From Pseudarthrobacter chlorophenolicus A6 (GTDB taxonomy: Bacteria > Actinomycetota > Actinomycetes > Actinomycetales > Micrococcaceae): DNA of 64,000 nt. How positions within the stretch are numbered: position 1 is the stretch's first letter; each line of letters starts with the position of its first letter. Shown in pieces: positions 1 through 64,000 of the stretch. Under the pieces are notes generated by a model, which saw only the letters and a program-made list of their open reading frames with translations, did no database searches and was not told where the DNA came from. The stretch covers positions 496,001-560,000 of the forward strand of contig NC_011886.1 in the NCBI RefSeq assembly GCF_000022025.1. The letters are read 5' to 3'. Position numbers and translations under genes: made by a program.

Positions 1-65
1 GATGACTTCCCAATGACCAGAACATTCTATCCCCGCTCCGGTCATAGCGGCTTCCGATGACGGCA

Positions 66-80
66 TATGCAATTTGCATA
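66..80. promoter_or_regulatory. 15-bp palindrome upstream of pxpA, candidate operator
   Basis: The sequence TATGCAA-T-TTGCATA is a perfect inverted repeat about 200 bp before the pxpA start. The ATGCAA/TTGCAT arms resemble GntR-type operators. No regulator gene is visible on this side of the window, so its protein would lie to the left. A near direct repeat (TTTTTACATTTCCGAA at 110-125 and TTTTTACATCCCCGAA at 245-260) lies in the same leader. The operator role is inferred from symmetry and position. Confidence 0.45.
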
Positions 81-283
81 AACCGCAGAAGTGTCATTTG
101 GCCGCATTGTTTTTACATTTCCGAAACAAGCCATAAGTACATTTCCAGGTGTCGGCCAACGTGCCGCAAATGGGGGTCATAACCGTCCCCTATCCCGTGA
201 CACCGATTACGTCTTTGTGTGAGTCAAGTCTCCGGTGCCACACTTTTTTACATCCCCGAACATGCAGCAGAGGAAGGCCCGCA

Positions 284-1069
284 ATGCCCACAGTTGATCT
301 CGTAGCGGATCTTGGTGAAGGTTTTGGTGCCTACTCGATCGGTGACGACAAGGCCCTCCTGGATATCGTTTCCAGCGCCAACATCGCCTGCGGTTTCCAC
401 GCCGGCGATCCGGACATCATGGACGCCACCGTCGCTGAATGCGTCCGCAAGGGAGTGGGCATCGGTGCCCACCCGAGCTTCCCGGACCTCCGCGGCTTCG
501 GCCGCCGGGCCATGGACCTCACCGCGGACGAGGTCCGCAACGACGTCGTCTACCAGCTCGGCGCCCTCACGGCCTTTGCCGCCTACCACGGCGGATCCGT
601 CTCCCACCTGGCACCGCACGGCCGCCTCGGCAACCTCGTAGCCACCCGCGCCGACTACGCGCAGGCCGTGGCGGACGCCGCAGTCCGCGTGGATCCCAAC
701 CTGATAGTGCTCGCCCAGGACGGCGAGCTGGCCACCGCCGCAGCTGACCGTGGCCTGCAGGTTGCCATCGTGGGCATCGCCGACCGCGCCTACCAGGAGG
801 ACGGCACCCTGGTTCCCCGCAGCCAGCCCGGCGCCGTCATCCACGACCCCTCAGCCATCGTCGAACGGACCGTCCGGATGGTCTGCGAAGGCCTGATCAC
901 CACGGCCTCGGGTACGGACCTTGCCATTCAGGCGGACACCATCCTGCTGCACGGGGACAACCCCGGCGCCGTCGAACTCGCCCGCCTGATCCGCAGCGAA
1001 CTGATCGCCGCCGGCGTCACCGTGGCCCCGCTGGCGCAGGTGCTCGCCGCGAAGCAGAAGGTTTCCTGA
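284..1069 (+). CDS. pxpA: LamB/YcsF family protein, PxpA-like 5-oxoprolinase subunit A
   Basis: 261 residues. The family supplies the A subunit of the ATP-dependent 5-oxoprolinase PxpABC, which opens 5-oxoproline to glutamate in the cytoplasm. Visible family signatures are DLGEGFGAYSIGDD near the N-terminus, SANIACGFHAGDP, GAHPSFPDLRGFGRR, LVPRSQPGAVI and ILLHGDNPGAVELA. The ATG at 284 was chosen over an upstream GTG because AGAGGAAGG lies just before it and the protein then begins with the family's usual DLVADLGEG. Odd feature: the usual KPHG-x-LYN motif reads APHGRLGN, so the active site may differ. It is followed after 2 bp by the B-subunit gene. The family assignment is firm; the 5-oxoproline substrate is less so. 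Confidence 0.88.
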   Translation: MPTVDLVADLGEGFGAYSIGDDKALLDIVSSANIACGFHAGDPDIMDATVAECVRKGVGIGAHPSFPDLRGFGRRAMDLTADEVRNDVVYQLGALTAFAAYHGGSVSHLAPHGRLGNLVATRADYAQAVADAAVRVDPNLIVLAQDGELATAAADRGLQVAIVGIADRAYQEDGTLVPRSQPGAVIHDPSAIVERTVRMVCEGLITTASGTDLAIQADTILLHGDNPGAVELARLIRSELIAAGVTVAPLAQVLAAKQKVS

Positions 1070-1071
1070 CC

Positions 1072-1803
1072 ATGCCCGCCCCAACCACCGCCGCCCCCGC
1101 GGCACTGGAAATCCACGAGTCGGGTGACGCCGCCCTCCGGGTGGTGGCAACCTCCGGCAACCCCGAAGCCGACTGGGCCACCGTCCACTCCCTGGCAGGC
1201 TGGCTGGCAACGGCCGGCGTCGATGGCGTCCACGGCGCGGTGCCCACCTACGACTCCGTGCTGGTGGAATTCGACCCCTACCTCACCTCCGCGCGGCAGG
1301 TCCGGGCATTCGTGCTCCTCGCCATGCGCCAGCTGGACTTCACCGGCGCCACCGTCCGCGAGCCGCGCCGCTTCGACGTGCCGGTGGTGTACGGCGGCAG
1401 CTACGGACCGGACCTGGACCGCGTCGCTGAGCAGCAGGGCCTGGACGCCGCAGACGTCATCGCCCGGCACACCGAAAAGACCTACGTCATCCGCTGCCTG
1501 GGAGCACCCGCAGGCTCTCCCATGATGGACGGCCCGGACTTCCCGTTTCCCGTCCCCAGGCTGAAGGACCCGCGGCTCTCCGTCCCCGCCGGGGCGGTCT
1601 CCGTGGCCGGACGCCAGGCAGTGATCGCCCCGGCCACGGCCCCCGGCGGCTGGTGCGTCATCGGCCAGACGCCGCTGACCGTCCTGGATGCCACCCGCGA
1701 ACCTCTGGTGCCCTACGTTCCGGGCGACGAACTGCGCTTTTACGCCATCCCGGAAAAGGACTTCGAAGACCTCGCCGGCAAGTTCCTGGAGGCGCGGCCA
1801 TGA
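1072..1803 (+). CDS. pxpB: KipI/PxpB-like 5-oxoprolinase subunit B (allophanate hydrolase subunit 1 family)
   Basis: 243 residues. This subunit normally pairs with PxpC to activate and hydrolyse 5-oxoproline. The C-terminal half carries the family's VPAGAVSVAGRQ and GGWCVIGQTPL stretches, which place it in the KipI/AHS1 family. The family's usual PGF-x-YLGG segment is replaced by GAPAGSPMMDGPDFPFP, a clear departure. It starts 2 bp after pxpA and its stop overlaps the pxpC start (ATGA, 1800-1803), so the three are translationally coupled. The family call is sure; the substrate may not be 5-oxoproline. Confidence 0.85.
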   Translation: MPAPTTAAPAALEIHESGDAALRVVATSGNPEADWATVHSLAGWLATAGVDGVHGAVPTYDSVLVEFDPYLTSARQVRAFVLLAMRQLDFTGATVREPRRFDVPVVYGGSYGPDLDRVAEQQGLDAADVIARHTEKTYVIRCLGAPAGSPMMDGPDFPFPVPRLKDPRLSVPAGAVSVAGRQAVIAPATAPGGWCVIGQTPLTVLDATREPLVPYVPGDELRFYAIPEKDFEDLAGKFLEARP

Positions 1804-2813
1804 CCGGCTCCCTCGTCATCCTTCAGCCCGGACACTCCGTGGTCACCGACCTCGGCCGCACCAAGGGCCCCGCCTTTGGCCTCCCGGTCAACGGCGCCTT
1901 GGACCAGTTCTCGGCCAAGGCCGCCAACATCCTGGCGGGCAACCCGGATAACGAACCTCTGCTGGAACTCACCGCACTCGACTTCCGGATGCGCGCCACC
2001 ACGGACCTGCTGATCGCCGTCACCGGTGCACCGCTGGACCTCACCGTCGGCGGCCGCGACTGTTCCCAGTGGGAACCGGTCTCGGTCCGGGCCGGCGAAA
2101 CAGTGGCAGTCCGCGGAATCCGTACCGGGCTCCGGGCCTACATCGCCGTCCGCGGATCATTCCCGGCACCCACCCTCCTGGGCAGCTGCGCCCCGGACAC
2201 GGTGGTGGGCTTCGGCCTCAAGCTCGTGGAGGGAACAGAACTCGCCACGCAAAAGACCACGGCCCCCATCACCCAGCCGCATTACGGACTGCCCCTGTTC
2301 CGGCTGGGCCTGGCCAAACCCGACTTCACCACCCACCCGGTCATCGACGTCACAGACGGCCCGGACGTGGCGGAATTCGGCAACACCGCAGACCTGCTTT
2401 TCACATCGCAGTACACCGTCAGCCCCAGGAGCAACCACATCGGACTCCGGCTCGGCGGCGCACTGCCCGAACGCCAGCTCACCTCCGAAGTGCTGTCCCG
2501 CGGCGTCCCGGTGGGGGCCATCGAGGTCCCCTCCCGGGAGGAACTGCTGGTCCTGCACCGGGGACGCGGCGTGACGGCAGGCTATCCGGTCCTGGCAGTG
2601 GTCACGAGCCGCTCCCTGGACGTCCTGTCACAGGCCAGGCCCGGACACACCATCACCTTTCGAAAGACAACCGTTGCTGATGCAACGGCCACCCACAGGG
2701 CAGCCTGCCTGGAACTGGACAGGCTGCGCAGCACCATCCACACGGTCTTCGGACTCCTCGGCATCGGAGCCGGCGAGCGCTGGCACGAACTCAGCCCAGC
2801 GTCAGGAAGCTGA
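1800..2813 (+). CDS. pxpC: KipA/PxpC-like 5-oxoprolinase subunit C (biotin-dependent carboxyltransferase-type fold)
   Basis: 337 residues, the usual length for the AHS2/KipA family. The N-terminus carries VTDLGRTKGPAFGLPVNGAL, a variant of the family's DLGR...G-x-x-x-SGA-x-D opening, followed by AANILAGNP. Further on are VTGAPLDLTVGG, LRAYIAVRG and the SPRSNHIGLRL segment typical of these proteins. The ATG at 1800 overlaps the pxpB stop; longer versions of the frame lie inside pxpB and are not credible. With PxpA and PxpB it should form a cytosolic ATP-dependent lactam hydrolase. Confidence 0.87.
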   Translation: MTGSLVILQPGHSVVTDLGRTKGPAFGLPVNGALDQFSAKAANILAGNPDNEPLLELTALDFRMRATTDLLIAVTGAPLDLTVGGRDCSQWEPVSVRAGETVAVRGIRTGLRAYIAVRGSFPAPTLLGSCAPDTVVGFGLKLVEGTELATQKTTAPITQPHYGLPLFRLGLAKPDFTTHPVIDVTDGPDVAEFGNTADLLFTSQYTVSPRSNHIGLRLGGALPERQLTSEVLSRGVPVGAIEVPSREELLVLHRGRGVTAGYPVLAVVTSRSLDVLSQARPGHTITFRKTTVADATATHRAACLELDRLRSTIHTVFGLLGIGAGERWHELSPASGS

Positions 2814-2854
2814 ATCCCGTGAATGCTTTTCCCAAACCCACTAAGGAAAACAAG

Positions 2855-4195
2855 ATGTCAACATCAACGAATGCGGTTACACCGCAGAATGACCGTCTGA
2901 CTGCGAAGCAGACACGCAAGGTTGTCACCGCCGGCTGCGTGGGCATCTTCGTGGAGCTGTACGACAACGGCATTTTCGCGTTCATGGCCGGTACCCTGGC
3001 CCTGGTGTTCCTGGCACCGGGCAACCCGGACAACGCCCTGCTGTTCGTCTTCGCGGGCTACGCGGTGTCCTTCTTCGTCCGGCCCCTCGGCGCAGTCGTC
3101 TGCGGCTACCTGGGTGACCGGATCGGCAGGCAGAAACTGCTGGTCTTCGTCATCATGCTGATCAGTGTGGCCACCGCCGGCATCGGCCTGCTGCCGCCCT
3201 ACGCGGCCATCGGAATCGCCGCGCCCATCCTGCTGGTCCTCCTGCGCCTGGTCCAGGGCTTTTCCGTGGGCGGCGAAGCTGCCGGCGCCATGACCTTCCT
3301 CGCCGAGCACGCCCCCGAAGGCAAGCGCGGCGTCATCACCTCCTACGCCCAGATCGCCTCCTTCGCAGCACTGCTGACCGGCACCTTGGTCGCCTTCTCC
3401 ATGTCCCCGTGGCTCACCCAGGCAGCGATCGACGGCGGCGGCTTCGGTTCCTTCGCATGGCGCATTCCGTTCCTGGTGGCCATCCCCATGGGCATCATCG
3501 GCTGGTACATCCGCAAGGCCATCAGCGACACCCCCAACTTCGAGAAGCTGAAGGAAGAGGGCGGCCTTTCCAAGAACCCGCTCAAGGAAGCCCTGGCCAG
3601 CCCGGTCCACCGCCGTGCCATGCTCCTGGCACTGTTCATCCCGCTGATGAACGGCTCCGGCTACTACGTCCTGTTCTCCTACATGCCCACGTTCCTCAAG
3701 GGCAAGCAGCTGAACTTCACCATCGGTGAGGCCCTGCTGGTCACCGCCTGCAGCCTGGTGGTCATCTGCATCGCCATCCCGTTCATGGGCGCCCTGTCCG
3801 ACCGCCTGGGCCGCAAGAAGGTCATCGCCGGTTCGGCTATCGCCATGGCCGTCCTGGGCATCCCGTCCTACGCCCTGATCGCCACCGGCCAGATGGGCCT
3901 GGCCATCCTGGGCGCCTGCATCATGGCCGTCGTCTTCGCCGGCCACACTGCAGTCATTCACATCCTGCTCGTGGAACTGTTCCCCACCCGGGTCCGCTAC
4001 TCCGCCTACGGCGTGGGCTACAACATCTCCTCGGCCCTCTTCGGCGGCACCGCTCCGCTCCTGATGACCTGGCTGATTGCGGAAACCAACAACATCTACA
4101 TGCCTGCCTTCTACGCCGTCATCACGGCGCTGGGTACCCTCGCGGCGGTCAGCACCGTCAAGGACCGCGCCCACGAACCACTGCGGGATGCTTAG
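2855..4195 (+). CDS. MFS transporter, metabolite:H+ symporter (MHS) type
   Basis: 446 residues with about twelve hydrophobic segments, an inner-membrane proton-coupled uptake permease. The loop GYLGDRIGRQKLL after the second helix and SDRLGRKKVI in the second half are the MFS and MHS loop signatures; RLVQGFSVGGEAAGA is typical of the KgtP/ProP/ShiA group. The ATG at 2855 has AAGGA eight bases upstream and is preferred to a GTG at 2819. It lies 41 bp after pxpC, so it probably imports the substrate of PxpABC or of the sugar-acid enzymes downstream. A strong hairpin follows it. Confidence 0.88.
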   Translation: MSTSTNAVTPQNDRLTAKQTRKVVTAGCVGIFVELYDNGIFAFMAGTLALVFLAPGNPDNALLFVFAGYAVSFFVRPLGAVVCGYLGDRIGRQKLLVFVIMLISVATAGIGLLPPYAAIGIAAPILLVLLRLVQGFSVGGEAAGAMTFLAEHAPEGKRGVITSYAQIASFAALLTGTLVAFSMSPWLTQAAIDGGGFGSFAWRIPFLVAIPMGIIGWYIRKAISDTPNFEKLKEEGGLSKNPLKEALASPVHRRAMLLALFIPLMNGSGYYVLFSYMPTFLKGKQLNFTIGEALLVTACSLVVICIAIPFMGALSDRLGRKKVIAGSAIAMAVLGIPSYALIATGQMGLAILGACIMAVVFAGHTAVIHILLVELFPTRVRYSAYGVGYNISSALFGGTAPLLMTWLIAETNNIYMPAFYAVITALGTLAAVSTVKDRAHEPLRDA

Positions 4196-4212
4196 GCACC
4201 CCTGACCCACAG

Positions 4213-4248
4213 GCTCCTGCGTCCGGCCCAGCTGCCGGGCGCAGGAGC
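4213..4248 (+). terminator. Hairpin after the MHS transporter gene
   Basis: GCTCCTGCG pairs with CGCAGGAGC and the stem continues through TCCGGC/GCCGGG to a 6-base loop. There is no T run. It probably separates the pxpABC-transporter unit from the dehydrogenase genes that follow, or reduces read-through. Confidence 0.55.
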
Positions 4249-4277
4249 ACTCCCATTCCCCACACCTGGAGAACCAC

Positions 4278-5033
4278 ATGTCTTTTTCTGACTACACCAC
4301 CGCCCTCGTCACCGGAGCCTCCACCGGCATGGGCGCCGCCATCACCGAACGCCTCACCAAGCGCGGCCTCACCGTCCACGCCGTGGCCCGCAACAAAGAA
4401 CGCCTCGCTGACCTGGCGGACCGGACGGGAGCAGTCCCGCACGTGGTGGACCTGACCGACACCGCCGCGCTCGCCGCCGTCGTCCGCGACCTGAACGTGG
4501 ACGTCCTGGTCAACTGCGCCGGGGTTTCCCGCCCGGGTAACATCCTGGACTCGTCCGAGCAGGACATCGATGAACTGGTGGACGTCAACCTCCGCGGCCT
4601 GCTGCAGCTGACCCGGCTGGTCCTGCCCGGCATGGTGGAGCGCGACCTGGGCCACATCGTCAACATCAGCTCGATCGCCGGCACGTACAACTTCTACGGC
4701 CACACGGTCTACCACGCCACCAAGGCCGCCGTGCACCAGATCTCCCGCCAGCTCCGCAACGACACCGTTGGCAAGCGCATCCGGGTCACCGAAATCTGCC
4801 CGGGCCGGGTGGAAACCGAGATCTTCGGACGCAACATGGGCGGCTCACCCGAGGCCATGGAAGAAGCCTGGAAGACGTACTACGAGGGCTACGAGTCGCT
4901 GACTACGGACGACATCGTCAACGCCCTTGATTACGCCATCGAAACACCGCGGCACGTAAATGTTGGCATGCTTGAACTCATGCCCACGTTCCAGGTGCCC
5001 GGCGGCCTCACCTTTGACCGCCGCGAGGACTGA
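4278..5033 (+). CDS. Short-chain dehydrogenase/reductase, YdfG-like
   Basis: 251 residues, the classical SDR length. It shows the cofactor motif VTGASTGMG (about residues 12-20), the NCAG motif, the catalytic serine in VNISSIAG and the catalytic YHATK. ICPGRVETEIF follows, as in the YdfG group, which oxidises 3-hydroxy acids such as L-serine or L-allo-threonine with NADP. GGAG lies just before the ATG. It stands 83 bp after the transporter and 72 bp before a hydroxyacid dehydrogenase. The substrate cannot be read from the sequence; a sugar acid is likely from context. Confidence 0.85.
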   Translation: MSFSDYTTALVTGASTGMGAAITERLTKRGLTVHAVARNKERLADLADRTGAVPHVVDLTDTAALAAVVRDLNVDVLVNCAGVSRPGNILDSSEQDIDELVDVNLRGLLQLTRLVLPGMVERDLGHIVNISSIAGTYNFYGHTVYHATKAAVHQISRQLRNDTVGKRIRVTEICPGRVETEIFGRNMGGSPEAMEEAWKTYYEGYESLTTDDIVNALDYAIETPRHVNVGMLELMPTFQVPGGLTFDRRED

Positions 5034-5050
5034 CGAACAGCCACTCCGCA

Positions 5051-5069
5051 CTGCCCGGGACCCGGGCAG
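5051..5069. repeat. Tight GC-rich inverted repeat between dehydrogenase genes
   Basis: CTGCCCGGG and CCCGGGCAG are separated by one base in the 72-bp gap between the SDR and hydroxyacid dehydrogenase genes. It could be a weak terminator, an mRNA stability structure or a protein site. Confidence 0.35.
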
Positions 5070-5105
5070 CCCATATCCAGACCGCCAACCCGATAGGCCG
5101 CACCG

Positions 5106-6092
5106 ATGCAGTTGATACGAACCGTCAGTTTCCCCGAACCCCAGCTCCTGGCTGACCTCTCCCCGCTCCCCGAAGGACTCCGGGGCGTGGTGTGGGACAT
5201 GCAGGGCGAACCCGACGCGGCCCACGGCAGCATTGACGGCGTCATCCTTCCGTACATCAACGCCGGGGCGGTCCTGGGGAACCTGGACAAGGTGCAGGAC
5301 CTGAAGTTCGTGCAGACGCAGTCCACAGGGTTCGACGGCGTCCGCGAGGCAGCCGGGCCGGGCGCCGCAGTGGCAAACGCCTCAGGCGTGCACGCCGCCG
5401 CCACCGCCGAGCTGGCGGTGGGCCTCATCCTCGCCAAGCTGCGCGGCATCGACCAGGCCGTCCGCGACCAGGCAACCGAAAACTGGGCACCGCAGCGCCG
5501 CCAGTCCCTGGCGGACCGCCGCGTCCTGCTGCTGGGCATCGGCGGCATCGGGCAGGAACTGGCCCGCCGGCTTGAGCCGTTCGAGGTGACGGTGACCCGC
5601 GTCGGCAGCACGGAGCGTACCGACGAGCACGGCCAGGTCCATTCCTCGGCCCAGCTGGAAACCCTCGCCCGGGACCACGACATCCTGGTCTCCGTCCTGC
5701 CCCTGAATGACAACACCCACCACCTGGTCAACGAGCAGGTCCTTGCCGCCCTGCCCGACGGCGCCCTGGTGGTCAACGTGGGCCGCGGCCCCGTCATCGA
5801 CACCGACGCGCTCACGGCCGAGGTTGTTTCCGGCCGGCTGCAGTGCGCCCTGGACGTAGTGGACCCCGAGCCGCTGCCGAAGGGCCACCCGCTCTGGTCC
5901 ACGGACAACGCCCTGATCACCCCGCACGTGGGCGGTAACGCGTCCGCGTTCGAGCCCAGGATCCTCAAGCTCCTGAAGCGCCAGCTCGAAGCACTCGCCG
6001 CAGGCGAAACCCCGGCGAACCTGGTCCAGCAGGGCCCGTTCCAGCAGGCCTCTTCCCAGCAGGTCTCTTCCCCGCAGGGGGCGTCTGCATGA
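5106..6092 (+). CDS. D-isomer specific 2-hydroxyacid dehydrogenase
   Basis: 328 residues. It reduces 2-keto acids to D-2-hydroxy acids, or the reverse, with NAD(P)H. The nucleotide-binding loop is LGIGGIGQELARRL (near residue 140). The catalytic triad is visible as Arg in VNVGRGPVID, Glu in DVVDPEPLP and His in TPHVGGN. A short Gln/Ser-rich tail (QQASSQQVSS) extends the C-terminus. The stop overlaps the start of idnO, so it belongs to the idonate module. Inference: it may be a 2-ketoaldonate reductase that supplies L-idonate or gluconate. Phosphoglycerate- or glyoxylate-type substrates remain possible. Confidence 0.83.
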   Translation: MQLIRTVSFPEPQLLADLSPLPEGLRGVVWDMQGEPDAAHGSIDGVILPYINAGAVLGNLDKVQDLKFVQTQSTGFDGVREAAGPGAAVANASGVHAAATAELAVGLILAKLRGIDQAVRDQATENWAPQRRQSLADRRVLLLGIGGIGQELARRLEPFEVTVTRVGSTERTDEHGQVHSSAQLETLARDHDILVSVLPLNDNTHHLVNEQVLAALPDGALVVNVGRGPVIDTDALTAEVVSGRLQCALDVVDPEPLPKGHPLWSTDNALITPHVGGNASAFEPRILKLLKRQLEALAAGETPANLVQQGPFQQASSQQVSSPQGASA

Positions 6093-6859
6093 GCGCGCTG
6101 TTCGACCTGACCGGCCGGGTTGCCCTGGTCACCGGCTCCAGCCGCGGCATCGGCTCATCCCTCGCCCGCGCACTGGCCTACGCCGGCGCCACAGTAGTGC
6201 TCAACGGCGTCAACGCCGAGCGGCTCAAGGAAGCCGAAACGGCGCTCGCCGCCGACTTCCCGCCCGGACGCATCACCAGCGTCGCCTTCGATGTCACCGA
6301 CGGCGACGCCGCGGCCCAAAGCATCGCCTGGATTGAGGAGAACGTCGGCCCGCTGGACATCCTGGTCAACAACGCCGGAATCCAGCACCGCGTCCCCATG
6401 CTGGACCTGGACGTGGCCGACTGGGAACGGGTAATCTCCACGGACCTCACCAGCGCATTCCTGGTGGGCCGGGAAGCGGCGCGGCACATGATTCCCCGCG
6501 GCCGGGGCAAGATCGTCAACATCTGCTCGGTGCAGACGGACCTGGCCCGCCCCACCATCGCCCCGTACGTGGCGGCAAAGGGCGGGCTGCGGAACCTGAC
6601 CCGCGCCATGACGGCCGAGTGGGCCGCCTCCGGACTGCAGATCAACGGCATTGCCCCCGGGTACATCCACACCGAGATGACGCAGAACCTGGTGGACGAC
6701 GAGCAGTTCAACTCCTGGATCCTCGGCCGGACCCCGGCCCACCGCTGGGGCACGCCCCAGGACCTCGCCGGCCCGGTGGTCTGGCTTGCCTCCAGCGGAT
6801 CCGACTTCGTGAACGGCCAAACAATCTTTATCGACGGTGGAATGACGGTGGTGGTCTGA
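6089..6859 (+). CDS. idnO: SDR oxidoreductase, probable gluconate 5-dehydrogenase (5-ketogluconate reductase)
   Basis: 256 residues. It would reduce 5-keto-D-gluconate to D-gluconate. It has VTGSSRGIGSSLARAL at the N-terminus, NNAGIQHR, and YVAAKGG as the YxxxK catalytic segment; FVNGQTIFIDGGMTVVV is the typical C-terminal end of Ga5DH-like enzymes. It overlaps the preceding gene by 4 bp and the idnD start by 1 bp. Next to an idonate dehydrogenase and a gluconokinase this function is well supported, though other keto-polyol reductases share the fold. Confidence 0.82.
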   Translation: MSALFDLTGRVALVTGSSRGIGSSLARALAYAGATVVLNGVNAERLKEAETALAADFPPGRITSVAFDVTDGDAAAQSIAWIEENVGPLDILVNNAGIQHRVPMLDLDVADWERVISTDLTSAFLVGREAARHMIPRGRGKIVNICSVQTDLARPTIAPYVAAKGGLRNLTRAMTAEWAASGLQINGIAPGYIHTEMTQNLVDDEQFNSWILGRTPAHRWGTPQDLAGPVVWLASSGSDFVNGQTIFIDGGMTVVV

Positions 6860-7965
6860 TGCCAGGGAACACTTTCCAGGACACTGCGACCGAGGAGCTG
6901 CCGGCCTCCGGCCCGGCCCTGGTGGCCCACGCCGCGGGGGACCTGCGCATCGATGACGTGCCGCTGGCCGAACCGGCCGAAGACCAGGCCGTGGTGGAGG
7001 TGCTGTACGGCGGCATCTGCGGCTCGGACCTGCACTACTGGCTGCACGGCGCCGCGGGGGAGTCCATCCTGAAGGACCCGCTGGTCCTGGGCCACGAGAT
7101 TTCCGGCGTGGTGGTCCGCGCCGCAGCCAACGGTGAAGGACCGCAGGCGGGTATCGCCGTCGCCGTCCACCCGGCCACGCCCGGACCCGGTGCGGCGAAG
7201 TACCCTGCCGACCGGCCCAATCTGTCGCCCGGCTGTACCTACCTGGGCAGTGCCGCCCGCCACCCGCACACGGACGGCGCGTTCAGCCGCTTCGTCAACC
7301 TTCCGGTGCGGATGCTGCGGCCCCTGCCGGAGGGTATCGACCTGCGCACGGCTGCGCTGATCGAACCCGCTTCGGTTGCCTGGCACGCGGTGTCCCGGGC
7401 CGGCGATGTCCGCGGCAAGACCGCCCTGGTGATCGGCTCCGGGCCCATCGGCGCGCTGGCCGTCGCGGTCCTCAAGCGGGCCGGCGCCGCTCACATCACC
7501 GCGGTGGACCTGCACGCCAAGCCGCTGGAGATCGCCGCCGCCGCCGGGGCAGACCACGTCATCAACGCCGCGGACACGGCAGCCATCGAGGCCGTCGAGG
7601 CGGACGTGGTGATCGAATCATCCGGCAACCACCACGGTCTCGCCTCGGCTATCCGCGGCGCCGTCCGCGGCGGCACCGTGGTGATGGTGGGGCTGCTGCC
7701 CACCGGTATGCAGCCGCTTCCCATCTCGCTGGCCATCACCCGGGAGCTGGATCTGAAGGGCTCCTTCCGCTTCAACGACGAAATCGACGAGGTTATCGCC
7801 GCACTCGCCGACGGGAGCCTGCACATCGACCCCGTCATCACCCACGAGTTCCCGCTGTCCGATGCCTTGCACGCGTTCGAGGTGGCCAAGGACTCCACCA
7901 ACTCCGGCAAGGTCCTGCTCAGCTTCAGCGGCGGCGGGTCCGCGCAGGAGGCGGGCGGGCAGTGA
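6859..7965 (+). CDS. idnD: Zinc-dependent alcohol dehydrogenase, probable L-idonate 5-dehydrogenase
   Basis: 368 residues, medium-chain dehydrogenase family. It would oxidise L-idonate to 5-ketogluconate. It shows the catalytic zinc cysteine and surroundings GGICGSDLHYW, the GHEISGVVV segment, and the NAD-binding VIGSGPIGALAVAVL (about residues 190-205). The ATG at 6859 overlaps the idnO stop (TGATG) and is the natural coupled start; longer in-frame starts lie within idnO. The stop overlaps the gluconokinase start. L-idonate is the best substrate guess from gene order; sorbitol or xylitol dehydrogenase is the alternative. Confidence 0.83.
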   Translation: MPGNTFQDTATEELPASGPALVAHAAGDLRIDDVPLAEPAEDQAVVEVLYGGICGSDLHYWLHGAAGESILKDPLVLGHEISGVVVRAAANGEGPQAGIAVAVHPATPGPGAAKYPADRPNLSPGCTYLGSAARHPHTDGAFSRFVNLPVRMLRPLPEGIDLRTAALIEPASVAWHAVSRAGDVRGKTALVIGSGPIGALAVAVLKRAGAAHITAVDLHAKPLEIAAAAGADHVINAADTAAIEAVEADVVIESSGNHHGLASAIRGAVRGGTVVMVGLLPTGMQPLPISLAITRELDLKGSFRFNDEIDEVIAALADGSLHIDPVITHEFPLSDALHAFEVAKDSTNSGKVLLSFSGGGSAQEAGGQ

Positions 7966-8564
7966 CCACGCAGGTACCGCCGCTGGTGGTGATGGGCGTT
8001 TCCGGGTGCGGCAAGTCAACCGTGGGTGCGCTGCTGGCGGGCCGCCTCGGCGTTCCCTTCCTGGACGGCGACGATTTCCACCCCGCTGCCAACAAGGAAA
8101 AAATGGCCGCGGGCATCCCGCTCACCGATAGCGACAGGGAGCCCTGGCTCGCCCGGATCGGCCATTTGCTGGCAGGGCAGGACCCTGTCGGGCCTGGTCC
8201 GGCAGGGAAAAATCCGGTGGGGTCCGGCGCCGGGGCCGCGGGAAATTACGACGGCGGCACACCGGTTGCGCCCATCGTCGCCTGTTCCGCGCTCAAGCGC
8301 AGCTACCGTGACCTTCTGCGCGCTGCCGCACCGGACGTCGTTTTCGTGCATCTCTCCGGCAGCCCGGAAACCATCGCTGCCCGGATGGACGCCCGGGCCC
8401 ATGAGTTCATGCCCCGCACCCTGCTCGAGTCCCAGCTGGCCACCCTTGAAGCCCTGGAATCGGACGAGGCGCACATCCTCGGCGATATCGCCCTGGATCC
8501 GGGTGCCCTCGTGGACGCCATAGTGCACAAGCTGCGTTCACGGGCAGGCGAGACCGCGGCATAA
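7962..8564 (+). CDS. gntK: Gluconokinase, GntK/IdnK type
   Basis: 200 residues. It phosphorylates D-gluconate to 6-phosphogluconate, feeding the pentose phosphate pathway. The P-loop GVSGCGKST is at residues 12-20, followed by FLDGDDFHPAANKEKMAAG and ACSALKRSYRD, all classic GntK signatures. It is longer than the usual 160-175 residues because of a Gly/Pro-rich insert at about residues 73-102. The GTG start overlaps the idnD stop by 4 bp. It closes the chain idonate, 5-ketogluconate, gluconate, 6-phosphogluconate. Confidence 0.92.
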   Translation: MTTQVPPLVVMGVSGCGKSTVGALLAGRLGVPFLDGDDFHPAANKEKMAAGIPLTDSDREPWLARIGHLLAGQDPVGPGPAGKNPVGSGAGAAGNYDGGTPVAPIVACSALKRSYRDLLRAAAPDVVFVHLSGSPETIAARMDARAHEFMPRTLLESQLATLEALESDEAHILGDIALDPGALVDAIVHKLRSRAGETAA

Positions 8565-8588
8565 GGTGCCGGGTCCGGTGCAACCCAT

Positions 8589-8622
8589 CCTTGGGTAGGT
8601 AGACTGGTCTACCTACCCAAGG
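8589..8622. promoter_or_regulatory. 34-bp palindrome, probable TetR operator overlapping the ribosome binding site
   Basis: Sixteen bases on each side (CCTTGGGTAGGTAGAC and its complement) pair exactly around a central TG. The right arm ends in the AAGGAG ribosome binding site of the TetR gene. The symmetry, length and position fit an autoregulatory operator that blocks transcription, and perhaps translation, of the regulator-exporter pair. Confidence 0.75.
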
Positions 8623-8630
8623 AGCTAGGC

Positions 8631-9335
8631 ATGCCTGCCGATGTATCAGCCCAACCCGACGCACCAGCCCTATCGGTCGCGGCTTCCGCCCCGTCGACTG
8701 CTGCGTCCGCTTCTGAGGCTTCCGCGGCAACGCCGTCCGCCCGGCCACCGGCCCGCCAGCTGCTGCTTGAGGCCGCCGCCCGGCTGTTTTATGCCCAGGG
8801 CGTGGGTGCCACGGGGATCGACACCATCACCGCCGCGGCCGGTGTCGCAAAGAAAAGCCTCTACAACAACTTCGCGTCCAAGGCCGATCTGGTGGCCGCC
8901 TACCTCGAGGCCCGCCATGAGGAATGGCTGGACCTGTACCGCGCCCGGGTGGCAATTGCCGCCACCCCTTCCGAACAGGTCCTCGCAGTGTTCGACGCGT
9001 ACCTGGACCACGCCAACTTCGCCTACGAGCACGGCTTCCGCGGCTGCGGCCTGCTGAATGCAGCGGCCGAACTGCCCGTTGGCCATCCCGGGCGGCTAGC
9101 GGTGCGGCAGCATAAAGAAGAAGTCGAACACCTGCTGGCCACGCACGTGGCTGCCTATCAGGCGGATCGTCCCGCGCCTGCGGCCTCACCGGACGCGTCC
9201 GAACGGACAGCCGGGCTCGCCCGGCACCTCTCCTTCCTCCTCGAGGGAGCGATGGCGAGGGCCGGCCTCGAAGGCGACGATTCCCAGCTCCGGGACGCCA
9301 AACGCATTGCCCAACAGATGCTGGCAGGACTGTGA
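8631..9335 (+). CDS. TetR/AcrR family transcriptional regulator
   Basis: 234 residues. An Ala/Ser/Pro-rich N-terminus of about 38 residues precedes the TetR DNA-binding domain: LLLEAAARLFYAQGVGATGI, then IDTITAAAGVAKKSLYNNF as the helix-turn-helix (about residues 63-81). The rest is the helical ligand domain. AAGGAG precedes the ATG. The gene overlaps the exporter gene by 4 bp and sits directly behind a 34-bp palindrome, so it very likely represses itself and the exporter until a ligand binds. The ligand is unknown. Confidence 0.9.
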   Translation: MPADVSAQPDAPALSVAASAPSTAASASEASAATPSARPPARQLLLEAAARLFYAQGVGATGIDTITAAAGVAKKSLYNNFASKADLVAAYLEARHEEWLDLYRARVAIAATPSEQVLAVFDAYLDHANFAYEHGFRGCGLLNAAAELPVGHPGRLAVRQHKEEVEHLLATHVAAYQADRPAPAASPDASERTAGLARHLSFLLEGAMARAGLEGDDSQLRDAKRIAQQMLAGL

Positions 9336-10477
9336 CAGGCGGCCCCGGCGCAGTCCTGCCAGCTCCTGGCGTAAGCGGGCACGCCGGGCACGCTAACGCG
9401 CCGCTCTGGGGTGCCCTGTTTGTCGTCGCGGCCTCCATCCTGTGGGGCACCACCGGAACCGCCGCCACCCTCGCGCCCGGGGTGAGCCCGCTGGCTATCG
9501 GCGCAGTGGCCATGGGGGTCGGCGGCCTGCTCCAGGCACTGCTCGCGGCCCGGGCCATCAGGCGCCAGTGGTCCGGCATCCGGCGGCGGTGGCGGCTCGT
9601 GACAGTGGGAGCGGTGGCGGTGGCCGTATACCCCCTGGCGTTCTACAGCTCGATGCACCTTTCCGGAGTGGCCGTGGGCACCGTGGTCTCCATCGGATCG
9701 GCACCCGTGGCGGCAGCCCTGATCGAAAGGTTCGCCGACAGGAAGCCGCTGACCCGGCGATGGATCGCCGGTGCGTTCCTTGGCGTGGGTGGAGCGGCGC
9801 TGCTCTCCTTCGCCGGTCACAGTCCCGCGACCGCCGGTACCGCAGCCGGTACGAACGCCGCCGGGGAATGGGGTTCAACGGCGGGAATCCTCCTGGGGCT
9901 GCTGGCCGGCGGCACGTATGCCCTCTACTCGTGGGCGGCGCACCGGCTCATCGGCGGCGGCATCCCGTCCCGGGCGGCGATGGGCAGTATCTTCGGGGTG
10001 GGCGGGCTGCTGCTGATGCCCGTCCTGGCCGTTACAGGTGCACCACTGCTCAGCTCCTGGGCCAACTTCTCGGTGGGCGCCTACATGGCTCTGGTCCCGA
10101 TGTTCGCCGGCTACATCCTGTTCGGCTGGGGCCTGGCCCGGGTCCGGGCCAGCACGGCCACCAGCATCTCGCTGCTGGAAACGGTGGTGGCGGCTGTCCT
10201 GGCCGTCCTGGTGGTGGGGGAGCGGCTCCCGGCCCTTGGCTGGCTTGGCGCCGCCGTCGTACTGGGCAGCCTGTTCATCCTGACGCCGCGGACCCGGCGC
10301 GCCACCCAGCCTGCCGACCCAGTGGACGGCACGCGGTCAGGGCCAAAGCCCGGCGGCCCAGCCGAAACCGCCCAGCTCGTGCCGGAGCCCGTTGGACCGG
10401 CCGAAACTACCGACTCGGCAACGGAGACTGCAGGGACTCAGCCGGCAAACGCCGCTCGCGGGCACGTCGCCCGTTAG
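9332..10477 (+). CDS. EamA/DMT family transporter, probable exporter
   Basis: 381 residues with ten predicted membrane segments in two EamA repeats (AASILWGTTGTAATLAPG in the first half, GTYALYSWAAHRL opening the second) and a hydrophilic Thr/Pro/Glu-rich C-terminal tail of about 60 residues. Members of the drug/metabolite transporter family export amino acids, drugs or metabolites. The GTG start overlaps the TetR stop (GTGA), so the pair is one transcript controlled by the palindrome upstream. The first 25 residues are an unusual Gly/Pro/Ala-rich leader. Confidence 0.87.
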   Translation: MTGGPGAVLPAPGVSGHAGHANAPLWGALFVVAASILWGTTGTAATLAPGVSPLAIGAVAMGVGGLLQALLAARAIRRQWSGIRRRWRLVTVGAVAVAVYPLAFYSSMHLSGVAVGTVVSIGSAPVAAALIERFADRKPLTRRWIAGAFLGVGGAALLSFAGHSPATAGTAAGTNAAGEWGSTAGILLGLLAGGTYALYSWAAHRLIGGGIPSRAAMGSIFGVGGLLLMPVLAVTGAPLLSSWANFSVGAYMALVPMFAGYILFGWGLARVRASTATSISLLETVVAAVLAVLVVGERLPALGWLGAAVVLGSLFILTPRTRRATQPADPVDGTRSGPKPGGPAETAQLVPEPVGPAETTDSATETAGTQPANAARGHVAR

Positions 10478-10493
10478 GCAGGCCGCGGGGAGG

Positions 10494-10793
10494 TCACCCG
10501 GTGGCCCTGCCACGCTGCGGACCGCGCCCGCTGGCCGGACGGTTCAGCAGGAGGCAGCCACCCAGCACCAGCAGCATGGCGCCCACCACCACGGCGGCCA
10601 GCTCCCGGCTGCCGATGCCCGCGGCGATGATGGCGAACGCGAGCAGGCACACCAGGGAGCCGGGCACGAGGCCCGGCGGAATACGGCGGGACGGGTAGCC
10701 GGAGAGCAGCTCCATGGCCAGATGGGGGTCGTCGGCGATCAGTCCGAGTTCCAGCTCCTTGAGCAGCCTCCGCTCCTCTTCGGACATTGGCAT
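10494..10793 (-). CDS. DUF3040 domain-containing membrane protein
   Basis: 99 residues. The N-terminus MPMSEEERRLLKELELGL is the conserved opening of the actinobacterial DUF3040 family, followed by two hydrophobic segments (about residues 42-62 and 65-83). A basic tail ends the protein. Function unknown. It is convergent with the exporter gene, 16 bp away. Confidence 0.85.
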   Translation of the reverse strand: MPMSEEERRLLKELELGLIADDPHLAMELLSGYPSRRIPPGLVPGSLVCLLAFAIIAAGIGSRELAAVVVGAMLLVLGGCLLLNRPASGRGPQRGRATG

Positions 10794-11033
10794 CGGATGC
10801 CTCGGGGTTCCAGGAGACGCGGGTATGGCATATGACGCTAAAAGCCTTCCCGCGCCGGGTCAAGGGCTTGCACCCCCATCTTTGGCTTTAGCGCCCGGGG
10901 ACGTCCTACGGGAGCCCGCCGGCACGGACCCGGAAACCTTGGCGCCTAACTACGTTCCACAGCGCTCGACGGCGGGACGGCGGCAAGGCGGCCACGGCAG
11001 CCCGTACACCGGGGCGCCGCGTCGAAAAGCGGC

Positions 11034-12080
11034 CTACCGCCGTCGTAATTCCGCGAACTCGATGGAAGGAACGATCGCTCCCGCGTCCCGCTCCACGAAG
11101 TTGGTGCCCGGCGGCACAAGGTCATCGATGGCATCCAGGACCGGCTCGCTCAACCGGACATCCGCCGCCCCAAGGTACGCCTGAAGGTGTTCCTCGTTGC
11201 GGGGCCCGATGATCACGCTGCTGATGGCGGGGTGGGTCAGGGCGAACCCGATGGACAGGTCCACCAGGGAAAGTTCCAGCTTGTCCGCCAGCCTGGCCAG
11301 CGCATCCGCGGCAAGGAGCTTGCGCTCGCTGGCCGGCCCCGAAATGTCGTACCGGCCCGGGAGCGAGTGCACCCGGGTGGGAGCCTTGCCGGCTTCGAAG
11401 GTGAAGCTTCCGGAGAGCCAGCCGCCCGCCAGCGGACCGTAAGCCAGAACGCCAAGCCCGTACTGCTGCGCGATGGGCAGGACGTCGCGCTCATTTCCGC
11501 GGACCAGCATGGAATACGGCACCTGGTTGCCCAACGGGGGGATGAGGTGGTTGGTGTTGGCCAGCCACTGCGCCTCCACCAGTTGCGCCGGAGTGAAGAC
11601 CGATGTGCCGTAATACAGGATCTTGCCCTGCCGGATCAGGTCGTTGAGCGTGGTGATCGTTTCCAGCACATCGGTGTTGTAGTCCGGCCGGTGCGCCTGG
11701 TAAAGGTCGATCCGGTCCGTCTGCAGCCTGCGGAGGCTGCCCTCCACGGCTTGGGTGATCCAGCGGCGGGAGTTGCCGGAGTGGGCCGGGTTGGCGCTCA
11801 TCTGGCCGTGGAACTTGGTGGCAAGGAAAACGTCGTCGCGCCGGCCGCGCAGGGCCCGGCCCACCACCTGCTCGGATTCGCCCTGGGAGTAGACGTCCGC
11901 TGTGTCGATGGCGGTGATGCCCGAGTCGAGGGCGGTGTGGATGATGCGGATGCTTTCGTCCGCGCCGGTGGGGGCCCCGTGCGGACCGCCGGCGCCCTCG
12001 CCGAAGTTCATGGTGCCAAGGGTGAGTTGGCTGATTGGGGTGCCCGAACGTCCGAACACCCTCAGTTCGCTGAGGCTCAT
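11034..12080 (-). CDS. Aldo/keto reductase
   Basis: 348 residues, a TIM-barrel NADPH-dependent carbonyl reductase. It shows LGTMNFGEG, the catalytic Asp and Tyr in IDTADVYSQGESE, the catalytic Lys in LATKFHG, the His region YQAHRPDYNT and the C-terminal cofactor stretch VIIGPRNEEHLQAYLGA. AGGAGGG precedes the ATG. It stands alone and is divergent from malQ. The substrate is unknown. Confidence 0.88.
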   Translation of the reverse strand: MSLSELRVFGRSGTPISQLTLGTMNFGEGAGGPHGAPTGADESIRIIHTALDSGITAIDTADVYSQGESEQVVGRALRGRRDDVFLATKFHGQMSANPAHSGNSRRWITQAVEGSLRRLQTDRIDLYQAHRPDYNTDVLETITTLNDLIRQGKILYYGTSVFTPAQLVEAQWLANTNHLIPPLGNQVPYSMLVRGNERDVLPIAQQYGLGVLAYGPLAGGWLSGSFTFEAGKAPTRVHSLPGRYDISGPASERKLLAADALARLADKLELSLVDLSIGFALTHPAISSVIIGPRNEEHLQAYLGAADVRLSEPVLDAIDDLVPPGTNFVERDAGAIVPSIEFAELRRR

Positions 12081-12436
12081 CCCCGGTTCCCTCCTATTGG
12101 CTCCGTGCCAGTTGCGTATATGCCTGAATGCCTGTTGATGAATGCCTGTTGCCGGCGCGTCGTGTGGTGGTTACGTGCCGCCGGTCGTCACGAGGCTACA
12201 CAGATTCACTTCCACCCGGCGGAATCCCGCCTTGTTCCTTCTCTTTTCGACGCGGGAAGTAACGCACGGCAACGGGCGTGACGTTTTGTGGCGGGCAGGC
12301 CAACTTCAGGCGGCAGTTTCGTCCCGCGGCAGCACTGCAATAATCTGAACCCACGGTTGTGCGCGGGGGTGCAAACGCCCGGTGCAACATGCAGCACGTA
12401 AGTTCAGGCCCATCACACCAGACGGAGCGGACACGC
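12081..12436. other. Divergent intergenic region between the aldo/keto reductase and malQ
   Basis: 356 bp with no credible gene. It must hold the promoters of both flanking genes. The word GAATGCCTGTTG occurs twice at about 12126-12152, and AATAAT near 12340 could be part of a malQ -10 region. I see no strong palindrome or riboswitch. Confidence 0.6.
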
Positions 12437-14629
12437 ATGACGGCATCAGACCAGCAGCACGTATTACGGCGGAACGCGCCCGCGGAACTACCGGCCGTGG
12501 ATGCGCACCTGCTGCAGCAGCTCGCGGACGCCCATGGGGTGGGCACTTCCTTCCAGGGCTGGGACGGGCTGCCGCACGCGGTGTCCCTGGAGACCCTGAC
12601 GAAGGTCCTGGGCGCGTTGGGCGTGCCGGCCCACACCGAGGAACAGATCCGGGCGGGGCTGGCCGAAGCGGAACTGGCTCCCTGGCGCAAAACGCTGCCT
12701 CCCGCCGTCGTCATCCAACAGGGCGAGCCGGCCCAGGTACCGGTGCATATTCCCGACGGTGCCGCGGTGAGCCTCCGCATCAGCCTTGAAGGCGGAGCGG
12801 GGAGCGTGGAGGCAGCCCAGCAGGACGTGTGGGTGCAGCCGCGGGACGTGGACGGCGTGGCCATGGGCCGGGCCACTTTCGCCCTGCCGCCGGACCTGCC
12901 GCTCGGCTGGCACACGCTGCACGCGGAGGCCGGAAGTGTCACCGCCACAGCAACACTGGTGGTGACGCCGGCGCGGCTGGATACCGCCAGGGACCTTGAG
13001 GAGCGGCGCGGCTGGGGGCTCGCCACCCAGCTGTACTCCGTGCGTTCGAAGCGTTCGTGGGGGATCGGAGATTTCGCCGACCTTGCCGACCTCGCAGCGA
13101 TCAGTGGAGCCCGCGGCGCCGATTACGTCCTCGTCAACCCCCTGCACGCTGCAGAGCCCGTTCCACCGGTGCAGCCCTCACCGTACTCGCCGTCCACCCG
13201 GCGGTTCTTCAACCCGATCTATATCCGGATCGAGGCGGTTCCGGAGCTTGCCTACCTGCGGCCCCGGAAGCGGGCTGCGCTGGAGAAGCTGCGCGAGGAA
13301 GTGGCAGGGCTCAACAGGGATGCCGAACGGCTGGACCGGGACGCCGTCTACGCAGCGAAACTGCAGGCGCTGGAACTGCTGTACCACACGCGCCGGTCGC
13401 CGTCCCGGCAGGCGGCCTTCGATGAGTTCTGCCGCATTTCCGGCAGCGGCCTGGACGACTTCGCCCTCTGGTCAGCCATCCGCGAGGACGCAGCCCCGGA
13501 CGATCCCATGTGGACTGACCCGGCGTTCTCGCTGGATTCGCAGGAGGCGCAGGCGCTGCGGGCAAGGCTCGAGGATCGGATCGGCTTCCACCGGTGGCTG
13601 CAGTGGATCTGCGACGAGCAGCTGGAGAACGCGCAGCAGGCAGCGCTGCGTTCTGGGATGCGGCTGGGCGTGGTGCACGACCTCGCAGTCGGCGTGGACC
13701 ACAGCAGCGCTGACGCTTGGACGCTGAAGGGCGTGCTCACCCCCGGCACCAGCGTTGGCGCGCCGCCGGACATGTACAACCAGCAGGGCCAGGACTGGGG
13801 CCAGCCGCCGTGGCACCCTTCGCGGCTGGCCGAAGCGGGCTACCAGCCGTTCCGCAACATGCTGGCCACCGTGCTGCGTCACGCCGGCGGCATCCGGGTG
13901 GACCACATCCTGGGACTTTTCCGGCTGTGGTGGATCCCCAGCGGCAACGCCCCCGGCGACGGCGCCTACGTGAAGTACGACCATGAGGCACTGATCGGCA
14001 TCCTGGCACTGGAAGCGCACCGGGCGGGTGCAGTGGTGATCGGTGAGGACCTGGGCACCTTCGAACCGTGGGTGCGGGACTACCTTGCCGCGCGCGGCAT
14101 CCTGGGCACGTCCATTCTTTGGTTCGAGTACGACGGCGATTCGCCCCTTGCGCCCGAAAAGTACCGGACGCAGGCTCTTTCCAGCGTCAACACCCACGAT
14201 CTTCCGCCCACCGCCGGTTACCTCGCCGGAGACCACGTAGCGTTACGGAGCTACCTGGGGCTGCTGGAACGGTCCGAGGCCGAAGAGCGTGCCCAACACA
14301 ACGCGTCCCTGGAAAAAATGTTCGCGCTGCTCCGCGAACGCGGCTACCTGACCGGATCCGGCTCCGGCGGTGACGCGGAGGAGCAGACCATCGAGGCCCT
14401 GCACCTGCTGCTGAGCCAGACGCCGTCCGTGCTGTTGGGCGTGGCGCTGGTGGATGCGGTGGGGGAGCGGCGGGTGCAGAACCAGCCCGGAACCACAGAG
14501 GCGCTCTACCCCAACTGGCAGGTGCCCCTGGCCGGCCCGGACGGCAAGCCGGTGTTCCTTGATGACCTCCCCGCGAACGCGCGGTTCAACTCGCTGCTCG
14601 CGGCGGTGGAGGAGGCCCTGCACGGCTAG
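12437..14629 (+). CDS. malQ: 4-alpha-glucanotransferase (amylomaltase), GH77
   Basis: 730 residues, the size of actinobacterial MalQ with an extra N-terminal domain of about 150-200 residues. It transfers maltosyl or longer glucan chains between maltodextrins in the cytoplasm. Visible GH77 signatures are LYSVRSKRSWGIGDFADL, NPLHAAEP, the PPDMYNQQGQDWGQPPW stretch, GGIRVDHILGLFRLWWIP with a catalytic Asp, VIGEDLGTFEP with the acid/base Glu, and SVNTHDLPPTAGYL. The ATG at 12437 has GGAG at good spacing and is preferred over upstream GTG and ATG options. It is near a GH13 enzyme but not in its operon. Confidence 0.95.
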   Translation: MTASDQQHVLRRNAPAELPAVDAHLLQQLADAHGVGTSFQGWDGLPHAVSLETLTKVLGALGVPAHTEEQIRAGLAEAELAPWRKTLPPAVVIQQGEPAQVPVHIPDGAAVSLRISLEGGAGSVEAAQQDVWVQPRDVDGVAMGRATFALPPDLPLGWHTLHAEAGSVTATATLVVTPARLDTARDLEERRGWGLATQLYSVRSKRSWGIGDFADLADLAAISGARGADYVLVNPLHAAEPVPPVQPSPYSPSTRRFFNPIYIRIEAVPELAYLRPRKRAALEKLREEVAGLNRDAERLDRDAVYAAKLQALELLYHTRRSPSRQAAFDEFCRISGSGLDDFALWSAIREDAAPDDPMWTDPAFSLDSQEAQALRARLEDRIGFHRWLQWICDEQLENAQQAALRSGMRLGVVHDLAVGVDHSSADAWTLKGVLTPGTSVGAPPDMYNQQGQDWGQPPWHPSRLAEAGYQPFRNMLATVLRHAGGIRVDHILGLFRLWWIPSGNAPGDGAYVKYDHEALIGILALEAHRAGAVVIGEDLGTFEPWVRDYLAARGILGTSILWFEYDGDSPLAPEKYRTQALSSVNTHDLPPTAGYLAGDHVALRSYLGLLERSEAEERAQHNASLEKMFALLRERGYLTGSGSGGDAEEQTIEALHLLLSQTPSVLLGVALVDAVGERRVQNQPGTTEALYPNWQVPLAGPDGKPVFLDDLPANARFNSLLAAVEEALHG

Positions 14630-14732
14630 ATAATGGTGAGGAGAGTGCTATCCCCACCCGCCCCTAACCTCGCAAGCTCGGCCAGGGAACCCTAGCGGGC
14701 GTGGGCCCATTTTATTCGGCGGCGGTACCGGC

Positions 14733-15602
14733 ATGCTCGGCGGCCAGGTGGTCACAGCGCTGTTGGACCGGGGCAAACCGGTGCGTGCCCTGGTGCGGCC
14801 CGGTTCGGATGCCTCGCGGCTGGAATCCCTCGGCGTGGACATAGCCCGAGGGGACATGATGGACCCCCGATCCTTGGACCAGGCCATGGCCGGTGCCGAC
14901 GCCGTGATCACCTCAGCTGCCGGCTACACGAAGCACCGTAAGGGCGATAGCCCCGCAACCGACACCGCGGGCAACGCCAACCTGGCGGAAGCGGCGGCCC
15001 GGGCAGGCGTCCGGCGCTTTGTCCTCACCAGCATCCTGACCTGCGACGAAACCCCGGAGGTGCCGCACTTCTGGCACAAGAAGCTCATGGAAGACAAGCT
15101 CGAGGGACTCGGCGTACCGTTCGTTGCGCTGCGGCCGGGCGCCTTCCTGGACCAGGTCACGCGGTTCAGCGGTGACCCTGTGACCAAGGGCAAATTGACG
15201 TGGTTCGGTTCGCCCAACGTTCCGCTCACCTTTGTGCTCACCCCCGACCTTGCCGGCTACCTGGCAGACGCCGTAGATGCTCCGGGCGTCGACGGGGAGC
15301 GGATCGACATCGGCTGGGACCGTCCGGTCCGCATGAAGGACGTGGCGGACATGATGGGCCAACTCAGCGGCTCGAAGGTCGGGGTCCGTTCCGTGCCCTT
15401 GAGGGTGCTGAAGACGGCCGGAGTGGTGCTGGGACGGGTGAACCCGACGGTGCCGGACATGGCGTCGATGATGGGCTGGTTCCAGACCGGCCGCTACGTC
15501 GCCAACACCACCAGGCAGCGGGCAGTCTTCGGGCCGCCGCCAACGGCCGAGGATGCCATCCGGCGGTTGCTCGGCATCCTCGGCCATCCGGTCGACAGGT
15601 AG
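14733..15602 (+). CDS. NmrA-like NAD(P)-binding protein with a missing or unusual start
   Basis: 289 residues are counted from the first in-frame ATG, but the Rossmann motif begins before it: codons at 14709-14732 read ILFGGGTG, directly joined to MLGGQVV. The frame is open back to 14640 and contains no ATG, GTG or TTG there. A GTG at 14701 is out of frame by one base, so a lost C in the CCC run at 14706-14708, a sequencing error or an ATT start would explain it. The protein resembles atypical SDRs of the NmrA/TMR type, which sense or reduce with NADP. It is convergent with the GH13 gene. Confidence 0.75.
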   Translation: MLGGQVVTALLDRGKPVRALVRPGSDASRLESLGVDIARGDMMDPRSLDQAMAGADAVITSAAGYTKHRKGDSPATDTAGNANLAEAAARAGVRRFVLTSILTCDETPEVPHFWHKKLMEDKLEGLGVPFVALRPGAFLDQVTRFSGDPVTKGKLTWFGSPNVPLTFVLTPDLAGYLADAVDAPGVDGERIDIGWDRPVRMKDVADMMGQLSGSKVGVRSVPLRVLKTAGVVLGRVNPTVPDMASMMGWFQTGRYVANTTRQRAVFGPPPTAEDAIRRLLGILGHPVDR

Positions 15603-15612
15603 GACAGCCCCG

Positions 15613-18600
15613 CTATCCGGCGGTGATCACGTGGGTGAAGTGGTCGTACCGGAAAGTGACCGGGCCGCCGTCGTGCTTCAACGCGATGTTGGCGCCGGGG
15701 GAAGCTCCGCCGGCCCCGTAGCTCACGTTCCAGGACCGGTCCAGGGCGGCTTTGAATTCGTAGCTGCCGGCCGGGAGGTCGGGATAGGTCAGCTTCCAGA
15801 TGAGACTGGCCGGATCCAGGGTGAGCTGGGCCTGATCGCACGCGGGATCCCAGTCCGCCGCGCAGCCAAGTTCACTGTCCATACTGCCTGCGGCGGCAAC
15901 CGCCCCGGGCTGCTGCGCGGCATAGGTGGCGCTCAGCAGGTGTGTGCTGTTGTCGTACCGGAAGGTGACCGGGCCGCCCGGGTGGTTGAGGATGATGTTC
16001 TGTCCGGCAGGTTGGCCGTCCGCACCGTAGTTCGTGTCCCAGTTGCCGTTGAGCGCAGCCTTGTACTCGTAGGTGCCTGCCGGCAGGTCCGCCTGTAACC
16101 GCCAGATCCGGTCCGCAGGGTCCAGGACCAGCTGCGCCTGGGCACAGGTTGGGTCCCAGTCCGCGGCGCAGCCCATCGCCTTGTTCAGTGACCCGGCCAC
16201 CGCCACCGAATCGGGCTGCGGTGCTTCGCCCACGGTGACCGTCCGGGTCCCGCTGACAACGCTGAACCCGGGCCCGGACATGAGGGCGCGGTACTGAACC
16301 GTGGTGCCGTCGGCCAAGGCAGAGATGTCATCGGTGGCCGAGTACACGGGGGAGGAACTGTCAGTTCCCACGGGTGTCCACTCTCCGCCGCTGACGCTCC
16401 GCTGGAAGGACACCACGTTGCTGGACTTTTCGGGATCGGCCGTGGCGCTGAGCTCAACTGCGCCCTGGACGTTGCTGCCCTCTGCCGGCTGCTGCAGTGT
16501 CAGCACCGGGGCGGGAACGCCGGCACTGCGTGCCTGGCTGGTGGCGGTATGGCCGCCGTTGTCGAGCACTGTGGCGCGGTACTCCACGGAGGTCCCGGCG
16601 TCCAGGGCGGCAACGTCGTGGAACACCTGGTACGGCGCGGCATCGTCGGTGCCGATTGGTGTCCAGTTTCCGCCGGCCTGCTTCGCCTCGAAAGTGACCT
16701 CGTAGAACGAAGTACCGCCGACGTCGGCCGTCACCTGAATCCGCCCGTTGTCGCCGGCTGCCGGCGCCGGTTGCTGAAGGGCGACTGCGGGAGCGGACTT
16801 GGAGTGCGGGATGCGGCCCGAGGACTGATAGACCACGGCTGAAAGCGGCGGCACGGTGACCGTCAGGGTGCCGGCGTCCGATGTCTTGGCCTTGGCTGCT
16901 GCGTCTCCGTAGATGCGGGTGTAGTTCCGCTTGGCGATGTACGTGGGGACTTGGGCGGTCTGGGGCTGCTCGCTGTTGTTCAGTGCCACCACGTATTCGC
17001 GCTGGTCCTTGGCATCGGTCCGGGAGAACGCATAGATGCCGGGGCCGTCGGAGGCGTAGCGGCCCTGCTGGGCGCCGTTCCGCAAGGCGGGATGTTCCTT
17101 GGTGAGGGCAGCAAGTTCCCTGATCCCGGTGTAGAGCGGATGGGCGGTACTGAAGTTGTCCGTGGCATGCGTGGCGTCGGTGCCCAGCAGGTCATCGTCC
17201 AGGTATTCCGGCACTTGGCTGGCGAACAGCGTTTGCCGGGCGTCCTGGTCTCCACCGGGCCCGGTGAAGCCTTGCTCGTCCCCGTAGTAGACCACAGGGT
17301 TGCCCCTGGAGAAGTACATGAGTTCGTGGGCAAGGCGGTCGCGGGCCACCTTCTCGGAGTCCGTTGCTCCGGGATTGTCGGCTGCGATGAAGCTGCCGAT
17401 GCGGCCCATGTCATGGTTGCCCAGGAACGTGGGGAGTTGGTAGGCGTTCGAATCAGCATCGGTGTACCAGTCATCGCCCGCGAAGAATTGCTGCAGGGTA
17501 CCGGCGTCCTGGCCCTTGGATGCGAAGTTCCGCGCTGCGTCCTGAAATGGAAAGTCGAGGACGGCCTGCATCCGGTTCCGCGTAGTGAACTGCGATGTGA
17601 AGCTCTTGGAGGTGTCGAAGACCTCGCCGAACATGAAGAACTCGTCCTTGCCCTGTTCCTTGGCGTAGTTGAGCACGTCCGGACCGAAGTCCTGCCAGAA
17701 CTCGTCATTAACGTGCTTCATGGTGTCGATCCGGAAACCGTCAACCCCGGAGTCGCGGATCCAGTTCTTGTAGATGTCCTTCATGCCGTTGACCACTGTG
17801 GGGTGTTCGGTGAAGAGGTCGTCCAGGCCGAAGAAGTCCCCGTAGAACGAGTCCTCGCCGGTAAACGTGGTGTCACCCCTGTTGTGGTACAGGGTGGGAT
17901 CGTTGAGCCACGCCGGGACCTTGAGGTCCTCTTCGCCAGGTTCCAGGACGGGTTTGTAAGGGAACGACGTGCCGGCATCCAGTTTCGGGAACGCGTCCGT
18001 CCCCGCGTAGTCGCGGTCATCGAAGGCCTGTCCGTCGGCAGTTTTGTAGGGGACTTTGTCCTTGAAGACGTAGCCCTTCCGTTCATTGTTGTCGCCGTAG
18101 CCGATAACGTCCGCCGTGTGGTTGGTGATGATGTCGAAGTAGACCTTCATCCCGCGGGCGTGGGCTTCGTCGATGAGCGCCTTGAGTTCGGCGTTGGTGC
18201 CCAGGTGGGGATCGATTTGGGTGAAGTCGGTGACCCAGTAGCCGTGGTAGCCGGCCGATTTGTCCTCTGGTTGAACGGGTTTGTTCTTGAAGCTGGGCGT
18301 GAGCCAGATCGACGTGGTGCCAAGGCCCTGGATGTAGTCGATCTTGTTTCGGAGCCCGGCCAGGTCGCCGCCGTTATAGAAACCCTTCTTGGTGGGGTCG
18401 AAGCCGGACACCATGGGATCGGAGCCCAAGCCTCCCTGGTCATTGGCGGTGCTGCCGTTGCTGAACCTGTCCGCCATGACGAAGTAGAAGTTTTCGTCCG
18501 TAACAGGCGCGCGGAGCGAGTGTTGGGCCGCCGACGCCGGGTCCTTCGAGGCGGGAGCCGCCTGCGCCGGGAGCGACGCAGTAGAGATGGCAATGGTTGC

Positions 18601-18714
18601 CGCGAGGAGCCCGACGGCGGCCCGTCGGGCTCCAGCGCCGTTACGGGTGCGGGCACGGGATGGCATTGGGGGGTTGGCGCGTGGGGGCACGCCGGTGGAG
18701 GTGCGGAGTATCAA
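15613..18714 (-). CDS. Secreted GH13 alpha-amylase/pullulanase-type enzyme with two X25 modules
   Basis: About 1033 residues from a TTG at 18714, which has AGGAAGG eight bases upstream; an ATG at 18666 is possible but lacks such a site. A basic n-region and hydrophobic stretch ending ASLPAQAAPA form a signal peptide. The GH13 barrel carries DIITNHTADV, the nucleophile Asp in DGFRIDTMKH (about 330), the acid Glu in FGEVFD (about 364) and LGNHDMGR (about 433). Two Ig-like segments follow, then two roughly 95-residue repeats with CAADWDP and FRYDNSTH/FRYDHFTH, which match the X25 modules of bacterial pullulanases. It should cleave starch or pullulan outside the cell. Confidence 0.88.
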   Translation of the reverse strand: MILRTSTGVPPRANPPMPSRARTRNGAGARRAAVGLLAATIAISTASLPAQAAPASKDPASAAQHSLRAPVTDENFYFVMADRFSNGSTANDQGGLGSDPMVSGFDPTKKGFYNGGDLAGLRNKIDYIQGLGTTSIWLTPSFKNKPVQPEDKSAGYHGYWVTDFTQIDPHLGTNAELKALIDEAHARGMKVYFDIITNHTADVIGYGDNNERKGYVFKDKVPYKTADGQAFDDRDYAGTDAFPKLDAGTSFPYKPVLEPGEEDLKVPAWLNDPTLYHNRGDTTFTGEDSFYGDFFGLDDLFTEHPTVVNGMKDIYKNWIRDSGVDGFRIDTMKHVNDEFWQDFGPDVLNYAKEQGKDEFFMFGEVFDTSKSFTSQFTTRNRMQAVLDFPFQDAARNFASKGQDAGTLQQFFAGDDWYTDADSNAYQLPTFLGNHDMGRIGSFIAADNPGATDSEKVARDRLAHELMYFSRGNPVVYYGDEQGFTGPGGDQDARQTLFASQVPEYLDDDLLGTDATHATDNFSTAHPLYTGIRELAALTKEHPALRNGAQQGRYASDGPGIYAFSRTDAKDQREYVVALNNSEQPQTAQVPTYIAKRNYTRIYGDAAAKAKTSDAGTLTVTVPPLSAVVYQSSGRIPHSKSAPAVALQQPAPAAGDNGRIQVTADVGGTSFYEVTFEAKQAGGNWTPIGTDDAAPYQVFHDVAALDAGTSVEYRATVLDNGGHTATSQARSAGVPAPVLTLQQPAEGSNVQGAVELSATADPEKSSNVVSFQRSVSGGEWTPVGTDSSSPVYSATDDISALADGTTVQYRALMSGPGFSVVSGTRTVTVGEAPQPDSVAVAGSLNKAMGCAADWDPTCAQAQLVLDPADRIWRLQADLPAGTYEYKAALNGNWDTNYGADGQPAGQNIILNHPGGPVTFRYDNSTHLLSATYAAQQPGAVAAAGSMDSELGCAADWDPACDQAQLTLDPASLIWKLTYPDLPAGSYEFKAALDRSWNVSYGAGGASPGANIALKHDGGPVTFRYDHFTHVITAG

Positions 18715-18802
18715 GGGTGAGACCTTCCTGGTAGCGGCGCTGCTGTACAGGCTTGCTGTCGGCAAGGGTTGGTGCGGCAGGGGTGCCGCCGGGTCCGAAG
18801 GA

Positions 18803-18812
18803 AAGCATGCTT
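18803..18812. promoter_or_regulatory. AAGCATGCTT palindrome upstream of the GH13 gene
   Basis: The 10-bp palindrome is flanked by GGAA and TCC, giving near-complete symmetry over 15 bp, about 90 bp upstream of the amylase start. The same core recurs at 52253 and in half form at 24745. Its role is unknown. Confidence 0.3.
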
Positions 18813-18951
18813 CCTGTGAACCACATCACAACCGTAGGCGCTGGCGCAGGATTACTCCAGTGTTTAGGAAATTGCCAGATGGAGGGCGCCAGAAAAGATC
18901 CCTTACACGGCTTGGGGCCGCTTCGGGTACGGGCCGCGGCGCACGGCCGTG

Positions 18952-20022
18952 TCAGCCGTTGGGCACCAGGGAGGTGGGCGAAGGAGTCTTGACGTTGTGG
19001 ACCACGGGTCCGGGAAGGCCCGTCCCAAGGGCGAAGGTGGCCACGTTGTCGGAGCGCTCGTGCGCAACGTGGAGCCAGGGCCCCCGGACCAGGTGGTGCC
19101 GGGGCCAGTCGCCGCCGCTGTCCAGGTCCTGCACCGGCAGCAGTTCACTGCCGCTGCCGACCACCTTAAGCACGCTGATCCGGTTGGATCCGCGGACGCC
19201 GGCGTAAGCAAAGGCGCTTCCCGGGCCGAGGCAGATTTCGGCGGCCGAGTCGCCGTCCCTCGCACCTCCAAGCGTGGCAGGGCCGCGGAACACCAGCTCG
19301 AAAGTTCCGGCTTCCGGCCGCACAACAAAGACCTCGATGGAGTATTCGGAGACGACGAACACGTTTCCGCCGGGGTGCAGTGCCAAGTGACGGGGGCCGC
19401 TGCCGAACGGCAGGACAACTTCGTGGTCGGGCACCAGCCCTGTTCCTGGTTTGTAGGTCCAGATTCGAAGCGTGTCGTGGCCCAGGTCCGTGGTCATGAC
19501 CCGCCCGTCTTGCAACATCAGGCTGGTGTGCGCCCTGCTCTGCCGAAGTTCTGCAGGGGAGTGGGCTGAATGCGGATCAACCGACGGCGACGCCGCGAAC
19601 CGCTCCGTAATCCCGCCGTCGGCGTCCAGTTCATAGAGCAGGACCTGGCCGTCTCCCCAGCAGGTCGCGGTGACGAAGCGGCCCTGCGGGTCTGCCGCAA
19701 CGTGGCAGGTGGCCTCGCCGGCGGGCCAGGGTGCGCCTAGTGGCTCCAGCGTGTGATCGCCGACATGCCGGTAGGCCTGAATCATCCTGCGCTGCTCGGC
19801 CACCGCGTACACCACGGGAAGGGTCGGATGGACGGCAACGAACGACGGCGACTGGGCCTCCACTGCCGTGCCGAGCCATTCCAGGCTCCCGTCTCCGTTG
19901 GCACGGAGGGCGCCGATGCCCTCAGCGCGTCCGCCGCCGTCCGGGGTGTATGCGCCAGTCCAAATGATGGCGGTGTGCGGCGCTTGGCCAACTGTGGCAG
20001 ATGTGCCGGAGGCAGGTGTCAT
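18952..20022 (-). CDS. Lactonase/YVTN-type beta-propeller protein (6-phosphogluconolactonase Pgl-like)
   Basis: 356 residues from the ATG at 20022, preceded by GGATGGAG; upstream in-frame codons look non-coding. The protein is a seven-bladed propeller of the lactonase family: FVAVHPTLPVVYAVAE, CHVAADPQGRFV, HTSLMLQDGRV, DLGHDTLRIWTY and SGPRHLALHPGGNVFVVSE are characteristic blade segments. Relatives hydrolyse 6-phosphogluconolactone or related lactones, although many are unproven. No signal peptide is seen. It is divergent from the PrmC-like gene. Confidence 0.82.
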   Translation of the reverse strand: MTPASGTSATVGQAPHTAIIWTGAYTPDGGGRAEGIGALRANGDGSLEWLGTAVEAQSPSFVAVHPTLPVVYAVAEQRRMIQAYRHVGDHTLEPLGAPWPAGEATCHVAADPQGRFVTATCWGDGQVLLYELDADGGITERFAASPSVDPHSAHSPAELRQSRAHTSLMLQDGRVMTTDLGHDTLRIWTYKPGTGLVPDHEVVLPFGSGPRHLALHPGGNVFVVSEYSIEVFVVRPEAGTFELVFRGPATLGGARDGDSAAEICLGPGSAFAYAGVRGSNRISVLKVVGSGSELLPVQDLDSGGDWPRHHLVRGPWLHVAHERSDNVATFALGTGLPGPVVHNVKTPSPTSLVPNG

Positions 20023-20210
20023 GGCTCCATCCTGCCAACAAACACAGCCCCTGCCGCAGCGGCGTGGCATCAATTACGATGAAATTTCCAGCAGGCAGAT
20101 GGAGGTGGATCCGGTGGGTGTTCTTGCTGTCCCGGGTTTCCTCCCGCTCCGTCCGGGCTCCTAAAGCCGGGCAACCCCCAGTGGCCGCATTCATTCCGAA
20201 GGGGCGCACG

Positions 20211-21113
20211 TTGCATTCTGTCCCGTCCTCCGGAACTCCGAAACAGCCCGGTGTGGGAGTTGTTGAAGTGGCCGACGCCCTGCGGGCCGCCGGCTGCGTG
20301 TTTGCCGAAGAGGAAGCCCTGCTTCTCCTCGAGCACGCGGTCAGCCCCGACGAGTTGGCAGACTGCGTGCGGCGCCGGGTGGCCGGCCTTCCGCTGGAAT
20401 ACATCCTGGGGTGGGCAGAGTTCGATGGACACCGCATGGCCGTCCGTCCTGGTGTTTTCGTTCCCCGGCGCCGGACCGAGCTGTTGGTCCGGCTTGCCGC
20501 CGGGCTGATGTCAGGCGAGGGAAATTTGTTGAAGGGCGTTTTTCCGGCGGATTCCACTTTCGCCGGTGCCGCAGCGGTCCAGGGCTCACTGAGAAGTGCT
20601 TCCTTTGATGGTGTGGTGGTGGACTTGTGTTGCGGTTCCGGAGCCGTTGGCGCGGCACTGGCCCGAAGGTTCCCACGAGCAGAACTGCATGCGGTGGACA
20701 TTGATTCCGTGGCTGTGGAGTGTGCGCGGAGCAACGTCGAGGCAGTGGGAGGGCACGTCCACACCGGTGATTTGTTCGATGCGCTCCCTTGCAGCCTCAG
20801 GAGCAGGGTCCACATCCTCGCCGTCAACGCACCATACGTTCCTACCGAGGCCATCAAAACCATGCCGCCCGAGGCACGTGTCCACGAACCGCTCCTCTCC
20901 CTCGACGGCGGCACTGACGGGCTCGACTTCCACCGCCGCGTGGCCGCAGGCGCCAAGGACTGGCTCGCGCCGCACGGCTGCGTGCTCATCGAAACCAGCG
21001 AGCAGCAGGCCGGCGGCACCGCCGCTCTGATGGCCGCCACAGGACTCTCTGTGACCACGGTTCGTTCAGAGGACCTTGATGCAACGGTGGTGGTGGGAAG
21101 CGCCCACAAATAG
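20211..21113 (+). CDS. PrmC/HemK-like protein-(glutamine-N5) methyltransferase of unknown target
   Basis: About 300 residues from a TTG at 20211 (AAGGGG upstream); a GTG at 20181 is an alternative. The N-terminal helical domain contains VRRRVAGLPLEYILGWAEFDG and FVPRRRTELLVRLA, as in PrmC. The AdoMet site reads VVDLCCGSGAVGAALAR. The catalytic NPPY of PrmC is NAPY here (VNAPYVPTEAI), which matches a PrmC-related actinobacterial group rather than true release-factor methyltransferases. The target protein is unknown. Confidence 0.82.
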   Translation: MHSVPSSGTPKQPGVGVVEVADALRAAGCVFAEEEALLLLEHAVSPDELADCVRRRVAGLPLEYILGWAEFDGHRMAVRPGVFVPRRRTELLVRLAAGLMSGEGNLLKGVFPADSTFAGAAAVQGSLRSASFDGVVVDLCCGSGAVGAALARRFPRAELHAVDIDSVAVECARSNVEAVGGHVHTGDLFDALPCSLRSRVHILAVNAPYVPTEAIKTMPPEARVHEPLLSLDGGTDGLDFHRRVAAGAKDWLAPHGCVLIETSEQQAGGTAALMAATGLSVTTVRSEDLDATVVVGSAHK

Positions 21114-21180
21114 GGGCCGCCCCTGATAGTGCCGGTGCAATCCCGCGTCGCCGCTCTCCCGCCAATGTGTGTGGCGTGTG

Positions 21181-23186
21181 TCATGGCCAGGAGGCGTTGG
21201 TTGCGGCCGGTGGTGGTGGTTCTGGTTGTGGTGGCAACGGTGGTGGTTTGAAGTAGTGGTTTTGCTGGGGTGTTTGGGTGGGGTCTATATGTGGCGGCGG
21301 GATGAAGGTTGGGGTGCCGTTTGTGGTGGTGATGGTCCAGTGTTCTTTGTGGATGAGGTGGTGATGGTGCGTGCAAAGGAGTGCGCCGTTGGCGGTGTCG
21401 GTATCGCCGCCATGCGACCAATAGGTGATGTGGTGTGCTTCGCACCAGGGTGCGGGGATAGTGCAGTTGGGAAAGGAACAGCCTTGGTCGCGGGCGGTGA
21501 GGGCGAGGCGTTGGGCTGGGGTGAAAAGCCTGGTTTTGCGTCCGAGGTCGAGGACTTCGCTATGGGTGCCCAGGACGGCGGGGATGATGTCGGCGTCGCA
21601 GGCGATTTTGCGCAGGGTGGTGGCGGCGACGGGACCGGTGAAGACGAAGCTACCCGAGGCTGGTGTGTGGCGTTTGGAATGCCCGGGGAAGAGATCGCGG
21701 TGGTTGATGGTGGCAATGATTTGGGGCCTGTTGCCGCCGGTGGTAGGGAGTTGGTTGGTGGTGAGGGCGGTTTTAACGGCGGTGATGATGCCGTCGAGTT
21801 GTTGTTGGGGTCGGCTGCGGCGTTCCAGGTCCGGGACGGGTGATACCTGATTCCCGCTGCCCTCACAGCCGCGGGTGCCTGCCTCATGCATGTCTGCGTC
21901 GTGGGTGTCTGGCGCCGCGGGTGCCTGCCCCAGGCGATGCCCTCGCCATTTGTAGTGGTGTTCGGCGTGGTGGTGCGGGGGTTGGTGGCGATGTTCATGG
22001 CAGTGAGGAGGTGTTCGTATTGGTCGGTGGTGGCGAAGATTTCTACGCGGTGGAGGCCGTGGAGGGGTTTGCGGATGAAGGCGCCTTGGGTATGCCGGAG
22101 TGCTTCTTCGGAGGGTTCAGTACCGTCGGCATCGATGGTTTCGGTGAGGCGTTGGGCCAGGTGGGTGAGGAAGTCAGGGTCCGCGGTGGTGGCGGCCGAG
22201 GTGAGGTGGCGCTCGATGCCGCGCAAGGTTTCGGGAGTGGTGTGGTGTTGTAACCGCTCGAGGGTGGCGGTGATGACAGTGGCCGCGTGGGAGGACACGG
22301 CGGGTGCGGTGATGGTGTGAGGTGGTGTGTCGATGGTGGCGGGCTGGCCGGTGCCGGACTCGGCCGGTGCAAGTGTGGCGGCGAGGTGTTCGTGTGATGG
22401 GGGTACGGGCTCGCCGGTGAGAGCGGTGCCGGGCAGGGTTTGACGGGCGAGTGTGAGCCGGCGGCGGGCTTCGCGGATGGGGATGCGGAGCCTGAGGCGG
22501 AGGAACTCTGCTGTGTTCCGGCAACCGTCATCGGCCGGGGACGAGAGCATCACGGGCGTCGCGGCGGTGCACTCTGCGGGCGTTGCTGCGGCCGCGCCTG
22601 TGGCTGCGGGCCAATTGGTGTCGGTCTCGTTGAGAATTTCTGTGCCGTGGGTGTCCCAGGAGCTGACCCGGGCAGTGCGGCGGGCCCTCCGGTTGGTTTC
22701 GGCGTCGGCGATCGCGCGGGTGCGGGTGTGCTCCACGGCCCCGGCAGCGATGAGCTGGAGGTACTCCGCGCAGCGGGAGAGCTCTTCGACATCGGCAGCG
22801 AACGTGGCCGCCGTGACGTAACCGGCCGTTGGCAGGGCTTCCCGGGCGGCGACCGCCGCGGCGGCCACCCGTGCGGTCAGGGAAGACAAATCTAAAGGCA
22901 GGTCCAGTGGTTGGTCTGCTGATTGGTCTGGTAAGAGGTAGCCGGGAACGGGGCGAAGGTGCGCTGCGGTGCGGACTTGCGGCCCGGCGTCGTGCCCTGC
23001 GGTGCGGACTTGCGGCCCGGCGTCGTGCGCTGCGGTGCGGACTTGCGGCCCGGCGTCGTGCGCTGCGGTGCGGAGGTTCGGCCCGGCGTTGCGCCCAGTG
23101 GAAAGGTGACTGCTGCGACCAAAGCCCAGCGGCAGCAAGGCGGAAGAGTCTTGGCTCTCCGACAGCTGCTCCCCAATGGCTTCCAT
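21181..23186 (-). pseudogene. DUF222-HNH endonuclease domain protein, frameshifted
   Basis: Two reading frames make one family protein. From the ATG at 23186 the first frame encodes a leader with 11-residue repeats and then the DUF222 domain (SRCAEYLQLIAAGAVEHTRT, LRLRLRIPIREARRRL, ADPDFLTHLAQRLTETIDAD) as far as about 21940. The second frame, open from 21891 to 21181, continues with LERRSRPQQQLDGIITAV and the HNH site: CSFPNC, CEAHHITYWSHGGDTD, NGALLCTHHHHLIH. The shift falls in a Pro/Arg-rich linker holding an imperfect 46-bp repeat (GCCGCGGGTGCCTGCC at 21868 and 21914). It may be a decayed gene or an assembly error. Such proteins are common in Arthrobacter and their role is unsettled. Confidence 0.8.
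22964..23095. repeat. Four tandem 33-bp units inside the DUF222-HNH gene
   Basis: Units start at 22964, 22997, 23030 and 23063; the first three are nearly identical and the fourth has diverged. On the minus strand they encode the 11-residue repeat DAGPQVRTAAH. The unit is a multiple of three, so copy changes keep the frame. Confidence 0.9.
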
Positions 23187-23444
23187 GGCCCCACTCTGCC
23201 AAAGGGCACTGACAATCAGGACCCGCTCGGTCGCCTATGTGGAAAACCCGGCAGTATCGGCCCATGGGCCTGTCACGTGACCCCCGCAGGAATCGGACGC
23301 GCATCAGCTGCGAAGATGCAGCAGCCCCGAAGATATTGCCATTATCTTGATGGTTTCCAGCGGTTTCGGCGTTCCCCCGGGACTAGGGTTGCCATATTGG
23401 TTCATGCAGCTGGGCCTTCGTCAACAATGGGCCGGGAGTGGCAG

Positions 23445-23630
23445 ATGGCTGGCAGGGAACGGGGAAAGACGGTCCGGGAAGACTCGGAGGAGCCGGGTAA
23501 CGACGCCGCTGGGAACGCGGATTCCGTTGCGCCTGAGAAAGCAGAAGAGGTGGATACTCTCCAGCCGGCACGGCGTGTACCGGGGATCAACGGATACGAC
23601 CCCACCCAATGGCCCGACGCCAGGCCCTAG
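23445..23630 (+). CDS. Small acidic hypothetical protein
   Basis: 61 residues from an ATG with GGGAG six bases upstream. The composition is highly charged (EDSEEPGNDAAGN, EKAEEVDT) and it ends GINGYDPTQWPDARP, an ordered-looking tail. No membrane segment and no family that I recognise. The open frame continues upstream only as antisense to the DUF222 gene. The good ribosome site and balanced composition argue for a real gene. Confidence 0.5.
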   Translation: MAGRERGKTVREDSEEPGNDAAGNADSVAPEKAEEVDTLQPARRVPGINGYDPTQWPDARP

Positions 23631-23885
23631 TCTTCGGCAGCGAGCCGTGTGGCAGTGTACGGAGTCTTGTTCGTTTCCCTGCTGAGCGCAGCGCCAAGAA
23701 TGGCAGCGCTGAACGGGCTGCACCTAAAAGGCAGTGCCCAGCGGGAGGTGCTTAAACACGCTGCCGGCCGGCGCGTCCCCCAAGGATCGCGACGGCCGGC
23801 AAGGCGAATCAGTTGTAGCACACGGAAGGCAGGAGCCCCTTGTCAATCGGAGGTTCACCACGGGGCGGCTGACTCCGAGGAACGG

Positions 23886-24284
23886 CTAGCTCTTAGTGTT
23901 GCCCTCGCTGGTTGTGCCAAGGTTGGTGGTTTCCGGGTGCGTGCTGTGGGCGGGAATGTGGTCTCCGCCCAGCCCGCCCGATTCACCGGCGGTGGGTGAG
24001 GTGTCGTGGCTGGACGGCGTGGACTTCCCGGAGGAGTCATCCCGGTGCAACGCCGAACCCAGCACAGTTCCGGCACGCCGTGCTGCTTCTGTGAGCTGGT
24101 CTGCCACGTCCGGGGCCTTTTCCTTGATGGTCTCGGTGGCAACTGTCACCTTGTCCTGGACGGGTTTGCTGTCCCAGACCCCGGCGGCACGGGCCTTCAA
24201 CTTGTCGTAAGCGGCGCGCCCCGAACGTGAACCAAGGACATAGCCGACGGCAACGCCAACACCCAAAAGAAGCTTGTTTTTCAT
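23886..24284 (-). CDS. YtxH-like small membrane-anchored stress protein
   Basis: 132 residues. The N-terminus MKNKLLLGVGVAVGYVLGS is a single membrane anchor with glycines, followed by RSGRAAYDKLKARAAGVW and an amphipathic helix (VTVATETIKEKAPDVADQLT), as in YtxH-type proteins. The last 45 residues are Ser/Thr/Gly/His-rich and disordered. GGAG precedes the start. It lies just downstream of a GlsB-type stress gene on the same strand. Function unknown; a general stress role is inferred. Confidence 0.75.
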   Translation of the reverse strand: MKNKLLLGVGVAVGYVLGSRSGRAAYDKLKARAAGVWDSKPVQDKVTVATETIKEKAPDVADQLTEAARRAGTVLGSALHRDDSSGKSTPSSHDTSPTAGESGGLGGDHIPAHSTHPETTNLGTTSEGNTKS

Positions 24285-24353
24285 GGTGAACTCCTGCTCC
24301 GAAAGAAGGTTTCCAGGTACGGCCCGGCTGTAACGCCGTGGCCGGAAATGTGA

Positions 24354-24388
24354 AAGCCGGCCTGGGGATGTTCTCCCCAGGCCGGCTT
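24354..24388 (-). terminator. Terminator after the GlsB/YeaQ gene
   Basis: A 15-bp perfect stem (AAGCCGGCCTGGGGA with its complement) closes a 5-base loop about 20 bp downstream of the GlsB stop. Little T run is present, as is common in high-GC genomes. Confidence 0.75.
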
Positions 24389-24407
24389 CCTGGCTGTGGG
24401 CGCTGCG

Positions 24408-24674
24408 TTAGCGGCGCGCACCGCGCTTAGTGACCATGCCGTAGATCGCAAGGACGATCAGCGATCCGAGGATCGCCAGCAGCCAGGTCTGCAGGGAGAA
24501 GAACTCCTGCAGTCCGCCGCCGAACAGCGCGCCGCCGATCCATCCACCGAGGAGGGCACCTACAACGCCCAGCACCATGGTGATGATCCAGCCGCCGCCC
24601 TGGCGTCCCGGAAGGATCGCCTTTGCAATCGCACCGGCAATAAGTCCGAGAATCAGAAATGCAATGAAACCCAT
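24408..24674 (-). CDS. GlsB/YeaQ/YmgE family stress-response membrane protein
   Basis: 88 residues, the full family length. It has three hydrophobic segments with the conserved FLILGLIAGAIAKAILPGR opening, GGWIITMVLGVVGALLGGW in the middle and a third helix ending in a basic tail. Members are general stress proteins of the inner membrane (transglycosylase-associated family). AGGAAGAGGAG precedes the ATG. Upstream lies TAATCATGCTTACTA, similar to a site before the small protein at 51851. Confidence 0.9.
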   Translation of the reverse strand: MGFIAFLILGLIAGAIAKAILPGRQGGGWIITMVLGVVGALLGGWIGGALFGGGLQEFFSLQTWLLAILGSLIVLAIYGMVTKRGARR

Positions 24675-24805
24675 TTTTCGCTCCTCTTCCTAAGTAAGGA
24701 CGCCCCCGGATTCCGGAGGCAATTCATCCTCTGCCCCAATAGTAATCATGCTTACTATCGATTTGCCAACCCCGGAGAGGAGGGAAAAGGCTGCTCAGGC
24801 CCGGA

Positions 24806-25639
24806 TCAGTGCCCGGTCACGTCAGAATCGTTTCCGGCACCGGGGCCCTCGTCGAGGATAGCCAATTCCGCGAGATCCTGCGGGTCCAGCACGAAATCGA
24901 AGACGTCCAGGTTCTCACGCATGCGGTCCGGATTTGCGGTCTTCGGAATCGTTACCAATCCGTTTTGAATGTGCCAGCGCAGCACCACCTGGCCCGGAGT
25001 CCTGCCGTGCTTTTCGGCCAGCCGGCCCAGGACCGGGGCGCCAAGGATGCCGGCCCCGGAGCCGCCCAAGGGGCTGTATGACTCGGTGGCAATGCCATGT
25101 TTTGCATGGAATTCCCGCGCCGCCACCCGGGTAACGGCAGGGGTCAGCTGGACCTGGTTGACGGCCGGAACAACATCCGTCTCGGCCATCAGCCGCTCCA
25201 GGTGCGCCGGCTTGAAATTGGACACGCCGATGGAGCGCACCTTCCCCTCTGCCTGAAGGCGCTCGAACGTCTTCCAAGTGGAGATGAACTGATCCCGGCC
25301 GGGCAATGGCCAGTGGATCAGCAGCAGGTCCACGTAGTCGAGGCCGAGCCGCTGCAGCGACCCCTCCAGCCCCTCCACAGCCCTGTCATTCCCCTGGAAC
25401 TCGCCATCCAGCTTGGTGGTGATGAAGAGCTCGCCGCGATCAGCTCCGCAGGCCTTAATGCCATTGCCCACGCCGCGCTCGTTCCCGTACTTCACTGCCG
25501 TATCGATGTGCCTGTAACCGGCCTCCACGGCACGGACGACGGCGGCCGCCGCCTGGTCGTCGTCCAGCGGCCACGTGCCAAGACCGATCTGGGGAATCGA
25601 GTATCCGTCGTTGAGTGCGATAACCGGTGCAAATGTCAT
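24806..25639 (-). CDS. Aldo/keto reductase, 2,5-diketogluconate reductase-like
   Basis: 277 residues. It carries IPQIGLGTWPLDDDQ, the catalytic Asp and Tyr in HIDTAVKYGNE, Lys in FITTKLDG, His in LLLIHWPLPG, GVSNFKPAHLE and VTIPKTANPDRMRENL, all typical of the AKR5/DkgA-like group. It reduces aldehydes and ketones with NADPH. It is monocistronic and separated by 60 bp from the PL11 gene behind it. The substrate is unknown. Confidence 0.88.
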   Translation of the reverse strand: MTFAPVIALNDGYSIPQIGLGTWPLDDDQAAAAVVRAVEAGYRHIDTAVKYGNERGVGNGIKACGADRGELFITTKLDGEFQGNDRAVEGLEGSLQRLGLDYVDLLLIHWPLPGRDQFISTWKTFERLQAEGKVRSIGVSNFKPAHLERLMAETDVVPAVNQVQLTPAVTRVAAREFHAKHGIATESYSPLGGSGAGILGAPVLGRLAEKHGRTPGQVVLRWHIQNGLVTIPKTANPDRMRENLDVFDFVLDPQDLAELAILDEGPGAGNDSDVTGH

Positions 25640-25699
25640 ATCAACAGTCTGCCGTTAATCCGGCGGTCCTTTCCCTGGAAAAAGTCACGCGTTAGAGCC

Positions 25700-28255
25700 C
25701 TATTGCCCGAACGCGCGGAGTACGTTGCCTGCGTTGTGGGTCAGCACCGCCCTGGCCGTGTCGGATACCTTGTCCGGGTTCTTCTGCTGGTCCAGGAACT
25801 TCACAAAACGCTGGATGGCCTGCCCTGCCTTGGCGGCGTCCCGGTCCACCACGGCTTTCTGGGCCTGCTGGATTGCTGCGGTGAGCTGGCTGGCCACGGG
25901 GCCGGCGATCTCGCCCGATTCCACCAGGTCCTCCACCGCATTCTGCAGTGCCTTCACGCTGCCCGGAAGCCACGCGGCACGCAGAGGGACGTTGCCGAAC
26001 TTCATGTCCGAGGCGAGGTAGAAGTCGGTGTAGGACGGCTGGTTGTACGTAGTGTTCTGTCGGGCCACCTCGGCACGGTACTGGGGATCGTGCATCAGGG
26101 CGTAGAGCTTGTGGGTGGTCACTTCGGTGCTGAGGTAGATCCGCAGCGCCGAGCTGTCGGCGGTGCGGACCACCAGCTCTTCGCGCCAGTCGCCCAGGAT
26201 GTCCGCCACCAGGCTGGGCGTGCCCTTGGTGCCGTTGTTGGTGCGTGTGCCGTCGGCGGTCAGCAGCCGGCCGCGCTTCCAGTCATCGATGGTGGGCGTC
26301 TGGTCGCCGGAGCCGTTGACCAGCTGGGTGGTCATGTCGGCGGCCCACCGGATGCTCATATTGGTGCCGGGGCTGGTGCTGGAAAGCTTGCGGCCGTCGG
26401 CGGACTGCATGCCGATCGCCCAGTTCTCCAGGCCCGGGACGGAAGGATCGACGTCGCCGATCATGCCGCGTCCCGTGTCCTTGCCGGAGTAGGCGCCGAA
26501 CAGCACCTCACCCGTCGCGGCGTCGCGCATGGCGTAACCGTAGGGTGCGTAGGTTGCGCCTTCGTGAACGGTGAAGATCTCCTTGCCGGGCCGGTTGGGG
26601 TCGATGTCCGCCACGTGCATGGCGTCGCCGTGGCCCAGCCTCGCTTCGGTCCCCGGGGCGGCGCTGCCGGTCGGCAGTGTGTCGAACGAGCTGTACAGAA
26701 GCGAGCCGTCGTCGTCGAGCGTTGCCGAACCGTAGACGATCTCCTGCTTGCCGTCGCCGTCAACGTCGGCGGCGCTCAGGGAGTGGAAGCCCTGGGTGGT
26801 GAGCTTGCCGTAGGTGGGGTCCGTGCCGTCGCGGCCGTGCGGGGAATCGTTGAACGGGTTGGTCATGGGAGTAAAGCCCGAATCCACGTTCCACACGGGG
26901 GAGAGGTTGGCGCCGTCCCAGGTGTAGGTGGCCAGGGTGGTGCGGGTGTAGTAGCCGCGGGCGAACACTGCAGCGGGCTTCTTGCCGTCCAGGTAGGCGA
27001 CGCCGGCGAGGAACCGGTCCACGCGGTTGCCCGGCTCGATGCGGGCCATGGCGTAATCGCCCCACAGCATGCCGTCGTCGGTCCGGCCCGGCTGGTAGGC
27101 GACGGTCTTCAGTTCCTTGCCCGTGGCGCCTTCGAAGACGGTGAGGTATTCGGGACCGGACACGATGAATCCCTCGAACGCGCGGAGGTTGTTCCGGGCG
27201 CTGCGCGAGGGGGCGTAGACGTCCATGAAGTAGTCGGTCAGCGCCTCGGCATCGGCCTTGGACAGCGGGTACTTGTACTTTGGCGCGATACCGAAGGCTT
27301 CTTCGAGGGTGGCCGGCCAGTTTCCGGCCTTCACCTCGGGGTGTTCCGTCCAGCCCTGGAAAGTCTTCACCATGTGCTGGTAGTAGTCCGCCGCGCTCAT
27401 CCGGTAGTCGTCGCTGTTCGAGTACCCGGCATTGATATCGGACCGGAGCATGGTGATGAACGACTCCGCGGCCACGCTGCCGTCCGCGTTGTAGTTGGTG
27501 GTTTTGGTGCTCGGCGCGGTCTTCATCATCAACTCGGCCCGGCCGTCACCATCGAAGTCATTGACCAGCATCTGGGTGTAGTGCGCCCCGGAACGGATGT
27601 TGACGCCCAGGTCGATCCGGTGAAGGAGCGTGCCGTCGGCCTTGTAGGTGTCCACGTACGTATTGCCGGTGTAGCCCACCTGCGAGACATCCTTGGAGTT
27701 GTTCGGGTCCCACTTGACGACGAACTCGTACTGGCCATCGCCGTCCACATCGCCCACGGAGGTGTCGTTGGCCGAGTAGGTGTAGGCCTGGCCGGTGGGG
27801 GTAACGCCGTCCGCCGGCTTCTTCAGCGGGATGTCCTTTAAGTTGCCGCCCCAGGAAGTGGCAGTAGCGCTCTCGTCCAGTTCGACGCCGCCGACGACGG
27901 CCCGCACCTGGTACTTCGACGCGGCGGTCCCGGCGGGGTCCTGGTAGTTGGTGCTGTCCGTAACTGTCGCCAGCTTCTGCCCGTCCCGGTACACGTTGAA
28001 GTCCGTGCCGGTGAGTCCGGTGGCGGAGGACCCGGTGGCCTCATTGCCCAGCAGGCGCCAGCTGAGGAACACGCCTTCGGATGTCTTGGCGGCCACCAGG
28101 CCGCGGTCCAGGTAGTCGAGCTGGATGCCCGGGGCGCCGGGCTTGGAGGGGGAGGGCCCGACGGCGGATGCGGGCGCTGCGAGGCAGCCTACGGTGAGTG
28201 CCAGGCCGAGAGTGGCCACCGACAGGAGGCGTGCGGATGCCTTGGAGGGATTCAT
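25700..28255 (-). CDS. Secreted rhamnogalacturonan lyase, PL11 family, with C-terminal FIMAH-type domain
   Basis: 851 residues. A signal peptide (hydrophobic core VATLGLALTVGCLAAPASA) precedes the PL11 catalytic propeller: DYLDRGLVAAKTSEGVFLSW, NVYRDGQKL, SVGDVDGDGQYEFVVKWDPN, MLVNDFDGDGRAELMMKTAP, ADVDGDGKQEIVYGSA and DILGDWREELVVRT. The Asp-rich loops are Ca-binding sites of YesW-type enzymes, which cut the rhamnogalacturonan I backbone of pectin. The last 90 residues (from LQNAVEDLVESGEIAG) form a helical FIMAH-like domain, often attached to secreted polysaccharide lyases. It stands alone behind a LacI-type operator candidate. Confidence 0.92.
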   Translation of the reverse strand: MNPSKASARLLSVATLGLALTVGCLAAPASAVGPSPSKPGAPGIQLDYLDRGLVAAKTSEGVFLSWRLLGNEATGSSATGLTGTDFNVYRDGQKLATVTDSTNYQDPAGTAASKYQVRAVVGGVELDESATATSWGGNLKDIPLKKPADGVTPTGQAYTYSANDTSVGDVDGDGQYEFVVKWDPNNSKDVSQVGYTGNTYVDTYKADGTLLHRIDLGVNIRSGAHYTQMLVNDFDGDGRAELMMKTAPSTKTTNYNADGSVAAESFITMLRSDINAGYSNSDDYRMSAADYYQHMVKTFQGWTEHPEVKAGNWPATLEEAFGIAPKYKYPLSKADAEALTDYFMDVYAPSRSARNNLRAFEGFIVSGPEYLTVFEGATGKELKTVAYQPGRTDDGMLWGDYAMARIEPGNRVDRFLAGVAYLDGKKPAAVFARGYYTRTTLATYTWDGANLSPVWNVDSGFTPMTNPFNDSPHGRDGTDPTYGKLTTQGFHSLSAADVDGDGKQEIVYGSATLDDDGSLLYSSFDTLPTGSAAPGTEARLGHGDAMHVADIDPNRPGKEIFTVHEGATYAPYGYAMRDAATGEVLFGAYSGKDTGRGMIGDVDPSVPGLENWAIGMQSADGRKLSSTSPGTNMSIRWAADMTTQLVNGSGDQTPTIDDWKRGRLLTADGTRTNNGTKGTPSLVADILGDWREELVVRTADSSALRIYLSTEVTTHKLYALMHDPQYRAEVARQNTTYNQPSYTDFYLASDMKFGNVPLRAAWLPGSVKALQNAVEDLVESGEIAGPVASQLTAAIQQAQKAVVDRDAAKAGQAIQRFVKFLDQQKNPDKVSDTARAVLTHNAGNVLRAFGQ

Positions 28256-28280
28256 CAGTGAATCCTTTCAATTAAGAATT

Positions 28281-28296
28281 GGGAAAACGCTTCCCC
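28281..28296. promoter_or_regulatory. LacI-type operator candidate upstream of the PL11 gene
   Basis: GGGAAAACGCTTCCCC is an imperfect palindrome with the central CG and flanking A/T pattern typical of LacI-family and cre-like sites. It is 26 bp upstream of the rhamnogalacturonan lyase start, so a bound repressor would block transcription. Confidence 0.5.
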
Positions 28297-28395
28297 AGCA
28301 ATCTAGACGTCGGGATGGGGCAAAACAAGCCTTGTCTTTTGAACCCGCCACAGGGTATTTAGAACGTTGTAGAAATACTGAAATCCGCCGGAGAC

Positions 28396-28449
28396 GCTGG
28401 AACGGTGCCGGGACGCTGATCCGGATCAGTGTCCCCGCACCGTTCCAGC
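28396..28449 (-). terminator. Strong hairpin terminator after the epimerase-AKR operon
   Basis: GCTGGAACGGTGC pairs with GCACCGTTCCAGC, and the inner stem continues to a 4-base loop with a few mismatches. It lies 30 bp downstream of the epimerase stop and about 140 bp upstream of the PL11 gene, separating the two units. Confidence 0.75.
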
Positions 28450-28478
28450 GATTTCGAAGCGCGGCAGGCCGGCGGGTC

Positions 28479-29534
28479 CTACGCTCCGCTGCGGGCCCAG
28501 GCAGTCAGTTTGTCCGTCAGCTGCATGTAGGACTGGTCCACGTGCTGCAGCTCCGGGTTGGCGTCGTACCACTGGACGATTTCCCGGGCACCGTCGGCGA
28601 ACGGGATGGTGGCGGTGTAGTCCGGCACCAGGGACTTGATCTTGGTGTTGTCGAACACCACTGAATGTGACCTGTCGCCCAGCAGGTTGGGCCCGAGCTC
28701 CGGGCTGTGGGCAGCGATGGTTTCCGAGGCAACATGCACAAGTTCCGGCTCAGCCACACCGGCAGCCCGGGCGAACAGCCGGTAGATCTGGTTCCACGGC
28801 AGGTACTCGTCAGAGGTGATCGTGTAGCTTTCACCCACCGCCTGCGGCCTGCCGAGCAGGCCCACGAAGGCCTTGGCGAAGTCCCTGCTGTGGGTCAGCG
28901 TCCACAGCGAGGTCCCGTCGCCGTGGACCATGACAGGGAGGCCGGCGCGCATCCGGTGGATGTCCGTCCAGCCGCCCACCATGGCGATTTTGGTCCGGTC
29001 ATAGGTGTGGGAGGGCCGCACCACGGTGAGCGGGAAATCCTCGTCCCGGTAGGCGCGGAACAGCAGCTCCTCGCAGGCGATCTTGTCCCGGGAGTACTGC
29101 CAGAACGGGTTCTTCAACGGTGTGGATTCCAGGATGGGCAACCGGGTGGGCGGCTTCTGGTACGCCGACGCGGAACTGATGAACACGTACTGCCCGGTCC
29201 GGCCGCGGAGGAGCTCAAGCCCGGCCTGCGTCTGGTCCGGCGTGTACGAGATGAAGTCCGCAACGGCGTCGAACTCCCTCCCGCCCAGTACCTCGCGGAC
29301 CGCCGCCACGTCGCGGACATCCGCATGCAGGACCTCCGCGCCGTCCGGGACCGGGCGGGTGGACCGGCCCCGGTTCAGGATGGTGAGCCGGTGGCCCAGC
29401 GCGACGGCGTGCTCGGCCGCCGCCGCGCTGATGACCCCGGTGCCGCCAATGAAGAGGATGCTCCGCGGCGCTACCGTCCCCGCGGGAGCCCCGGCAACTG
29501 GCGGTGTTCCGGCAGCTGACGGCGGGATCACCAC
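28479..29534 (-). CDS. NAD-dependent epimerase/dehydratase (extended SDR)
   Basis: 351 residues. A Pro/Ala-rich leader of about 24 residues precedes the cofactor site SILFIGGTGVISAAAAEHAV. HADVRDVAAV, YVFISSASAYQKPP and the catalytic YSRDK follow, then VVRPSHTYDRTKIAMVGGW. It resembles the NAD-dependent epimerases found in sugar-catabolic clusters of Actinobacteria. It overlaps the aldo/keto reductase upstream by 7 bp and ends in a strong terminator. A nucleotide- or aldose-epimerase/reductase role is likely; the substrate is unknown. Confidence 0.8.
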   Translation of the reverse strand: MVIPPSAAGTPPVAGAPAGTVAPRSILFIGGTGVISAAAAEHAVALGHRLTILNRGRSTRPVPDGAEVLHADVRDVAAVREVLGGREFDAVADFISYTPDQTQAGLELLRGRTGQYVFISSASAYQKPPTRLPILESTPLKNPFWQYSRDKIACEELLFRAYRDEDFPLTVVRPSHTYDRTKIAMVGGWTDIHRMRAGLPVMVHGDGTSLWTLTHSRDFAKAFVGLLGRPQAVGESYTITSDEYLPWNQIYRLFARAAGVAEPELVHVASETIAAHSPELGPNLLGDRSHSVVFDNTKIKSLVPDYTATIPFADGAREIVQWYDANPELQHVDQSYMQLTDKLTAWARSGA

Positions 29535-30499
29535 GCGTAGTCTTCAGGAGCGGTCTTGTGCCCCGGGAAGATATCGTCCAGCCGCTTGAGCGCGTCCTCA
29601 TCGAGGGTGACGTCCAGGGCGCGGATGGCGGCGTCCAGCTGCTCCTGAGTCCTGGGCCCAACGATCGGTGCCGTAACGGCGGGCTGGTGCAGGAGCCAGG
29701 CCAGTGCGACGTCCCCGGGTTCGTGGCCCAGGTCGTCGGCGAGGTCCTCGTACTGGCGGATCTGGTCCTCGTGCTTCTTCAGGGTCTCAAGAGCCCGTCC
29801 CTCCGTGCGGCGGACGCCGTCGCGCTCCTTCTTCAGTACGCCGCCCAGGAGCCCGCCTTGAAGCGGAGACCAAGGGATGAGCCCCAAGCCGTACTGCCGC
29901 GCGGCGGGGATGACCTCAAGCTCCAACTCGCGCCGGAACAGGTTGTAGATCGACTGCTCGCTGACCAGGCCGGTGTAGTTGCGGCGGTGGGCTGCCTCCT
30001 GGGCCTGGGCGATGTGCCAGCCGGCAAAGTTGCTGCTGCCGGAGTACAGGATCTTGCCCTGCTGGACCGCCACCTCGATGGCCTGCCAGATCTCGTCCCA
30101 CGGGGTATTCCTGTCGATGTGGTGGAACTGGTAGACGTCGATGTAGTCCGTCTGGAGCCGCTTGAGGCTGGCATCCAGGGCACGGCGGATATTCAGCGCG
30201 GAGAGCTTGGATTCGTTGGGCCGGTCCGTCATGGTGCCGTAGAGCTTGGTGGCCAGCACCGTGTGTTCCCGGCGCTCGCCGCCCTTGGCAAACCAGCGCC
30301 CGATGATTTCTTCGGTCCAGCCCCGGTGGCCGGCGCCGCCATACACGTTGGCGGTGTCAAAGAAGTTGATGCCGTTTTCCTGTGCGGAGTCCATGATGCT
30401 GTGGGCGTCGGCCTCCTCGGTCTGGGGGCCGAAGTTCATGGTGCCAAGGCAAAGGCGGGAGACCTGCAGGCCGGAACGGCCAAGGTGGGTGTATTGCAT
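29528..30499 (-). CDS. Aldo/keto reductase
   Basis: 323 residues from the ATG at 30499 (MQYTHLGRSGLQVS, the normal family opening; AGAAAGG upstream). The longer frame reads antisense-like sequence and is rejected. It shows LCLGTMNFGPQTEE, Asp/Tyr in FFDTANVYGG, Lys in VLATKLYG and VYQFHHIDRNTPW. It is the middle gene of a three-gene operon, 14 bp after one AKR and overlapping an epimerase by 7 bp, which suggests joint conversion of one carbonyl or sugar substrate. Confidence 0.88.
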   Translation of the reverse strand: MQYTHLGRSGLQVSRLCLGTMNFGPQTEEADAHSIMDSAQENGINFFDTANVYGGAGHRGWTEEIIGRWFAKGGERREHTVLATKLYGTMTDRPNESKLSALNIRRALDASLKRLQTDYIDVYQFHHIDRNTPWDEIWQAIEVAVQQGKILYSGSSNFAGWHIAQAQEAAHRRNYTGLVSEQSIYNLFRRELELEVIPAARQYGLGLIPWSPLQGGLLGGVLKKERDGVRRTEGRALETLKKHEDQIRQYEDLADDLGHEPGDVALAWLLHQPAVTAPIVGPRTQEQLDAAIRALDVTLDEDALKRLDDIFPGHKTAPEDYAW

Positions 30500-30512
30500 T
30501 CGAGAGACCTTT

Positions 30513-31334
30513 CTACATCTGGGTAAAGGAGGCGACGGCGGGATCGGAGCCGATGCGGGCACCGGACTCCAGCGCGGTGATGGCTGCCAGTTCGTCGTCG
30601 GAAAGGGTGAGGGAGGACGCGGCGAAGTTCTCGCGCATCCGGCCGGGGTCAACCGACTTGGGGATCACGATGTTGCCTGAGGCGAGGTGCCACGCCAGAA
30701 CCACCTGCGCCGTGGTGGCTCCATGGGCGTCAGCAATGGCCGTGACGGCGTTGCCGTTCAGGTCCCCGCCCTGTCCGAGCGGGCTGTAGGCCTCCACCTC
30801 GATGCCGAGGCTCCGGCACTTGGCCGCAAGGTCGGCCTGCTGGTAGCTGGGGTGAAGTTCGATCTGGTTCACGGCCGGGACGGTTTCCGACGATTCCAGC
30901 AGGGTGTCCAGATGGTCGGAGAGGAAATTGGAGACGCCGATGGCCCGGACCTGCTTGTTGTCGTAGAGCCGTTCCAGTTCCTTCCACGCCTGGACGAAAA
31001 GTCCCTGCGACGGGACGGGCCAGTGGATGAGGTAGAGGTCCACGAAGTCCAGCCCCAGTGCCTTGCGGCTGTTCTGGAACGCTTCCTGGGCCTTGCCCTG
31101 CTCGCCGTTCCGGAGCTTGGTGGTGACGAAGATGTCCTCGCGCGGGATGCCCGTTGCCGCGATGGCGGCGCCGACGCCGGCCTCGTTGCGGTATCCGGCG
31201 GCGGTATCGATGTGCCGGTAGCCCGCCTCGAACGCGTCCTCGACGATCCGCTGGGTATCTTCCGGCGGGACCTGGAAAACGCCGAGGCCAAGCTGGGGGA
31301 TGGTGACGCCGTTGTTCAGTGTCAGCTCTGACAT
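30513..31334 (-). CDS. Aldo/keto reductase, DkgA-like
   Basis: 273 residues from the ATG at 31334 with a near-ideal AAGGAG site. It contains IPQLGLGVFQVPPEDTQ, HIDTAAGYRNEAG, FVTTKLRNGEQG, LYLIHWPVPSQG and IVIPKSVDPGRMRENF. It is the first gene of the epimerase operon and is divergent from an XRE-type regulator. AKRs under such regulators often detoxify aldehydes or quinones, which is inference here. Confidence 0.9.
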   Translation of the reverse strand: MSELTLNNGVTIPQLGLGVFQVPPEDTQRIVEDAFEAGYRHIDTAAGYRNEAGVGAAIAATGIPREDIFVTTKLRNGEQGKAQEAFQNSRKALGLDFVDLYLIHWPVPSQGLFVQAWKELERLYDNKQVRAIGVSNFLSDHLDTLLESSETVPAVNQIELHPSYQQADLAAKCRSLGIEVEAYSPLGQGGDLNGNAVTAIADAHGATTAQVVLAWHLASGNIVIPKSVDPGRMRENFAASSLTLSDDELAAITALESGARIGSDPAVASFTQM

Positions 31335-31470
31335 GGTGCTCCTTGGATGATGCTGGTGCTGGGATCGGTGCCGTTGGCTCGACAGGGAGAAAGCGGTTTC
31401 CGCTGGCTCAGTATTGAGCCTATGCACTTTTGCCCGCCGCGTCAGCAGGTAACCGTGATCCTGTTTTTCC

Positions 31471-31487
31471 TAGGACTGGCAGTCCTA
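31471..31487. promoter_or_regulatory. 17-bp palindrome between XRE regulator and AKR operon
   Basis: TAGGACTG-G-CAGTCCTA is a perfect inverted repeat in the divergent promoter region. It is followed by a small hairpin, CCTACC-TTCGG-GGTAGG (31484-31500), close to the regulator start. It is probably the operator for the regulator at 31525, controlling both directions. Confidence 0.65.
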
Positions 31488-31524
31488 CCTTCGGGGTAGG
31501 AGGCGTGCCGGAAGGACGGGCAGA

Positions 31525-32433
31525 ATGGTCAACATGGGTCAAAGTGCCGAGTTCGGAAAATTCCTCAAAGCCATGCGGTCGCGCCTGACCCCCGAGGACG
31601 CCGGCGCGGGGCCCACTACGGGCGCCCGCCGCGTACCGGGGCTGCGGCGCGAGGAAGTAGCCCGCCTGGCCGGCGTCAGCACGGACTACTACGTCCGGCT
31701 GGAACAGGGCCGCAACATTCATCCTTCCCGGACGGTCCTAGACGCTGTTTCGCGGGCCTTGCGGCTGGACAGCAGCGAGCATGCGCACATGATGGACCTG
31801 CTGGAGAACTGCGCCGCCAATCCCCGGGCCGCCGGCCCGGCAGCCCAGGGAGTGCGGCCGGGGCTGCGGCAGCTGCTCGAGGCCGTCGGCGATGTTCCCG
31901 CCCTGCTGCTGGGGCGGCGCAGCGACGTCCTCGCCGGCAACAGGATGGCGTACTTGCTGTTCACGGACTTCCCCTCGCTGCCCGCAGCGGAACGGAACCT
32001 TACCCGCTGGCTCATCCTCGATCCCGCGGCCAGGGAGCTGTTCCGCGACTGGAAGACGCTGGCGGCCGAGGCTGCCGGTGCGTTGCGGCTTGATGTGGGC
32101 CGCCACCCGAACGATCCCCAGGCCAACCAGCTGGTGGGGGAGCTTGCGGTCAACAGCGAACAGTTCCGGCAGTGGTGGGCCGGGCACCGGGTGGCCAGCC
32201 GGTCTGCGGGGATCGTGCGCCTGCATCACCCCACCGTGGGGGACCTCGAACTGAACTTTGAAAGCCTCGCCCTGCCGGACGACCCCGACCAGGTGCTGAG
32301 GGTGTATTCAGCGAAACCGGGCTCGCCGTCGTCGGACGCGCTGGCCCTGCTGGGCAGCCTGGGCGCGGGTGAAGCGCCGTCCGAGCGGGAGCGGACCGCC
32401 GAGGTTCCGCCCGCTAACCTCGCAGAGTCCTGA
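31525..32433 (+). CDS. XRE-family regulator with MmyB-like ligand domain
   Basis: 302 residues. The N-terminus carries a helix-turn-helix of the actinobacterial MmyB-like type: RRVPGLRREEVARLAGVSTD, then YYVRLEQGRNIHPSRTVLDA (about residues 33-73). The remainder matches the PAS-like ligand domain: LLLGRRSDVLAGNRMAYLLF, FRQWWAGHRV and LNFESLALPDDPDQVLRVY. GGAAGG precedes the ATG; a second ATG lies three codons in. Such regulators commonly control a divergent reductase operon, exactly the arrangement here. The ligand is unknown. Confidence 0.9.
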   Translation: MVNMGQSAEFGKFLKAMRSRLTPEDAGAGPTTGARRVPGLRREEVARLAGVSTDYYVRLEQGRNIHPSRTVLDAVSRALRLDSSEHAHMMDLLENCAANPRAAGPAAQGVRPGLRQLLEAVGDVPALLLGRRSDVLAGNRMAYLLFTDFPSLPAAERNLTRWLILDPAARELFRDWKTLAAEAAGALRLDVGRHPNDPQANQLVGELAVNSEQFRQWWAGHRVASRSAGIVRLHHPTVGDLELNFESLALPDDPDQVLRVYSAKPGSPSSDALALLGSLGAGEAPSERERTAEVPPANLAES

Positions 32434-32549
32434 CGGCCTTGTGCGTTTGGCCACACGGGGACGCATTGTTTGGCCAGAGATCCATTTTGGCGACCCGCGG
32501 GGTTTCGTAGGCTGGGGGAACACACTTCTTCCCAAGGATGGTCTCAACG

Positions 32550-32759
32550 ATGAAACGCATCGCGCTGCTGAAAGAACGCCAGGCCGCTCCCGCCGGCACC
32601 GCCTCGACGTCCACCGGCTCGCACTGCCCGGTGTCCGGACTGTGGAGCCCGGACCACGATCCGCACACGGTGCTGTCCTTCTTCGAAGGCCACGTTTTTC
32701 CAGCGTTCGACGGCGTGCCCACGGTATGGCGGCGCCGCTCGCTGGGGCAGGCCTACTAA
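32550..32759 (+). CDS. Small hypothetical protein with a CPVSG-W motif
   Basis: 69 residues from an ATG preceded by AAGGATGG; an ATG four codons upstream is possible. After a basic Ala/Thr-rich start it has GSHCPVSGLWSP, then VLSFFEGHVFPAFDGVPTVW. The pattern CP-x-SG-x-W ... G-x-x-x-P-x-x-x-G-x-x-x-W recurs in small modules of bacterial toxin-associated and cell-surface proteins, but the link is uncertain. No signal peptide. A strong terminator follows 43 bp later. Confidence 0.6.
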   Translation: MKRIALLKERQAAPAGTASTSTGSHCPVSGLWSPDHDPHTVLSFFEGHVFPAFDGVPTVWRRRSLGQAY

Positions 32760-32801
32760 AGCGAAGCCCAGCTGTACCGGCACCAGCGCTGTGCCGCACG
32801 A

Positions 32802-32834
32802 AGAAGGCCGTGACCCCGGGGGTCACGGCCTTCT
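32802..32834. terminator. Bidirectional terminator
   Basis: AGAAGGCCGTGACCCC and its complement form a near-perfect 15-16 bp stem with a minimal loop, between the small protein gene (+) and the dodecin gene (-), which converge on it. It should serve both. Confidence 0.85.
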
Positions 32835-32855
32835 CCATCTGTTTAAGGATGCGTC

Positions 32856-33068
32856 CTACTGCTCTTCGAGGCGGAAACCGATCTTGATGGTCACCTGCCA
32901 GTCCGCCACCTTGCCGTCCTCGAGGTGGCCCCGGACTTCCTTGACTTCGAACCAGTCAAGGTTGCGGAGGGTCTGGGAGGCCTTGGCGATACCGTTCCGG
33001 ACGGCGTCGTCCACACCTTCCGTGGAGGTGCCGACAATTTCAGAAATGCTGTACGTGTGATTGGACAA
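32856..33068 (-). CDS. Dodecin family flavin-binding protein
   Basis: 70 residues, the exact dodecin size. The sequence shows SISEIVGTSTEGVDDAVRNG at the start, the Trp that stacks on flavin in LDWFEVKEVRG, and DWQVTIKIGFRLEE at the end. Dodecins form hollow 12-mers that store FMN or related compounds in the cytoplasm. It is monocistronic and closed by the bidirectional terminator. Confidence 0.93.
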   Translation of the reverse strand: MSNHTYSISEIVGTSTEGVDDAVRNGIAKASQTLRNLDWFEVKEVRGHLEDGKVADWQVTIKIGFRLEEQ

Positions 33069-33130
33069 CTTCGCTCCTCGTGATCATCGTTGCTCCCGGT
33101 TGCGGGCCGTTCCTGAAGACTAGTAGGACT

Positions 33131-34417
33131 TCAAGAGCCTTGGCCAGACCCGGCTTCCCGGCTGACCCTCTCCCGGGCTGCGGGAGCCGGCTCGATGCGC
33201 AGGTGCGGCCCGGCTGCGCCGCTGACTTCGGGGGCCAGAGCAGCCTCCGGGTTGGCAGCGTTGTAGGCGTCAAGGACGTTGACCTGCCGGCCGTTGACCC
33301 AGGTGCCCGACTCATCGATTCCCGTGCCGCCGAAGTTCCGGATAATTTGTGCGGCCGGGACCCCCTCGGCGAGTTCAAACGTGTTGTTCCGGGCGATGAT
33401 GCTGGACTCCACGCCCGCACCCCACGAGTACTGGTAGTGCCCTGGATCCGTTACGCGGTACACGTTGTTGTACACGTGCGCCTGCCCGAACCGGACCCGG
33501 GGCGCCCGCTGTTCCAGGTCCACCAACTCGTTGTGGTGGAGTGTGACCCGGAGCTTGCCCCGGTCGGCCGTGGCGCCGTCCCCGTTTCCCCAGAGCAGCG
33601 ACTTGTCGTGTCCCACCAGCCGGCTCCAGGAAATGGTGACCAGGTCTGCCTGGCGGACGACGTCCAGGAGGCCGTCGTGCCGCAGGAAAAGTTCACCGAA
33701 GTAGCGGGGCTGTGCGGCGTCGGCTGTTTCGCCGTCGTCCAGGGTCAGGTGGTCCAGCCACACATGCGTGGAACCGGAAACCACCACGTTGTCCCATTCG
33801 GTTTTCCAGGTGTCCCCGTTCCATCCCGGGAAGCAGTCGTAGGCGTCGGAGATATGGAGGTTGCGGACGATGACGTTATCCACATTGTCGATGTTCAATG
33901 TGAAGCCTGTGAGCTGGACGTCGCCGACACCCACGATGGTGGTGTTGGAACCGACATTGACCCGGACGCGCTCGCGCTGCTTTGCACTGGAGGCCTTGCG
34001 GGCGTCTTCGAGGGGGCCCGCGGCCGGCCCCGTCCATTGAGCCGGGTCGAAAGCCGCGAGGTAGGCCTCTAGTGAGTAGCCGCCGGTTGCGTAATCCTCG
34101 CATGTGATGGCGCTGCCATCCGGGGCCGTGTTTGCGTTGAAGCCCTGCTTCACGTACACGATCTTGGGCTCGTTTCCCGCCACTGCGGCGGCGAGTTCAT
34201 CCCTCGTTGAAACTTCGTGCACGTTCCCGGGCGCGGCACCGGAGCCGCCGGTGGTGCCGCCGTCGGCGGAGGCCCAACCATCACCTGCGGCGAGGACTTG
34301 CCGCCCCAGGTCCGGCGAAGCGGGCGAAAGCTGCGCACCGTCCAGGGGAGCAGCGGGAAGCGGTCCGGCGAGGGCCACAACGGCGGCAACCATGATGGAC
34401 AGTGGAAGGGACATCAC
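33131..34417 (-). CDS. Secreted pectate lyase, PL1 family
   Basis: 428 residues. A signal peptide (SIMVAAVVALAGPLPAA) leads to a parallel beta-helix with the PL1 signatures: TTIVGVGDVQLTGFTLNI, VIVRNLHISDAYDCFPGW, the Ca-binding WDNVVVSGSTHVWLDHLTL, VTISWSRLVGHDKSLLWGN and the catalytic HHNELVDLEQRAPRVRFG with both arginines. It cleaves polygalacturonate by beta-elimination outside the cell. It starts 36 bp after the pectate lyase-methylesterase gene and ends the transport operon. Confidence 0.92.
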   Translation of the reverse strand: MMSLPLSIMVAAVVALAGPLPAAPLDGAQLSPASPDLGRQVLAAGDGWASADGGTTGGSGAAPGNVHEVSTRDELAAAVAGNEPKIVYVKQGFNANTAPDGSAITCEDYATGGYSLEAYLAAFDPAQWTGPAAGPLEDARKASSAKQRERVRVNVGSNTTIVGVGDVQLTGFTLNIDNVDNVIVRNLHISDAYDCFPGWNGDTWKTEWDNVVVSGSTHVWLDHLTLDDGETADAAQPRYFGELFLRHDGLLDVVRQADLVTISWSRLVGHDKSLLWGNGDGATADRGKLRVTLHHNELVDLEQRAPRVRFGQAHVYNNVYRVTDPGHYQYSWGAGVESSIIARNNTFELAEGVPAAQIIRNFGGTGIDESGTWVNGRQVNVLDAYNAANPEAALAPEVSGAAGPHLRIEPAPAARERVSREAGSGQGS

Positions 34418-34453
34418 GGTTGCGCCTCCCCACAGTATTCTCTGCCCGTCATC

Positions 34454-36514
34454 TCAACCACGTCCTGCCGGGGTCCAGTCGCCGAGGAACGCGTCCGCGG
34501 TGAACTTGGCGGCGTCATCATCGGACAGTTGCGGGTGGAACCCGTTCACGTACGCGCCGGGGCCGGTGTTCCGGTACTCAGCGAACCGTCCCTCAGTCCA
34601 CGCGTGGCCGCTCATGTCAGCCCAGCCCTGCACCGCGATGTGGCTGCCGAGGACTGAGTCCCGGATGACCGCCATGGGGTGGGCGTCCGGATCACTGCTG
34701 GCGAACCAGGGGCGGCCCAGGCTGACGGTGCCGGGAGCGGCATCGGAGGTAAGGGTGCTGTTGACGATCAGGAAGCCGTACGGGTTGGAGTTCTTGGTGC
34801 TCGGGGCCACGACGTAGCCGTTGTTCGTGTCGCTTCCCCGGTCCAGGGAATGGATGGTGCAGCCGTCAAAGACTGCGGTGCCCCGGCCGTAGAGGAAGTC
34901 CACGTCGCCTTCGATGTAGCAGTTCTTCAGGTACGTCCGCGCGGTGGCGTCCCGGCCTGACGTGTCGGCGAGGTAGGTGTCCTGGTTGCCAAGGAAGCGG
35001 GTGCCGTCAAACACCACCTTGTCTGCGACGCTGCGGACGGCCAGCGCCTGGCTTGGCCCGTTGGCGGCCTCGTCGTAGGCGTTTTCGACGGTCAGGTTCC
35101 GGACGGTGGTGCCCGGGGCGGATACGGTCAGCGTGGCGCTGCCCACGGCCCCCCAGGTTCCGCCGAAGAACTTCGCACCGTTCGCGGGCAGGTCGTAGGT
35201 GATGACGACGTCGGCCGGGTTGGCCGTAGCGCCCTGGATGGTGAGGTTGGGGCGGTCCGCCCAGACGTTCACCACTTCGCGGTAGGTGCCGGGCTTGACG
35301 GTAATGGTCCGCGGCTGGGTGCTGCCCGCAGGGATGGAGCCGATGGCGGCCTGCAGGCTGCCGAAGTCTCCCGTCCCGTCCAGTGCCACGGTGATGTTTG
35401 CGGCCTTGTTCGGTGCATTGTTTTCGCGGGGGCCGGCGCCGGCACTGACAATGCCCGGGACCGCCGCGGCGTTGTCCTTGGTGTAGGAGTAGTAAGCGGC
35501 GGGGTCAAAGGCGGCACCCACGTTGTCTTTGCGCCCGCGGGTGGAGTCGAAGACGTTGTCCCGGTTTACCACCTGGGTGGCGGGGTCTTTGGCGACAATC
35601 GGGTCCTGGACGGCGGTGAAGTAGTTTCCTTCCAGCACCACCTTGGCGTTGTTGCGGCCCATCATGCCGTACTGGCCAACGTCCTGGAGGTAGTTGTTGT
35701 AGACGTGCGCGGCGGCGGTGTTGTCCAGGCTGAAGTTCCGCTGCGTGGTGTTGCGGATCCAGTTGTGGTGAATGGTCATCTTGGTGACAGCGTTGGCGGT
35801 CCAGCCCACGCCCAGGGCTTTGTTGTTGTCCGCAAACACGTTCCACGAGTAGGTCAGGTAGTCCGAGTCCTTGCGGGTATCAATCAGGCCGTCGCCCATC
35901 CGCTCGAACTTCATGTGGTCCACCCAGACGTGGTGGCTGGTATCGAGCTGGATGCCGTCACGGTCGTTGTCCGGCCGCTTGCCGTCCCAGTCACCCGGGA
36001 TGTAGGAATCCCGGACCGTGAAGTTTCGAAAGATCACGTTGGACACGTTGATCAGCTTGAAGCCGGCGTTGACCACCTCGGCCCCTGCACCTGTGCCGAT
36101 GAAGCTCTTGTTGGCCGCCACCGGAATCTTGACGTAGTCGGCAGCCGTGAGGGAGCCGTTAATGAAGATCACCAGCGGCTCCGCAGCGGAGGCGTACTCC
36201 TGGAGCTGGGCGATGGTGGAAGCCGTGACAATCCGTCCCGCCTGCCCGCCGGTGGTGCCCGCCAGCCCGTTACCGGGCAATGAGGCGAAACCGTCCGGCG
36301 TCTGCTTCCACAGCGGCCCGTTTCCCTCGGACAGCGAAGAAGGGGCAAGGACGGCGGGTGCCAGGACTGAAGGTGCTTGGACTGAGGGTGCCTGGACCGG
36401 CGAGGCCGCGGCAGCGGAACCCTGCAGCGGCGGTGCGGCCGTCGCCGGGGCGCTGGCCAAGCTGGAGAGAAGGACGACGGCGGTTGCCGCCCCTAAGAAC
36501 CGACGCAAACTCAT
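34454..36514 (-). CDS. Secreted pectate lyase (PL1) - pectin methylesterase (CE8) fusion
   Basis: 686 residues from the ATG at 36514, which has AAAGGAG upstream; the longer frame is rejected. A signal peptide (VVLLSSLASAPATAA) and Pro/Ser/Ala linker precede a PL1-like beta-helix at about 75-330 (VWVDHMKFERMGDGLID, YLTYSWNVFADNNKALG, VYNNYLQDVGQYGMMGRNN). A CE8 domain follows at about 375-675 with SQALAVRS, LGNQDTYLA, IEGDVDFLYGRG (catalytic Asp) and LGRPWFASSD. One protein could thus demethylate pectin and cut it. Odd: after the first catalytic-site Arg (TQRN) the second Arg of the usual RxPRxR motif is missing. Confidence 0.9.
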   Translation of the reverse strand: MSLRRFLGAATAVVLLSSLASAPATAAPPLQGSAAAASPVQAPSVQAPSVLAPAVLAPSSLSEGNGPLWKQTPDGFASLPGNGLAGTTGGQAGRIVTASTIAQLQEYASAAEPLVIFINGSLTAADYVKIPVAANKSFIGTGAGAEVVNAGFKLINVSNVIFRNFTVRDSYIPGDWDGKRPDNDRDGIQLDTSHHVWVDHMKFERMGDGLIDTRKDSDYLTYSWNVFADNNKALGVGWTANAVTKMTIHHNWIRNTTQRNFSLDNTAAAHVYNNYLQDVGQYGMMGRNNAKVVLEGNYFTAVQDPIVAKDPATQVVNRDNVFDSTRGRKDNVGAAFDPAAYYSYTKDNAAAVPGIVSAGAGPRENNAPNKAANITVALDGTGDFGSLQAAIGSIPAGSTQPRTITVKPGTYREVVNVWADRPNLTIQGATANPADVVITYDLPANGAKFFGGTWGAVGSATLTVSAPGTTVRNLTVENAYDEAANGPSQALAVRSVADKVVFDGTRFLGNQDTYLADTSGRDATARTYLKNCYIEGDVDFLYGRGTAVFDGCTIHSLDRGSDTNNGYVVAPSTKNSNPYGFLIVNSTLTSDAAPGTVSLGRPWFASSDPDAHPMAVIRDSVLGSHIAVQGWADMSGHAWTEGRFAEYRNTGPGAYVNGFHPQLSDDDAAKFTADAFLGDWTPAGRG

Positions 36515-36536
36515 GCAAAACTCCTTTGTTCCGGCA

Positions 36537-36558
36537 CCCGGGCAGCCTCCAGCCCGGG
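36537..36558. repeat. Short GC-rich hairpin between permease and pectinase genes
   Basis: CCCGGGC and GCCCGGG pair around an 8-base loop in the 93-bp gap between the permease stop and the fusion enzyme start. It may attenuate or stabilise the operon mRNA. Confidence 0.35.
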
Positions 36559-36607
36559 CACCGTGCATTGTGTGTTGGTGAGTGGGTGATGCGTGGAGAG
36601 ACGTGAG

Positions 36608-37528
36608 CTACTTCAGGCCTGTGGTGGCGATGCCGTTGATCAGGTACTTCTGGCCGGCAATGAAGAAGCCAATGATGGGTGCAATGGACACCACTGACAT
36701 GGCGAACATGGGTCCCCACATGCTCTGGCCCTCAGAGTCCATGAAGGCCCGGAGCGCCAGCGGGACGGTATAGAGGTCCTGGTTCTGGATGTAGAGCAGG
36801 GGGCCAAAGAACTCGTTCCACGTTGAAATGAAGGTGAAGATGGCGGTGGTGGCCATGGCGGGAACGCAGAGCGGCAGGATGACCCGAAGGAACGTGCGGA
36901 ACGGTCCGCAGCCATCGATCTGCGCGGCGTCGTCCAGTTCCTTGGGCAGGGCCTTCATGAACTGGACCATGAGGAAGATGAAGAACGCGTTGGTGGCCAT
37001 GAAGTTGGGCACGATCAGCGGCAGGTAGGTGTCCAGCCAGCCGAGCTGGGAGAAGATGATGTACTGCGGCACCAGGAGCACGTGCCCCGGGAGCATGAGC
37101 GTGCCCAGCATCAGGGCGAAAAACAGCTTGCGGCCCGTGAACTCCATCCGGGCAAAGGCGTAGGCCGCCAAAGCGCAGGAGAAGATGTTGCCGATGATGG
37201 AGAAGACCACCACGATCATCGAGTTGATCAGGTAGACGTGGAAGGGCTGGTTGAGCGCGGTCCAGCCCTCGGCGTAGTTGCTGAAATCCCAATTCTCCGG
37301 CCAGAGCCCCAACTGCCGGAAGATGTCATTGCTGGGCTTGAAGGAGCTGGAGACCAGCCACAGCAGCGGGTACAGCATGACCAGGCCAACCAGGCACAGG
37401 ATCAGGTGCCGGGAGAAGCGTGTTCCCGGCGTGCCGGTGAGGGCGTCTTCCGGATCCGCCTGCTTGCGTTGTTTGGCCGGCTTTCCTGGTTTGGAAGCTG
37501 ATGTGGGAGGAGATTCGAGGAGTGCCAT
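36608..37528 (-). CDS. Carbohydrate ABC transporter permease, MalG type
   Basis: 306 residues from the ATG at 37528 (AAGG upstream). Six membrane segments are visible (LILCLVGLVMLYPLLWLVSS first). The cytoplasmic EAA loop with the ATPase reads LPKELDDAAQIDGCGPFRTF, and the C-terminus ends FIAGQKYLINGIATTGLK, typical of the CUT1 family. It is partner of the permease encoded 10 bp upstream. No ATPase gene is present in the locus, so a shared MsmK/MalK-type ATPase is expected elsewhere. The substrate is probably a pectin-derived oligosaccharide. Confidence 0.92.
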   Translation of the reverse strand: MALLESPPTSASKPGKPAKQRKQADPEDALTGTPGTRFSRHLILCLVGLVMLYPLLWLVSSSFKPSNDIFRQLGLWPENWDFSNYAEGWTALNQPFHVYLINSMIVVVFSIIGNIFSCALAAYAFARMEFTGRKLFFALMLGTLMLPGHVLLVPQYIIFSQLGWLDTYLPLIVPNFMATNAFFIFLMVQFMKALPKELDDAAQIDGCGPFRTFLRVILPLCVPAMATTAIFTFISTWNEFFGPLLYIQNQDLYTVPLALRAFMDSEGQSMWGPMFAMSVVSIAPIIGFFIAGQKYLINGIATTGLK

Positions 37529-37538
37529 GGGGGTTGCC

Positions 37539-38492
37539 TTAATTGTCGTAGAAGACCCAGAACTTGGATGCGATGAAGTTGATGGCGGTGAAGATCGCAA
37601 TGATCATCAGCAGCAGCCACGCCATCGCCGAGGCGTACCCCATCTCGAATTCGGTGAAGCCCTTTTGGTACAGATAGAGGTTGTAGAACAGCGTTGAATC
37701 AGCCGGGCCACCGGTGCCGCCGCTCATGACGTAGCCCTGGGTGAACGTCTGGAAGGACCCGATGAGCTGCATGATGAGGTTGAAGAAGATGATGGGGCTG
37801 ATCAGCGGGATGGTTATGTTGCGGAACTGCCGCCACCGGGAAGCGCCGTCAATCGAAGCGGCTTCGTAGTACATGGTGGGGACCTGCCGCAGTCCGGCCA
37901 GGAAGATCACCATGGGGGAGCCGAAGGTCCAGACGTTCAGGACAATGAGAGTGCTCAGCGAGAAGTTCGGGTCCGTCACCCACGCCGGGCCGGCGATGCC
38001 GAACACCCCCAGCAAGCCGTTGACGATCCCCTCGTTGCCGAAGATGTAGCGCCACAGCATCACGATGGCTACGCTGCCGCCCAGCAGTGACGGCAGGTAG
38101 TAGACGGACCGGTAGATGGCCAAGCCTCGCAGCCCGCGGTTGAGCACCAGGGCGATCAGCAGCGCGACGGCCAGCGAAATGGGTACCGAGACGAACGTGT
38201 AGATAAAGGTGACCTTCAGCGACTGCCACAGCCTTGGGTCCTCGGTCATCGCCTGGAAGTTGGCCAGCCCAACGAAGTTGGGTTCGGTAAACAGGTTGTA
38301 GTCCGTGAACGCCAGGTACAGCGAGGCGAAGAACGGGATGATCGTGAAGAGCATGCCCAGGAACCAGGGCAGCAGGAAGAGGTACCCCGACCGCTGGTTC
38401 CTGCGCCGCGGCGTGCCCTGTTTACGGCGGTTGGGAGGCCCGGCTGCCAGCGATGCGGCCGCACCGGGGGCCTGCTTGGTCAGTACTGACAT
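37539..38492 (-). CDS. Sugar ABC transporter permease, MalF/UgpA type
   Basis: 317 residues with six membrane segments (GYLFLLPWFLGMLFTIIPFF first) and the EAA motif YYEAASIDGASRWRQFRNI. The N-terminal 35 residues are basic and cytoplasmic. It is the second gene of the operon, 30 bp after the binding-protein gene and 10 bp before the MalG-type permease. Together they form the membrane part of a CUT1 importer. Confidence 0.92.
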   Translation of the reverse strand: MSVLTKQAPGAAASLAAGPPNRRKQGTPRRRNQRSGYLFLLPWFLGMLFTIIPFFASLYLAFTDYNLFTEPNFVGLANFQAMTEDPRLWQSLKVTFIYTFVSVPISLAVALLIALVLNRGLRGLAIYRSVYYLPSLLGGSVAIVMLWRYIFGNEGIVNGLLGVFGIAGPAWVTDPNFSLSTLIVLNVWTFGSPMVIFLAGLRQVPTMYYEAASIDGASRWRQFRNITIPLISPIIFFNLIMQLIGSFQTFTQGYVMSGGTGGPADSTLFYNLYLYQKGFTEFEMGYASAMAWLLLMIIAIFTAINFIASKFWVFYDN

Positions 38493-38522
38493 GCGTCAGT
38501 TCCTCTCTGCACTCGAAAAGCC

Positions 38523-39827
38523 TTACTTGTTAATGGCTGCATTGCTCTTCTCCAGGAAGGTCTTGGCGGCGTCCGCGGGTGTCACCCGGCCGAATTCCAC
38601 TTCCGTGGCGAGCTGCTTGAGGGTGTCCGCCACCACGCTGGCACCCTTGGGGTACACATAGGCGGGGGGAAGTTCGTCCTTCTGCAGGTCGGCCACCAGT
38701 TGAACGAACTTGGTGTCGTCCGCCCCGAGCTTTGATTTGATGGCGTCGGCAACATCGGGGTTGATCGGCACACCGCGCTGTGTGAGCGTTTCTGCAGCCC
38801 CGTCGGCGTCGTTGATCAGGAAGTCCACGAACTTTGCGGCTTCCTTGGGGTGCTTGGACTTCGCTGCGATGGACCAAAGCATGCTGGGGTCGGCGGAGTA
38901 ACCGCGCCGCTTTTCCGTTGTTTCGCCCGGCATCCTCAGCAGGACAACGTTGCCTCCCGCGGCTTCGTTGTAGGCCTTGTAGTTGTTGATGGGGATGATC
39001 TGCGAGGCCACCGTGCCCTTGGCCAGGTAGGACTGCGCAGCTGAACCGCCGATCTGCTCAAAGAAGCCGGCTGGCGGGTAACCGCCCGCGTTGCGCAGGT
39101 CCACGCTGTACTGGAACCATTCACGGATGGTGTCCTCGCTGACGCCGAGCTTGTTGTCCTCGGTATAGAAGTCCTCGCCGCGCTGGCGGGCAAAGAGGAT
39201 GGGGCCGGTCTCCGTGGACACGTCGTAGCCCGCGCCGTAGACCTTTCCGCCGGTCTTTTGGGTCACCTCGGTGGCGAACTTCGCGTAATCCTCCCAGCTC
39301 CAGGTCTTGTCATCGGGAATGGTGACGCCGGCCTGGTCCGTGATGGCCTTGTTCACCACCATGCCGATGGTGGTGACGCCGGTGGCCAGCCCGTACAGCT
39401 TGCCGTCCACCTCGCCGCGGCTCAGGACCGTCTCAGGGATCTTGTCCAGGTTGAGCTCAGGAAGTTCCTTCAGGTCCGCCAGGGTGCCGCGCTGCGCGTA
39501 TTCGAGGAGGCTGCGGTTGGCCATGTTCAGGACGTCCGGTGGGTTGCCCCCGGCGAAACGGGTGGCCAGCTTGTCTGCGTAGGGTCCGCTGTCCTGGTAT
39601 TCGCTCTTGATGGTGATGCCGGGGTTCTTCTCCTCGAAGATCTTGATGGCCGCATCCGTCATTTTTGCCCGGTTGGCATCTCCCCAGTAGACGAAGTTGA
39701 GTTCAACGTTGCCGCCTGCTGCCGGGGAGCCACCCCCGGCGCAGCCGCTCAGGCCCAGGCCTGCAGCCGTGATTGCCGCTCCCAGGAAGATCCTGCGGGA
39801 GAACCCGGTGGTTGCTGTCTTCTTCAT
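38523..39827 (-). CDS. Sugar ABC transporter solute-binding lipoprotein
   Basis: 434 residues. The N-terminus has a twin-arginine-like FSRRIFLGAA and a lipobox LSGC (Cys about 29), so it should be lipid-anchored outside the membrane. The body is a cluster-1 sugar-binding protein: VELNFVYWGDANRAKMTD, GNPPDVLNMANRSLLEYAQ, DDKTWSWEDYAKFA, PSMLWSIAAKSKHPKEAAKF. It is the first gene of the pectin operon, directly downstream of the two operator copies. It probably captures oligogalacturonides or rhamnogalacturonan fragments. Confidence 0.9.
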   Translation of the reverse strand: MKKTATTGFSRRIFLGAAITAAGLGLSGCAGGGSPAAGGNVELNFVYWGDANRAKMTDAAIKIFEEKNPGITIKSEYQDSGPYADKLATRFAGGNPPDVLNMANRSLLEYAQRGTLADLKELPELNLDKIPETVLSRGEVDGKLYGLATGVTTIGMVVNKAITDQAGVTIPDDKTWSWEDYAKFATEVTQKTGGKVYGAGYDVSTETGPILFARQRGEDFYTEDNKLGVSEDTIREWFQYSVDLRNAGGYPPAGFFEQIGGSAAQSYLAKGTVASQIIPINNYKAYNEAAGGNVVLLRMPGETTEKRRGYSADPSMLWSIAAKSKHPKEAAKFVDFLINDADGAAETLTQRGVPINPDVADAIKSKLGADDTKFVQLVADLQKDELPPAYVYPKGASVVADTLKQLATEVEFGRVTPADAAKTFLEKSNAAINK

Positions 39828-39883
39828 TGAATGACGCCTCTCTGTGGCTGCCCCCGGTAGGAGCGTTAGCCTACTGAATTTTC

Positions 39884-39896
39884 CAGAAACTTTCTG
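39884..39896. promoter_or_regulatory. Operator copy 1, CAGAAA-C-TTTCTG
   Basis: A perfect 13-bp palindrome 57 bp upstream of the binding-protein start. The GAAACTTTC core resembles known actinobacterial xylanase-gene repressor sites (CGAAACTTTCG). It is probably bound by the LacI protein encoded at 42579. Confidence 0.7.
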
Positions 39897-40037
39897 TCGC
39901 CTCTGCTATCGACCTTCGTTGCCAGTGAGTCCAAAGCAAACCCGAGGCCGGGATACGAAAGAAGTGAGTAAACGATTTCTAGCAAGCTGCGCTTGTGACT
40001 GTCAACACCTTTTTCAAAACCGACACTCATCTGAAAG

Positions 40038-40050
40038 CAGAAAGTTTCTG
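40038..40050. promoter_or_regulatory. Operator copy 2, CAGAAA-G-TTTCTG
   Basis: The second perfect copy, identical except for the centre base, lies 86 bp upstream of the DUF6807 start. The two centres are 154 bp apart, which would allow one repressor to loop the DNA or to control each divergent promoter separately. Confidence 0.7.
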
Positions 40051-40135
40051 AAATGCTTGCCGAATCTTTTCTGCTTGCCTATGCTGTTCTCCATCGCCAT
40101 GGATGCGATGCACCTACCACCGGAAGGAGGCGCCG

Positions 40136-41008
40136 TTGCCCACTCCAGACCTTGCGCCCGCCCGGCTCCTCACCCTGGTTCCCGGCTCGGGCGTTGCGCC
40201 GGCCAGTGCACCGAGGCCGTACTTCCACCCTGTGCGCTCCTTGTCCGGAACCGTGCTGACGGATGTCGCACCGGCTGACCACATCCACCACCTGGGACTG
40301 TCCGTGGCCTTCCCGGACCTGAACGGCACCAACTTCTGGGGCGGGTCCACCTACACGCAGGACCGCGGACCCGTAGTGCTGCCCAACCACGGCAACCAGG
40401 CCCTGGACGGCTGGACCGAGGAAGGAGCCCGTTCCACCGGCACCGTGCTGTGGACGTCCAGGCACGGAACCCTCCTGGCGGAGGAACGCCGCTCGGTGGA
40501 AGTTTCCGCGCATCCTGTTCCGGGAAGCTGGAGCCTGTCCCTGACCTCGGTGATGGTCCCGGCCGGAAACGTCGCCGCCCTGGAGGTGTCGTCGTCGGCC
40601 GTCAAAGGCCGCAGCGGCGCCGGATACGGGGGCATCTTCTGGCGCTTCCCCTCGGACAGTTCCGCAATCCGGGTCTTCTCCGCTGCCGGTGCGGGGGCGG
40701 ACGCGGCGCACGGATCCCGCTCACCCTGGCTCGCCATCAGCACCGTCACCGGCGGCGCCCCCGTAACGGTGGTGCTGTCCCAGGACGCTCCCGTCCGCCC
40801 TTGGTTTATCCGCTCGGAGGGCTACTTGGGAGTAGGCCCCGCCGTCGCCTGGTCCGAGAAGGCGGTGGCCGATGCCGCCCACCCGCTGGTCCAGTCGCTC
40901 CACGCAGTCATCCACGACGCCGCGGTGGAATCGCCGGACCAGGCACTCCACCTGCTTGAACACCATCCCGCCATACGCACGCCCAGCCATCCCGACAGGA
41001 CATCATGA
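40136..41008 (+). CDS. DUF6807 (PmoA-like) family protein
   Basis: 290 residues from a TTG at 40136 with a strong AAGGAGG site; this beats the longer frame. The family signature is clear: RPYFHPVRSLSGTVLTD, ADHIHHLGLSVAFPDLNGTN and FWGGSTYTQDRGP, with conserved histidines, as in proteins once named methane oxygenase PmoA but found in sugar-catabolic clusters. The function is not established; a carbohydrate-active role is inferred from position. The stop overlaps the GH43 start (ATGA). Confidence 0.8.
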   Translation: MPTPDLAPARLLTLVPGSGVAPASAPRPYFHPVRSLSGTVLTDVAPADHIHHLGLSVAFPDLNGTNFWGGSTYTQDRGPVVLPNHGNQALDGWTEEGARSTGTVLWTSRHGTLLAEERRSVEVSAHPVPGSWSLSLTSVMVPAGNVAALEVSSSAVKGRSGAGYGGIFWRFPSDSSAIRVFSAAGAGADAAHGSRSPWLAISTVTGGAPVTVVLSQDAPVRPWFIRSEGYLGVGPAVAWSEKAVADAAHPLVQSLHAVIHDAAVESPDQALHLLEHHPAIRTPSHPDRTS

Positions 41009-42582
41009 CCTCGCGCAACGCCGTCCCCGTGTACGCCAATCCCGTCCTCAATGCCGACTGGCCGGACCCCGATGCCGTCCAGGTCCGCGGCACCTATTAC
41101 CTGGTTGCGTCCAGTTTCAACCGCGTTCCCGGGCTGCCCATCCTCAAGTCCCGGAACCTCGTTGACTGGGAGCATGCCGGCCACGCCCTGCTGCAACTGC
41201 CGCAGGGAAGCCACTTCTCGCTGGTCCGCCACGGTGGCGGCGTCTGGGCGCCCGCGCTGCGGTACCACGATGGACGGTTCTGGATCTTTTATCCGGATCC
41301 GGACCACGGCATCTTCGTGCTGAGCGCCGAAAAAGCTGAGGGCCCCTGGACCGCGCCGCACCTCCTGTACGCAGGGCGCGGGCTCATCGATCCTTGCCCG
41401 CTGTGGGACGACGACGGCCAGGCGTACCTGGTGCACGGGTGGGCGAAAAGCCGGATCGGGGTCAAGAACCGGCTCACCGTGCACCGCATGAGCCCGGACG
41501 CCGGAAAGTTACTGGACCACGGCACCGCGGTCATCGACGGCGAAGACCTCCCCGGCTACACCACGCTGGAAGGACCCAAGTTCTACAAGCGGGACGGCTG
41601 GTACTGGATCTTCGCCCCCGCCGGCGGCGTGGCCACCGGCTGGCAGGCTGTCTTCCGTTCCAGGTCGCCGTTCGGTCCGTACGAGGAGCGCCGCGTCCTC
41701 GAGCAGGGGAACAGCCCGGTGAACGGACCACACCAGGGCGCCTGGGTGACATCGCCGCGGGGAGAGGACTGGTTCCTGCACTTCCAGGACCGCGGGCCCT
41801 ACGGACGGGTGGTCCACCTCCAGCCCATGGGCTGGGACGAGGACGGCTGGCCCTGGATGGGGGAGCAGGCGTCCGACGGCGGACCGGGAACCCCCGTGGC
41901 CAGCCACCCCTACCCGCGGGGTACTTCGCCGCAGGACGTGGCACCCCCGGCCAGTGACGACTTCTCCTCACCCTGGCTGGGCCCGCAATGGCACTGGCAG
42001 GCCAACCCCCGGCACTCCTGGTCCTTCCAGCCCGGTGGGGGCCGGCTCATCCTCCGGCCGCAGGCCAACGATCCCGTCAACCTCCGGGAGCTGCCCAATG
42101 TCCTGGCCCAGATCCTTCCCGGCACGCCGTCCACCTTCACCACCTCGCTGGAACTGCAGGATGTCCCGGTGGGAACCCGTGCCGGCGTGGTGGTGCTGGG
42201 GCAGGAATACGCCTGGCTGGGCATCGTCCGGACGGCTGACGGCTTCGTCCTGGGAAGCGGGACCGGGGGAGAGGGCCCTTCGGAGCAGGCGCCCGGGCGC
42301 AGTATTTCCCTCCCGGCTGCCCGGGTGGAACTGCAGATCCGCACCGACGGCACGCCCCGTTCCACCTTTGCCTGGCGCCTCGGCCCCGGGGAGCCGTGGG
42401 AGGTCCAGGGCTGGAACTTCGGCGTCGTCCAGGGGAAGTGGATCGGCGCTGAACTGGGGATTTTTGCCACGTCGCCGCTGGGATCCCGGGAGGACGGCAG
42501 TGTTATCGTGGGACCCGTGCGCGTGGACACGGCGCCCGTTCGCCGGGCAACTGCCCCGCAGCTCGCCGCCGCAACCACATGA
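41005..42582 (+). CDS. Glycoside hydrolase family 43 enzyme (beta-xylosidase/arabinofuranosidase type)
   Basis: 525 residues, no signal peptide, so intracellular. A five-bladed GH43 propeller occupies about residues 1-300: NPVLNADWPDPDAVQVRGTY holds the catalytic base Asp, RYHDGRFWIFYPDPDHG and LIDPCPLWDDDGQAYLVHGW follow, and the acid Glu lies in TLEGPKFYKRDGWYW. A C-terminal beta-sandwich (from about 315, SPWLGPQWHWQANPRHSW) is typical of GH43 subfamily 12-like enzymes. It should trim xylose, arabinose or galactose units from imported oligosaccharides. Coupled by overlap to its neighbours. Confidence 0.92.
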   Translation: MTSRNAVPVYANPVLNADWPDPDAVQVRGTYYLVASSFNRVPGLPILKSRNLVDWEHAGHALLQLPQGSHFSLVRHGGGVWAPALRYHDGRFWIFYPDPDHGIFVLSAEKAEGPWTAPHLLYAGRGLIDPCPLWDDDGQAYLVHGWAKSRIGVKNRLTVHRMSPDAGKLLDHGTAVIDGEDLPGYTTLEGPKFYKRDGWYWIFAPAGGVATGWQAVFRSRSPFGPYEERRVLEQGNSPVNGPHQGAWVTSPRGEDWFLHFQDRGPYGRVVHLQPMGWDEDGWPWMGEQASDGGPGTPVASHPYPRGTSPQDVAPPASDDFSSPWLGPQWHWQANPRHSWSFQPGGGRLILRPQANDPVNLRELPNVLAQILPGTPSTFTTSLELQDVPVGTRAGVVVLGQEYAWLGIVRTADGFVLGSGTGGEGPSEQAPGRSISLPAARVELQIRTDGTPRSTFAWRLGPGEPWEVQGWNFGVVQGKWIGAELGIFATSPLGSREDGSVIVGPVRVDTAPVRRATAPQLAAATT

Positions 42583-43613
42583 CCCCAAGGACTGCCCCGT
42601 TGACCGCCACCCCGCGTCCCAAGATCGCTGACGTTGCGGCCGCCGCAGGGGTGTCTGTACCCACCGTGTCAAAGGTCCTGAACGGGCGAACCCACGTTTC
42701 GGAGGCCACGCGGGCCAAAGTGCAGCAGGCCCTTGATGAGCTGGACTATTCCAAGCGGAACGCCGCAGCGGCCCAGCCAGGGATGCTGCAGCTGGTGGTC
42801 AACAACTTCGATTCGCCCTGGGTCCTGGCCACTATGGAAGGCGTGGAGGCCGCAGCGGACCGGCTGGGATATGCGGTGGCGTATGTGCGGGCTGAACATG
42901 TCACTGCCGACCGCTGGCGGAAACTGCGTGAACCATCGGTAAACCGCCTGGACGGGGTCATGCTGCTGGCACCACGCAGCGGCTCCCGCCTGGTGACACT
43001 GGCGCGGTCGCTGAAGATTCCGGCCGTGGCCATCGACCCCGAGGGGGCCGAAGGGCTGGATATCCCCAGCGTCAGCCCGGCGTCCTTCTCCGGCGCGCTC
43101 GCCGCCGTCGGGCATCTCCTGTCCCAGGGACACCGCCGGATCGGAATCATCACCGGACGCAAGCACAGCCCCGGGCACGGCCGGGCGCGGTACGCAGCCT
43201 ACGCGGCCGCCCTGCACGAGGCCGGCCTGCCGGTCCTGCCGGAGCTTGTCCGGGACGGTGATTTCAGCATCGAGTCCGGCATGCGCCTGGGAGCCGACCT
43301 TCTGGACCTGGCCGAGCGGCCCACCGCCATTTTCACCGGCAGCGACCTTCAGGCCCTGGGCGTGATGAATGCCGCGGCGCAGCGCTCTTTGCAGGTACCG
43401 GGGGACCTCAGCATCGTGGGGTTTGACGACATCGCCCAGGCCGCGTTGACCTCTCCGCCGCTCACCACTGTCCGCCAGCCGCTGGCACAGCTGGCCACCA
43501 TGGCCGTGGGCATGCTCATCGAGCAGCAGGACGGCCAGGGCGCGGTGCCCGCGGCTTTGGAGGTGGCCACCGAACTGGTGGTCCGCGGAACCACGGCCCC
43601 TCCGGCAAGCTAG
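42579..43613 (+). CDS. LacI family transcriptional regulator
   Basis: 344 residues. The N-terminal helix-turn-helix is canonical: KIADVAAAAGVSVPTVSKVL and NGRTHVSEATRAKV with the minor-groove helix after it. The rest is a periplasmic-binding-like sugar domain (GVMLLAPRSGSRL, GHRRIGIITGRKHSPGHGRA, VPGDLSIVGFDDIAQAALT). The ATG overlaps the GH43 stop; a TTG at 42600 with AAGGA upstream is an alternative. It probably represses both divergent operons through the CAGAAA-N-TTTCTG sites. Confidence 0.92.
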   Translation: MTPRTAPLTATPRPKIADVAAAAGVSVPTVSKVLNGRTHVSEATRAKVQQALDELDYSKRNAAAAQPGMLQLVVNNFDSPWVLATMEGVEAAADRLGYAVAYVRAEHVTADRWRKLREPSVNRLDGVMLLAPRSGSRLVTLARSLKIPAVAIDPEGAEGLDIPSVSPASFSGALAAVGHLLSQGHRRIGIITGRKHSPGHGRARYAAYAAALHEAGLPVLPELVRDGDFSIESGMRLGADLLDLAERPTAIFTGSDLQALGVMNAAAQRSLQVPGDLSIVGFDDIAQAALTSPPLTTVRQPLAQLATMAVGMLIEQQDGQGAVPAALEVATELVVRGTTAPPAS

Positions 43614-43622
43614 TTCCCGCCG

Positions 43623-44327
43623 CTATTTGGCGGGGAGTACCAGGTTCTTCAGGTCGTCCAGCGTCTGCTGCATGTGGGCGTCCATGGCCAGCCGGGAGCG
43701 GGTGGCGTCGCCTGACTGCAGGGCCTCGGCGATGTTCTGGTGATGGCCGATGGCGTGTTCCTGGATGGCCGGAACGGCGGAGGTTTCGGCCCGGCGCTTC
43801 TCCAGGACGCGGTGCAGCGGCTCAAAGAGCACGGAGACGAACACATTGCCGGACGCGCGCAGGATCACGTCGTGGAAGGCGAGGTCGGCTTCGACGAAGG
43901 ACGCGACGTCGTTGATGGCGTGGGCGGCCTTCATCGCCGCGATGTAGGCGAAGAGGGATTCGGTATCCGCCTCGGAGATCCGGCCCGCAGCCAGCTCGCA
44001 GGCGCCGGTCTCCAGCATGCGGCGGAGCTCGATGAGCTGCACGGAAGCCTCGGCTTCGTTCTTGCCCTCCGACGCCGCACGGAGCACGGCCTCGAGTGAG
44101 GTCCACCGGTTCAGTGGGTTCACGAATGTGCCCCGGCCGCGCTCCACGCTGAGGATCTGCTGCGCCTGCAGTGTCTTCATGGCTTCGCGCACCGTCATCC
44201 GGCTGACTTCATGCCGGGCACTGAGCTCGTGCTCGCCGGGGACTGTTGACCCGGGCGGGAATTCGCCGTCGATAATGCGGTCCAGCAGTTCGTCGGCCAC
44301 AACGCCAACCAACGACTTCCTTGCCAT
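43623..44327 (-). CDS. FadR-subfamily GntR transcriptional regulator
   Basis: 234 residues. The winged helix-turn-helix contains FPPGSTVPGEHELSARHEVS and RMTVREAMKTLQAQQILSVE, ending RGRGTFVNP. The C-terminal FCD ligand domain has ELRRMLETGACELAAGRI, DLAFHDVILRASGN and the metal-binding type HAIGHHQNIAEAL. It is divergent from the DUF1537 kinase operon, with two TGTC-N-GACA sites between them. It likely represses the acid-sugar genes until a sugar acid or keto acid binds. Confidence 0.92.
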   Translation of the reverse strand: MARKSLVGVVADELLDRIIDGEFPPGSTVPGEHELSARHEVSRMTVREAMKTLQAQQILSVERGRGTFVNPLNRWTSLEAVLRAASEGKNEAEASVQLIELRRMLETGACELAAGRISEADTESLFAYIAAMKAAHAINDVASFVEADLAFHDVILRASGNVFVSVLFEPLHRVLEKRRAETSAVPAIQEHAIGHHQNIAEALQSGDATRSRLAMDAHMQQTLDDLKNLVLPAK

Positions 44328-44368
44328 GGTTCCCCCGATTCCTGCCGTGGGCGTCTACCCGGCGGATA

Positions 44369-44377
44369 TGTCTGACA
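44369..44377. promoter_or_regulatory. Secondary TGTC-T-GACA site
   Basis: TGTCTGACA repeats the core of the 17-bp palindrome at 44428, 63 bp away centre to centre, 42 bp upstream of the regulator start. It is a likely second FadR-family site giving autoregulation. Confidence 0.55.
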
Positions 44378-44427
44378 AGTCTACTTGCGCGTCTTTTATG
44401 TCGTGTGCCACACTAGCATTCAAATGC

Positions 44428-44444
44428 AAGATGTCAGACATCTT
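44428..44444. promoter_or_regulatory. 17-bp palindromic FadR-type operator
   Basis: AAGATGTC-A-GACATCTT is a perfect palindrome, 56 bp upstream of the kinase start. TGTCNGACA cores are typical of FadR-subfamily GntR regulators. Confidence 0.75.
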
Positions 44445-44500
44445 ACAGATTCATTTACACCTTGATCCGGACCCCGGATCGCAACACAACGGAGTGCACT

Positions 44501-45976
44501 GTGACGCTTGAAGCAGACGTCCTGGCCGCCTATCCCGCGGACTTCCCCATCCCCGCAGCCCTGGTGGCCGGCACCCTGGCCGCTTCCAACGCGGAGACTC
44601 CCCGCGTCCTGGTAGTGCTCGACGACGACCCCACCGGAACGCAGTCCGTGGCAGACCTGCCCGTGCTCACCCAGTGGGACGTCGAGGATTTCACCTGGGC
44701 CTTCAGCCAGTCCAAGCCCGCGGTCTACGTCCTGACCAACACCCGCAGCCTGGACCCGGCCGAAGCCGCCGCCCGTAACGAAGAAGTGGTCCGCAACGCC
44801 CTCGCCGCCGCCGGCGGCGTGAAGGTCGGCTTCGTCAGCCGCAGCGACTCCACCCTCCGCGGCCACTACCCGCTGGAGCCCGACGTCATCGCCGCCACGG
44901 TCGGCGAGGTAAGCGGTGAAGCCACCGACGGCGTCGTGCTGGTCCCCGCATTCCCCGACGCCGGCCGCATCACCATCGGCGGCGTCCACTACATGCGCGG
45001 CACCGGTGAGGCCGCCGGCACCCTGGTTCCGGTCTCCGAGACCGAATTCGCCAAGGACGCCAGCTTCGGCTTCGCCACCTCCGTCATGGCGGAGTACGTG
45101 GAGGAAAAGTCCAAGGGCCGGTTCACCGCTGACTCCGTGATCGTCCTGGACCTGAACATCATCCGCGCAGGCTCTGCCGCCCAGGACCCCGCCATCTCGG
45201 CCAAGGCCATCGCAGATGCCATCGAGGGAGCCACCAACTCCACCCCGATCGTGGCTGACATCGTCACTGAGAACGATTTCCGCGCACTGGCCCTCGGCCT
45301 GGAAGAGGCAGAGCGCCGCGGTAAGAAACTCCTCTACCGCGTGGGCCCGCCGTTCGTCCGCGGCCGCATCGGCCAGGAAGTCCGCACGGCCCTGACCGCA
45401 GAGGAAGCCTACGAAGGCAACACGCCCTCCACCGCCGGCGGCCTGATCGTAGTGGGCTCGCACGTGGGCGTCACCACCCGCCAGTTGAACGTCCTCACGG
45501 CCGAACACAGCTCCGCACGCATCATCGAGATTGACGTCGAGAAACTCCTCGCGGACCCGACGGACGCCGCAACCCACCTGGACCAGACTGTGGACACCGT
45601 GGTCGAGGCCCTCCGCGGCGGCGACGTCATCGTGCACACCAGCCGGCTCCTGATCAAGACCGACGACGCCGCCGAAAGCCTGCGGATCGCGCGCACCGTG
45701 TCCGCCGCCGTCGTAGCCGTGGTCAACCGCACCCTGAAGACCTTCCCGCCGCGGTTCGTCATCGCCAAGGGCGGCATCACCTCCTCGGACGTCGCAGCCC
45801 ACGGCCTGGAGATCCGCCACGGCATTGTCCGCGGCCCCATGCTGCCGGGCATCGTCTCCCTCTGGGAGCCGGTGGACGGCCCCGCCAAGGGCATCCCGTA
45901 CATCGTTTTCGCCGGCAACGTGGGCGACGACGACTCCCTGGCCCAGGTCACCCGCAAGCTCAGCAACACCTTCTAG
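44501..45976 (+). CDS. DUF1537 four-carbon acid sugar kinase family protein
   Basis: 491 residues from a GTG at 44501 with GGAG six bases upstream. The N-terminal substrate domain opens with VLVVLDDDPTGTQSVADLPV; the C-terminal nucleotide domain has GLIVVGSHVGVTTRQLN, FVIAKGGITSSDVAAHGL and LPGIVSLWEP. Known members (OtnK, DtnK) phosphorylate C4 of 3-oxo-tetronate or D-threonate. Here it precedes an LtnD-like dehydrogenase, a GntP permease and a fructose-bisphosphate-type aldolase, so its substrate may be a longer or different acid sugar. Family call is firm, substrate open. Confidence 0.9.
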   Translation: MTLEADVLAAYPADFPIPAALVAGTLAASNAETPRVLVVLDDDPTGTQSVADLPVLTQWDVEDFTWAFSQSKPAVYVLTNTRSLDPAEAAARNEEVVRNALAAAGGVKVGFVSRSDSTLRGHYPLEPDVIAATVGEVSGEATDGVVLVPAFPDAGRITIGGVHYMRGTGEAAGTLVPVSETEFAKDASFGFATSVMAEYVEEKSKGRFTADSVIVLDLNIIRAGSAAQDPAISAKAIADAIEGATNSTPIVADIVTENDFRALALGLEEAERRGKKLLYRVGPPFVRGRIGQEVRTALTAEEAYEGNTPSTAGGLIVVGSHVGVTTRQLNVLTAEHSSARIIEIDVEKLLADPTDAATHLDQTVDTVVEALRGGDVIVHTSRLLIKTDDAAESLRIARTVSAAVVAVVNRTLKTFPPRFVIAKGGITSSDVAAHGLEIRHGIVRGPMLPGIVSLWEPVDGPAKGIPYIVFAGNVGDDDSLAQVTRKLSNTF

Positions 45977-45988
45977 TCCCTCCGGTGG

Positions 45989-46023
45989 TTGAGCCTGTCG
46001 AAACCGCATTTCGACAGGCTCAA
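45989..46023. repeat. Inverted repeat TTGAGCCTGTCGAAA, REP-like element
   Basis: The 15-bp arms TTGAGCCTGTCGAAA and TTTCGACAGGCTCAA pair perfectly around a 5-base loop, in the gap between the kinase and the dehydrogenase. From memory, this word is scattered through Arthrobacter and related genomes. Within an operon it may stabilise mRNA or cause partial termination. Confidence 0.75.
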
Positions 46024-46065
46024 TCCCCGAGCCACCACGCCCCAAACATTCAACGGAGAAACACC

Positions 46066-46965
46066 ATGACCAGCAACTACACCGTCACCGTCCTGGGCCT
46101 TGGCGCCATGGGCCTGCCCATGGCCACCCGCCTCGCCTCGCAGGTGACCGTGCACGGCTTCGACATTGCCGAACCGCGCCTGAAGCTCGCTGAAGAAGCC
46201 GGCATCGCCACCTTTGGCACCGCCCGCGAAGCGGCCAAGGGCGCCGACGCCGTCCTGCTCGCCGTCCGCAACGGCGAACAGCTCAACGACGTCCTCTTCG
46301 GCGAGAACGGCGTGGCCTCCGTCCTGGAGCCGGGCGCCGTCGTCATCCTTGGCAGCACCGTGGGTACCGAAGCCATCCCCGCCACCGTCGAGAAGCTGGC
46401 TGCCTACGGCGTCGAGCTCGTTGACGCGCCGCTCTCCGGCGGACCCAAGCGTGCCGGCGAAGGCGACCTGCTGATCGTCGTCGGCGCTTCCCCCGAAGCC
46501 CGCGAAAAGGCGGCGCCCGCGCTGGAACTGCTGGCCTCCACCCTCACCGTGGTGGGCGACAAGCCCGGCGACGGCCAGGCCCTGAAGACCGTCAACCAGC
46601 TCCTTTGCGGCGTCCACATCGCCGCCGCCGCCGAGGCCCTGGCCCTGGCGGACGCGCTCGGCCTGGACCAGGCCAAGACCCTCGCCGCCCTCGAAGCCGG
46701 CGCGGCAGGTTCCTTCATGCTCTCCAACCGCGGCCCGCGCATCCTGGAGGCCTATAACGAAGAGGGCGCCGAGGTCCTCTCCCGCCTGGACATCTTCGTC
46801 AAGGACATGGGCATCGTGGGCAAGGCCACCCGCGCCGCCGGCCTGGCGGCTCCGGTTGCCGCCGCAGCGGAGCAGCTCTACCTGCTGGGCCAGGCCCAGG
46901 GCCTCGCCGCCGCCGATGACTCCGCAGTCATCAAGGTGGTAGCCCCCGCCAAGCGCACCAACTAA
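46066..46965 (+). CDS. Beta-hydroxyacid dehydrogenase family, LtnD/GarR-like
   Basis: 299 residues from an ATG preceded by CGGAGA; the longer frame covers the repeat and is rejected. It has the NAD site VTVLGLGAMGLPMATRLA, the substrate loop VDAPLSGGPKRAGEGDLL and the catalytic Lys in GQALKTVNQLLCG. The family includes L-threonate dehydrogenase (LtnD) and tartronate semialdehyde reductase (GarR). Beside a DUF1537 kinase, LtnD is the usual partner, but with an FBA-type aldolase a GarR role, reducing a semialdehyde product, is also reasonable. Confidence 0.85.
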   Translation: MTSNYTVTVLGLGAMGLPMATRLASQVTVHGFDIAEPRLKLAEEAGIATFGTAREAAKGADAVLLAVRNGEQLNDVLFGENGVASVLEPGAVVILGSTVGTEAIPATVEKLAAYGVELVDAPLSGGPKRAGEGDLLIVVGASPEAREKAAPALELLASTLTVVGDKPGDGQALKTVNQLLCGVHIAAAAEALALADALGLDQAKTLAALEAGAAGSFMLSNRGPRILEAYNEEGAEVLSRLDIFVKDMGIVGKATRAAGLAAPVAAAAEQLYLLGQAQGLAAADDSAVIKVVAPAKRTN

Positions 46966-46994
46966 GAACCAACCGGCAGCACCCTCCCCAATAC

Positions 46995-47032
46995 GTACGA
47001 CGGCGGCGGTCCCCCCTCCGCCGCCGTCGTAC
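46995..47032 (+). terminator. GC-rich hairpin after the dehydrogenase gene
   Basis: GTACGACGGCGGCGG pairs perfectly with CCGCCGCCGTCGTAC around an 8-base loop, 30 bp after the stop. It may terminate part of the transcripts or set a lower level for the permease and aldolase. Confidence 0.65.
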
Positions 47033-47115
47033 CCCTTGCGTTACTCCCCTTAGAAACAACCGGCGCCTTATTGCCCGTCTTCTGGAAGACTGGCACGTCA
47101 AAGGAGACACCCATC

Positions 47116-48582
47116 GTGAACCACCTCATTAGCCCGCTGATGGTGCGGGCGGCCGACGCTCCGGCCATCAAACCCGCAGTTGAGCTCGGCACCCCGCTGC
47201 TGCTGACCATCGCAGCGCTCGGCATCGCCGTGCTGCTGGTGATGATCATCCGCTTCAAGATCCAGGCCTTCGTAGCCCTGCTGACCGTCAGCATCCTGGT
47301 GGCCGTGGCCTCCCAGATCCCGCTCAAGGATGTGTTCACCGTTGTGGCCAACGGCGTGGGCAGCACCATGGGCAAGGTGGCGCTGCTGATCGCCCTCGGC
47401 GCCGTGCTGGGCCGGATGATCGAGGTCTCCGGCGGCGTGCAGTCGCTGGCCGCGCACTTCACCGAGAAGCTCGGTGCCAAGCGCGTGGCAGTGGCCCTCA
47501 CCGCCGTCGGCTTCCTCGTGGCCATCCCCGTGTTCTTCGAGGTGGGCGTCATCGTCCTGGTGCCGATCGTCTACGCCTTCGCCAAGATCGCCAAGGTCCA
47601 CCCGGTCAAGTTCGGCCTGCCCATGGCCGGCATCATGCTCTCCATCCACGTTGCCGTCCCGCCGCACCCCGGCATCGTTGCCGGCGCCGGCGTCTTCGGC
47701 GCGGACATCGGACTGATCACCCTGATCTCGCTGGCCATCTGCATTCCCCTCGGCTTCCTGTCCTACTGGGTGGCCAGCATCATGAACCGCAAGGAATACG
47801 AACTCCTGCCCTCGGTCAAGGCCCAGGTTGAGGAGTTCGGCTCCGACTCACTGGTCAAGGTGGGCCACGACGGCCCCGGCGCGTCCGCCATCGCTCCGCC
47901 CCGTCCCGGCCTGATCATCTTCCTCATCGCCGCCCCCATCGTGCAGATCCTGCTCGGCACCCTGGGCACGCTGACCATCCCCAAGGACAACTCCTGGTAC
48001 GGCCTGGCCGCCTTCATCGGCAACCCGTTCTTCGCCCTCCTGGTGGCCGTTGCCCTCTCCTTCTTCCTGCTGGCCGTCCGCCGCAACTGGTCGCTGAAGG
48101 AAACCGGTGAAATCTTCGAAGGCGCGCTGCCTCCCATCGCGTCCATCCTGATGGTGGTTGCCGCCGGCGGCGTGTTCGGTGAAGTCCTGCGGACCTCCGG
48201 CATCGGTGCAGCGCTGTCCCAGACCCTGGACCACCTCGGCCTGCCCGTCATCGCCCTCGGCTTCGTAATCTCGCTGGCACTGCGCGCCGCCCAGGGTTCG
48301 GCCACCGTTGCCATCGTGACCACCACCGGCCTGCTGACCTCCGCCGTCATGGAGGGCGGTTACAGCCCGGCACAGATCGCCGTGATCGTGATCGCCATCG
48401 GCTTCGGCGCGCTGGGGCTCTCCCACGTCACCGACGCCGGCTTCTGGACCGTGGTGCGCTACTACGGCCTCACCGTCTCCGACGGCCTGAGGACCTGGAC
48501 CGTGCTCACCACCGTCCTGGGCCTGGCCGGTTTCGCCCTGACCTTCGTGGCCTGGATCCTGGTGGGAGGCCTGGGCGTCTGA
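47116..48582 (+). CDS. GntP family permease (gluconate/sugar-acid:H+ symporter)
   Basis: 488 residues from a GTG with AAGGAGA upstream. About twelve to fourteen hydrophobic segments span the protein. Family signatures include FVALLTVSILVAVASQIPL, VGSTMGKVALLIALGAVLGR, VAIPVFFEVGVIVLVPI, PHPGIVAGAGVFGADIG and LRAAQGSATVAIVTTTGLL. It should import an aldonate or related acid with protons. The stop overlaps the aldolase start by one base, tying the two together. Confidence 0.92.
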   Translation: MNHLISPLMVRAADAPAIKPAVELGTPLLLTIAALGIAVLLVMIIRFKIQAFVALLTVSILVAVASQIPLKDVFTVVANGVGSTMGKVALLIALGAVLGRMIEVSGGVQSLAAHFTEKLGAKRVAVALTAVGFLVAIPVFFEVGVIVLVPIVYAFAKIAKVHPVKFGLPMAGIMLSIHVAVPPHPGIVAGAGVFGADIGLITLISLAICIPLGFLSYWVASIMNRKEYELLPSVKAQVEEFGSDSLVKVGHDGPGASAIAPPRPGLIIFLIAAPIVQILLGTLGTLTIPKDNSWYGLAAFIGNPFFALLVAVALSFFLLAVRRNWSLKETGEIFEGALPPIASILMVVAAGGVFGEVLRTSGIGAALSQTLDHLGLPVIALGFVISLALRAAQGSATVAIVTTTGLLTSAVMEGGYSPAQIAVIVIAIGFGALGLSHVTDAGFWTVVRYYGLTVSDGLRTWTVLTTVLGLAGFALTFVAWILVGGLGV

Positions 48583-49457
48583 TGCGCACCCGACTCGACC
48601 ACCTGGTCACCTCCGCGCTGCAGCAGGGCTCCGCTGTTCCCGCCTTCACCTGCTACGACTTCACCACCGCCCTGGCCGTGGTGGGCGCCGCGGAGGAATC
48701 CGGCCGCGGCGTCATCCTGCTGGTGGCCCCCAAGACGGCTGCCACCCCCAACGGGCTCCGCCTGATCGCGGCACTCCGGGGCCTGGCTGACGCGGCCTCC
48801 GTGCCGGTCGCCGTGCAGCTCGACCACGCCACGGACCTCGCAGTGATGGCCGACGCCGTCGCGGCGGGGGCGGATTCGGTCCTCGCCGACGGTTCGTCCT
48901 TGCCTTACGAGGAGAACATCGCCCTGGTGGTGTCCGCCCGGGAACTCCTGGCGGCCAACGGACATCCCGATGTGGTGCTGGAAGCGGAGCTCGGCGGCCT
49001 GGCCGGCGACGAGGACCGTGCCTTCTCGGCTGACCAGCCCGCAGACCAGTCCGGCGTTGCCGTGGCAGGCCTGACCGACTCCGCGCAGGTGGAGGACTTC
49101 GTGGCCCGCACCGGTGCCCAGCTCCTTGCCGTTGCCGTGGGCAACGTCCACGGCAAGTACAAGGGCGAGCCGCAGCTGCGCTGGGACGTGCTGCAGGACA
49201 TCGCTGTGCGCACCCACCTTCCGCTGGTCCTGCATGGCGCGTCCGGCATTCCGGCCGAAGAGCTGGTGAAGGCCGCCGCCATGAACGTGGGCAAGGTCAA
49301 CTTCAACACCGAGCTGCGCACCGGGGTGCTGGCCACGCTGCAGGAGCAGCTCCCGGCGCACCGCGCCGACGGTGAAAACCTGCAGGCGCTCCTGGGGCAC
49401 TGGAACCGGTCTGCCGGAGAGTTCGCCGGCGCCACGCTGGCCACGCTGACCCGGTAG
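48582..49457 (+). CDS. Class II fructose-bisphosphate aldolase family enzyme
   Basis: 291 residues. Zinc-ligand and active-site segments of class II aldolases are visible: VAVQLDHATD, VLEAELGGLAGDED, AVAVGNVHGKYKGEP, PLVLHGASGIPAEE and the phosphate-binding KVNFNTELRTG. Such enzymes release dihydroxyacetone phosphate from a ketose phosphate. As last gene of the DUF1537 operon it should split the product of the kinase. It is not the class II aldolase/adducin protein (OtnC) of the known tetronate routes. Reaction products are inference. Confidence 0.88.
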   Translation: MRTRLDHLVTSALQQGSAVPAFTCYDFTTALAVVGAAEESGRGVILLVAPKTAATPNGLRLIAALRGLADAASVPVAVQLDHATDLAVMADAVAAGADSVLADGSSLPYEENIALVVSARELLAANGHPDVVLEAELGGLAGDEDRAFSADQPADQSGVAVAGLTDSAQVEDFVARTGAQLLAVAVGNVHGKYKGEPQLRWDVLQDIAVRTHLPLVLHGASGIPAEELVKAAAMNVGKVNFNTELRTGVLATLQEQLPAHRADGENLQALLGHWNRSAGEFAGATLATLTR

Positions 49458-49503
49458 GCCCAAGACGCCGGGAAACTCCGGGGAGGGAGGCTAGGATCGA
49501 GCC

Positions 49504-49908
49504 ATGATCCTGGCCTCCCTCCTTTTCGCGTTCCTTGCTGCCGCGCTGCACGTTTTCATCTTCACGATGGAATCCTTGACCTGGACCAAGCCGGCAACGT
49601 GGAAGCGTTTCAGCATCGAGTCCCAGGAAAACGCGGAGATCACCAAACCCCTCGCCTACAACCAGGGCTTCTACAACCTGTTCCTGGCTGTCGGCGCCCT
49701 GATCGGCGCAGGCCTGGTGGTGTTCGGGGCGGACGGCTCGGCGCAGGACGTAGCCGGCTGGACCCTCATCTTCGCCAGCTGCGGCTCCATGCTGCTGGCG
49801 GCGCTGGTCCTTGCCCTGTCTGGCCGCAAGTACCTCCGCGCGGCCATAACCCAGGGCGCCACGCCGCTGCTCGCCGTCGTCCCCGGCCTCCTGGCTGTTT
49901 CCCTCTAA
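49504..49908 (+). CDS. DUF1304 family membrane protein
   Basis: 134 residues, four membrane segments. It begins ILASLLFAFLAAALHVFIF and carries the family stretch NQGFYNLFLAVGALIGAG. Function unknown; such proteins are small inner-membrane proteins of stand-alone genes. GGGAGGGAGG lies upstream at a rather long distance from the ATG. It is 46 bp after the aldolase but is probably separate. Confidence 0.9.
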   Translation: MILASLLFAFLAAALHVFIFTMESLTWTKPATWKRFSIESQENAEITKPLAYNQGFYNLFLAVGALIGAGLVVFGADGSAQDVAGWTLIFASCGSMLLAALVLALSGRKYLRAAITQGATPLLAVVPGLLAVSL

Positions 49909-50029
49909 CTGCGGGGCACTCCAACTGCAGGCACTTCAGCGCCTGCCGCGGCCGCTCAGTCCTTCTCCACCCCCTATGGCAGGCGCACAATAGTGCTGTG
50001 AACAGGGCCGGGACGCCCCGGGGCGCACG

Positions 50030-51385
50030 GTGGGTACCGCCGGCGGCCTGAGTGGAAACCTCCGGACGGGCACGGCGGGCCGTGATCCGGTGATCGACCT
50101 TGTCCGGTTCGCCTGCCTGGCCCTCGTGGTGGTGGGCCATTGCATGATGGTCAGCCCCGCGCTGCATGCCGACGGGACTGTGACCACGCAGAACACCCTG
50201 GCGGAGCAGCACTGGTTCGAACCCGTCATCTGGATCTTCATGGTCATGCCGCTGTTCTTCGTTACCGGCGGGATGACCGGCCTGGAGGCCTGGCGGCGGC
50301 TTTCGGCGAACGGCGGAACGGCTGCCCTGTTCATCCGTGCACGCCTGCTGCGGCTGGTCAGGCCCGCCACGGCCTTGCTGGCCGTGATGTTTTTGGGGCT
50401 CGGTGCCGCCCAACTGCTGGGCGTGCATCCCCAGGTCACCGGGCTGATGGCGGCCGGGGCAGGGATGCCGCTGTGGTTCCTGGCCGCCTACCTCGCGGCG
50501 CAGCTGAACATCCCCCTTCTTGCCGCACTTCACCGCCGAGCCCCCTGGCTGACCTTCCTCCTGCTCACGGCGCTGGTGGTGGCCGTCGATTGCCTGCGCG
50601 GCACGCTGCCGCTCCTGGCCAACATCAACCTGCTGTTCCTGTGGTGCGCCGTCCAGCAGCTGGGCTTCCTCATCGCCGACGGCAAACTGGCGGGGCTCCC
50701 ACGTTCAGGGCTGGCAGCGGTGGCCCTGGCAGCGAACGTCGTCCTGGGTGCCGTGACAGGCCTGGGGCTCTACCCCGGGAACATGCTGGTCAACCTCAAC
50801 CCGCCCAACCTGACCCTCCTCCTGCTGGGCGTATCCCAGGCCGCCCTGATGGAGGCCGCGCGGCCGGTCCTGGAGGGCGTGGCTTCGTGGCCGTGGCTCA
50901 GCCGGGTGCTGCAGATCGCCGGCGCCCGGTCCCTGACGGTGTATCTCTGGCACCTTCCCCTGCTGGTGGCGATGTCCGGCCTGCTGCTCGTTGCGCCTTT
51001 CCCCAAACCGGAGTCGGGAACGCCCGAATGGTGGTGGGCGCGGGCCGTGGTGCTGCCTGCGTTGCTGCTCCTGCTGCTGCCCGTCATCGCCGCCTTCGGG
51101 CGCCTTGAAGACACCCCGACGGCGACTCCGGGCTCCGGCGCCAAGCCCGCCGCGGTGGGCGCCGCCGTCGTGGTGGTCTTCCTTCCGGTGGCGGACGCTG
51201 CGCTGGGCGGCCTCACCCTCGCCCTGCTGGGAACCGGAGCCGCATTCTTTGCCCTCACCCAACTGATCCTCGGTGCGGTGCCCTGGCGGAGCCCTGTCCC
51301 TGGACACCGGACGGCCGCCGCCGGTACGCGCCGGCGTGCCGGGCGCAGGAGGGGGCGGAAGGGCATTGCCAGCGGGGTGAAGTAG
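50030..51385 (+). CDS. Acyltransferase 3 family membrane protein
   Basis: 451 residues from a GTG. About ten membrane segments. The signature start VIDLVRFACLALVVVGHCMM contains the conserved Arg and His of the acyltransferase 3 family; FVMPLFFVTGGMTGLEAWRR and RSLTVYLWHLPLLVAMSGL are also typical. Members acetylate or succinylate sugars, peptidoglycan or small molecules at the membrane. The basic C-terminal tail (GTRRRAGRRRGRKG) is cytoplasmic. The substrate is unknown. Confidence 0.85.
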   Translation: MGTAGGLSGNLRTGTAGRDPVIDLVRFACLALVVVGHCMMVSPALHADGTVTTQNTLAEQHWFEPVIWIFMVMPLFFVTGGMTGLEAWRRLSANGGTAALFIRARLLRLVRPATALLAVMFLGLGAAQLLGVHPQVTGLMAAGAGMPLWFLAAYLAAQLNIPLLAALHRRAPWLTFLLLTALVVAVDCLRGTLPLLANINLLFLWCAVQQLGFLIADGKLAGLPRSGLAAVALAANVVLGAVTGLGLYPGNMLVNLNPPNLTLLLLGVSQAALMEAARPVLEGVASWPWLSRVLQIAGARSLTVYLWHLPLLVAMSGLLLVAPFPKPESGTPEWWWARAVVLPALLLLLLPVIAAFGRLEDTPTATPGSGAKPAAVGAAVVVVFLPVADAALGGLTLALLGTGAAFFALTQLILGAVPWRSPVPGHRTAAAGTRRRAGRRRGRKGIASGVK

Positions 51386-51400
51386 TGCCAGTGTCGAACC

Positions 51401-51730
51401 ATGACCGAGAACACGTTGTCCACCGAGGATAGGTTCGCCCCCGATGTCACGCTGCGGCGCAACGACGCGGAGCACCGGTATGAACTGCTGGTGGGCGGCA
51501 GGCTCGCCGTGCAGTCCTTCTTCCGGGACCTGCCGGGCCACATCGATTTCACCCACACCGAGACGGGCCAGGACTTCGAAGGCCGGGGCCTTGGCAAGGT
51601 GCTGGCGCACTTCGCCCTGGACGACGTTGTGGCCACAGGCAAGCGGGTCATCCCGCACTGCCCCTTCATCTCCAGCTACCTCCGCAAGCACGAAGGGTAC
51701 GAGCAGTTCGTCGACTGGCCGGAGGGATAG
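51401..51730 (+). CDS. Small GNAT N-acetyltransferase, YjdJ type
   Basis: 109 residues. It matches the short GNAT group: IDFTHTETGQDFEGRGLGKV for acetyl-CoA binding and VIPHCPFISSYLRKHEGYEQ near the C-terminus. The substrate is unknown. It lies 15 bp after the acyltransferase gene and may share its transcript. Confidence 0.9.
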   Translation: MTENTLSTEDRFAPDVTLRRNDAEHRYELLVGGRLAVQSFFRDLPGHIDFTHTETGQDFEGRGLGKVLAHFALDDVVATGKRVIPHCPFISSYLRKHEGYEQFVDWPEG

Positions 51731-51850
51731 CGCAGCAGCGCTTCAGCAGCGCCCCGGGTGCCCCATTACCGGGAGCAGCCCAACTTGCCGCTGCCTTTCA
51801 GCTCACGGCCTCCGGTCCCGCTGTACGGCAGGGCCGCCCGCAGCCCGGCG

Positions 51851-52165
51851 TCAGCTGGCCAGGGCCCGATCGCTGACCGTGGCGCTGAAGGCGGGATCGT
51901 CCAGGGTGAAGCCGCACGCGCAGCGGTAGGTTACAACGGTGCCCGGCGCGCTCCCCGGGCCGGCGGGCAGCACTCCGGTGCCGTCAACGTAAACGGGCTC
52001 CCGGACCGGCAGCTCCTGCGGGTCGATCCGCTGCATGGGCATGCGACAGTGCATGCGCGAATTCAGGGTGACCAGGAGCCCCAGGTCCAGGGGCTCGGCT
52101 GTGTTGCCGGCTGGCTTTGTGCGTTCCCCGGACGCTGGCAACCGGTGTTCAGTGGCGGTGGTCAT
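51851..52165 (-). CDS. Small hypothetical protein with a CxC motif
   Basis: 104 residues from the ATG at 52165 (AAGGATGA upstream). The middle has MHCRMPMQRIDPQELPVREP and the end TYRCACGFTLDDPAFSATVS; the cysteines CAC suggest a structural metal site. No membrane segment. I do not recognise the family. It is transcribed toward the GNAT gene and away from the siderophore operon. Confidence 0.65.
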   Translation of the reverse strand: MTTATEHRLPASGERTKPAGNTAEPLDLGLLVTLNSRMHCRMPMQRIDPQELPVREPVYVDGTGVLPAGPGSAPGTVVTYRCACGFTLDDPAFSATVSDRALAS

Positions 52166-52252
52166 GCGATATTCATCCTTGGGCTTCTTCACGAGGCTGC
52201 TCTTCCAGCCCCGCCGCGAACTGCTTGCGGAGGTCATTTATCCCCACAAGCA

Positions 52253-52262
52253 AAGCATGCTT
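52253..52262. promoter_or_regulatory. AAGCATGCTT palindrome
   Basis: A 10-bp palindrome followed by ACTA, about 90 bp upstream of the small protein at 51851. The stretch ATGCTTACTA also occurs upstream of the GlsB stress gene (24748-24757). A shared regulator is possible. Confidence 0.35.
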
Positions 52263-52444
52263 ACTAAAGATGTGACAAGCCGAACATTTGGGGCTGCGGC
52301 CACCATCGCACCATTCGCGGGGCGGAAATTGTGCATCATGAGCCCGCGCCGATGCCAGTCAATGACTTCCCGGTCGCATCGAAGACCCCGGGATTCCGCG
52401 GCCGAAGAGAAATAGGGCACAAAAGTTTGATTAAAAGGGGAGCC

Positions 52445-52461
52445 TAAGTAAGGCTTACCTA
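52445..52461 (+). promoter_or_regulatory. DtxR/IdeR-type iron box
   Basis: TAAGTAAGGCTTACCTA matches the TTAGGTTAGGCTAACCTAA consensus core at 14 of 17 positions and is palindromic with one mismatch. It ends 35 bp before the desA start, so the Fe-bound repressor would block the operon when iron is plentiful. Confidence 0.85.
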
Positions 52462-52496
52462 CGCAACTCCCCAATTTGTTGACCGAAGGAAGACCC

Positions 52497-54131
52497 GTGC
52501 CGCTGATGCCCCGACTCGATGAGACGCAAGTGGACCACTCCGCCCGCCAGGACCTGGCTCACCGGGACCCCGCCCGCCAGGACCTGAATGCGGTCCCGCA
52601 GGGAGAGGATTTCGGCTCCCGCGTGGAACTGGCCCTCGGGGCCACCAACCACCTCCTCAATGCCCGGAACTCACCCCGCTACGTTGCGCAGGTGCTGCAG
52701 GGCGTCACCGCCGTGGCCACCAAGCTGGAACGGACCACCCAGCCGTTCACCGGCGTCGGCCCTGCCGATATGCGGACACGCGTGGGAGCAGTGGACCTGG
52801 ACACCCCTTTGCCGGACACCGCCGCGGCCCTGCAGGAACTCGAAGACGTGTACCTGCGCGACGCCGTCTACTTCCACGACTCCAAGTACGCCGCCCACCT
52901 CAACTGCCCCGTGGTGATCCCGGCGCTGGTAGGTGAGGCCATCCTGTCCGCGGTGAACTCCTCGCTGGACACCTGGGACCAGAGCGCGGGCGCCACCATG
53001 ATCGAACGGCGCCTCATTGACTGGGCCGCCGAACGGCTGCACCTGGGCGCTGCAGCGGACGGCATCTTCACCTCCGGCGGCAGCCAGTCCAACCTGCAGG
53101 CCCTGCTCATCGCACGGAACCACGCCGTGGCAGGCCTGCGCCAGGATCCCGCCCTGGCCGGCCTCCGCCTCCCGGCACTGCTGGACACCCTGCGCATCTT
53201 CACGTCCGAGGACAGCCACTTCAGCGTGCAGAAGTCCGCCTCCATGCTGGGCCTCGGGTTCGATGCCGTCATCACCGTCCCGTGCTCCGCGGACCACCGG
53301 ATGGACCCGGCCGCACTTGCCACGGCCATGGCGGAAGCGCACGGCGCCGGCCTGACCGCCATGGCAGTGGTGGCCACCGCGGGGACAACGGACTTCGGCG
53401 CCGTGGATCCGCTCGCAGAGCTCGCCGCCCTGGCCCGGGCCTACGGTGCCTGGTTCCACATCGACGCTGCCTACGGCGGCGGCCTGATGGTCTCCGGCAG
53501 GTACCGGCACCTGCTGGACGGCAGCGGCCTCGCAGACTCGGTCACCGTGGACTTCCACAAGACCTTCTTCCAGCCCGTCAGCTCCAGCGCCCTGCTGGTC
53601 CGGGAAGCAGCGATGCTGCGCCACATCACCTACTACGCCGACTACCTGAACCCGGAGAGTGCCGCCCTGGCGGACATCCCCAATCAGGTGGACAAGAGCA
53701 TCCAGACCACCCGCCGCTTCGACGCCCTGAAGCTCTGGCTCACCCTGCGGATCATGGGGGCGGATGCCATTGGCGCGCTCTTCGACGAGGCGATCGACCT
53801 CGCCGCCCGCGTTGGTTCTGTCCTCGAAGCCGATGATGACTTCGAGCTTGCCGCCGCACCGCAGCTGAGCACCCTGGTGTTCCGCTACCGCCCCGTGCTG
53901 GACTCCGGCGCACGCCTCTCCGATGAGGACGCCGATGCCCTCAACCCCGCCATCCGGGCAGCCATCTTCGCCTCCGGTAAAGCCGTGGTGGCAGGCACCA
54001 AGGTGGGCGGACGCCACTACCTGAAATTCACGCTCCTCAACGCCGAGGCAACCCTTGGGGACATCACGGACATCATCACCCTCCTGCGCAGCACCGGCGC
54101 CGGACTCCTGCAGAAGGAAACCACCGCATGA
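52497..54131 (+). CDS. desA: Lysine decarboxylase of desferrioxamine synthesis (DesA-like)
   Basis: 544 residues from a GTG at 52497, with GAAGGAAG just upstream; a TTG at 52476 is possible. It is a group II PLP-dependent decarboxylase: TSGGSQSNLQALLIARNHA, VATAGTTDFGAVDPL, WFHIDAAYGGGLM and the PLP lysine in VDFHKTFFQPVSSSALL. In siderophore operons this enzyme makes cadaverine from lysine. It is first in a four-gene operon in the order desABCD with ATGA overlaps. Diaminobutyrate decarboxylase is the closest alternative family, excluded by the neighbours. Confidence 0.93.
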   Translation: MPLMPRLDETQVDHSARQDLAHRDPARQDLNAVPQGEDFGSRVELALGATNHLLNARNSPRYVAQVLQGVTAVATKLERTTQPFTGVGPADMRTRVGAVDLDTPLPDTAAALQELEDVYLRDAVYFHDSKYAAHLNCPVVIPALVGEAILSAVNSSLDTWDQSAGATMIERRLIDWAAERLHLGAAADGIFTSGGSQSNLQALLIARNHAVAGLRQDPALAGLRLPALLDTLRIFTSEDSHFSVQKSASMLGLGFDAVITVPCSADHRMDPAALATAMAEAHGAGLTAMAVVATAGTTDFGAVDPLAELAALARAYGAWFHIDAAYGGGLMVSGRYRHLLDGSGLADSVTVDFHKTFFQPVSSSALLVREAAMLRHITYYADYLNPESAALADIPNQVDKSIQTTRRFDALKLWLTLRIMGADAIGALFDEAIDLAARVGSVLEADDDFELAAAPQLSTLVFRYRPVLDSGARLSDEDADALNPAIRAAIFASGKAVVAGTKVGGRHYLKFTLLNAEATLGDITDIITLLRSTGAGLLQKETTA

Positions 54132-55504
54132 GCACCCCCACCAACGGCACCATCTTCGACTTCGCCGCGATCGGCGTCGGGCCCTTCAACCTGGGCCTCG
54201 CCGCCCTCACCGAACCCGTGGAGGGACTCAACGGCGTCTTCCTCGAACAGCGCGATTCCTTCGACTGGCACCCCGGCATGATGCTCGAACCCGCCCACCT
54301 TCAGGTCCCGTTCATGGCGGACCTGGTGACCATGGCGGACCCCACGTCGCCGTATTCGTTCCTGAACTTCCTGAAGCAGACGGGCCGGCTCTACCGCTTC
54401 TACATCCGGGAGAACTTCTACCCGCTGCGCGCCGAGTTCAACCAGTACTGCCAGTGGGTGGCGGGGCAGCTGCCCTCCGTGCGTTTCGGCACGGCCGTGC
54501 AGGAGGTGGCGTACGACGACGGCGTGTACCGGCTCTCCGTGTCAGGTCCGGACGGGCCGGAGGTGCTTTCCGCGCGGCGGCTGGTGCTGGGCACCGGCAC
54601 CTCCGCGTTCGTGCCGGCGGCGGCCCAAGGAATCCTTGCGGCCGCGGCTGCCGGCACCGGGGGAGTGGCCTTCCACAACGCCGACTACCTGGCCCGGAAG
54701 GCTGAACTGCAGCAGCAGCGCAGCATCACCATTTTGGGCAGCGGCCAGAGCGCGGCGGAGATCTACTACGAGCTCCTGCAGGAGGCGGACGCCTACGGAT
54801 ACCAGCTGAACTGGGTGACCCGCTCCGGGCGGTTCTTCCCGCTGGAGTACACCAAGCTGACCCTGGAGATGACCTCCCCCGAGTACGTGGACTACTTCCA
54901 CGGCCTCCCGCCCGGGCAGCGCGACCACCTGAACAAGACCCAGAAGAACCTCTACAAGGGCATCAACTCGGACCTGATCGATGCCATCTACGACCTCCTC
55001 TACACCAGGAGCCTGTCCGGCATGGTGGACACCCAGCTGCTCACCCACTCCACACTGACGGCCGCCGAATGGGACCCGGCTGCCGGAACCCACCGGCTGC
55101 ACCTGGAACATGGCGAACAGGGAACGTCCTACACCCTGGACAGTGAAGCCGTGGTGCTGGCCACCGGGTACGGCTACCGCGAACCGGCATTCCTGGCCGG
55201 TGTGCAGGACCGGATTGCCCGGGACGGTTCCGGCCGCTTCGCCGTGGACCGGAACTACGGCACCGGCGTTGAGCCGGGCGAGATCTTCGTCCAGAACGCC
55301 GAACTGCACACCCACGGGTTCGTCACCCCGGACCTCGGCATGGGCGCCTACCGCAACTCCTGCATCATCCGCGAAATGGCCGGCCGGGAGGTGTACCCCG
55401 TGGAACGCACCATCGCCTTCCAGCAATTCGGCGCGCCCCCTTCCGTCCCGGGAGTGCAGCCGGACCCGGCAGCGGGAAACGTAACCGTGGAGGTGCCGGC
55501 ATGA
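54128..55504 (+). CDS. desB: FAD-dependent cadaverine N-hydroxylase (DesB-like)
   Basis: 458 residues, family of lysine N6- and ornithine N5-monooxygenases. It has the FAD site DFAAIGVGPFNLGLAAL, MADLVTMADPTSPYSFLNFL, the NADPH site ITILGSGQSAAEIYYELL and the C-terminal LATGYGYREP and LGMGAYRNSCIIREMAG. It adds an N-hydroxyl group to cadaverine using NADPH and oxygen. Overlaps desA by 4 bp and desC by 4 bp. Confidence 0.93.
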   Translation: MSTPTNGTIFDFAAIGVGPFNLGLAALTEPVEGLNGVFLEQRDSFDWHPGMMLEPAHLQVPFMADLVTMADPTSPYSFLNFLKQTGRLYRFYIRENFYPLRAEFNQYCQWVAGQLPSVRFGTAVQEVAYDDGVYRLSVSGPDGPEVLSARRLVLGTGTSAFVPAAAQGILAAAAAGTGGVAFHNADYLARKAELQQQRSITILGSGQSAAEIYYELLQEADAYGYQLNWVTRSGRFFPLEYTKLTLEMTSPEYVDYFHGLPPGQRDHLNKTQKNLYKGINSDLIDAIYDLLYTRSLSGMVDTQLLTHSTLTAAEWDPAAGTHRLHLEHGEQGTSYTLDSEAVVLATGYGYREPAFLAGVQDRIARDGSGRFAVDRNYGTGVEPGEIFVQNAELHTHGFVTPDLGMGAYRNSCIIREMAGREVYPVERTIAFQQFGAPPSVPGVQPDPAAGNVTVEVPA

Positions 55505-56091
55505 GGTTCACCTTCCGATGCGTGGACCCCGTGGCGGACACACCCCTGCTGCACAGCTGGGTCACCCAGCCATATGCCGCGTTTTGGGGAATGCTGTCCG
55601 CCACCGAAACCGACGTCATCGACGAATACGCGAAGATCCAGGCGAGCGGACACCACCACGCCCTCCTGGGGCTCGACGGCGGCGTCCCCGCCTTCCTGAT
55701 GGAGGAGTACCTTCCGGCGTCCTCGCCGCTGGCCGCCGCCTACCCCGTCCTTCCCGGCGACGCGGGCATGCACCTGCTGGTGGCGCCGCCGTCGGGCGAT
55801 CCAGAAGCCGGTTTCACCACCGCGGTCATGGACGCCGTCCTGCACCGGCTTTTCGCCAGGCCGGAAGTGGAGCGCGTCGTGGTGGAGCCCGACGCCCGCA
55901 ACACCAAAATCCACGCCCTCAACGAACGGTTCGGGTTCCTGCCCGCGGGCGTGGTGGGGCTGCCGGACAAGGATGCGCTGCTGAGCTTCTGCACCCGGGC
56001 CGGCTACCTCGCCGCCCGCGAAACCCTTACCCCCTTGAAAACCACCGCCACCACCCGCACCGAAGACCTGCAGGGAGCCGCAGCACTATGA
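55501..56091 (+). CDS. desC: N-hydroxycadaverine acyltransferase (DesC-like, GNAT)
   Basis: 196 residues of the IucB/AlcB-type acetyltransferase family: LLHSWVTQPYAAFWGML, FLMEEYLP, DAGMHLLVAPP and RVVVEPDARNTKIHALNERF with the acyl-CoA-binding pattern, then GFLPAGVVGLPDKDALLSF. It transfers an acetyl or succinyl group from CoA to hydroxycadaverine, giving the hydroxamate units of desferrioxamine. Coupled to both neighbours by 4-bp overlaps. Confidence 0.92.
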   Translation: MRFTFRCVDPVADTPLLHSWVTQPYAAFWGMLSATETDVIDEYAKIQASGHHHALLGLDGGVPAFLMEEYLPASSPLAAAYPVLPGDAGMHLLVAPPSGDPEAGFTTAVMDAVLHRLFARPEVERVVVEPDARNTKIHALNERFGFLPAGVVGLPDKDALLSFCTRAGYLAARETLTPLKTTATTRTEDLQGAAAL

Positions 56092-57965
56092 CCGTCCAGC
56101 TCGAATCCACCGCCACCGCGCCCGGGGCAGCCGCAGCTGCGCCGCACCTCGAAGGGCGCCGGTGGGACGCCGCCAACCGGCACCTGCTCCGCAAGGCGCT
56201 CGCCGAGTTCTCGCACGAACGGATCCTCACGCCTGAGCCTGTGCCCGTACCCGTACCCGGAGCGCCGGAAGCCAATACCTACCGCCTCACCAGCGCCGAT
56301 GGATCCCACGAATACCGGTTCACGGCCAGGATCCTGGAGCTGGAGCACTGGTCCATCAGCGCCGGCTCCATCCGGCATATCCAGGACGGCACCGAAGCGC
56401 CGCTGGACGTGCTGGAGTTCATCACCGTGTTCCACGAGGCCCTGGGCATCAACCTCCAGATGCTCCCGGTCTACTTGGAGGAGGTCAGCAGCACCCTGGC
56501 CAGCCATGCCTACAAGCAGTGGGCGGGCCAGCCGACCGCCGGGGAGCTGGCTGCCGGGGTGACGGGCGGGCGGGACGTTGCCGCCGACTTCCAGGCGATC
56601 GAGCGGAGCATGACCGAGGGCCACCCCTGCTTTGTGGCCAACAACGGCCGGCTGGGGTTCGGCGTCAGCGACTACCTTGCCTTTGCGCCGGAAACCGGGG
56701 CACCGGTGCAGCTGGAGTGGATCGCCGTGCACCGCAGCCACGCCGTGGTGAGCACCAGCAGCGGCCTGGACTACGCAGCACACCTCGACGCCGAACTGGG
56801 CCCGCTCGCCGGCAGGTTCACCACGGAACTGGTGCTGCAGGGCCTGGATCCGGACCAGTACTTCTTCATGCCGGTCCACCCCTGGCAGTGGGAAAACAAG
56901 CTCACGGTCACCTTCGCGGCCGAAATCGCCCGGCAGCGCATCGTCCACCTGGGCACCGGAACCGATTCCTACCAGGCACAGCAGTCCATCAGGACGTTCT
57001 TCAACACCAGCCAGCCCTCGCGGAACTACGTGAAAACCGCCATGTCCGTGCTGAACATGGGGTTCATGCGCGGCCTCTCACCCCAGTACATGAAGGCCAC
57101 ACCGGCCATCAACGACTGGCTCCGGAAGCTGATCACCGCGGACGCCGCCCTGCAGCAGCGCGGGTTCACCATGATCGGCGAAATCGCGGCCATCGGCTAC
57201 CACAACCGGACCTACGAGGCCGCGTCCGCCAGCGGGTCACCGTACCGGAAGATGCTCTCGGCCCTGTGGCGGGAAAGCCCGCTGCCGCTCCTGGAAGACG
57301 GGCAGCAGCTGACCACCATGGCAGCGCTGCTGCACGTGGATTCCGCCGGAAAACCCATGGTTTCCGCCCTTATCGAGCGCTCCGGCCTCGCCCCGGAGGA
57401 CTGGCTGCGCCGCTACTTCGAGGCATACCTGGTGCCGCTGGTGCACTGCCTCTACAACTACGAGCTGGCCTTCATGCCGCATGGCGAAAACGTCATCCTG
57501 GTCCTCGAAAACGGCGTTCCGGTACGGGCCATCATGAAGGACATCGCCGAAGAGATCGTGGTGATGGGGGACCGGCTGGACCTCCCCGAGGAAGTTGCCC
57601 GGATCCGGGCGGACATCCCCGACGGCGAAAAGGTGCTGGCCATCTTCACCGACATCTTCGACTGCATCTTCCGCTTCCTCGCGGCACTGCTCGACGAGGA
57701 CGGGACGCTTCCGCAGGAGGCCTTCTGGCGTACCTCTGCCGAAGCCGTCCGGGACTACCAGGCACAGCACCCGGAGCTGGCCGGACAGTTCTCCCGGCAC
57801 AACCTGTTCGCTGCGGACTTCGAACTGTCCTGCCTGAACCGGCTGCAGCTGCGGAACAACCAGCAGATGCTGGACCTGACGGATCCGTCCGGAGGCCTGC
57901 AGATGGCCGGCCGCCTGGCCAACCCGCTGGCACGCTTCGCCGGTGAAACCACAGGACAAGCCTAG
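56088..57965 (+). CDS. desD: Desferrioxamine synthetase (DesD-like, IucA/IucC family)
   Basis: 625 residues from the ATG overlapping the desC stop; the longer frame runs through desC. The NIS-synthetase ATP-binding and active-site segments are clear: EGHPCFVANNGRLGFGVSDY, FFMPVHPWQWENKL, IRTFFNTSQPSRNYVKTAMS, NYELAFMPHGENVILVLENG and MKDIAEEIVVMGDRLDLPEE. It joins and cyclises hydroxysuccinyl-cadaverine units with ATP. With desABC it is enough to make desferrioxamine E or B. No exporter or receptor gene is adjacent. Confidence 0.95.
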   Translation: MTVQLESTATAPGAAAAAPHLEGRRWDAANRHLLRKALAEFSHERILTPEPVPVPVPGAPEANTYRLTSADGSHEYRFTARILELEHWSISAGSIRHIQDGTEAPLDVLEFITVFHEALGINLQMLPVYLEEVSSTLASHAYKQWAGQPTAGELAAGVTGGRDVAADFQAIERSMTEGHPCFVANNGRLGFGVSDYLAFAPETGAPVQLEWIAVHRSHAVVSTSSGLDYAAHLDAELGPLAGRFTTELVLQGLDPDQYFFMPVHPWQWENKLTVTFAAEIARQRIVHLGTGTDSYQAQQSIRTFFNTSQPSRNYVKTAMSVLNMGFMRGLSPQYMKATPAINDWLRKLITADAALQQRGFTMIGEIAAIGYHNRTYEAASASGSPYRKMLSALWRESPLPLLEDGQQLTTMAALLHVDSAGKPMVSALIERSGLAPEDWLRRYFEAYLVPLVHCLYNYELAFMPHGENVILVLENGVPVRAIMKDIAEEIVVMGDRLDLPEEVARIRADIPDGEKVLAIFTDIFDCIFRFLAALLDEDGTLPQEAFWRTSAEAVRDYQAQHPELAGQFSRHNLFAADFELSCLNRLQLRNNQQMLDLTDPSGGLQMAGRLANPLARFAGETTGQA

Positions 57966-58010
57966 GGAAAAGCGGAGCCAAGCAGGGGTACTGGTGGCTA
58001 GGCTGGCTGC

Positions 58011-58802
58011 ATGACGCAGACCACTTCACGGACCACTGCCCTGGTCACCGGCGCCAGCGCAGGCCTGGGCGCAGAGTTTGCCCGCCAACTCGCAGCCGAG
58101 GGCTGCCACCTGGTGCTGGTGGCGCGCAACAGGAGCCGCCTGGAGGAAGCCGCGGCGGAGCTGGAACGGCGCTACGGGGCCACGGCTGAGGTGCTCCCCG
58201 CCGACCTGACGGACGACGCCGCCGTGGCCGCCGTCGTCGAACGCCTCTCCGATCCGCAGCGGCCGGTGGGCATCCTGGTCAACAACGCCGGCATCGGGCT
58301 GCTGCACAACTTCGAGGACAACCCGGTGGAGGAGGAGAAGAAGCACCTGAAGCTGCACACCGAAACTGCCCTGGTGCTCTCACACGCGGCGCTCAAGGGC
58401 ATGCTGGACCGTGGCGAGGGCAGGATCATCAACGTGGCCAGCATCGCCGCGTTCCTGCCGCGCGGAACCTATTCGGCGGCCAAAGCGTGGCTGCTGAGCT
58501 TCAGCCGCTGGGCCAACCTGGCCTACCGGACCCGCGGCATCAAAGTGACGGCGGTGTGCCCTGGCTTCACGCACACCGAGTTTCACGACCGGATGGGGAT
58601 GGACAAGTCCGTGGCACCGAAGTGGACCTGGCTCGCGGCCGAGCGCGTGGTGCGGGAGGGGCTGGCGGACAACGCCAAGGGCAAGGCCGTTTCCATCCCC
58701 TCCAAGCGCTACAAGGTGGTGGCAGCACTCGCCCGGGTTGCCCCGCCCAGGCTAATGGCGGGCCCGCCGCGCAAGCCCCAGCAGGAGCGCGGGGGAACGT
58801 GA
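58011..58802 (+). CDS. Short-chain dehydrogenase/reductase
   Basis: 263 residues. TTALVTGASAGLGAEFARQL is the cofactor site, LVNNAGIGLLHNF follows, the catalytic Ser is in INVASIAAFLP and the catalytic motif is YSAAKAW. VCPGFTHTEFHDRMGMD resembles the DltE/YqjQ group. The C-terminal tail is basic and Pro-rich (APPRLMAGPPRKPQQERGGT). Its last 51 bp overlap the end of the convergent FUSC gene. The substrate is unknown. Confidence 0.87.
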   Translation: MTQTTSRTTALVTGASAGLGAEFARQLAAEGCHLVLVARNRSRLEEAAAELERRYGATAEVLPADLTDDAAVAAVVERLSDPQRPVGILVNNAGIGLLHNFEDNPVEEEKKHLKLHTETALVLSHAALKGMLDRGEGRIINVASIAAFLPRGTYSAAKAWLLSFSRWANLAYRTRGIKVTAVCPGFTHTEFHDRMGMDKSVAPKWTWLAAERVVREGLADNAKGKAVSIPSKRYKVVAALARVAPPRLMAGPPRKPQQERGGT

Positions 58803-59843
58803 TCCCTGGCGGCGCACTGCCACCACAACGGCGATGCCCACCAGCGCCCCCACCAGGGTCTCGATGGCACGCTCCAGGATCAGGACGCCGGGATCGGCGG
58901 GTGCCGCGAGTTGGGTCATCAGCAGGATCACCGGGGTGAAGGACACCATGGCCAGGCCGTAGTGCCGCGTCATGAACAGCTCGGTGGTGAACTGGAACAG
59001 GATCACCAGCAGCGCCAGGACCACTGCCTGCTGGCCCGGAAACAGACCGGGCAGGGTCCAGGGGGCGGGAAGGATCACGACGGCGGTCACGGCCAGCCCC
59101 ACGAACGTCCCCACAATGCGGTGGATACCGCGGCGGACGCTGCTGGGGAGGTCCGCGCCGCCCAGCGGAACAGCCGCGGCAGCCATGGCCCAGTGCGGGT
59201 GGCCGCTTCCGGTCAGCACGCCGATGGTTCCGGCGGCGCCGACGGCCAGCACGTAGCGGGCGGCGTGGATCAGCATGGCGCGGTGGCCCACCGGCTGCGA
59301 CGCCGGTGCGATCCTGACGGCCCCGCGCTGCCACCGGCGGCGGCGGACCCACCCGGCGAATCCCACCAGGACTGCGAACGCCGCGGACCCCACGGCGATC
59401 AGCAATGCGGCGTACCACGGGACAGCCATGGGTACGGATGCGCATGCGCCCAGGGCCAGGATGCCGAAGAACGGGCCGTTGGGCTTGAGCCGCACACGGT
59501 CTGAGTAGAGCGAGCCGAGCCCTGCCAGCGCAGCTTCGATGGCCACCAGCGCCCACGAATGGATGTGGTTGGCGGATAGGAACACGCCCACCGAAACCCC
59601 GCCCAGGAGCACCAGGGCTGCCTGGGACTGGTGGAGGATCCGCAGCTGGTGCGGTTCGGACCGGCCATACATCCCGGTGAGGGCGCCGAAGACGGCGTAG
59701 ATGATGAGGTCCGGCCGGCCGGCGGCCAGCAGCAGCAGGGAAGGGACGGCCACGCTGAGGGCTACCCGGAGTGCAGCGAGGTGGTCCGCGTTGGCGGGCT
59801 CCAGCCGGTGAAGGGCGCGTACGTGCAGCAGGACGCGTTCCAT
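58752..59843 (-). CDS. FUSC family membrane protein (aromatic acid exporter-like)
   Basis: 363 residues with about ten membrane segments in two repeats. HLAALRVALSVAVPSLLLLA opens the first; PHWAMAAAAVPLGGADLPSS and RRGIHRIVGTFVGLAVTAVV are the FUSC signature of the second (fusaric acid resistance-like). An AAGGAGG site precedes the ATG. It would export organic or aromatic acids. It converges on and overlaps the SDR gene by 51 bp at its C-terminus. Confidence 0.85.
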   Translation of the reverse strand: MERVLLHVRALHRLEPANADHLAALRVALSVAVPSLLLLAAGRPDLIIYAVFGALTGMYGRSEPHQLRILHQSQAALVLLGGVSVGVFLSANHIHSWALVAIEAALAGLGSLYSDRVRLKPNGPFFGILALGACASVPMAVPWYAALLIAVGSAAFAVLVGFAGWVRRRRWQRGAVRIAPASQPVGHRAMLIHAARYVLAVGAAGTIGVLTGSGHPHWAMAAAAVPLGGADLPSSVRRGIHRIVGTFVGLAVTAVVILPAPWTLPGLFPGQQAVVLALLVILFQFTTELFMTRHYGLAMVSFTPVILLMTQLAAPADPGVLILERAIETLVGALVGIAVVVAVRRQGSRSPALLLGLARRARH

Positions 59844-59901
59844 GCCGTGCCACCTCCTTCTTGCTTCCGGCCGCTTTGCGGACGACTCAACCTTAAACGC
59901 C

Positions 59902-59936
59902 CGGACCGCCGCACCCGGTATGGGTACGGCGGTCCG
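59902..59936 (-). terminator. Hairpin terminator after the MHS transporter gene
   Basis: CGGACCGCCG pairs with CGGCGGTCCG; after one mismatch the stem continues with ACCC/GGGT to a 5-base loop. It lies 27 bp beyond the transporter stop in the gap before the FUSC gene. Confidence 0.75.
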
Positions 59937-59962
59937 TGTAACGGAGCGGAACAGTTGGCCGG

Positions 59963-61543
59963 TTAGGCGTTGACCGGGGCCTTCCCGCCGTCGTGGTGCG
60001 GGTGGGTATCGAACGGCAGTTCGTCCACGTTGATCAGCGGGTTTTCGTCCTGGGTCTTGACCAGTTCGCGGGCCTCCGCCTCGGTGTCCACGCTGGGCAT
60101 GGATCCCGGCAGCGGGCGGTTGGCCGATTCCTTCAGGAAGTAGATGGCCACGGCTCCCACCAGGGAGGTTGCCATCAGGTAGTAGGCGGGCATCATGTCG
60201 TTGCCGGTTGACTTGATCAGCAGTTCCACAATGAAGGGGGTAGTGCCACCGAAGATCGCCACCGCGAAGTTGTAGGCAATGCCCATGGCACCGTACCGGC
60301 TGGACGTGGGGAACTGCGCCGGCAGGGATGACGCCAGGTTAGCCACGTAGAAGGTCACAGGGAAAGCGACCAGGGCCAGGCCGGCCAGGGTGGACCACAC
60401 TTCTCCAACGCCGATCAGCAGGAAGGCTGGGATGGCGAGGACAATCGTGCTCACGGCACCGACCCACAGAACGGGACGGCGGCCGATGCGGTCAGACAAC
60501 TTGCCGGTCAGTGGAATGCAGAGGCTCATGACTACCAGGACCGGGATGGTCAGCAGCGTGCCGTGCACTTCGTCGTAGCCCTTGGACGTTGTGAGGTATG
60601 TGGGCATGTAGGACGTCAGGGCGTAACCTGCCGTGTTGGCGGCGGCCACGACGACCATGGCCACGACGATGGGCCGCCAGTAAGCCTTGATGATCCCCAC
60701 CGGGCCCTTGGCAGCGGCGGTGTCGCCCTCCGTGGCGTTCTTGGCGTTCTCCTCCTGGGCGTCCAGGGTGGCCTGGAACTGCGGGGATTCCTCGATCTTG
60801 CTCCGGAAGTACACCGCGATCAGGCCCAGCGGACCTGCCAAGAGGAACGGGATGCGCCAGCCCCAATCCTCCATAGTGTCCTGGCCCAGGGTCAGCTGCA
60901 GGACTGAAACCAGGGCAGCGCCCATGGCAAAGCCCATGTAGCTGCCCAGGTCGAGGAAGCTGGCGAAGAAGCCGCGGCGCTTGTCGGCGGCGTACTCGCT
61001 GACGAATGTGGTGGCACCGGCGTACTCACCGCCGGTGGAGAAGCCCTGGATCACCTTGAGCAGCACCAGCAGGGCCGCGGCCCACAGGCCGATCTGCGCG
61101 TAGCCGGGCAACAGGCCAACGGCGAACGTGCTGGCGGCCATGATCATCAGCGTGGTGGCAAGGATCTTTTGCCGGCCCACCTTGTCGCCCAGCCAGCCGA
61201 ATACGACGCCGCCGAGTGGGCGGGCGATGAAGGTTGCAGCGAACGTGCCCAACAGGAACAGGTTGCGCGTCGTGGGATCGGATTCCGGCAGGAAGACCGG
61301 ACCCATGGTGGTGATGAGGTAGCCGAACACGCCTACGTCGTACCACTCCATGGTGTTGCCTACGATGGTGCCGCCGAGGGCCTTCTTAAGCATCGGCTGG
61401 TCAACCACGTTGACGTCTGATTCCTTGAGCCGGCGCCGCGGAAGGAGCTTGGGCTTCTTGGCGGCTTTCACTGCTGCTGGTTCTGTTCCGCGGGCGTTCC
61501 TGGCGCCTGCTGAAGAGTCGGTGTTGCTTTGGTCTGTGGGCAT
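59963..61543 (-). CDS. MFS transporter, metabolite:H+ symporter (ProP/ShiA-like)
   Basis: 526 residues from the ATG at 61543, with AGGAG eight bases upstream; an ATG at 61567 is an alternative. A hydrophilic Lys/Arg-rich N-terminus of about 50 residues precedes KALGGTIVGNTMEWYDVGVF, a classic MHS opening. VVFGWLGDKVGRQKILATTL, QGFSTGGEYAGATTFVSEY and GKLSDRIGRRPVLWVG are family loops. Twelve membrane segments. It would import an organic acid or osmolyte. A hydrophilic tail ends the protein. It is monocistronic. Confidence 0.92.
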   Translation of the reverse strand: MPTDQSNTDSSAGARNARGTEPAAVKAAKKPKLLPRRRLKESDVNVVDQPMLKKALGGTIVGNTMEWYDVGVFGYLITTMGPVFLPESDPTTRNLFLLGTFAATFIARPLGGVVFGWLGDKVGRQKILATTLMIMAASTFAVGLLPGYAQIGLWAAALLVLLKVIQGFSTGGEYAGATTFVSEYAADKRRGFFASFLDLGSYMGFAMGAALVSVLQLTLGQDTMEDWGWRIPFLLAGPLGLIAVYFRSKIEESPQFQATLDAQEENAKNATEGDTAAAKGPVGIIKAYWRPIVVAMVVVAAANTAGYALTSYMPTYLTTSKGYDEVHGTLLTIPVLVVMSLCIPLTGKLSDRIGRRPVLWVGAVSTIVLAIPAFLLIGVGEVWSTLAGLALVAFPVTFYVANLASSLPAQFPTSSRYGAMGIAYNFAVAIFGGTTPFIVELLIKSTGNDMMPAYYLMATSLVGAVAIYFLKESANRPLPGSMPSVDTEAEARELVKTQDENPLINVDELPFDTHPHHDGGKAPVNA

Positions 61544-62109
61544 TTGGTCAGCTCCTGTGGAGGTCATTTGCTTGCGACTACTTGCTGCCCCGCTCCGGGC
61601 AGGCCTTCAATTTTACGCCGATTTTGTAGCGTTCGCCCGTTTGATGCCGTACTGTCCGCCCCTTTAGGCACGTTTCAGACCAACTTTTACGGGTTGATTT
61701 ACCTGCTTTTCCCTTATGGATACTGGGAAGCATGCTGATTGTGTCCACCGTCACCGAATCTTTTTCCGTAACCGTTCGTTGGGGCACGGTTTTGGCCGTG
61801 ATCGGGCGCTGGATGTGACGGCAGACACTGCCGCCGCGGAGGATTTTCGCCGCCGTTTTTGGCGCCTCCAGGCGGTGCTGGGGGTTCACAGGCGCCGGGC
61901 CGTTGCCTATGGTTGAGCAATGGGAACACTGATTTTCGAATAGGCCGACGGGTGCGGCCGGGATCTCCCCGCTGCGCGACACTGGGCCAGTCACGCCGGC
62001 GCTGCTGCGCCTCACAGCGCCGACCTCACGACGTGCCGGCATTCCCGGCGATCACGGAGGCCCCGGTGCCTCTCCCCAGGACTTCATTTCATCGTGGAAA
62101 GGAAGAAAA
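61544..62109. other. Intergenic region before the small basic protein
   Basis: About 566 bp between two divergent genes. Open frames here show no coding character or ribosome sites. It is AT-richer near 61600-61760 (runs such as CTTTTACGGGTTGATTTACC), where the transporter promoter probably lies. GAAGCATGCTG at about 61728 partly matches the AAGCATGCTT motif seen elsewhere. Confidence 0.55.
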
Positions 62110-62367
62110 ATGGCTGACGAAAACCGCAAATCCCATCTCAATCCGGAGCTGGCGGACCATCTGGCAGCTGCACTGGACACCCCGGACCTGCCCGCAGCGG
62201 CCACCACCGCTCCAGGCGCAATGCCTAGGCAAAACTCCTGGCCGGACGGTAACGGCAAACGCCGCCACCCGAAGGACAGGGGCTCCAGCCACGGGCGGAT
62301 GGGCCACGAGGCCTCCGTGGCAGCCGTCCACCGGACCGGGAAGCCGCAGATGCCGCACTCGTCCTAG
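62110..62367 (+). CDS. Small basic hypothetical protein
   Basis: 85 residues, with GGAAAGGAAG directly before the ATG. It begins MADENRKSHLNPELADHLAA, an acidic-to-basic disordered sequence, and ends in a His/Arg/Lys-rich part (NGKRRHPKDRGSSHGRMGHE). No domain recognised; similar small unstructured proteins occur as stress- or nucleic-acid-associated proteins, but this is a guess. It converges on the ligase gene with a long inverted repeat between them. Confidence 0.65.
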   Translation: MADENRKSHLNPELADHLAAALDTPDLPAAATTAPGAMPRQNSWPDGNGKRRHPKDRGSSHGRMGHEASVAAVHRTGKPQMPHSS

Positions 62368-62393
62368 CTCGGGCGAACCGCATCTTCATCACC

Positions 62394-62449
62394 GACACGG
62401 AAATTCCCTGACGCGCCCTATAAGCGGTGCGGCAGGGAATTTCCGTGTC
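62394..62449. repeat. 17-bp perfect inverted repeat with 22-base loop
   Basis: GACACGGAAATTCCCTG at 62394-62410 pairs perfectly with CAGGGAATTTCCGTGTC at 62433-62449. It lies between two convergent genes, so it can end both transcripts, but the long AT-containing stem and structured loop also look like a dispersed palindromic element. Confidence 0.8.
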
Positions 62450-62519
62450 ACGGGTGAGTCTGCGCGTCACTGGGAAACCTGCGCATGACCGGAGCCTGCG
62501 CGCCCGCAGGCAAAAAGCG

Positions 62520-64000
62520 TCAATCCTCCCGGACCACCTCTGACGGGTCCTTGTCCAGGCGCCAGCCCCGCCACCGGGGATGCCGCAACCGCCCCGGGCC
62601 AGTCCACTCCCCGTACGTGACCTCACCCACGAGTTGGGGTGTGACCCAGTGCGCATCCGCGGAGTCAGGCCTGGGAACCTCGTGGAACGGCGAGGTCTTC
62701 CGGGCAAGCTGCTCCACGGTCTGCCGCAGTTCGGCCAGTTCGCGGCCGCTGAAGCCGCTGCCCACCCGGCCCACGTACTGGAGTTTGTTCCCGTCCGGAA
62801 TACCTACCAGCAGGGATCCCACGGTTTCCTGGCGGCCGCCCTTGCCCGGCCGCCAGCCGCCCACCACCACTTCCTGGGTGCGTTCGGTCTTGAGTTTGAT
62901 CCAGGTTCGCGTCCGCTGGCCGCTGACGTAGCGGCTGTCCGTGCGCTTGGCCATCACGCCCTCGAGCCCCAGCTCCCGTGCGCTGTCCATGATGTGTTCC
63001 ACCGGATCCTCGAGCACCATTGACAGTTCCACAGGGCAGTCGGAGGGCTGGAAGAACTGTTCAAGCCGTTGGCGCCGCGCCCTGAGCGGGAGGCGCCGGA
63101 GGTCCGTGCCGCCGTCGTGCAGGAGGTCGAAGAGCATCAGCCGGACGGGTAAGGCCTTCTGCGCTTTGACGACGTCGGCGGCGCGGGTGAGTTTCATCCT
63201 GCCCTGCAGCAGGCCGAAGTCCGGCCTGCCGGAGGGGCCGACGGCGATGATCTCACCATCGGCCACGAACGGCTGCTCCGGCCAGCACCGCCGGTCCGTC
63301 AGCTCGGGGTAGGTCCTGGTGACGTCGTTGCCGTTGCGGCTGAAAATGCGGACCGAGGACTCATCCGCCACAAGGATGGCGCGCACTCCGTCCCATTTGA
63401 GTTCAACCTGCCAGTCGCTGCCCAGGAGGTCTGAGGGGACTCCCGCGGTGGCCATCATGGGGCGGACATCGTCGGGGGAAACCTGCTTGGCGCCGGCCTG
63501 TTCGTTTGATGCGTCCCCGGATTTCCCGGCACTGCCCACGTCCTCGGCACTCCCCGCAGGCTCCGCAGACGAAGGGGCGTGCCGCCGTCGTGCGCCCTGG
63601 TCCTCCTTGTCCATCAGGTGGATCAGCCACTGCTTTTCGGCATCGCTGCCCTGGCCGCGGCCGGTATGGATGAGGGCCACCTTCCTGGTGCCGCCCAGCC
63701 CGCCGCCCTCTGAGCCGGTGAGGGTGACGATTACTTCCTTGCCGTTGATCCACTTGTGCAGCTCATACGTTCCGGTGTCCCAGATGGTCATGTCGCCGGC
63801 GCCGTATTCACCCTTGGGGATGGTGCCGTGGAAGGTGAGGTAGTCCATGGGGTGGTCCTCGGTCTGGACGGCCAGGTGGTTCTTGCCGCCCGACTCCGGC
63901 ACACCTTTGGGGAGCGCCCAGGATGCCAGGACGCCCTCGTGCTCCAGCCTGAGGTCCCAGTGCAGGCGGCTGGCGTGGTGTTCCTGGATCACGAACGCGT
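62520..64000 (-). CDS. ligD: LigD-type ATP-dependent DNA ligase, C-terminal part (gene runs off the window)
   Basis: About 490 residues are visible and the frame stays open to the window edge. First comes the 3'-phosphoesterase domain (FVIQEHHASRLHWDLRLE, HPMDYLTFHGTIPKGEYGAG, YELHKWINGKEVIV). After a charged, disordered linker comes the ATP-dependent ligase domain: ELKWDGVRAILV with the adenylated Lys, VADGEIIAVG, LEGVMAKRTDSRY and WIKLKTERTQEVVVGGW. LigD joins ends in bacterial Ku-dependent repair. In Actinobacteria a polymerase domain usually precedes these parts, so it is expected beyond position 64000; Ku is not seen here. A GTG at 63992 is probably internal. Confidence 0.92.
   Translation of the reverse strand, partial: AFVIQEHHASRLHWDLRLEHEGVLASWALPKGVPESGGKNHLAVQTEDHPMDYLTFHGTIPKGEYGAGDMTIWDTGTYELHKWINGKEVIVTLTGSEGGGLGGTRKVALIHTGRGQGSDAEKQWLIHLMDKEDQGARRRHAPSSAEPAGSAEDVGSAGKSGDASNEQAGAKQVSPDDVRPMMATAGVPSDLLGSDWQVELKWDGVRAILVADESSVRIFSRNGNDVTRTYPELTDRRCWPEQPFVADGEIIAVGPSGRPDFGLLQGRMKLTRAADVVKAQKALPVRLMLFDLLHDGGTDLRRLPLRARRQRLEQFFQPSDCPVELSMVLEDPVEHIMDSARELGLEGVMAKRTDSRYVSGQRTRTWIKLKTERTQEVVVGGWRPGKGGRQETVGSLLVGIPDGNKLQYVGRVGSGFSGRELAELRQTVEQLARKTSPFHEVPRPDSADAHWVTPQLVGEVTYGEWTGPGRLRHPRWRGWRLDKDPSEVVRED

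Follow-up and report, generated by a model that had tools for sequence, protein, structure and literature searches.

A predicted L-threonate catabolic operon of the three-step type in Pseudarthrobacter chlorophenolicus A6

L-threonate is a breakdown product of vitamin C, and in Escherichia coli the ygbJKLM genes together with ygbN correspond to a four-step pathway constituted by LtnD, OtnK, OtnC and OtnI, while a DtnK/PdxA2 pathway is known for D-threonate. According to a 2025 paper devoted to the plant fusion protein At1g18270 (LTD), a three-step L-threonate pathway was described in Arthrobacter sp. ZBG10 by Guo et al. (2024; BBRC 695:149440), in a work whose title, as given in the reference list of that paper, also includes D-erythronate (PMC12540250). 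As summarized there, the ZBG10 enzymes are LtnD, 2-OtnK and 2-OtnC, the latter a member of the F_bP_aldolase family; L-threonate is oxidised first by LtnD, followed by the kinase, and 2-OtnC then yields dihydroxyacetone phosphate (DHAP) (PMC12540250). Arabidopsis LTD and its land-plant orthologues carry the same enzyme families in one protein, and the order LtnD-LtnD-kinase-aldolase was confirmed from sequence, in agreement with the first-pass annotation of the DNA studied here, which had named At1g18270 as a fusion of these three enzyme types. The plant authors report that neither a kinase nor an aldolase activity of LTD could be demonstrated, and that the expressed LtnD1 domain was inactive (PMC12540250).

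In this work, we analyzed a locus within a 64,000-nucleotide stretch of the P. chlorophenolicus A6 genome (the window), whose features are collected in Table 1. Considering its gene content and the described systems, we find it highly probable that this soil bacterium uses the locus as an operon to catabolise L-threonate, and perhaps D-erythronate as well, by the published three-step route. It has three enzyme families in common with the ZBG10 pathway, OtnI is absent from both, and both organisms belong to the same genus group (PMC12540250); no difference between the two is known at this level, and the presumed orthology to the assayed ZBG10 proteins is based on family membership, gene content and genus. 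Unlike the E. coli four-step pathway, the A6 genome has no OtnI over the cut-off, the last enzyme comes from another superfamily, and the kinase is too distant from OtnK for BLAST; PdxA2 of the D-threonate pathway is not in the locus.

Table 1. Features of the P. chlorophenolicus A6 locus (window positions).
Feature	Position	Strand	Evidence or remark
FadR-type (GntR-FCD) regulator, divergent from operon	43623..44327	-	Pfam GntR 70 bits, FCD 89 bits
Second, weaker operator-like copy (ATATGTCTGACAAGT)	44366..44380		Similar copies in relatives
Predicted operator AGATGTCAGACATCTTA	44429..44445		Conserved core TGTCnGACA
DUF1537 kinase (SBD_N+NBD_C), predicted 2-oxo-tetronate 4-kinase, 2-OtnK type	44501..45976	+	Pfam and BLAST
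Perfect palindromic repeat, strong hairpin, between kinase and dehydrogenase	45989..46023		z -8.0
LtnD-like beta-hydroxyacid dehydrogenase, predicted L-threonate 2-dehydrogenase	46066..46965	+	Pfam NAD_binding_2+NAD_binding_11; NCBIfam best match
GC-rich perfect hairpin, without T tract, between dehydrogenase and permease	46995..47032		z -8.4
GntP-family permease, YgbN-like, predicted threonate importer	47116..48582	+	Pfam GntP_permease; NF007332 (PRK09821)
Class II FBA-type aldolase, predicted 2-OtnC (2-oxo-tetronate 4-phosphate to DHAP)	48582..49457	+	PF01116 (F_bP_aldolase) 218 bits

The Pfam domains of all five proteins scored above the cut-offs of that database in a profile search of the locus, recovering the five families that had been named beforehand, and both DUF1537 halves (SBD_N and NBD_C) are present in the kinase. 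The kinase open frame spans 44462-45976 (+), with a likelier GTG start at 44501 that is preceded by GGAG; the dehydrogenase starts at an ATG (46066); and the permease open frame spans 47071-48582 (+), with a likelier GTG start at about 47116, its stop overlapping the aldolase start in the sequence TGATG. These five frames (43623-49457) fill the locus, and therefore no OtnI, OtnC or PdxA2 lies within it, as had been proposed from inspection of the letters and is borne out by frame and Pfam inspection. Neither a sigma-70-like promoter nor a T-tailed terminator was found between 43500 and 49700, and no Rfam family reached its gathering score across the window.

Co-regulated OtnI and OtnC homologues elsewhere in the genome had been named in the first-pass annotation as one finding that would speak against its reading. 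A PF00596 search of the whole genome revealed no OtnC, its two hits being a RhaD fusion and an AraD-like epimerase, for which the OtnC model gave 75 of 250 bits. Likewise, no gene of the genome exceeded the NCBIfam cut-off for OtnI (NF043033, best score 145 bits against 325). The best-scoring gene obtained 244 bits as a hydroxypyruvate isomerase, also below the cut-off of that model, and adjoins a tartronate semialdehyde reductase that scores over its own; given this neighbor, the gene was rejected as a hidden OtnI. PdxA is present outside the locus, some 670 kb away in the same genome, as a fusion with a second DUF1537 kinase.

The closest homologues of the kinase are 94-95% identical, some of them named as Pseudarthrobacter. 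Both the kinase tree and BLAST place it near the plant LTD kinase and remote from E. coli OtnK: it shares 39.7% identity with the corresponding domain of Marchantia LTD (E 4e-99), and BLAST gave no significant match to OtnK. The tree was built after removal of near-copies, fragments and remote rows, which made up 12 of the 60 kinase loci; one locus (L047) was scored as lacking the aldolase, since its aldolase falls outside the clade described below, and the cut motif was missing in one fusion protein. The dehydrogenase is 35% identical to E. coli LtnD and 39% to Marchantia LtnD2, and its best NCBIfam match is the L-threonate dehydrogenase model ThreonDh (NF043037), with 241 bits; this score is under the cut-off of 350, therefore the name LtnD is used as a best match and not as an equivalog call. 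The permease scored 679 bits on NF007332, above the cut-off of 524, and is 49.6% identical to E. coli YgbN, a putative transporter whose gene ends the ygbJKLM threonate gene row.

Regarding the aldolase, 14 of the 15 sequences taken from kinase neighborhoods formed one clade in the tree, with support of 100/100, and the AlphaFold model (mean pLDDT 87) matches class II aldolases. The active site is intact, as eight of the eleven FBA positions, which we take to be metal-binding and catalytic, are identical in all 19 aldolases found beside a kinase, while three of the eleven positions checked differ from E. coli FbaA. At one position, an Asn conserved in FbaA, GatY and YdjI, which we take to be the substrate-site residue Asn35 of FbaA, is replaced by Thr23 in the A6 enzyme, in difference to an ordinary class II fructose-bisphosphate aldolase. 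Thr occupies this position in 17 of the 19 aldolases beside a kinase and Ser in the other two, and, of 1493 homologues, the 120 best that were listed have Thr as well. Thus, while the A6 enzyme shares its fold and its metal and catalytic residues with the GatY/KbaY/YdjI aldolases, it differs from them by its separate clade and by Thr/Ser in place of the conserved Asn. Such an exchange would be easier to reconcile with a substrate lacking the usual aldehyde portion than with a normal aldol cleavage. No literature on FBA active-site residues was found in a search on this subject.

Comparison with the plant fusion was split in its outcome, as the kinase and LtnD agree with their plant counterparts at the identities given above, whereas the aldolase domain of the plant protein is 35% identical to the A6 enzyme, no nearer than it is to E. 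coli GatY (39%). LTD differs further by being fused, by its two LtnD domains and by keeping the FBA Asn where the bacterial clade has Thr/Ser; this Asn was retained in 42 of 42 LTD-type fusions, a set chosen by length and layout whose named members are all land plants. A separate recruitment of the plant aldolase domain was considered because it is closer to GatY, and was not shown by the tree, in which the support for its placement was 53/73. An Asn at what we take to be the FbaA D288 position was likewise rejected as a sole marker of the enzyme, as the LTD-type fusions and 7ncc share it.

Many relatives have an orthologue of the regulator in the same divergent arrangement with the kinase. 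Of 65 loci with a divergent regulator, 53 carry the TGTCnGACA core close to the start of the kinase, versus 7 of 75 other loci; some genomes enter these 140 loci twice, once in the unnamed and once in the named set, and a part of the misses are an artefact of setting the frame start as zero, the site lying further in. Several relatives (e.g., loci L171, L172 and L191) also have a copy like the second, weaker one, at a distance of about 62 bp from their main site. To see whether this operator also precedes a third enzyme encoded elsewhere, 18 whole genomes were searched, nine of them without the aldolase: the site occurred in 15, almost only before the kinase, with a second copy within about 1 kb in two genomes (G457 and G531) and one distant place with one mismatch in each of two others (G008 and G517). 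A reversed control pattern also matched in 3 of the 18.

Among the genomes of the family sample, the aldolase (E <= 1e-60) was identified in 18, and because all 18 carry a kinase close by, these genes have not come together by chance. Conversely, 27 of the 45 kinase-bearing genomes of this sample lack the aldolase, and no aldolase lies beside the kinase in 36 of 68 named loci with full flanks, the named loci being the best 80 of a longer list and not a random sample (after exclusion of short flanks, gene-content counts kept 68 of 80 named, 39 of 40 family and 15 of 20 phylum loci). The aldolase is therefore not essential to the role of the kinase-LtnD pair, which is the constant core. In 20 aldolase-less genomes, OtnC scored over the cut-off in two, and in five only a housekeeping-size FBA was found, with no OtnC over the cut-off. 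Several aldolase-less clusters hold SDR/3HCDH-type dehydrogenases, and in filamentous fungi LtnD and the kinase are fused without an aldolase domain.

Integrating these observations, the GntP/YgbN-type permease would import the acid, and LtnD would oxidise C2 of L-threonate to give 2-oxo-L-threonate, which the DUF1537 kinase is predicted to phosphorylate, presumably at the C4 hydroxyl. The FBA-type enzyme would convert the kinase product to DHAP, with C1 necessarily lost; it may move the carbonyl from C2 to C3 via a metal-held enediol and then decarboxylate, leaving the DHAP enediolate as in a class II aldolase, except that CO2 and not an aldehyde would depart. The operon is probably controlled by the FadR-type regulator, which would bind the palindrome AGATGTCWGACATCTTA.

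The first-pass annotation had anticipated one shared pathway independent of OtnI, OtnC and PdxA2, with a kinase acting on a keto-acid and DHAP as product, all of which matches the ZBG10 route (PMC12540250); it had further placed an aldol cleavage first, the dehydrogenase then reducing a semialdehyde. In that reading, the kinase acts on a longer keto-acid, which true aldol cleavage splits into DHAP and an acid semialdehyde; the dehydrogenase family does take in tartronate semialdehyde and 3-hydroxyisobutyrate enzymes, and the aldolase retains the class II metal and catalytic residues. We consider it very unlikely, as the dehydrogenase scored 161.5 bits or less on the semialdehyde reductase models versus 241 on the L-threonate dehydrogenase model, the permease is YgbN-like, Thr/Ser at the FbaA, GatY and YdjI Asn would suit aldol cleavage less well, and oxidation of L-threonate is the reported first step for this enzyme set (PMC12540250). 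As LtnD thus opens the route and the aldolase-like enzyme closes it, a semialdehyde step is not required. Nor does the claim of an undescribed route hold, since the three-step route has been in print since 2024 and is already known (Guo et al., cited in PMC12540250).

It is unlikely, though somewhat less so, that the same chemistry serves another four-carbon acid, either D-erythronate, which shares the title of Guo et al. 2024 as cited in PMC12540250, or another tetronate. Two Cryobacterium loci (L213 and L215) have an SDR beside the kinase and no LtnD was found in them, as if different acid dehydrogenases fed the same kinase; the A6 locus, however, has LtnD and no such SDR, and its permease resembles the transporter encoded next to the threonate genes of E. 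coli. The frequent absence of the aldolase from kinase-LtnD cassettes would suit an unrelated neighbor, namely an ordinary tagatose- or fructose-bisphosphate aldolase beside a pair that works without it. This has a minimal probability, considering that the aldolase was never seen without the kinase in the family sample, that it forms its own clade, has a gene overlapping that of the permease and carries Thr/Ser absent from the E. coli FBAs and the 42 LTD-type fusions, and that the ZBG10 enzyme of the F_bP_aldolase family is reported as 2-OtnC (PMC12540250).

The three-step reading of the A6 operon adds one more genome to a recently described threonate route, which is the bacterial counterpart of a pathway proposed for the breakdown of vitamin C in land plants. 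Beyond this locus, we tentatively propose, with rather more doubt than confidence, that LtnD and 2-OtnK constitute a constant module from which the aldolase has been repeatedly gained, lost or swapped, and that another enzyme may finish the route in over half of the actinobacterial cassettes sampled. Perhaps a housekeeping class II FBA acts there as the decarboxylase, or perhaps a 3-oxo route proceeds via the SDR/3HCDH-type dehydrogenases, and the filamentous fungi with LtnD-kinase fusions may share such a last step. If the aldolase-less cassettes are functional, an alternative ending of this kind would concern many actinobacteria and perhaps fungi as well.

The first-pass annotation had placed a FadR-type regulator, a DUF1537 kinase, an LtnD-like dehydrogenase, a permease and an FBA-type aldolase in one locus, and the five genes were confirmed in that order, the regulator reading leftward and the other four rightward. 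The start codon of the aldolase gene overlaps the stop of the permease gene. The nearest named matches of the kinase in sequence searches belong to Pseudarthrobacter and Arthrobacter, and the permease shares 50% identity with E. coli YgbN. Within the window, no other copy of the arm of the palindrome that follows the kinase gene was found at up to one mismatch.

Features of the window and of two further DUF1537 loci of the source genome
Feature	Position	Strand	Remarks
Five-gene locus	43623-49457		
Predicted operator	44429-44445		AGATGTCWGACATCTTA
DUF1537 kinase start	GTG 44501	+	behind GGAG; most likely start
LtnD-like dehydrogenase start	ATG 46066	+	
Permease start	near GTG 47116	+	behind AAGGAG; most likely start
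Perfect palindrome	45989-46023		TTTCGACAGGCTCAA arms; kinase/dehydrogenase gap; folding z -8.0
Perfect, GC-rich hairpin	46995-47032		dehydrogenase/permease gap; z -8.4; without T tract
DUF6807 protein, GH43 glycosidase, LacI-type regulator	40103-43613		adjoin operon, apparently separate from it
Protein with pectate lyase and pectinesterase domains	34454-36568	-	704 aa; adjoins ABC transporter genes with solute-binding protein
Decarboxylase, lysine/ornithine N-monooxygenase, 815-aa frame in series	52476-57965		looks like a hydroxamate siderophore cluster; best NCBIfam match of decarboxylase RhbB (403 of 900 bits)
DUF1537 kinase-PdxA fusion (locus L009)	6087-8516 of G000:C3:1207000-1224000		single 809-aa frame; adjoins peptide/nickel-type ABC transporter
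DUF1537 kinase, RuBisCO-like protein, KdgT permease, zinc alcohol dehydrogenase (locus L008)	4861-9724 of G000:C3:1949000-1966000		side by side

A full-text literature search for DUF1537 led to PMC12540250, which credits Guo et al. 2024 (BBRC 695:149440) with a three-step bypass that leaves out OtnI, in which LtnD-made 2-oxo-L-threonate is converted to DHAP via 2-OtnK and 2-OtnC. According to the same paper, the 2-OtnC of Arthrobacter sp. ZBG10 has an F_bP_aldolase domain, and Arabidopsis At1g18270 (LTD) is of the bypass kind, with domains LtnD-LtnD-OtnK-OtnC; in LTD knock-outs, L-threonate dehydrogenase activity was undetectable and L-threonate was raised, and the kinase and aldolase steps of LTD are unproven because the full-length protein was not expressible. 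Both the gene set and the plant link are already in print in this source; the pathway is already described, and its steps run in a different order from the one initially proposed, which had the dehydrogenase acting last.

The relationship to the plant fusion was followed domain by domain, using a search limited by protein length. Among the matches listed (best 120 of 792), land-plant proteins of ~1375 residues have the complete set of Pfam domains. In one of them, Marchantia P0286, the kinase domain is 39.7% identical to the window kinase (E 4e-99); no significant BLAST match was obtained between the window kinase and E. coli OtnK. The dehydrogenase is closer to the second plant LtnD domain (39% identity) than to E. 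coli LtnD (35%) or the first plant domain (29%); the aldolase shows 35% identity to the plant aldolase domain and 34% to GatY. The matches listed also include fungal and bacterial LtnD-kinase fusions that lack the aldolase domain, and actinobacterial kinases fused to an FCD regulator. The fungal proteins P0280, P0284, P0287 and P0331 lack the aldolase domain; they join LtnD to the kinase, in some cases along with another dehydrogenase, or the kinase to an aldo-keto reductase.

The structure model of the window aldolase (mean pLDDT 87) retrieved class II aldolases as its top PDB matches, rank 2 being an integrative model whose title is silent on aldolase. Eleven FBA active-site positions, whose residue roles we take as assumed, were compared in 19 kinase-adjacent aldolases, 42 LTD-type fusions and 120 listed close homologues. 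Eight are identical in all 19 and all 42, with one His missing in 1/120 listed homologues; three depart from E. coli FbaA. An Asn common to FbaA, GatY, YdjI and the LTD-type fusions is Thr (17/19) or Ser (2/19) in the kinase-adjacent aldolases, and Thr in 120/120 listed homologues; the FbaA Ser at the second position is mostly Ala, and the FbaA Asp at the third is replaced by Asn and variable among these aldolases. In the tree, a single clade (support 100/100) takes in 14 of the 15 neighbouring-gene aldolases included, with that of locus L047 outside it; the plant LTD aldolase domain found no settled place in the aldolase trees. As for the last step, the predicted kinase product, 2-oxo-4-phospho-threonate, is not a beta-keto acid; the class II site could hold its enediol, shifting the carbonyl to C3, and CO2 release would then leave the DHAP enediolate, which the aldolase fold is built to stabilise. 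We infer that a single enzyme would take over both the OtnI and the OtnC step, in keeping with the lack of an OtnI.

OtnI and OtnC of the older routes were sought in the whole source genome. The OtnI model reached 145 bits at most vs a cut-off of 325, with this match sitting in a glyoxylate-type gene pair; Aldolase_II, the OtnC family, matches at two sites, one gene being an AraD-like epimerase and the other a RhaD fusion; and F_bP_aldolase has two members, that of the window and one of housekeeping size. Two further DUF1537 kinases lie outside the window, at L008 and L009. The best NCBIfam names at L008, OiaK for the kinase (190 of 700 bits) and OiaX for the RuBisCO-like protein (360 of 700), are both well below cut-off, and this locus may encode a distinct, though related, acid-sugar route. 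The predicted operator lies between the regulator and kinase genes; its identification rests on conservation and not on the one-mismatch scan of the window (2 found vs 1.0 expected, not significant by itself). Its core occurs near the kinase start in 53/65 loci with a divergent regulator vs 7/75 other loci, and the longer site (up to one mismatch) was found in 15 of 18 whole genomes, nearly always just before the kinase. This placement speaks for a one-operon regulon and, across the 18 genomes, against OtnI and OtnC co-regulated elsewhere.

The kinase (E <= 1e-20) was found in 21/396 genomes of the phylum sample. In the family sample (E <= 1e-60), 45/149 genomes have the kinase and 18/149 the aldolase; all 18 fall within the 45, with the genes close together. 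Among the 27 aldolase-less kinases, seven are at <=45% identity and may be non-orthologous, and 20 are at 50-76%. Among 68 named loci with full flanks (from the best 80 of a longer list), LtnD is present in 64 and the aldolase in 32, while 17 have LtnD and permease without aldolase. On the kinase tree, built by a quick method, aldolase presence takes seven changes, at least four of them when only well-supported branches are considered.

The search for a third enzyme in the aldolase-less genomes covered F_bP_aldolase and OtnC. Each of the 20 better genomes has at least one F_bP_aldolase, and OtnC was found in G473 and G450. In five genomes (G515, G431, G423, G439 and G429), the sole F_bP_aldolase is of housekeeping size and nothing reaches the OtnC cut-off, an absence that is weak for G423, whose genome is 82% complete. 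In several aldolase-less clusters, varying sets of SDR, 3HCDH-type dehydrogenase, xylose-isomerase-like barrel, DAK-type kinase, RpiB and TPI-like protein were observed. Kinase and LtnD clusters of this kind without aldolase (L130, L131, L134-L136, L138-L141 and L149) look as if they combine the breakdown of tetritols with that of tetronates, and G431, G423 and G439, three of the five single-aldolase genomes, have such clusters. Tetritol-type genes do not exclude the aldolase, since at locus L156 the aldolase occurs along with genes for TPI, SDR and 3HCDH that lie on the opposite strand. At L213, L215 and perhaps L211 (short downstream flank), an SDR adjoins the kinase and no LtnD was seen in the neighbourhood; this SDR may be a different acid dehydrogenase that supplies the same kinase. 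At L220, L221 and L227 (Cryobacterium, Microbacterium, Agromyces), an FBA of 341-343 aa that groups with the housekeeping enzymes adjoins the aldolase-less cassette; the L221 sequence ends soon after the kinase, leaving the rest of that cassette out of view. The main interest, which we consider moderate, lies in the missing third enzyme of these relatives and less in the locus itself.
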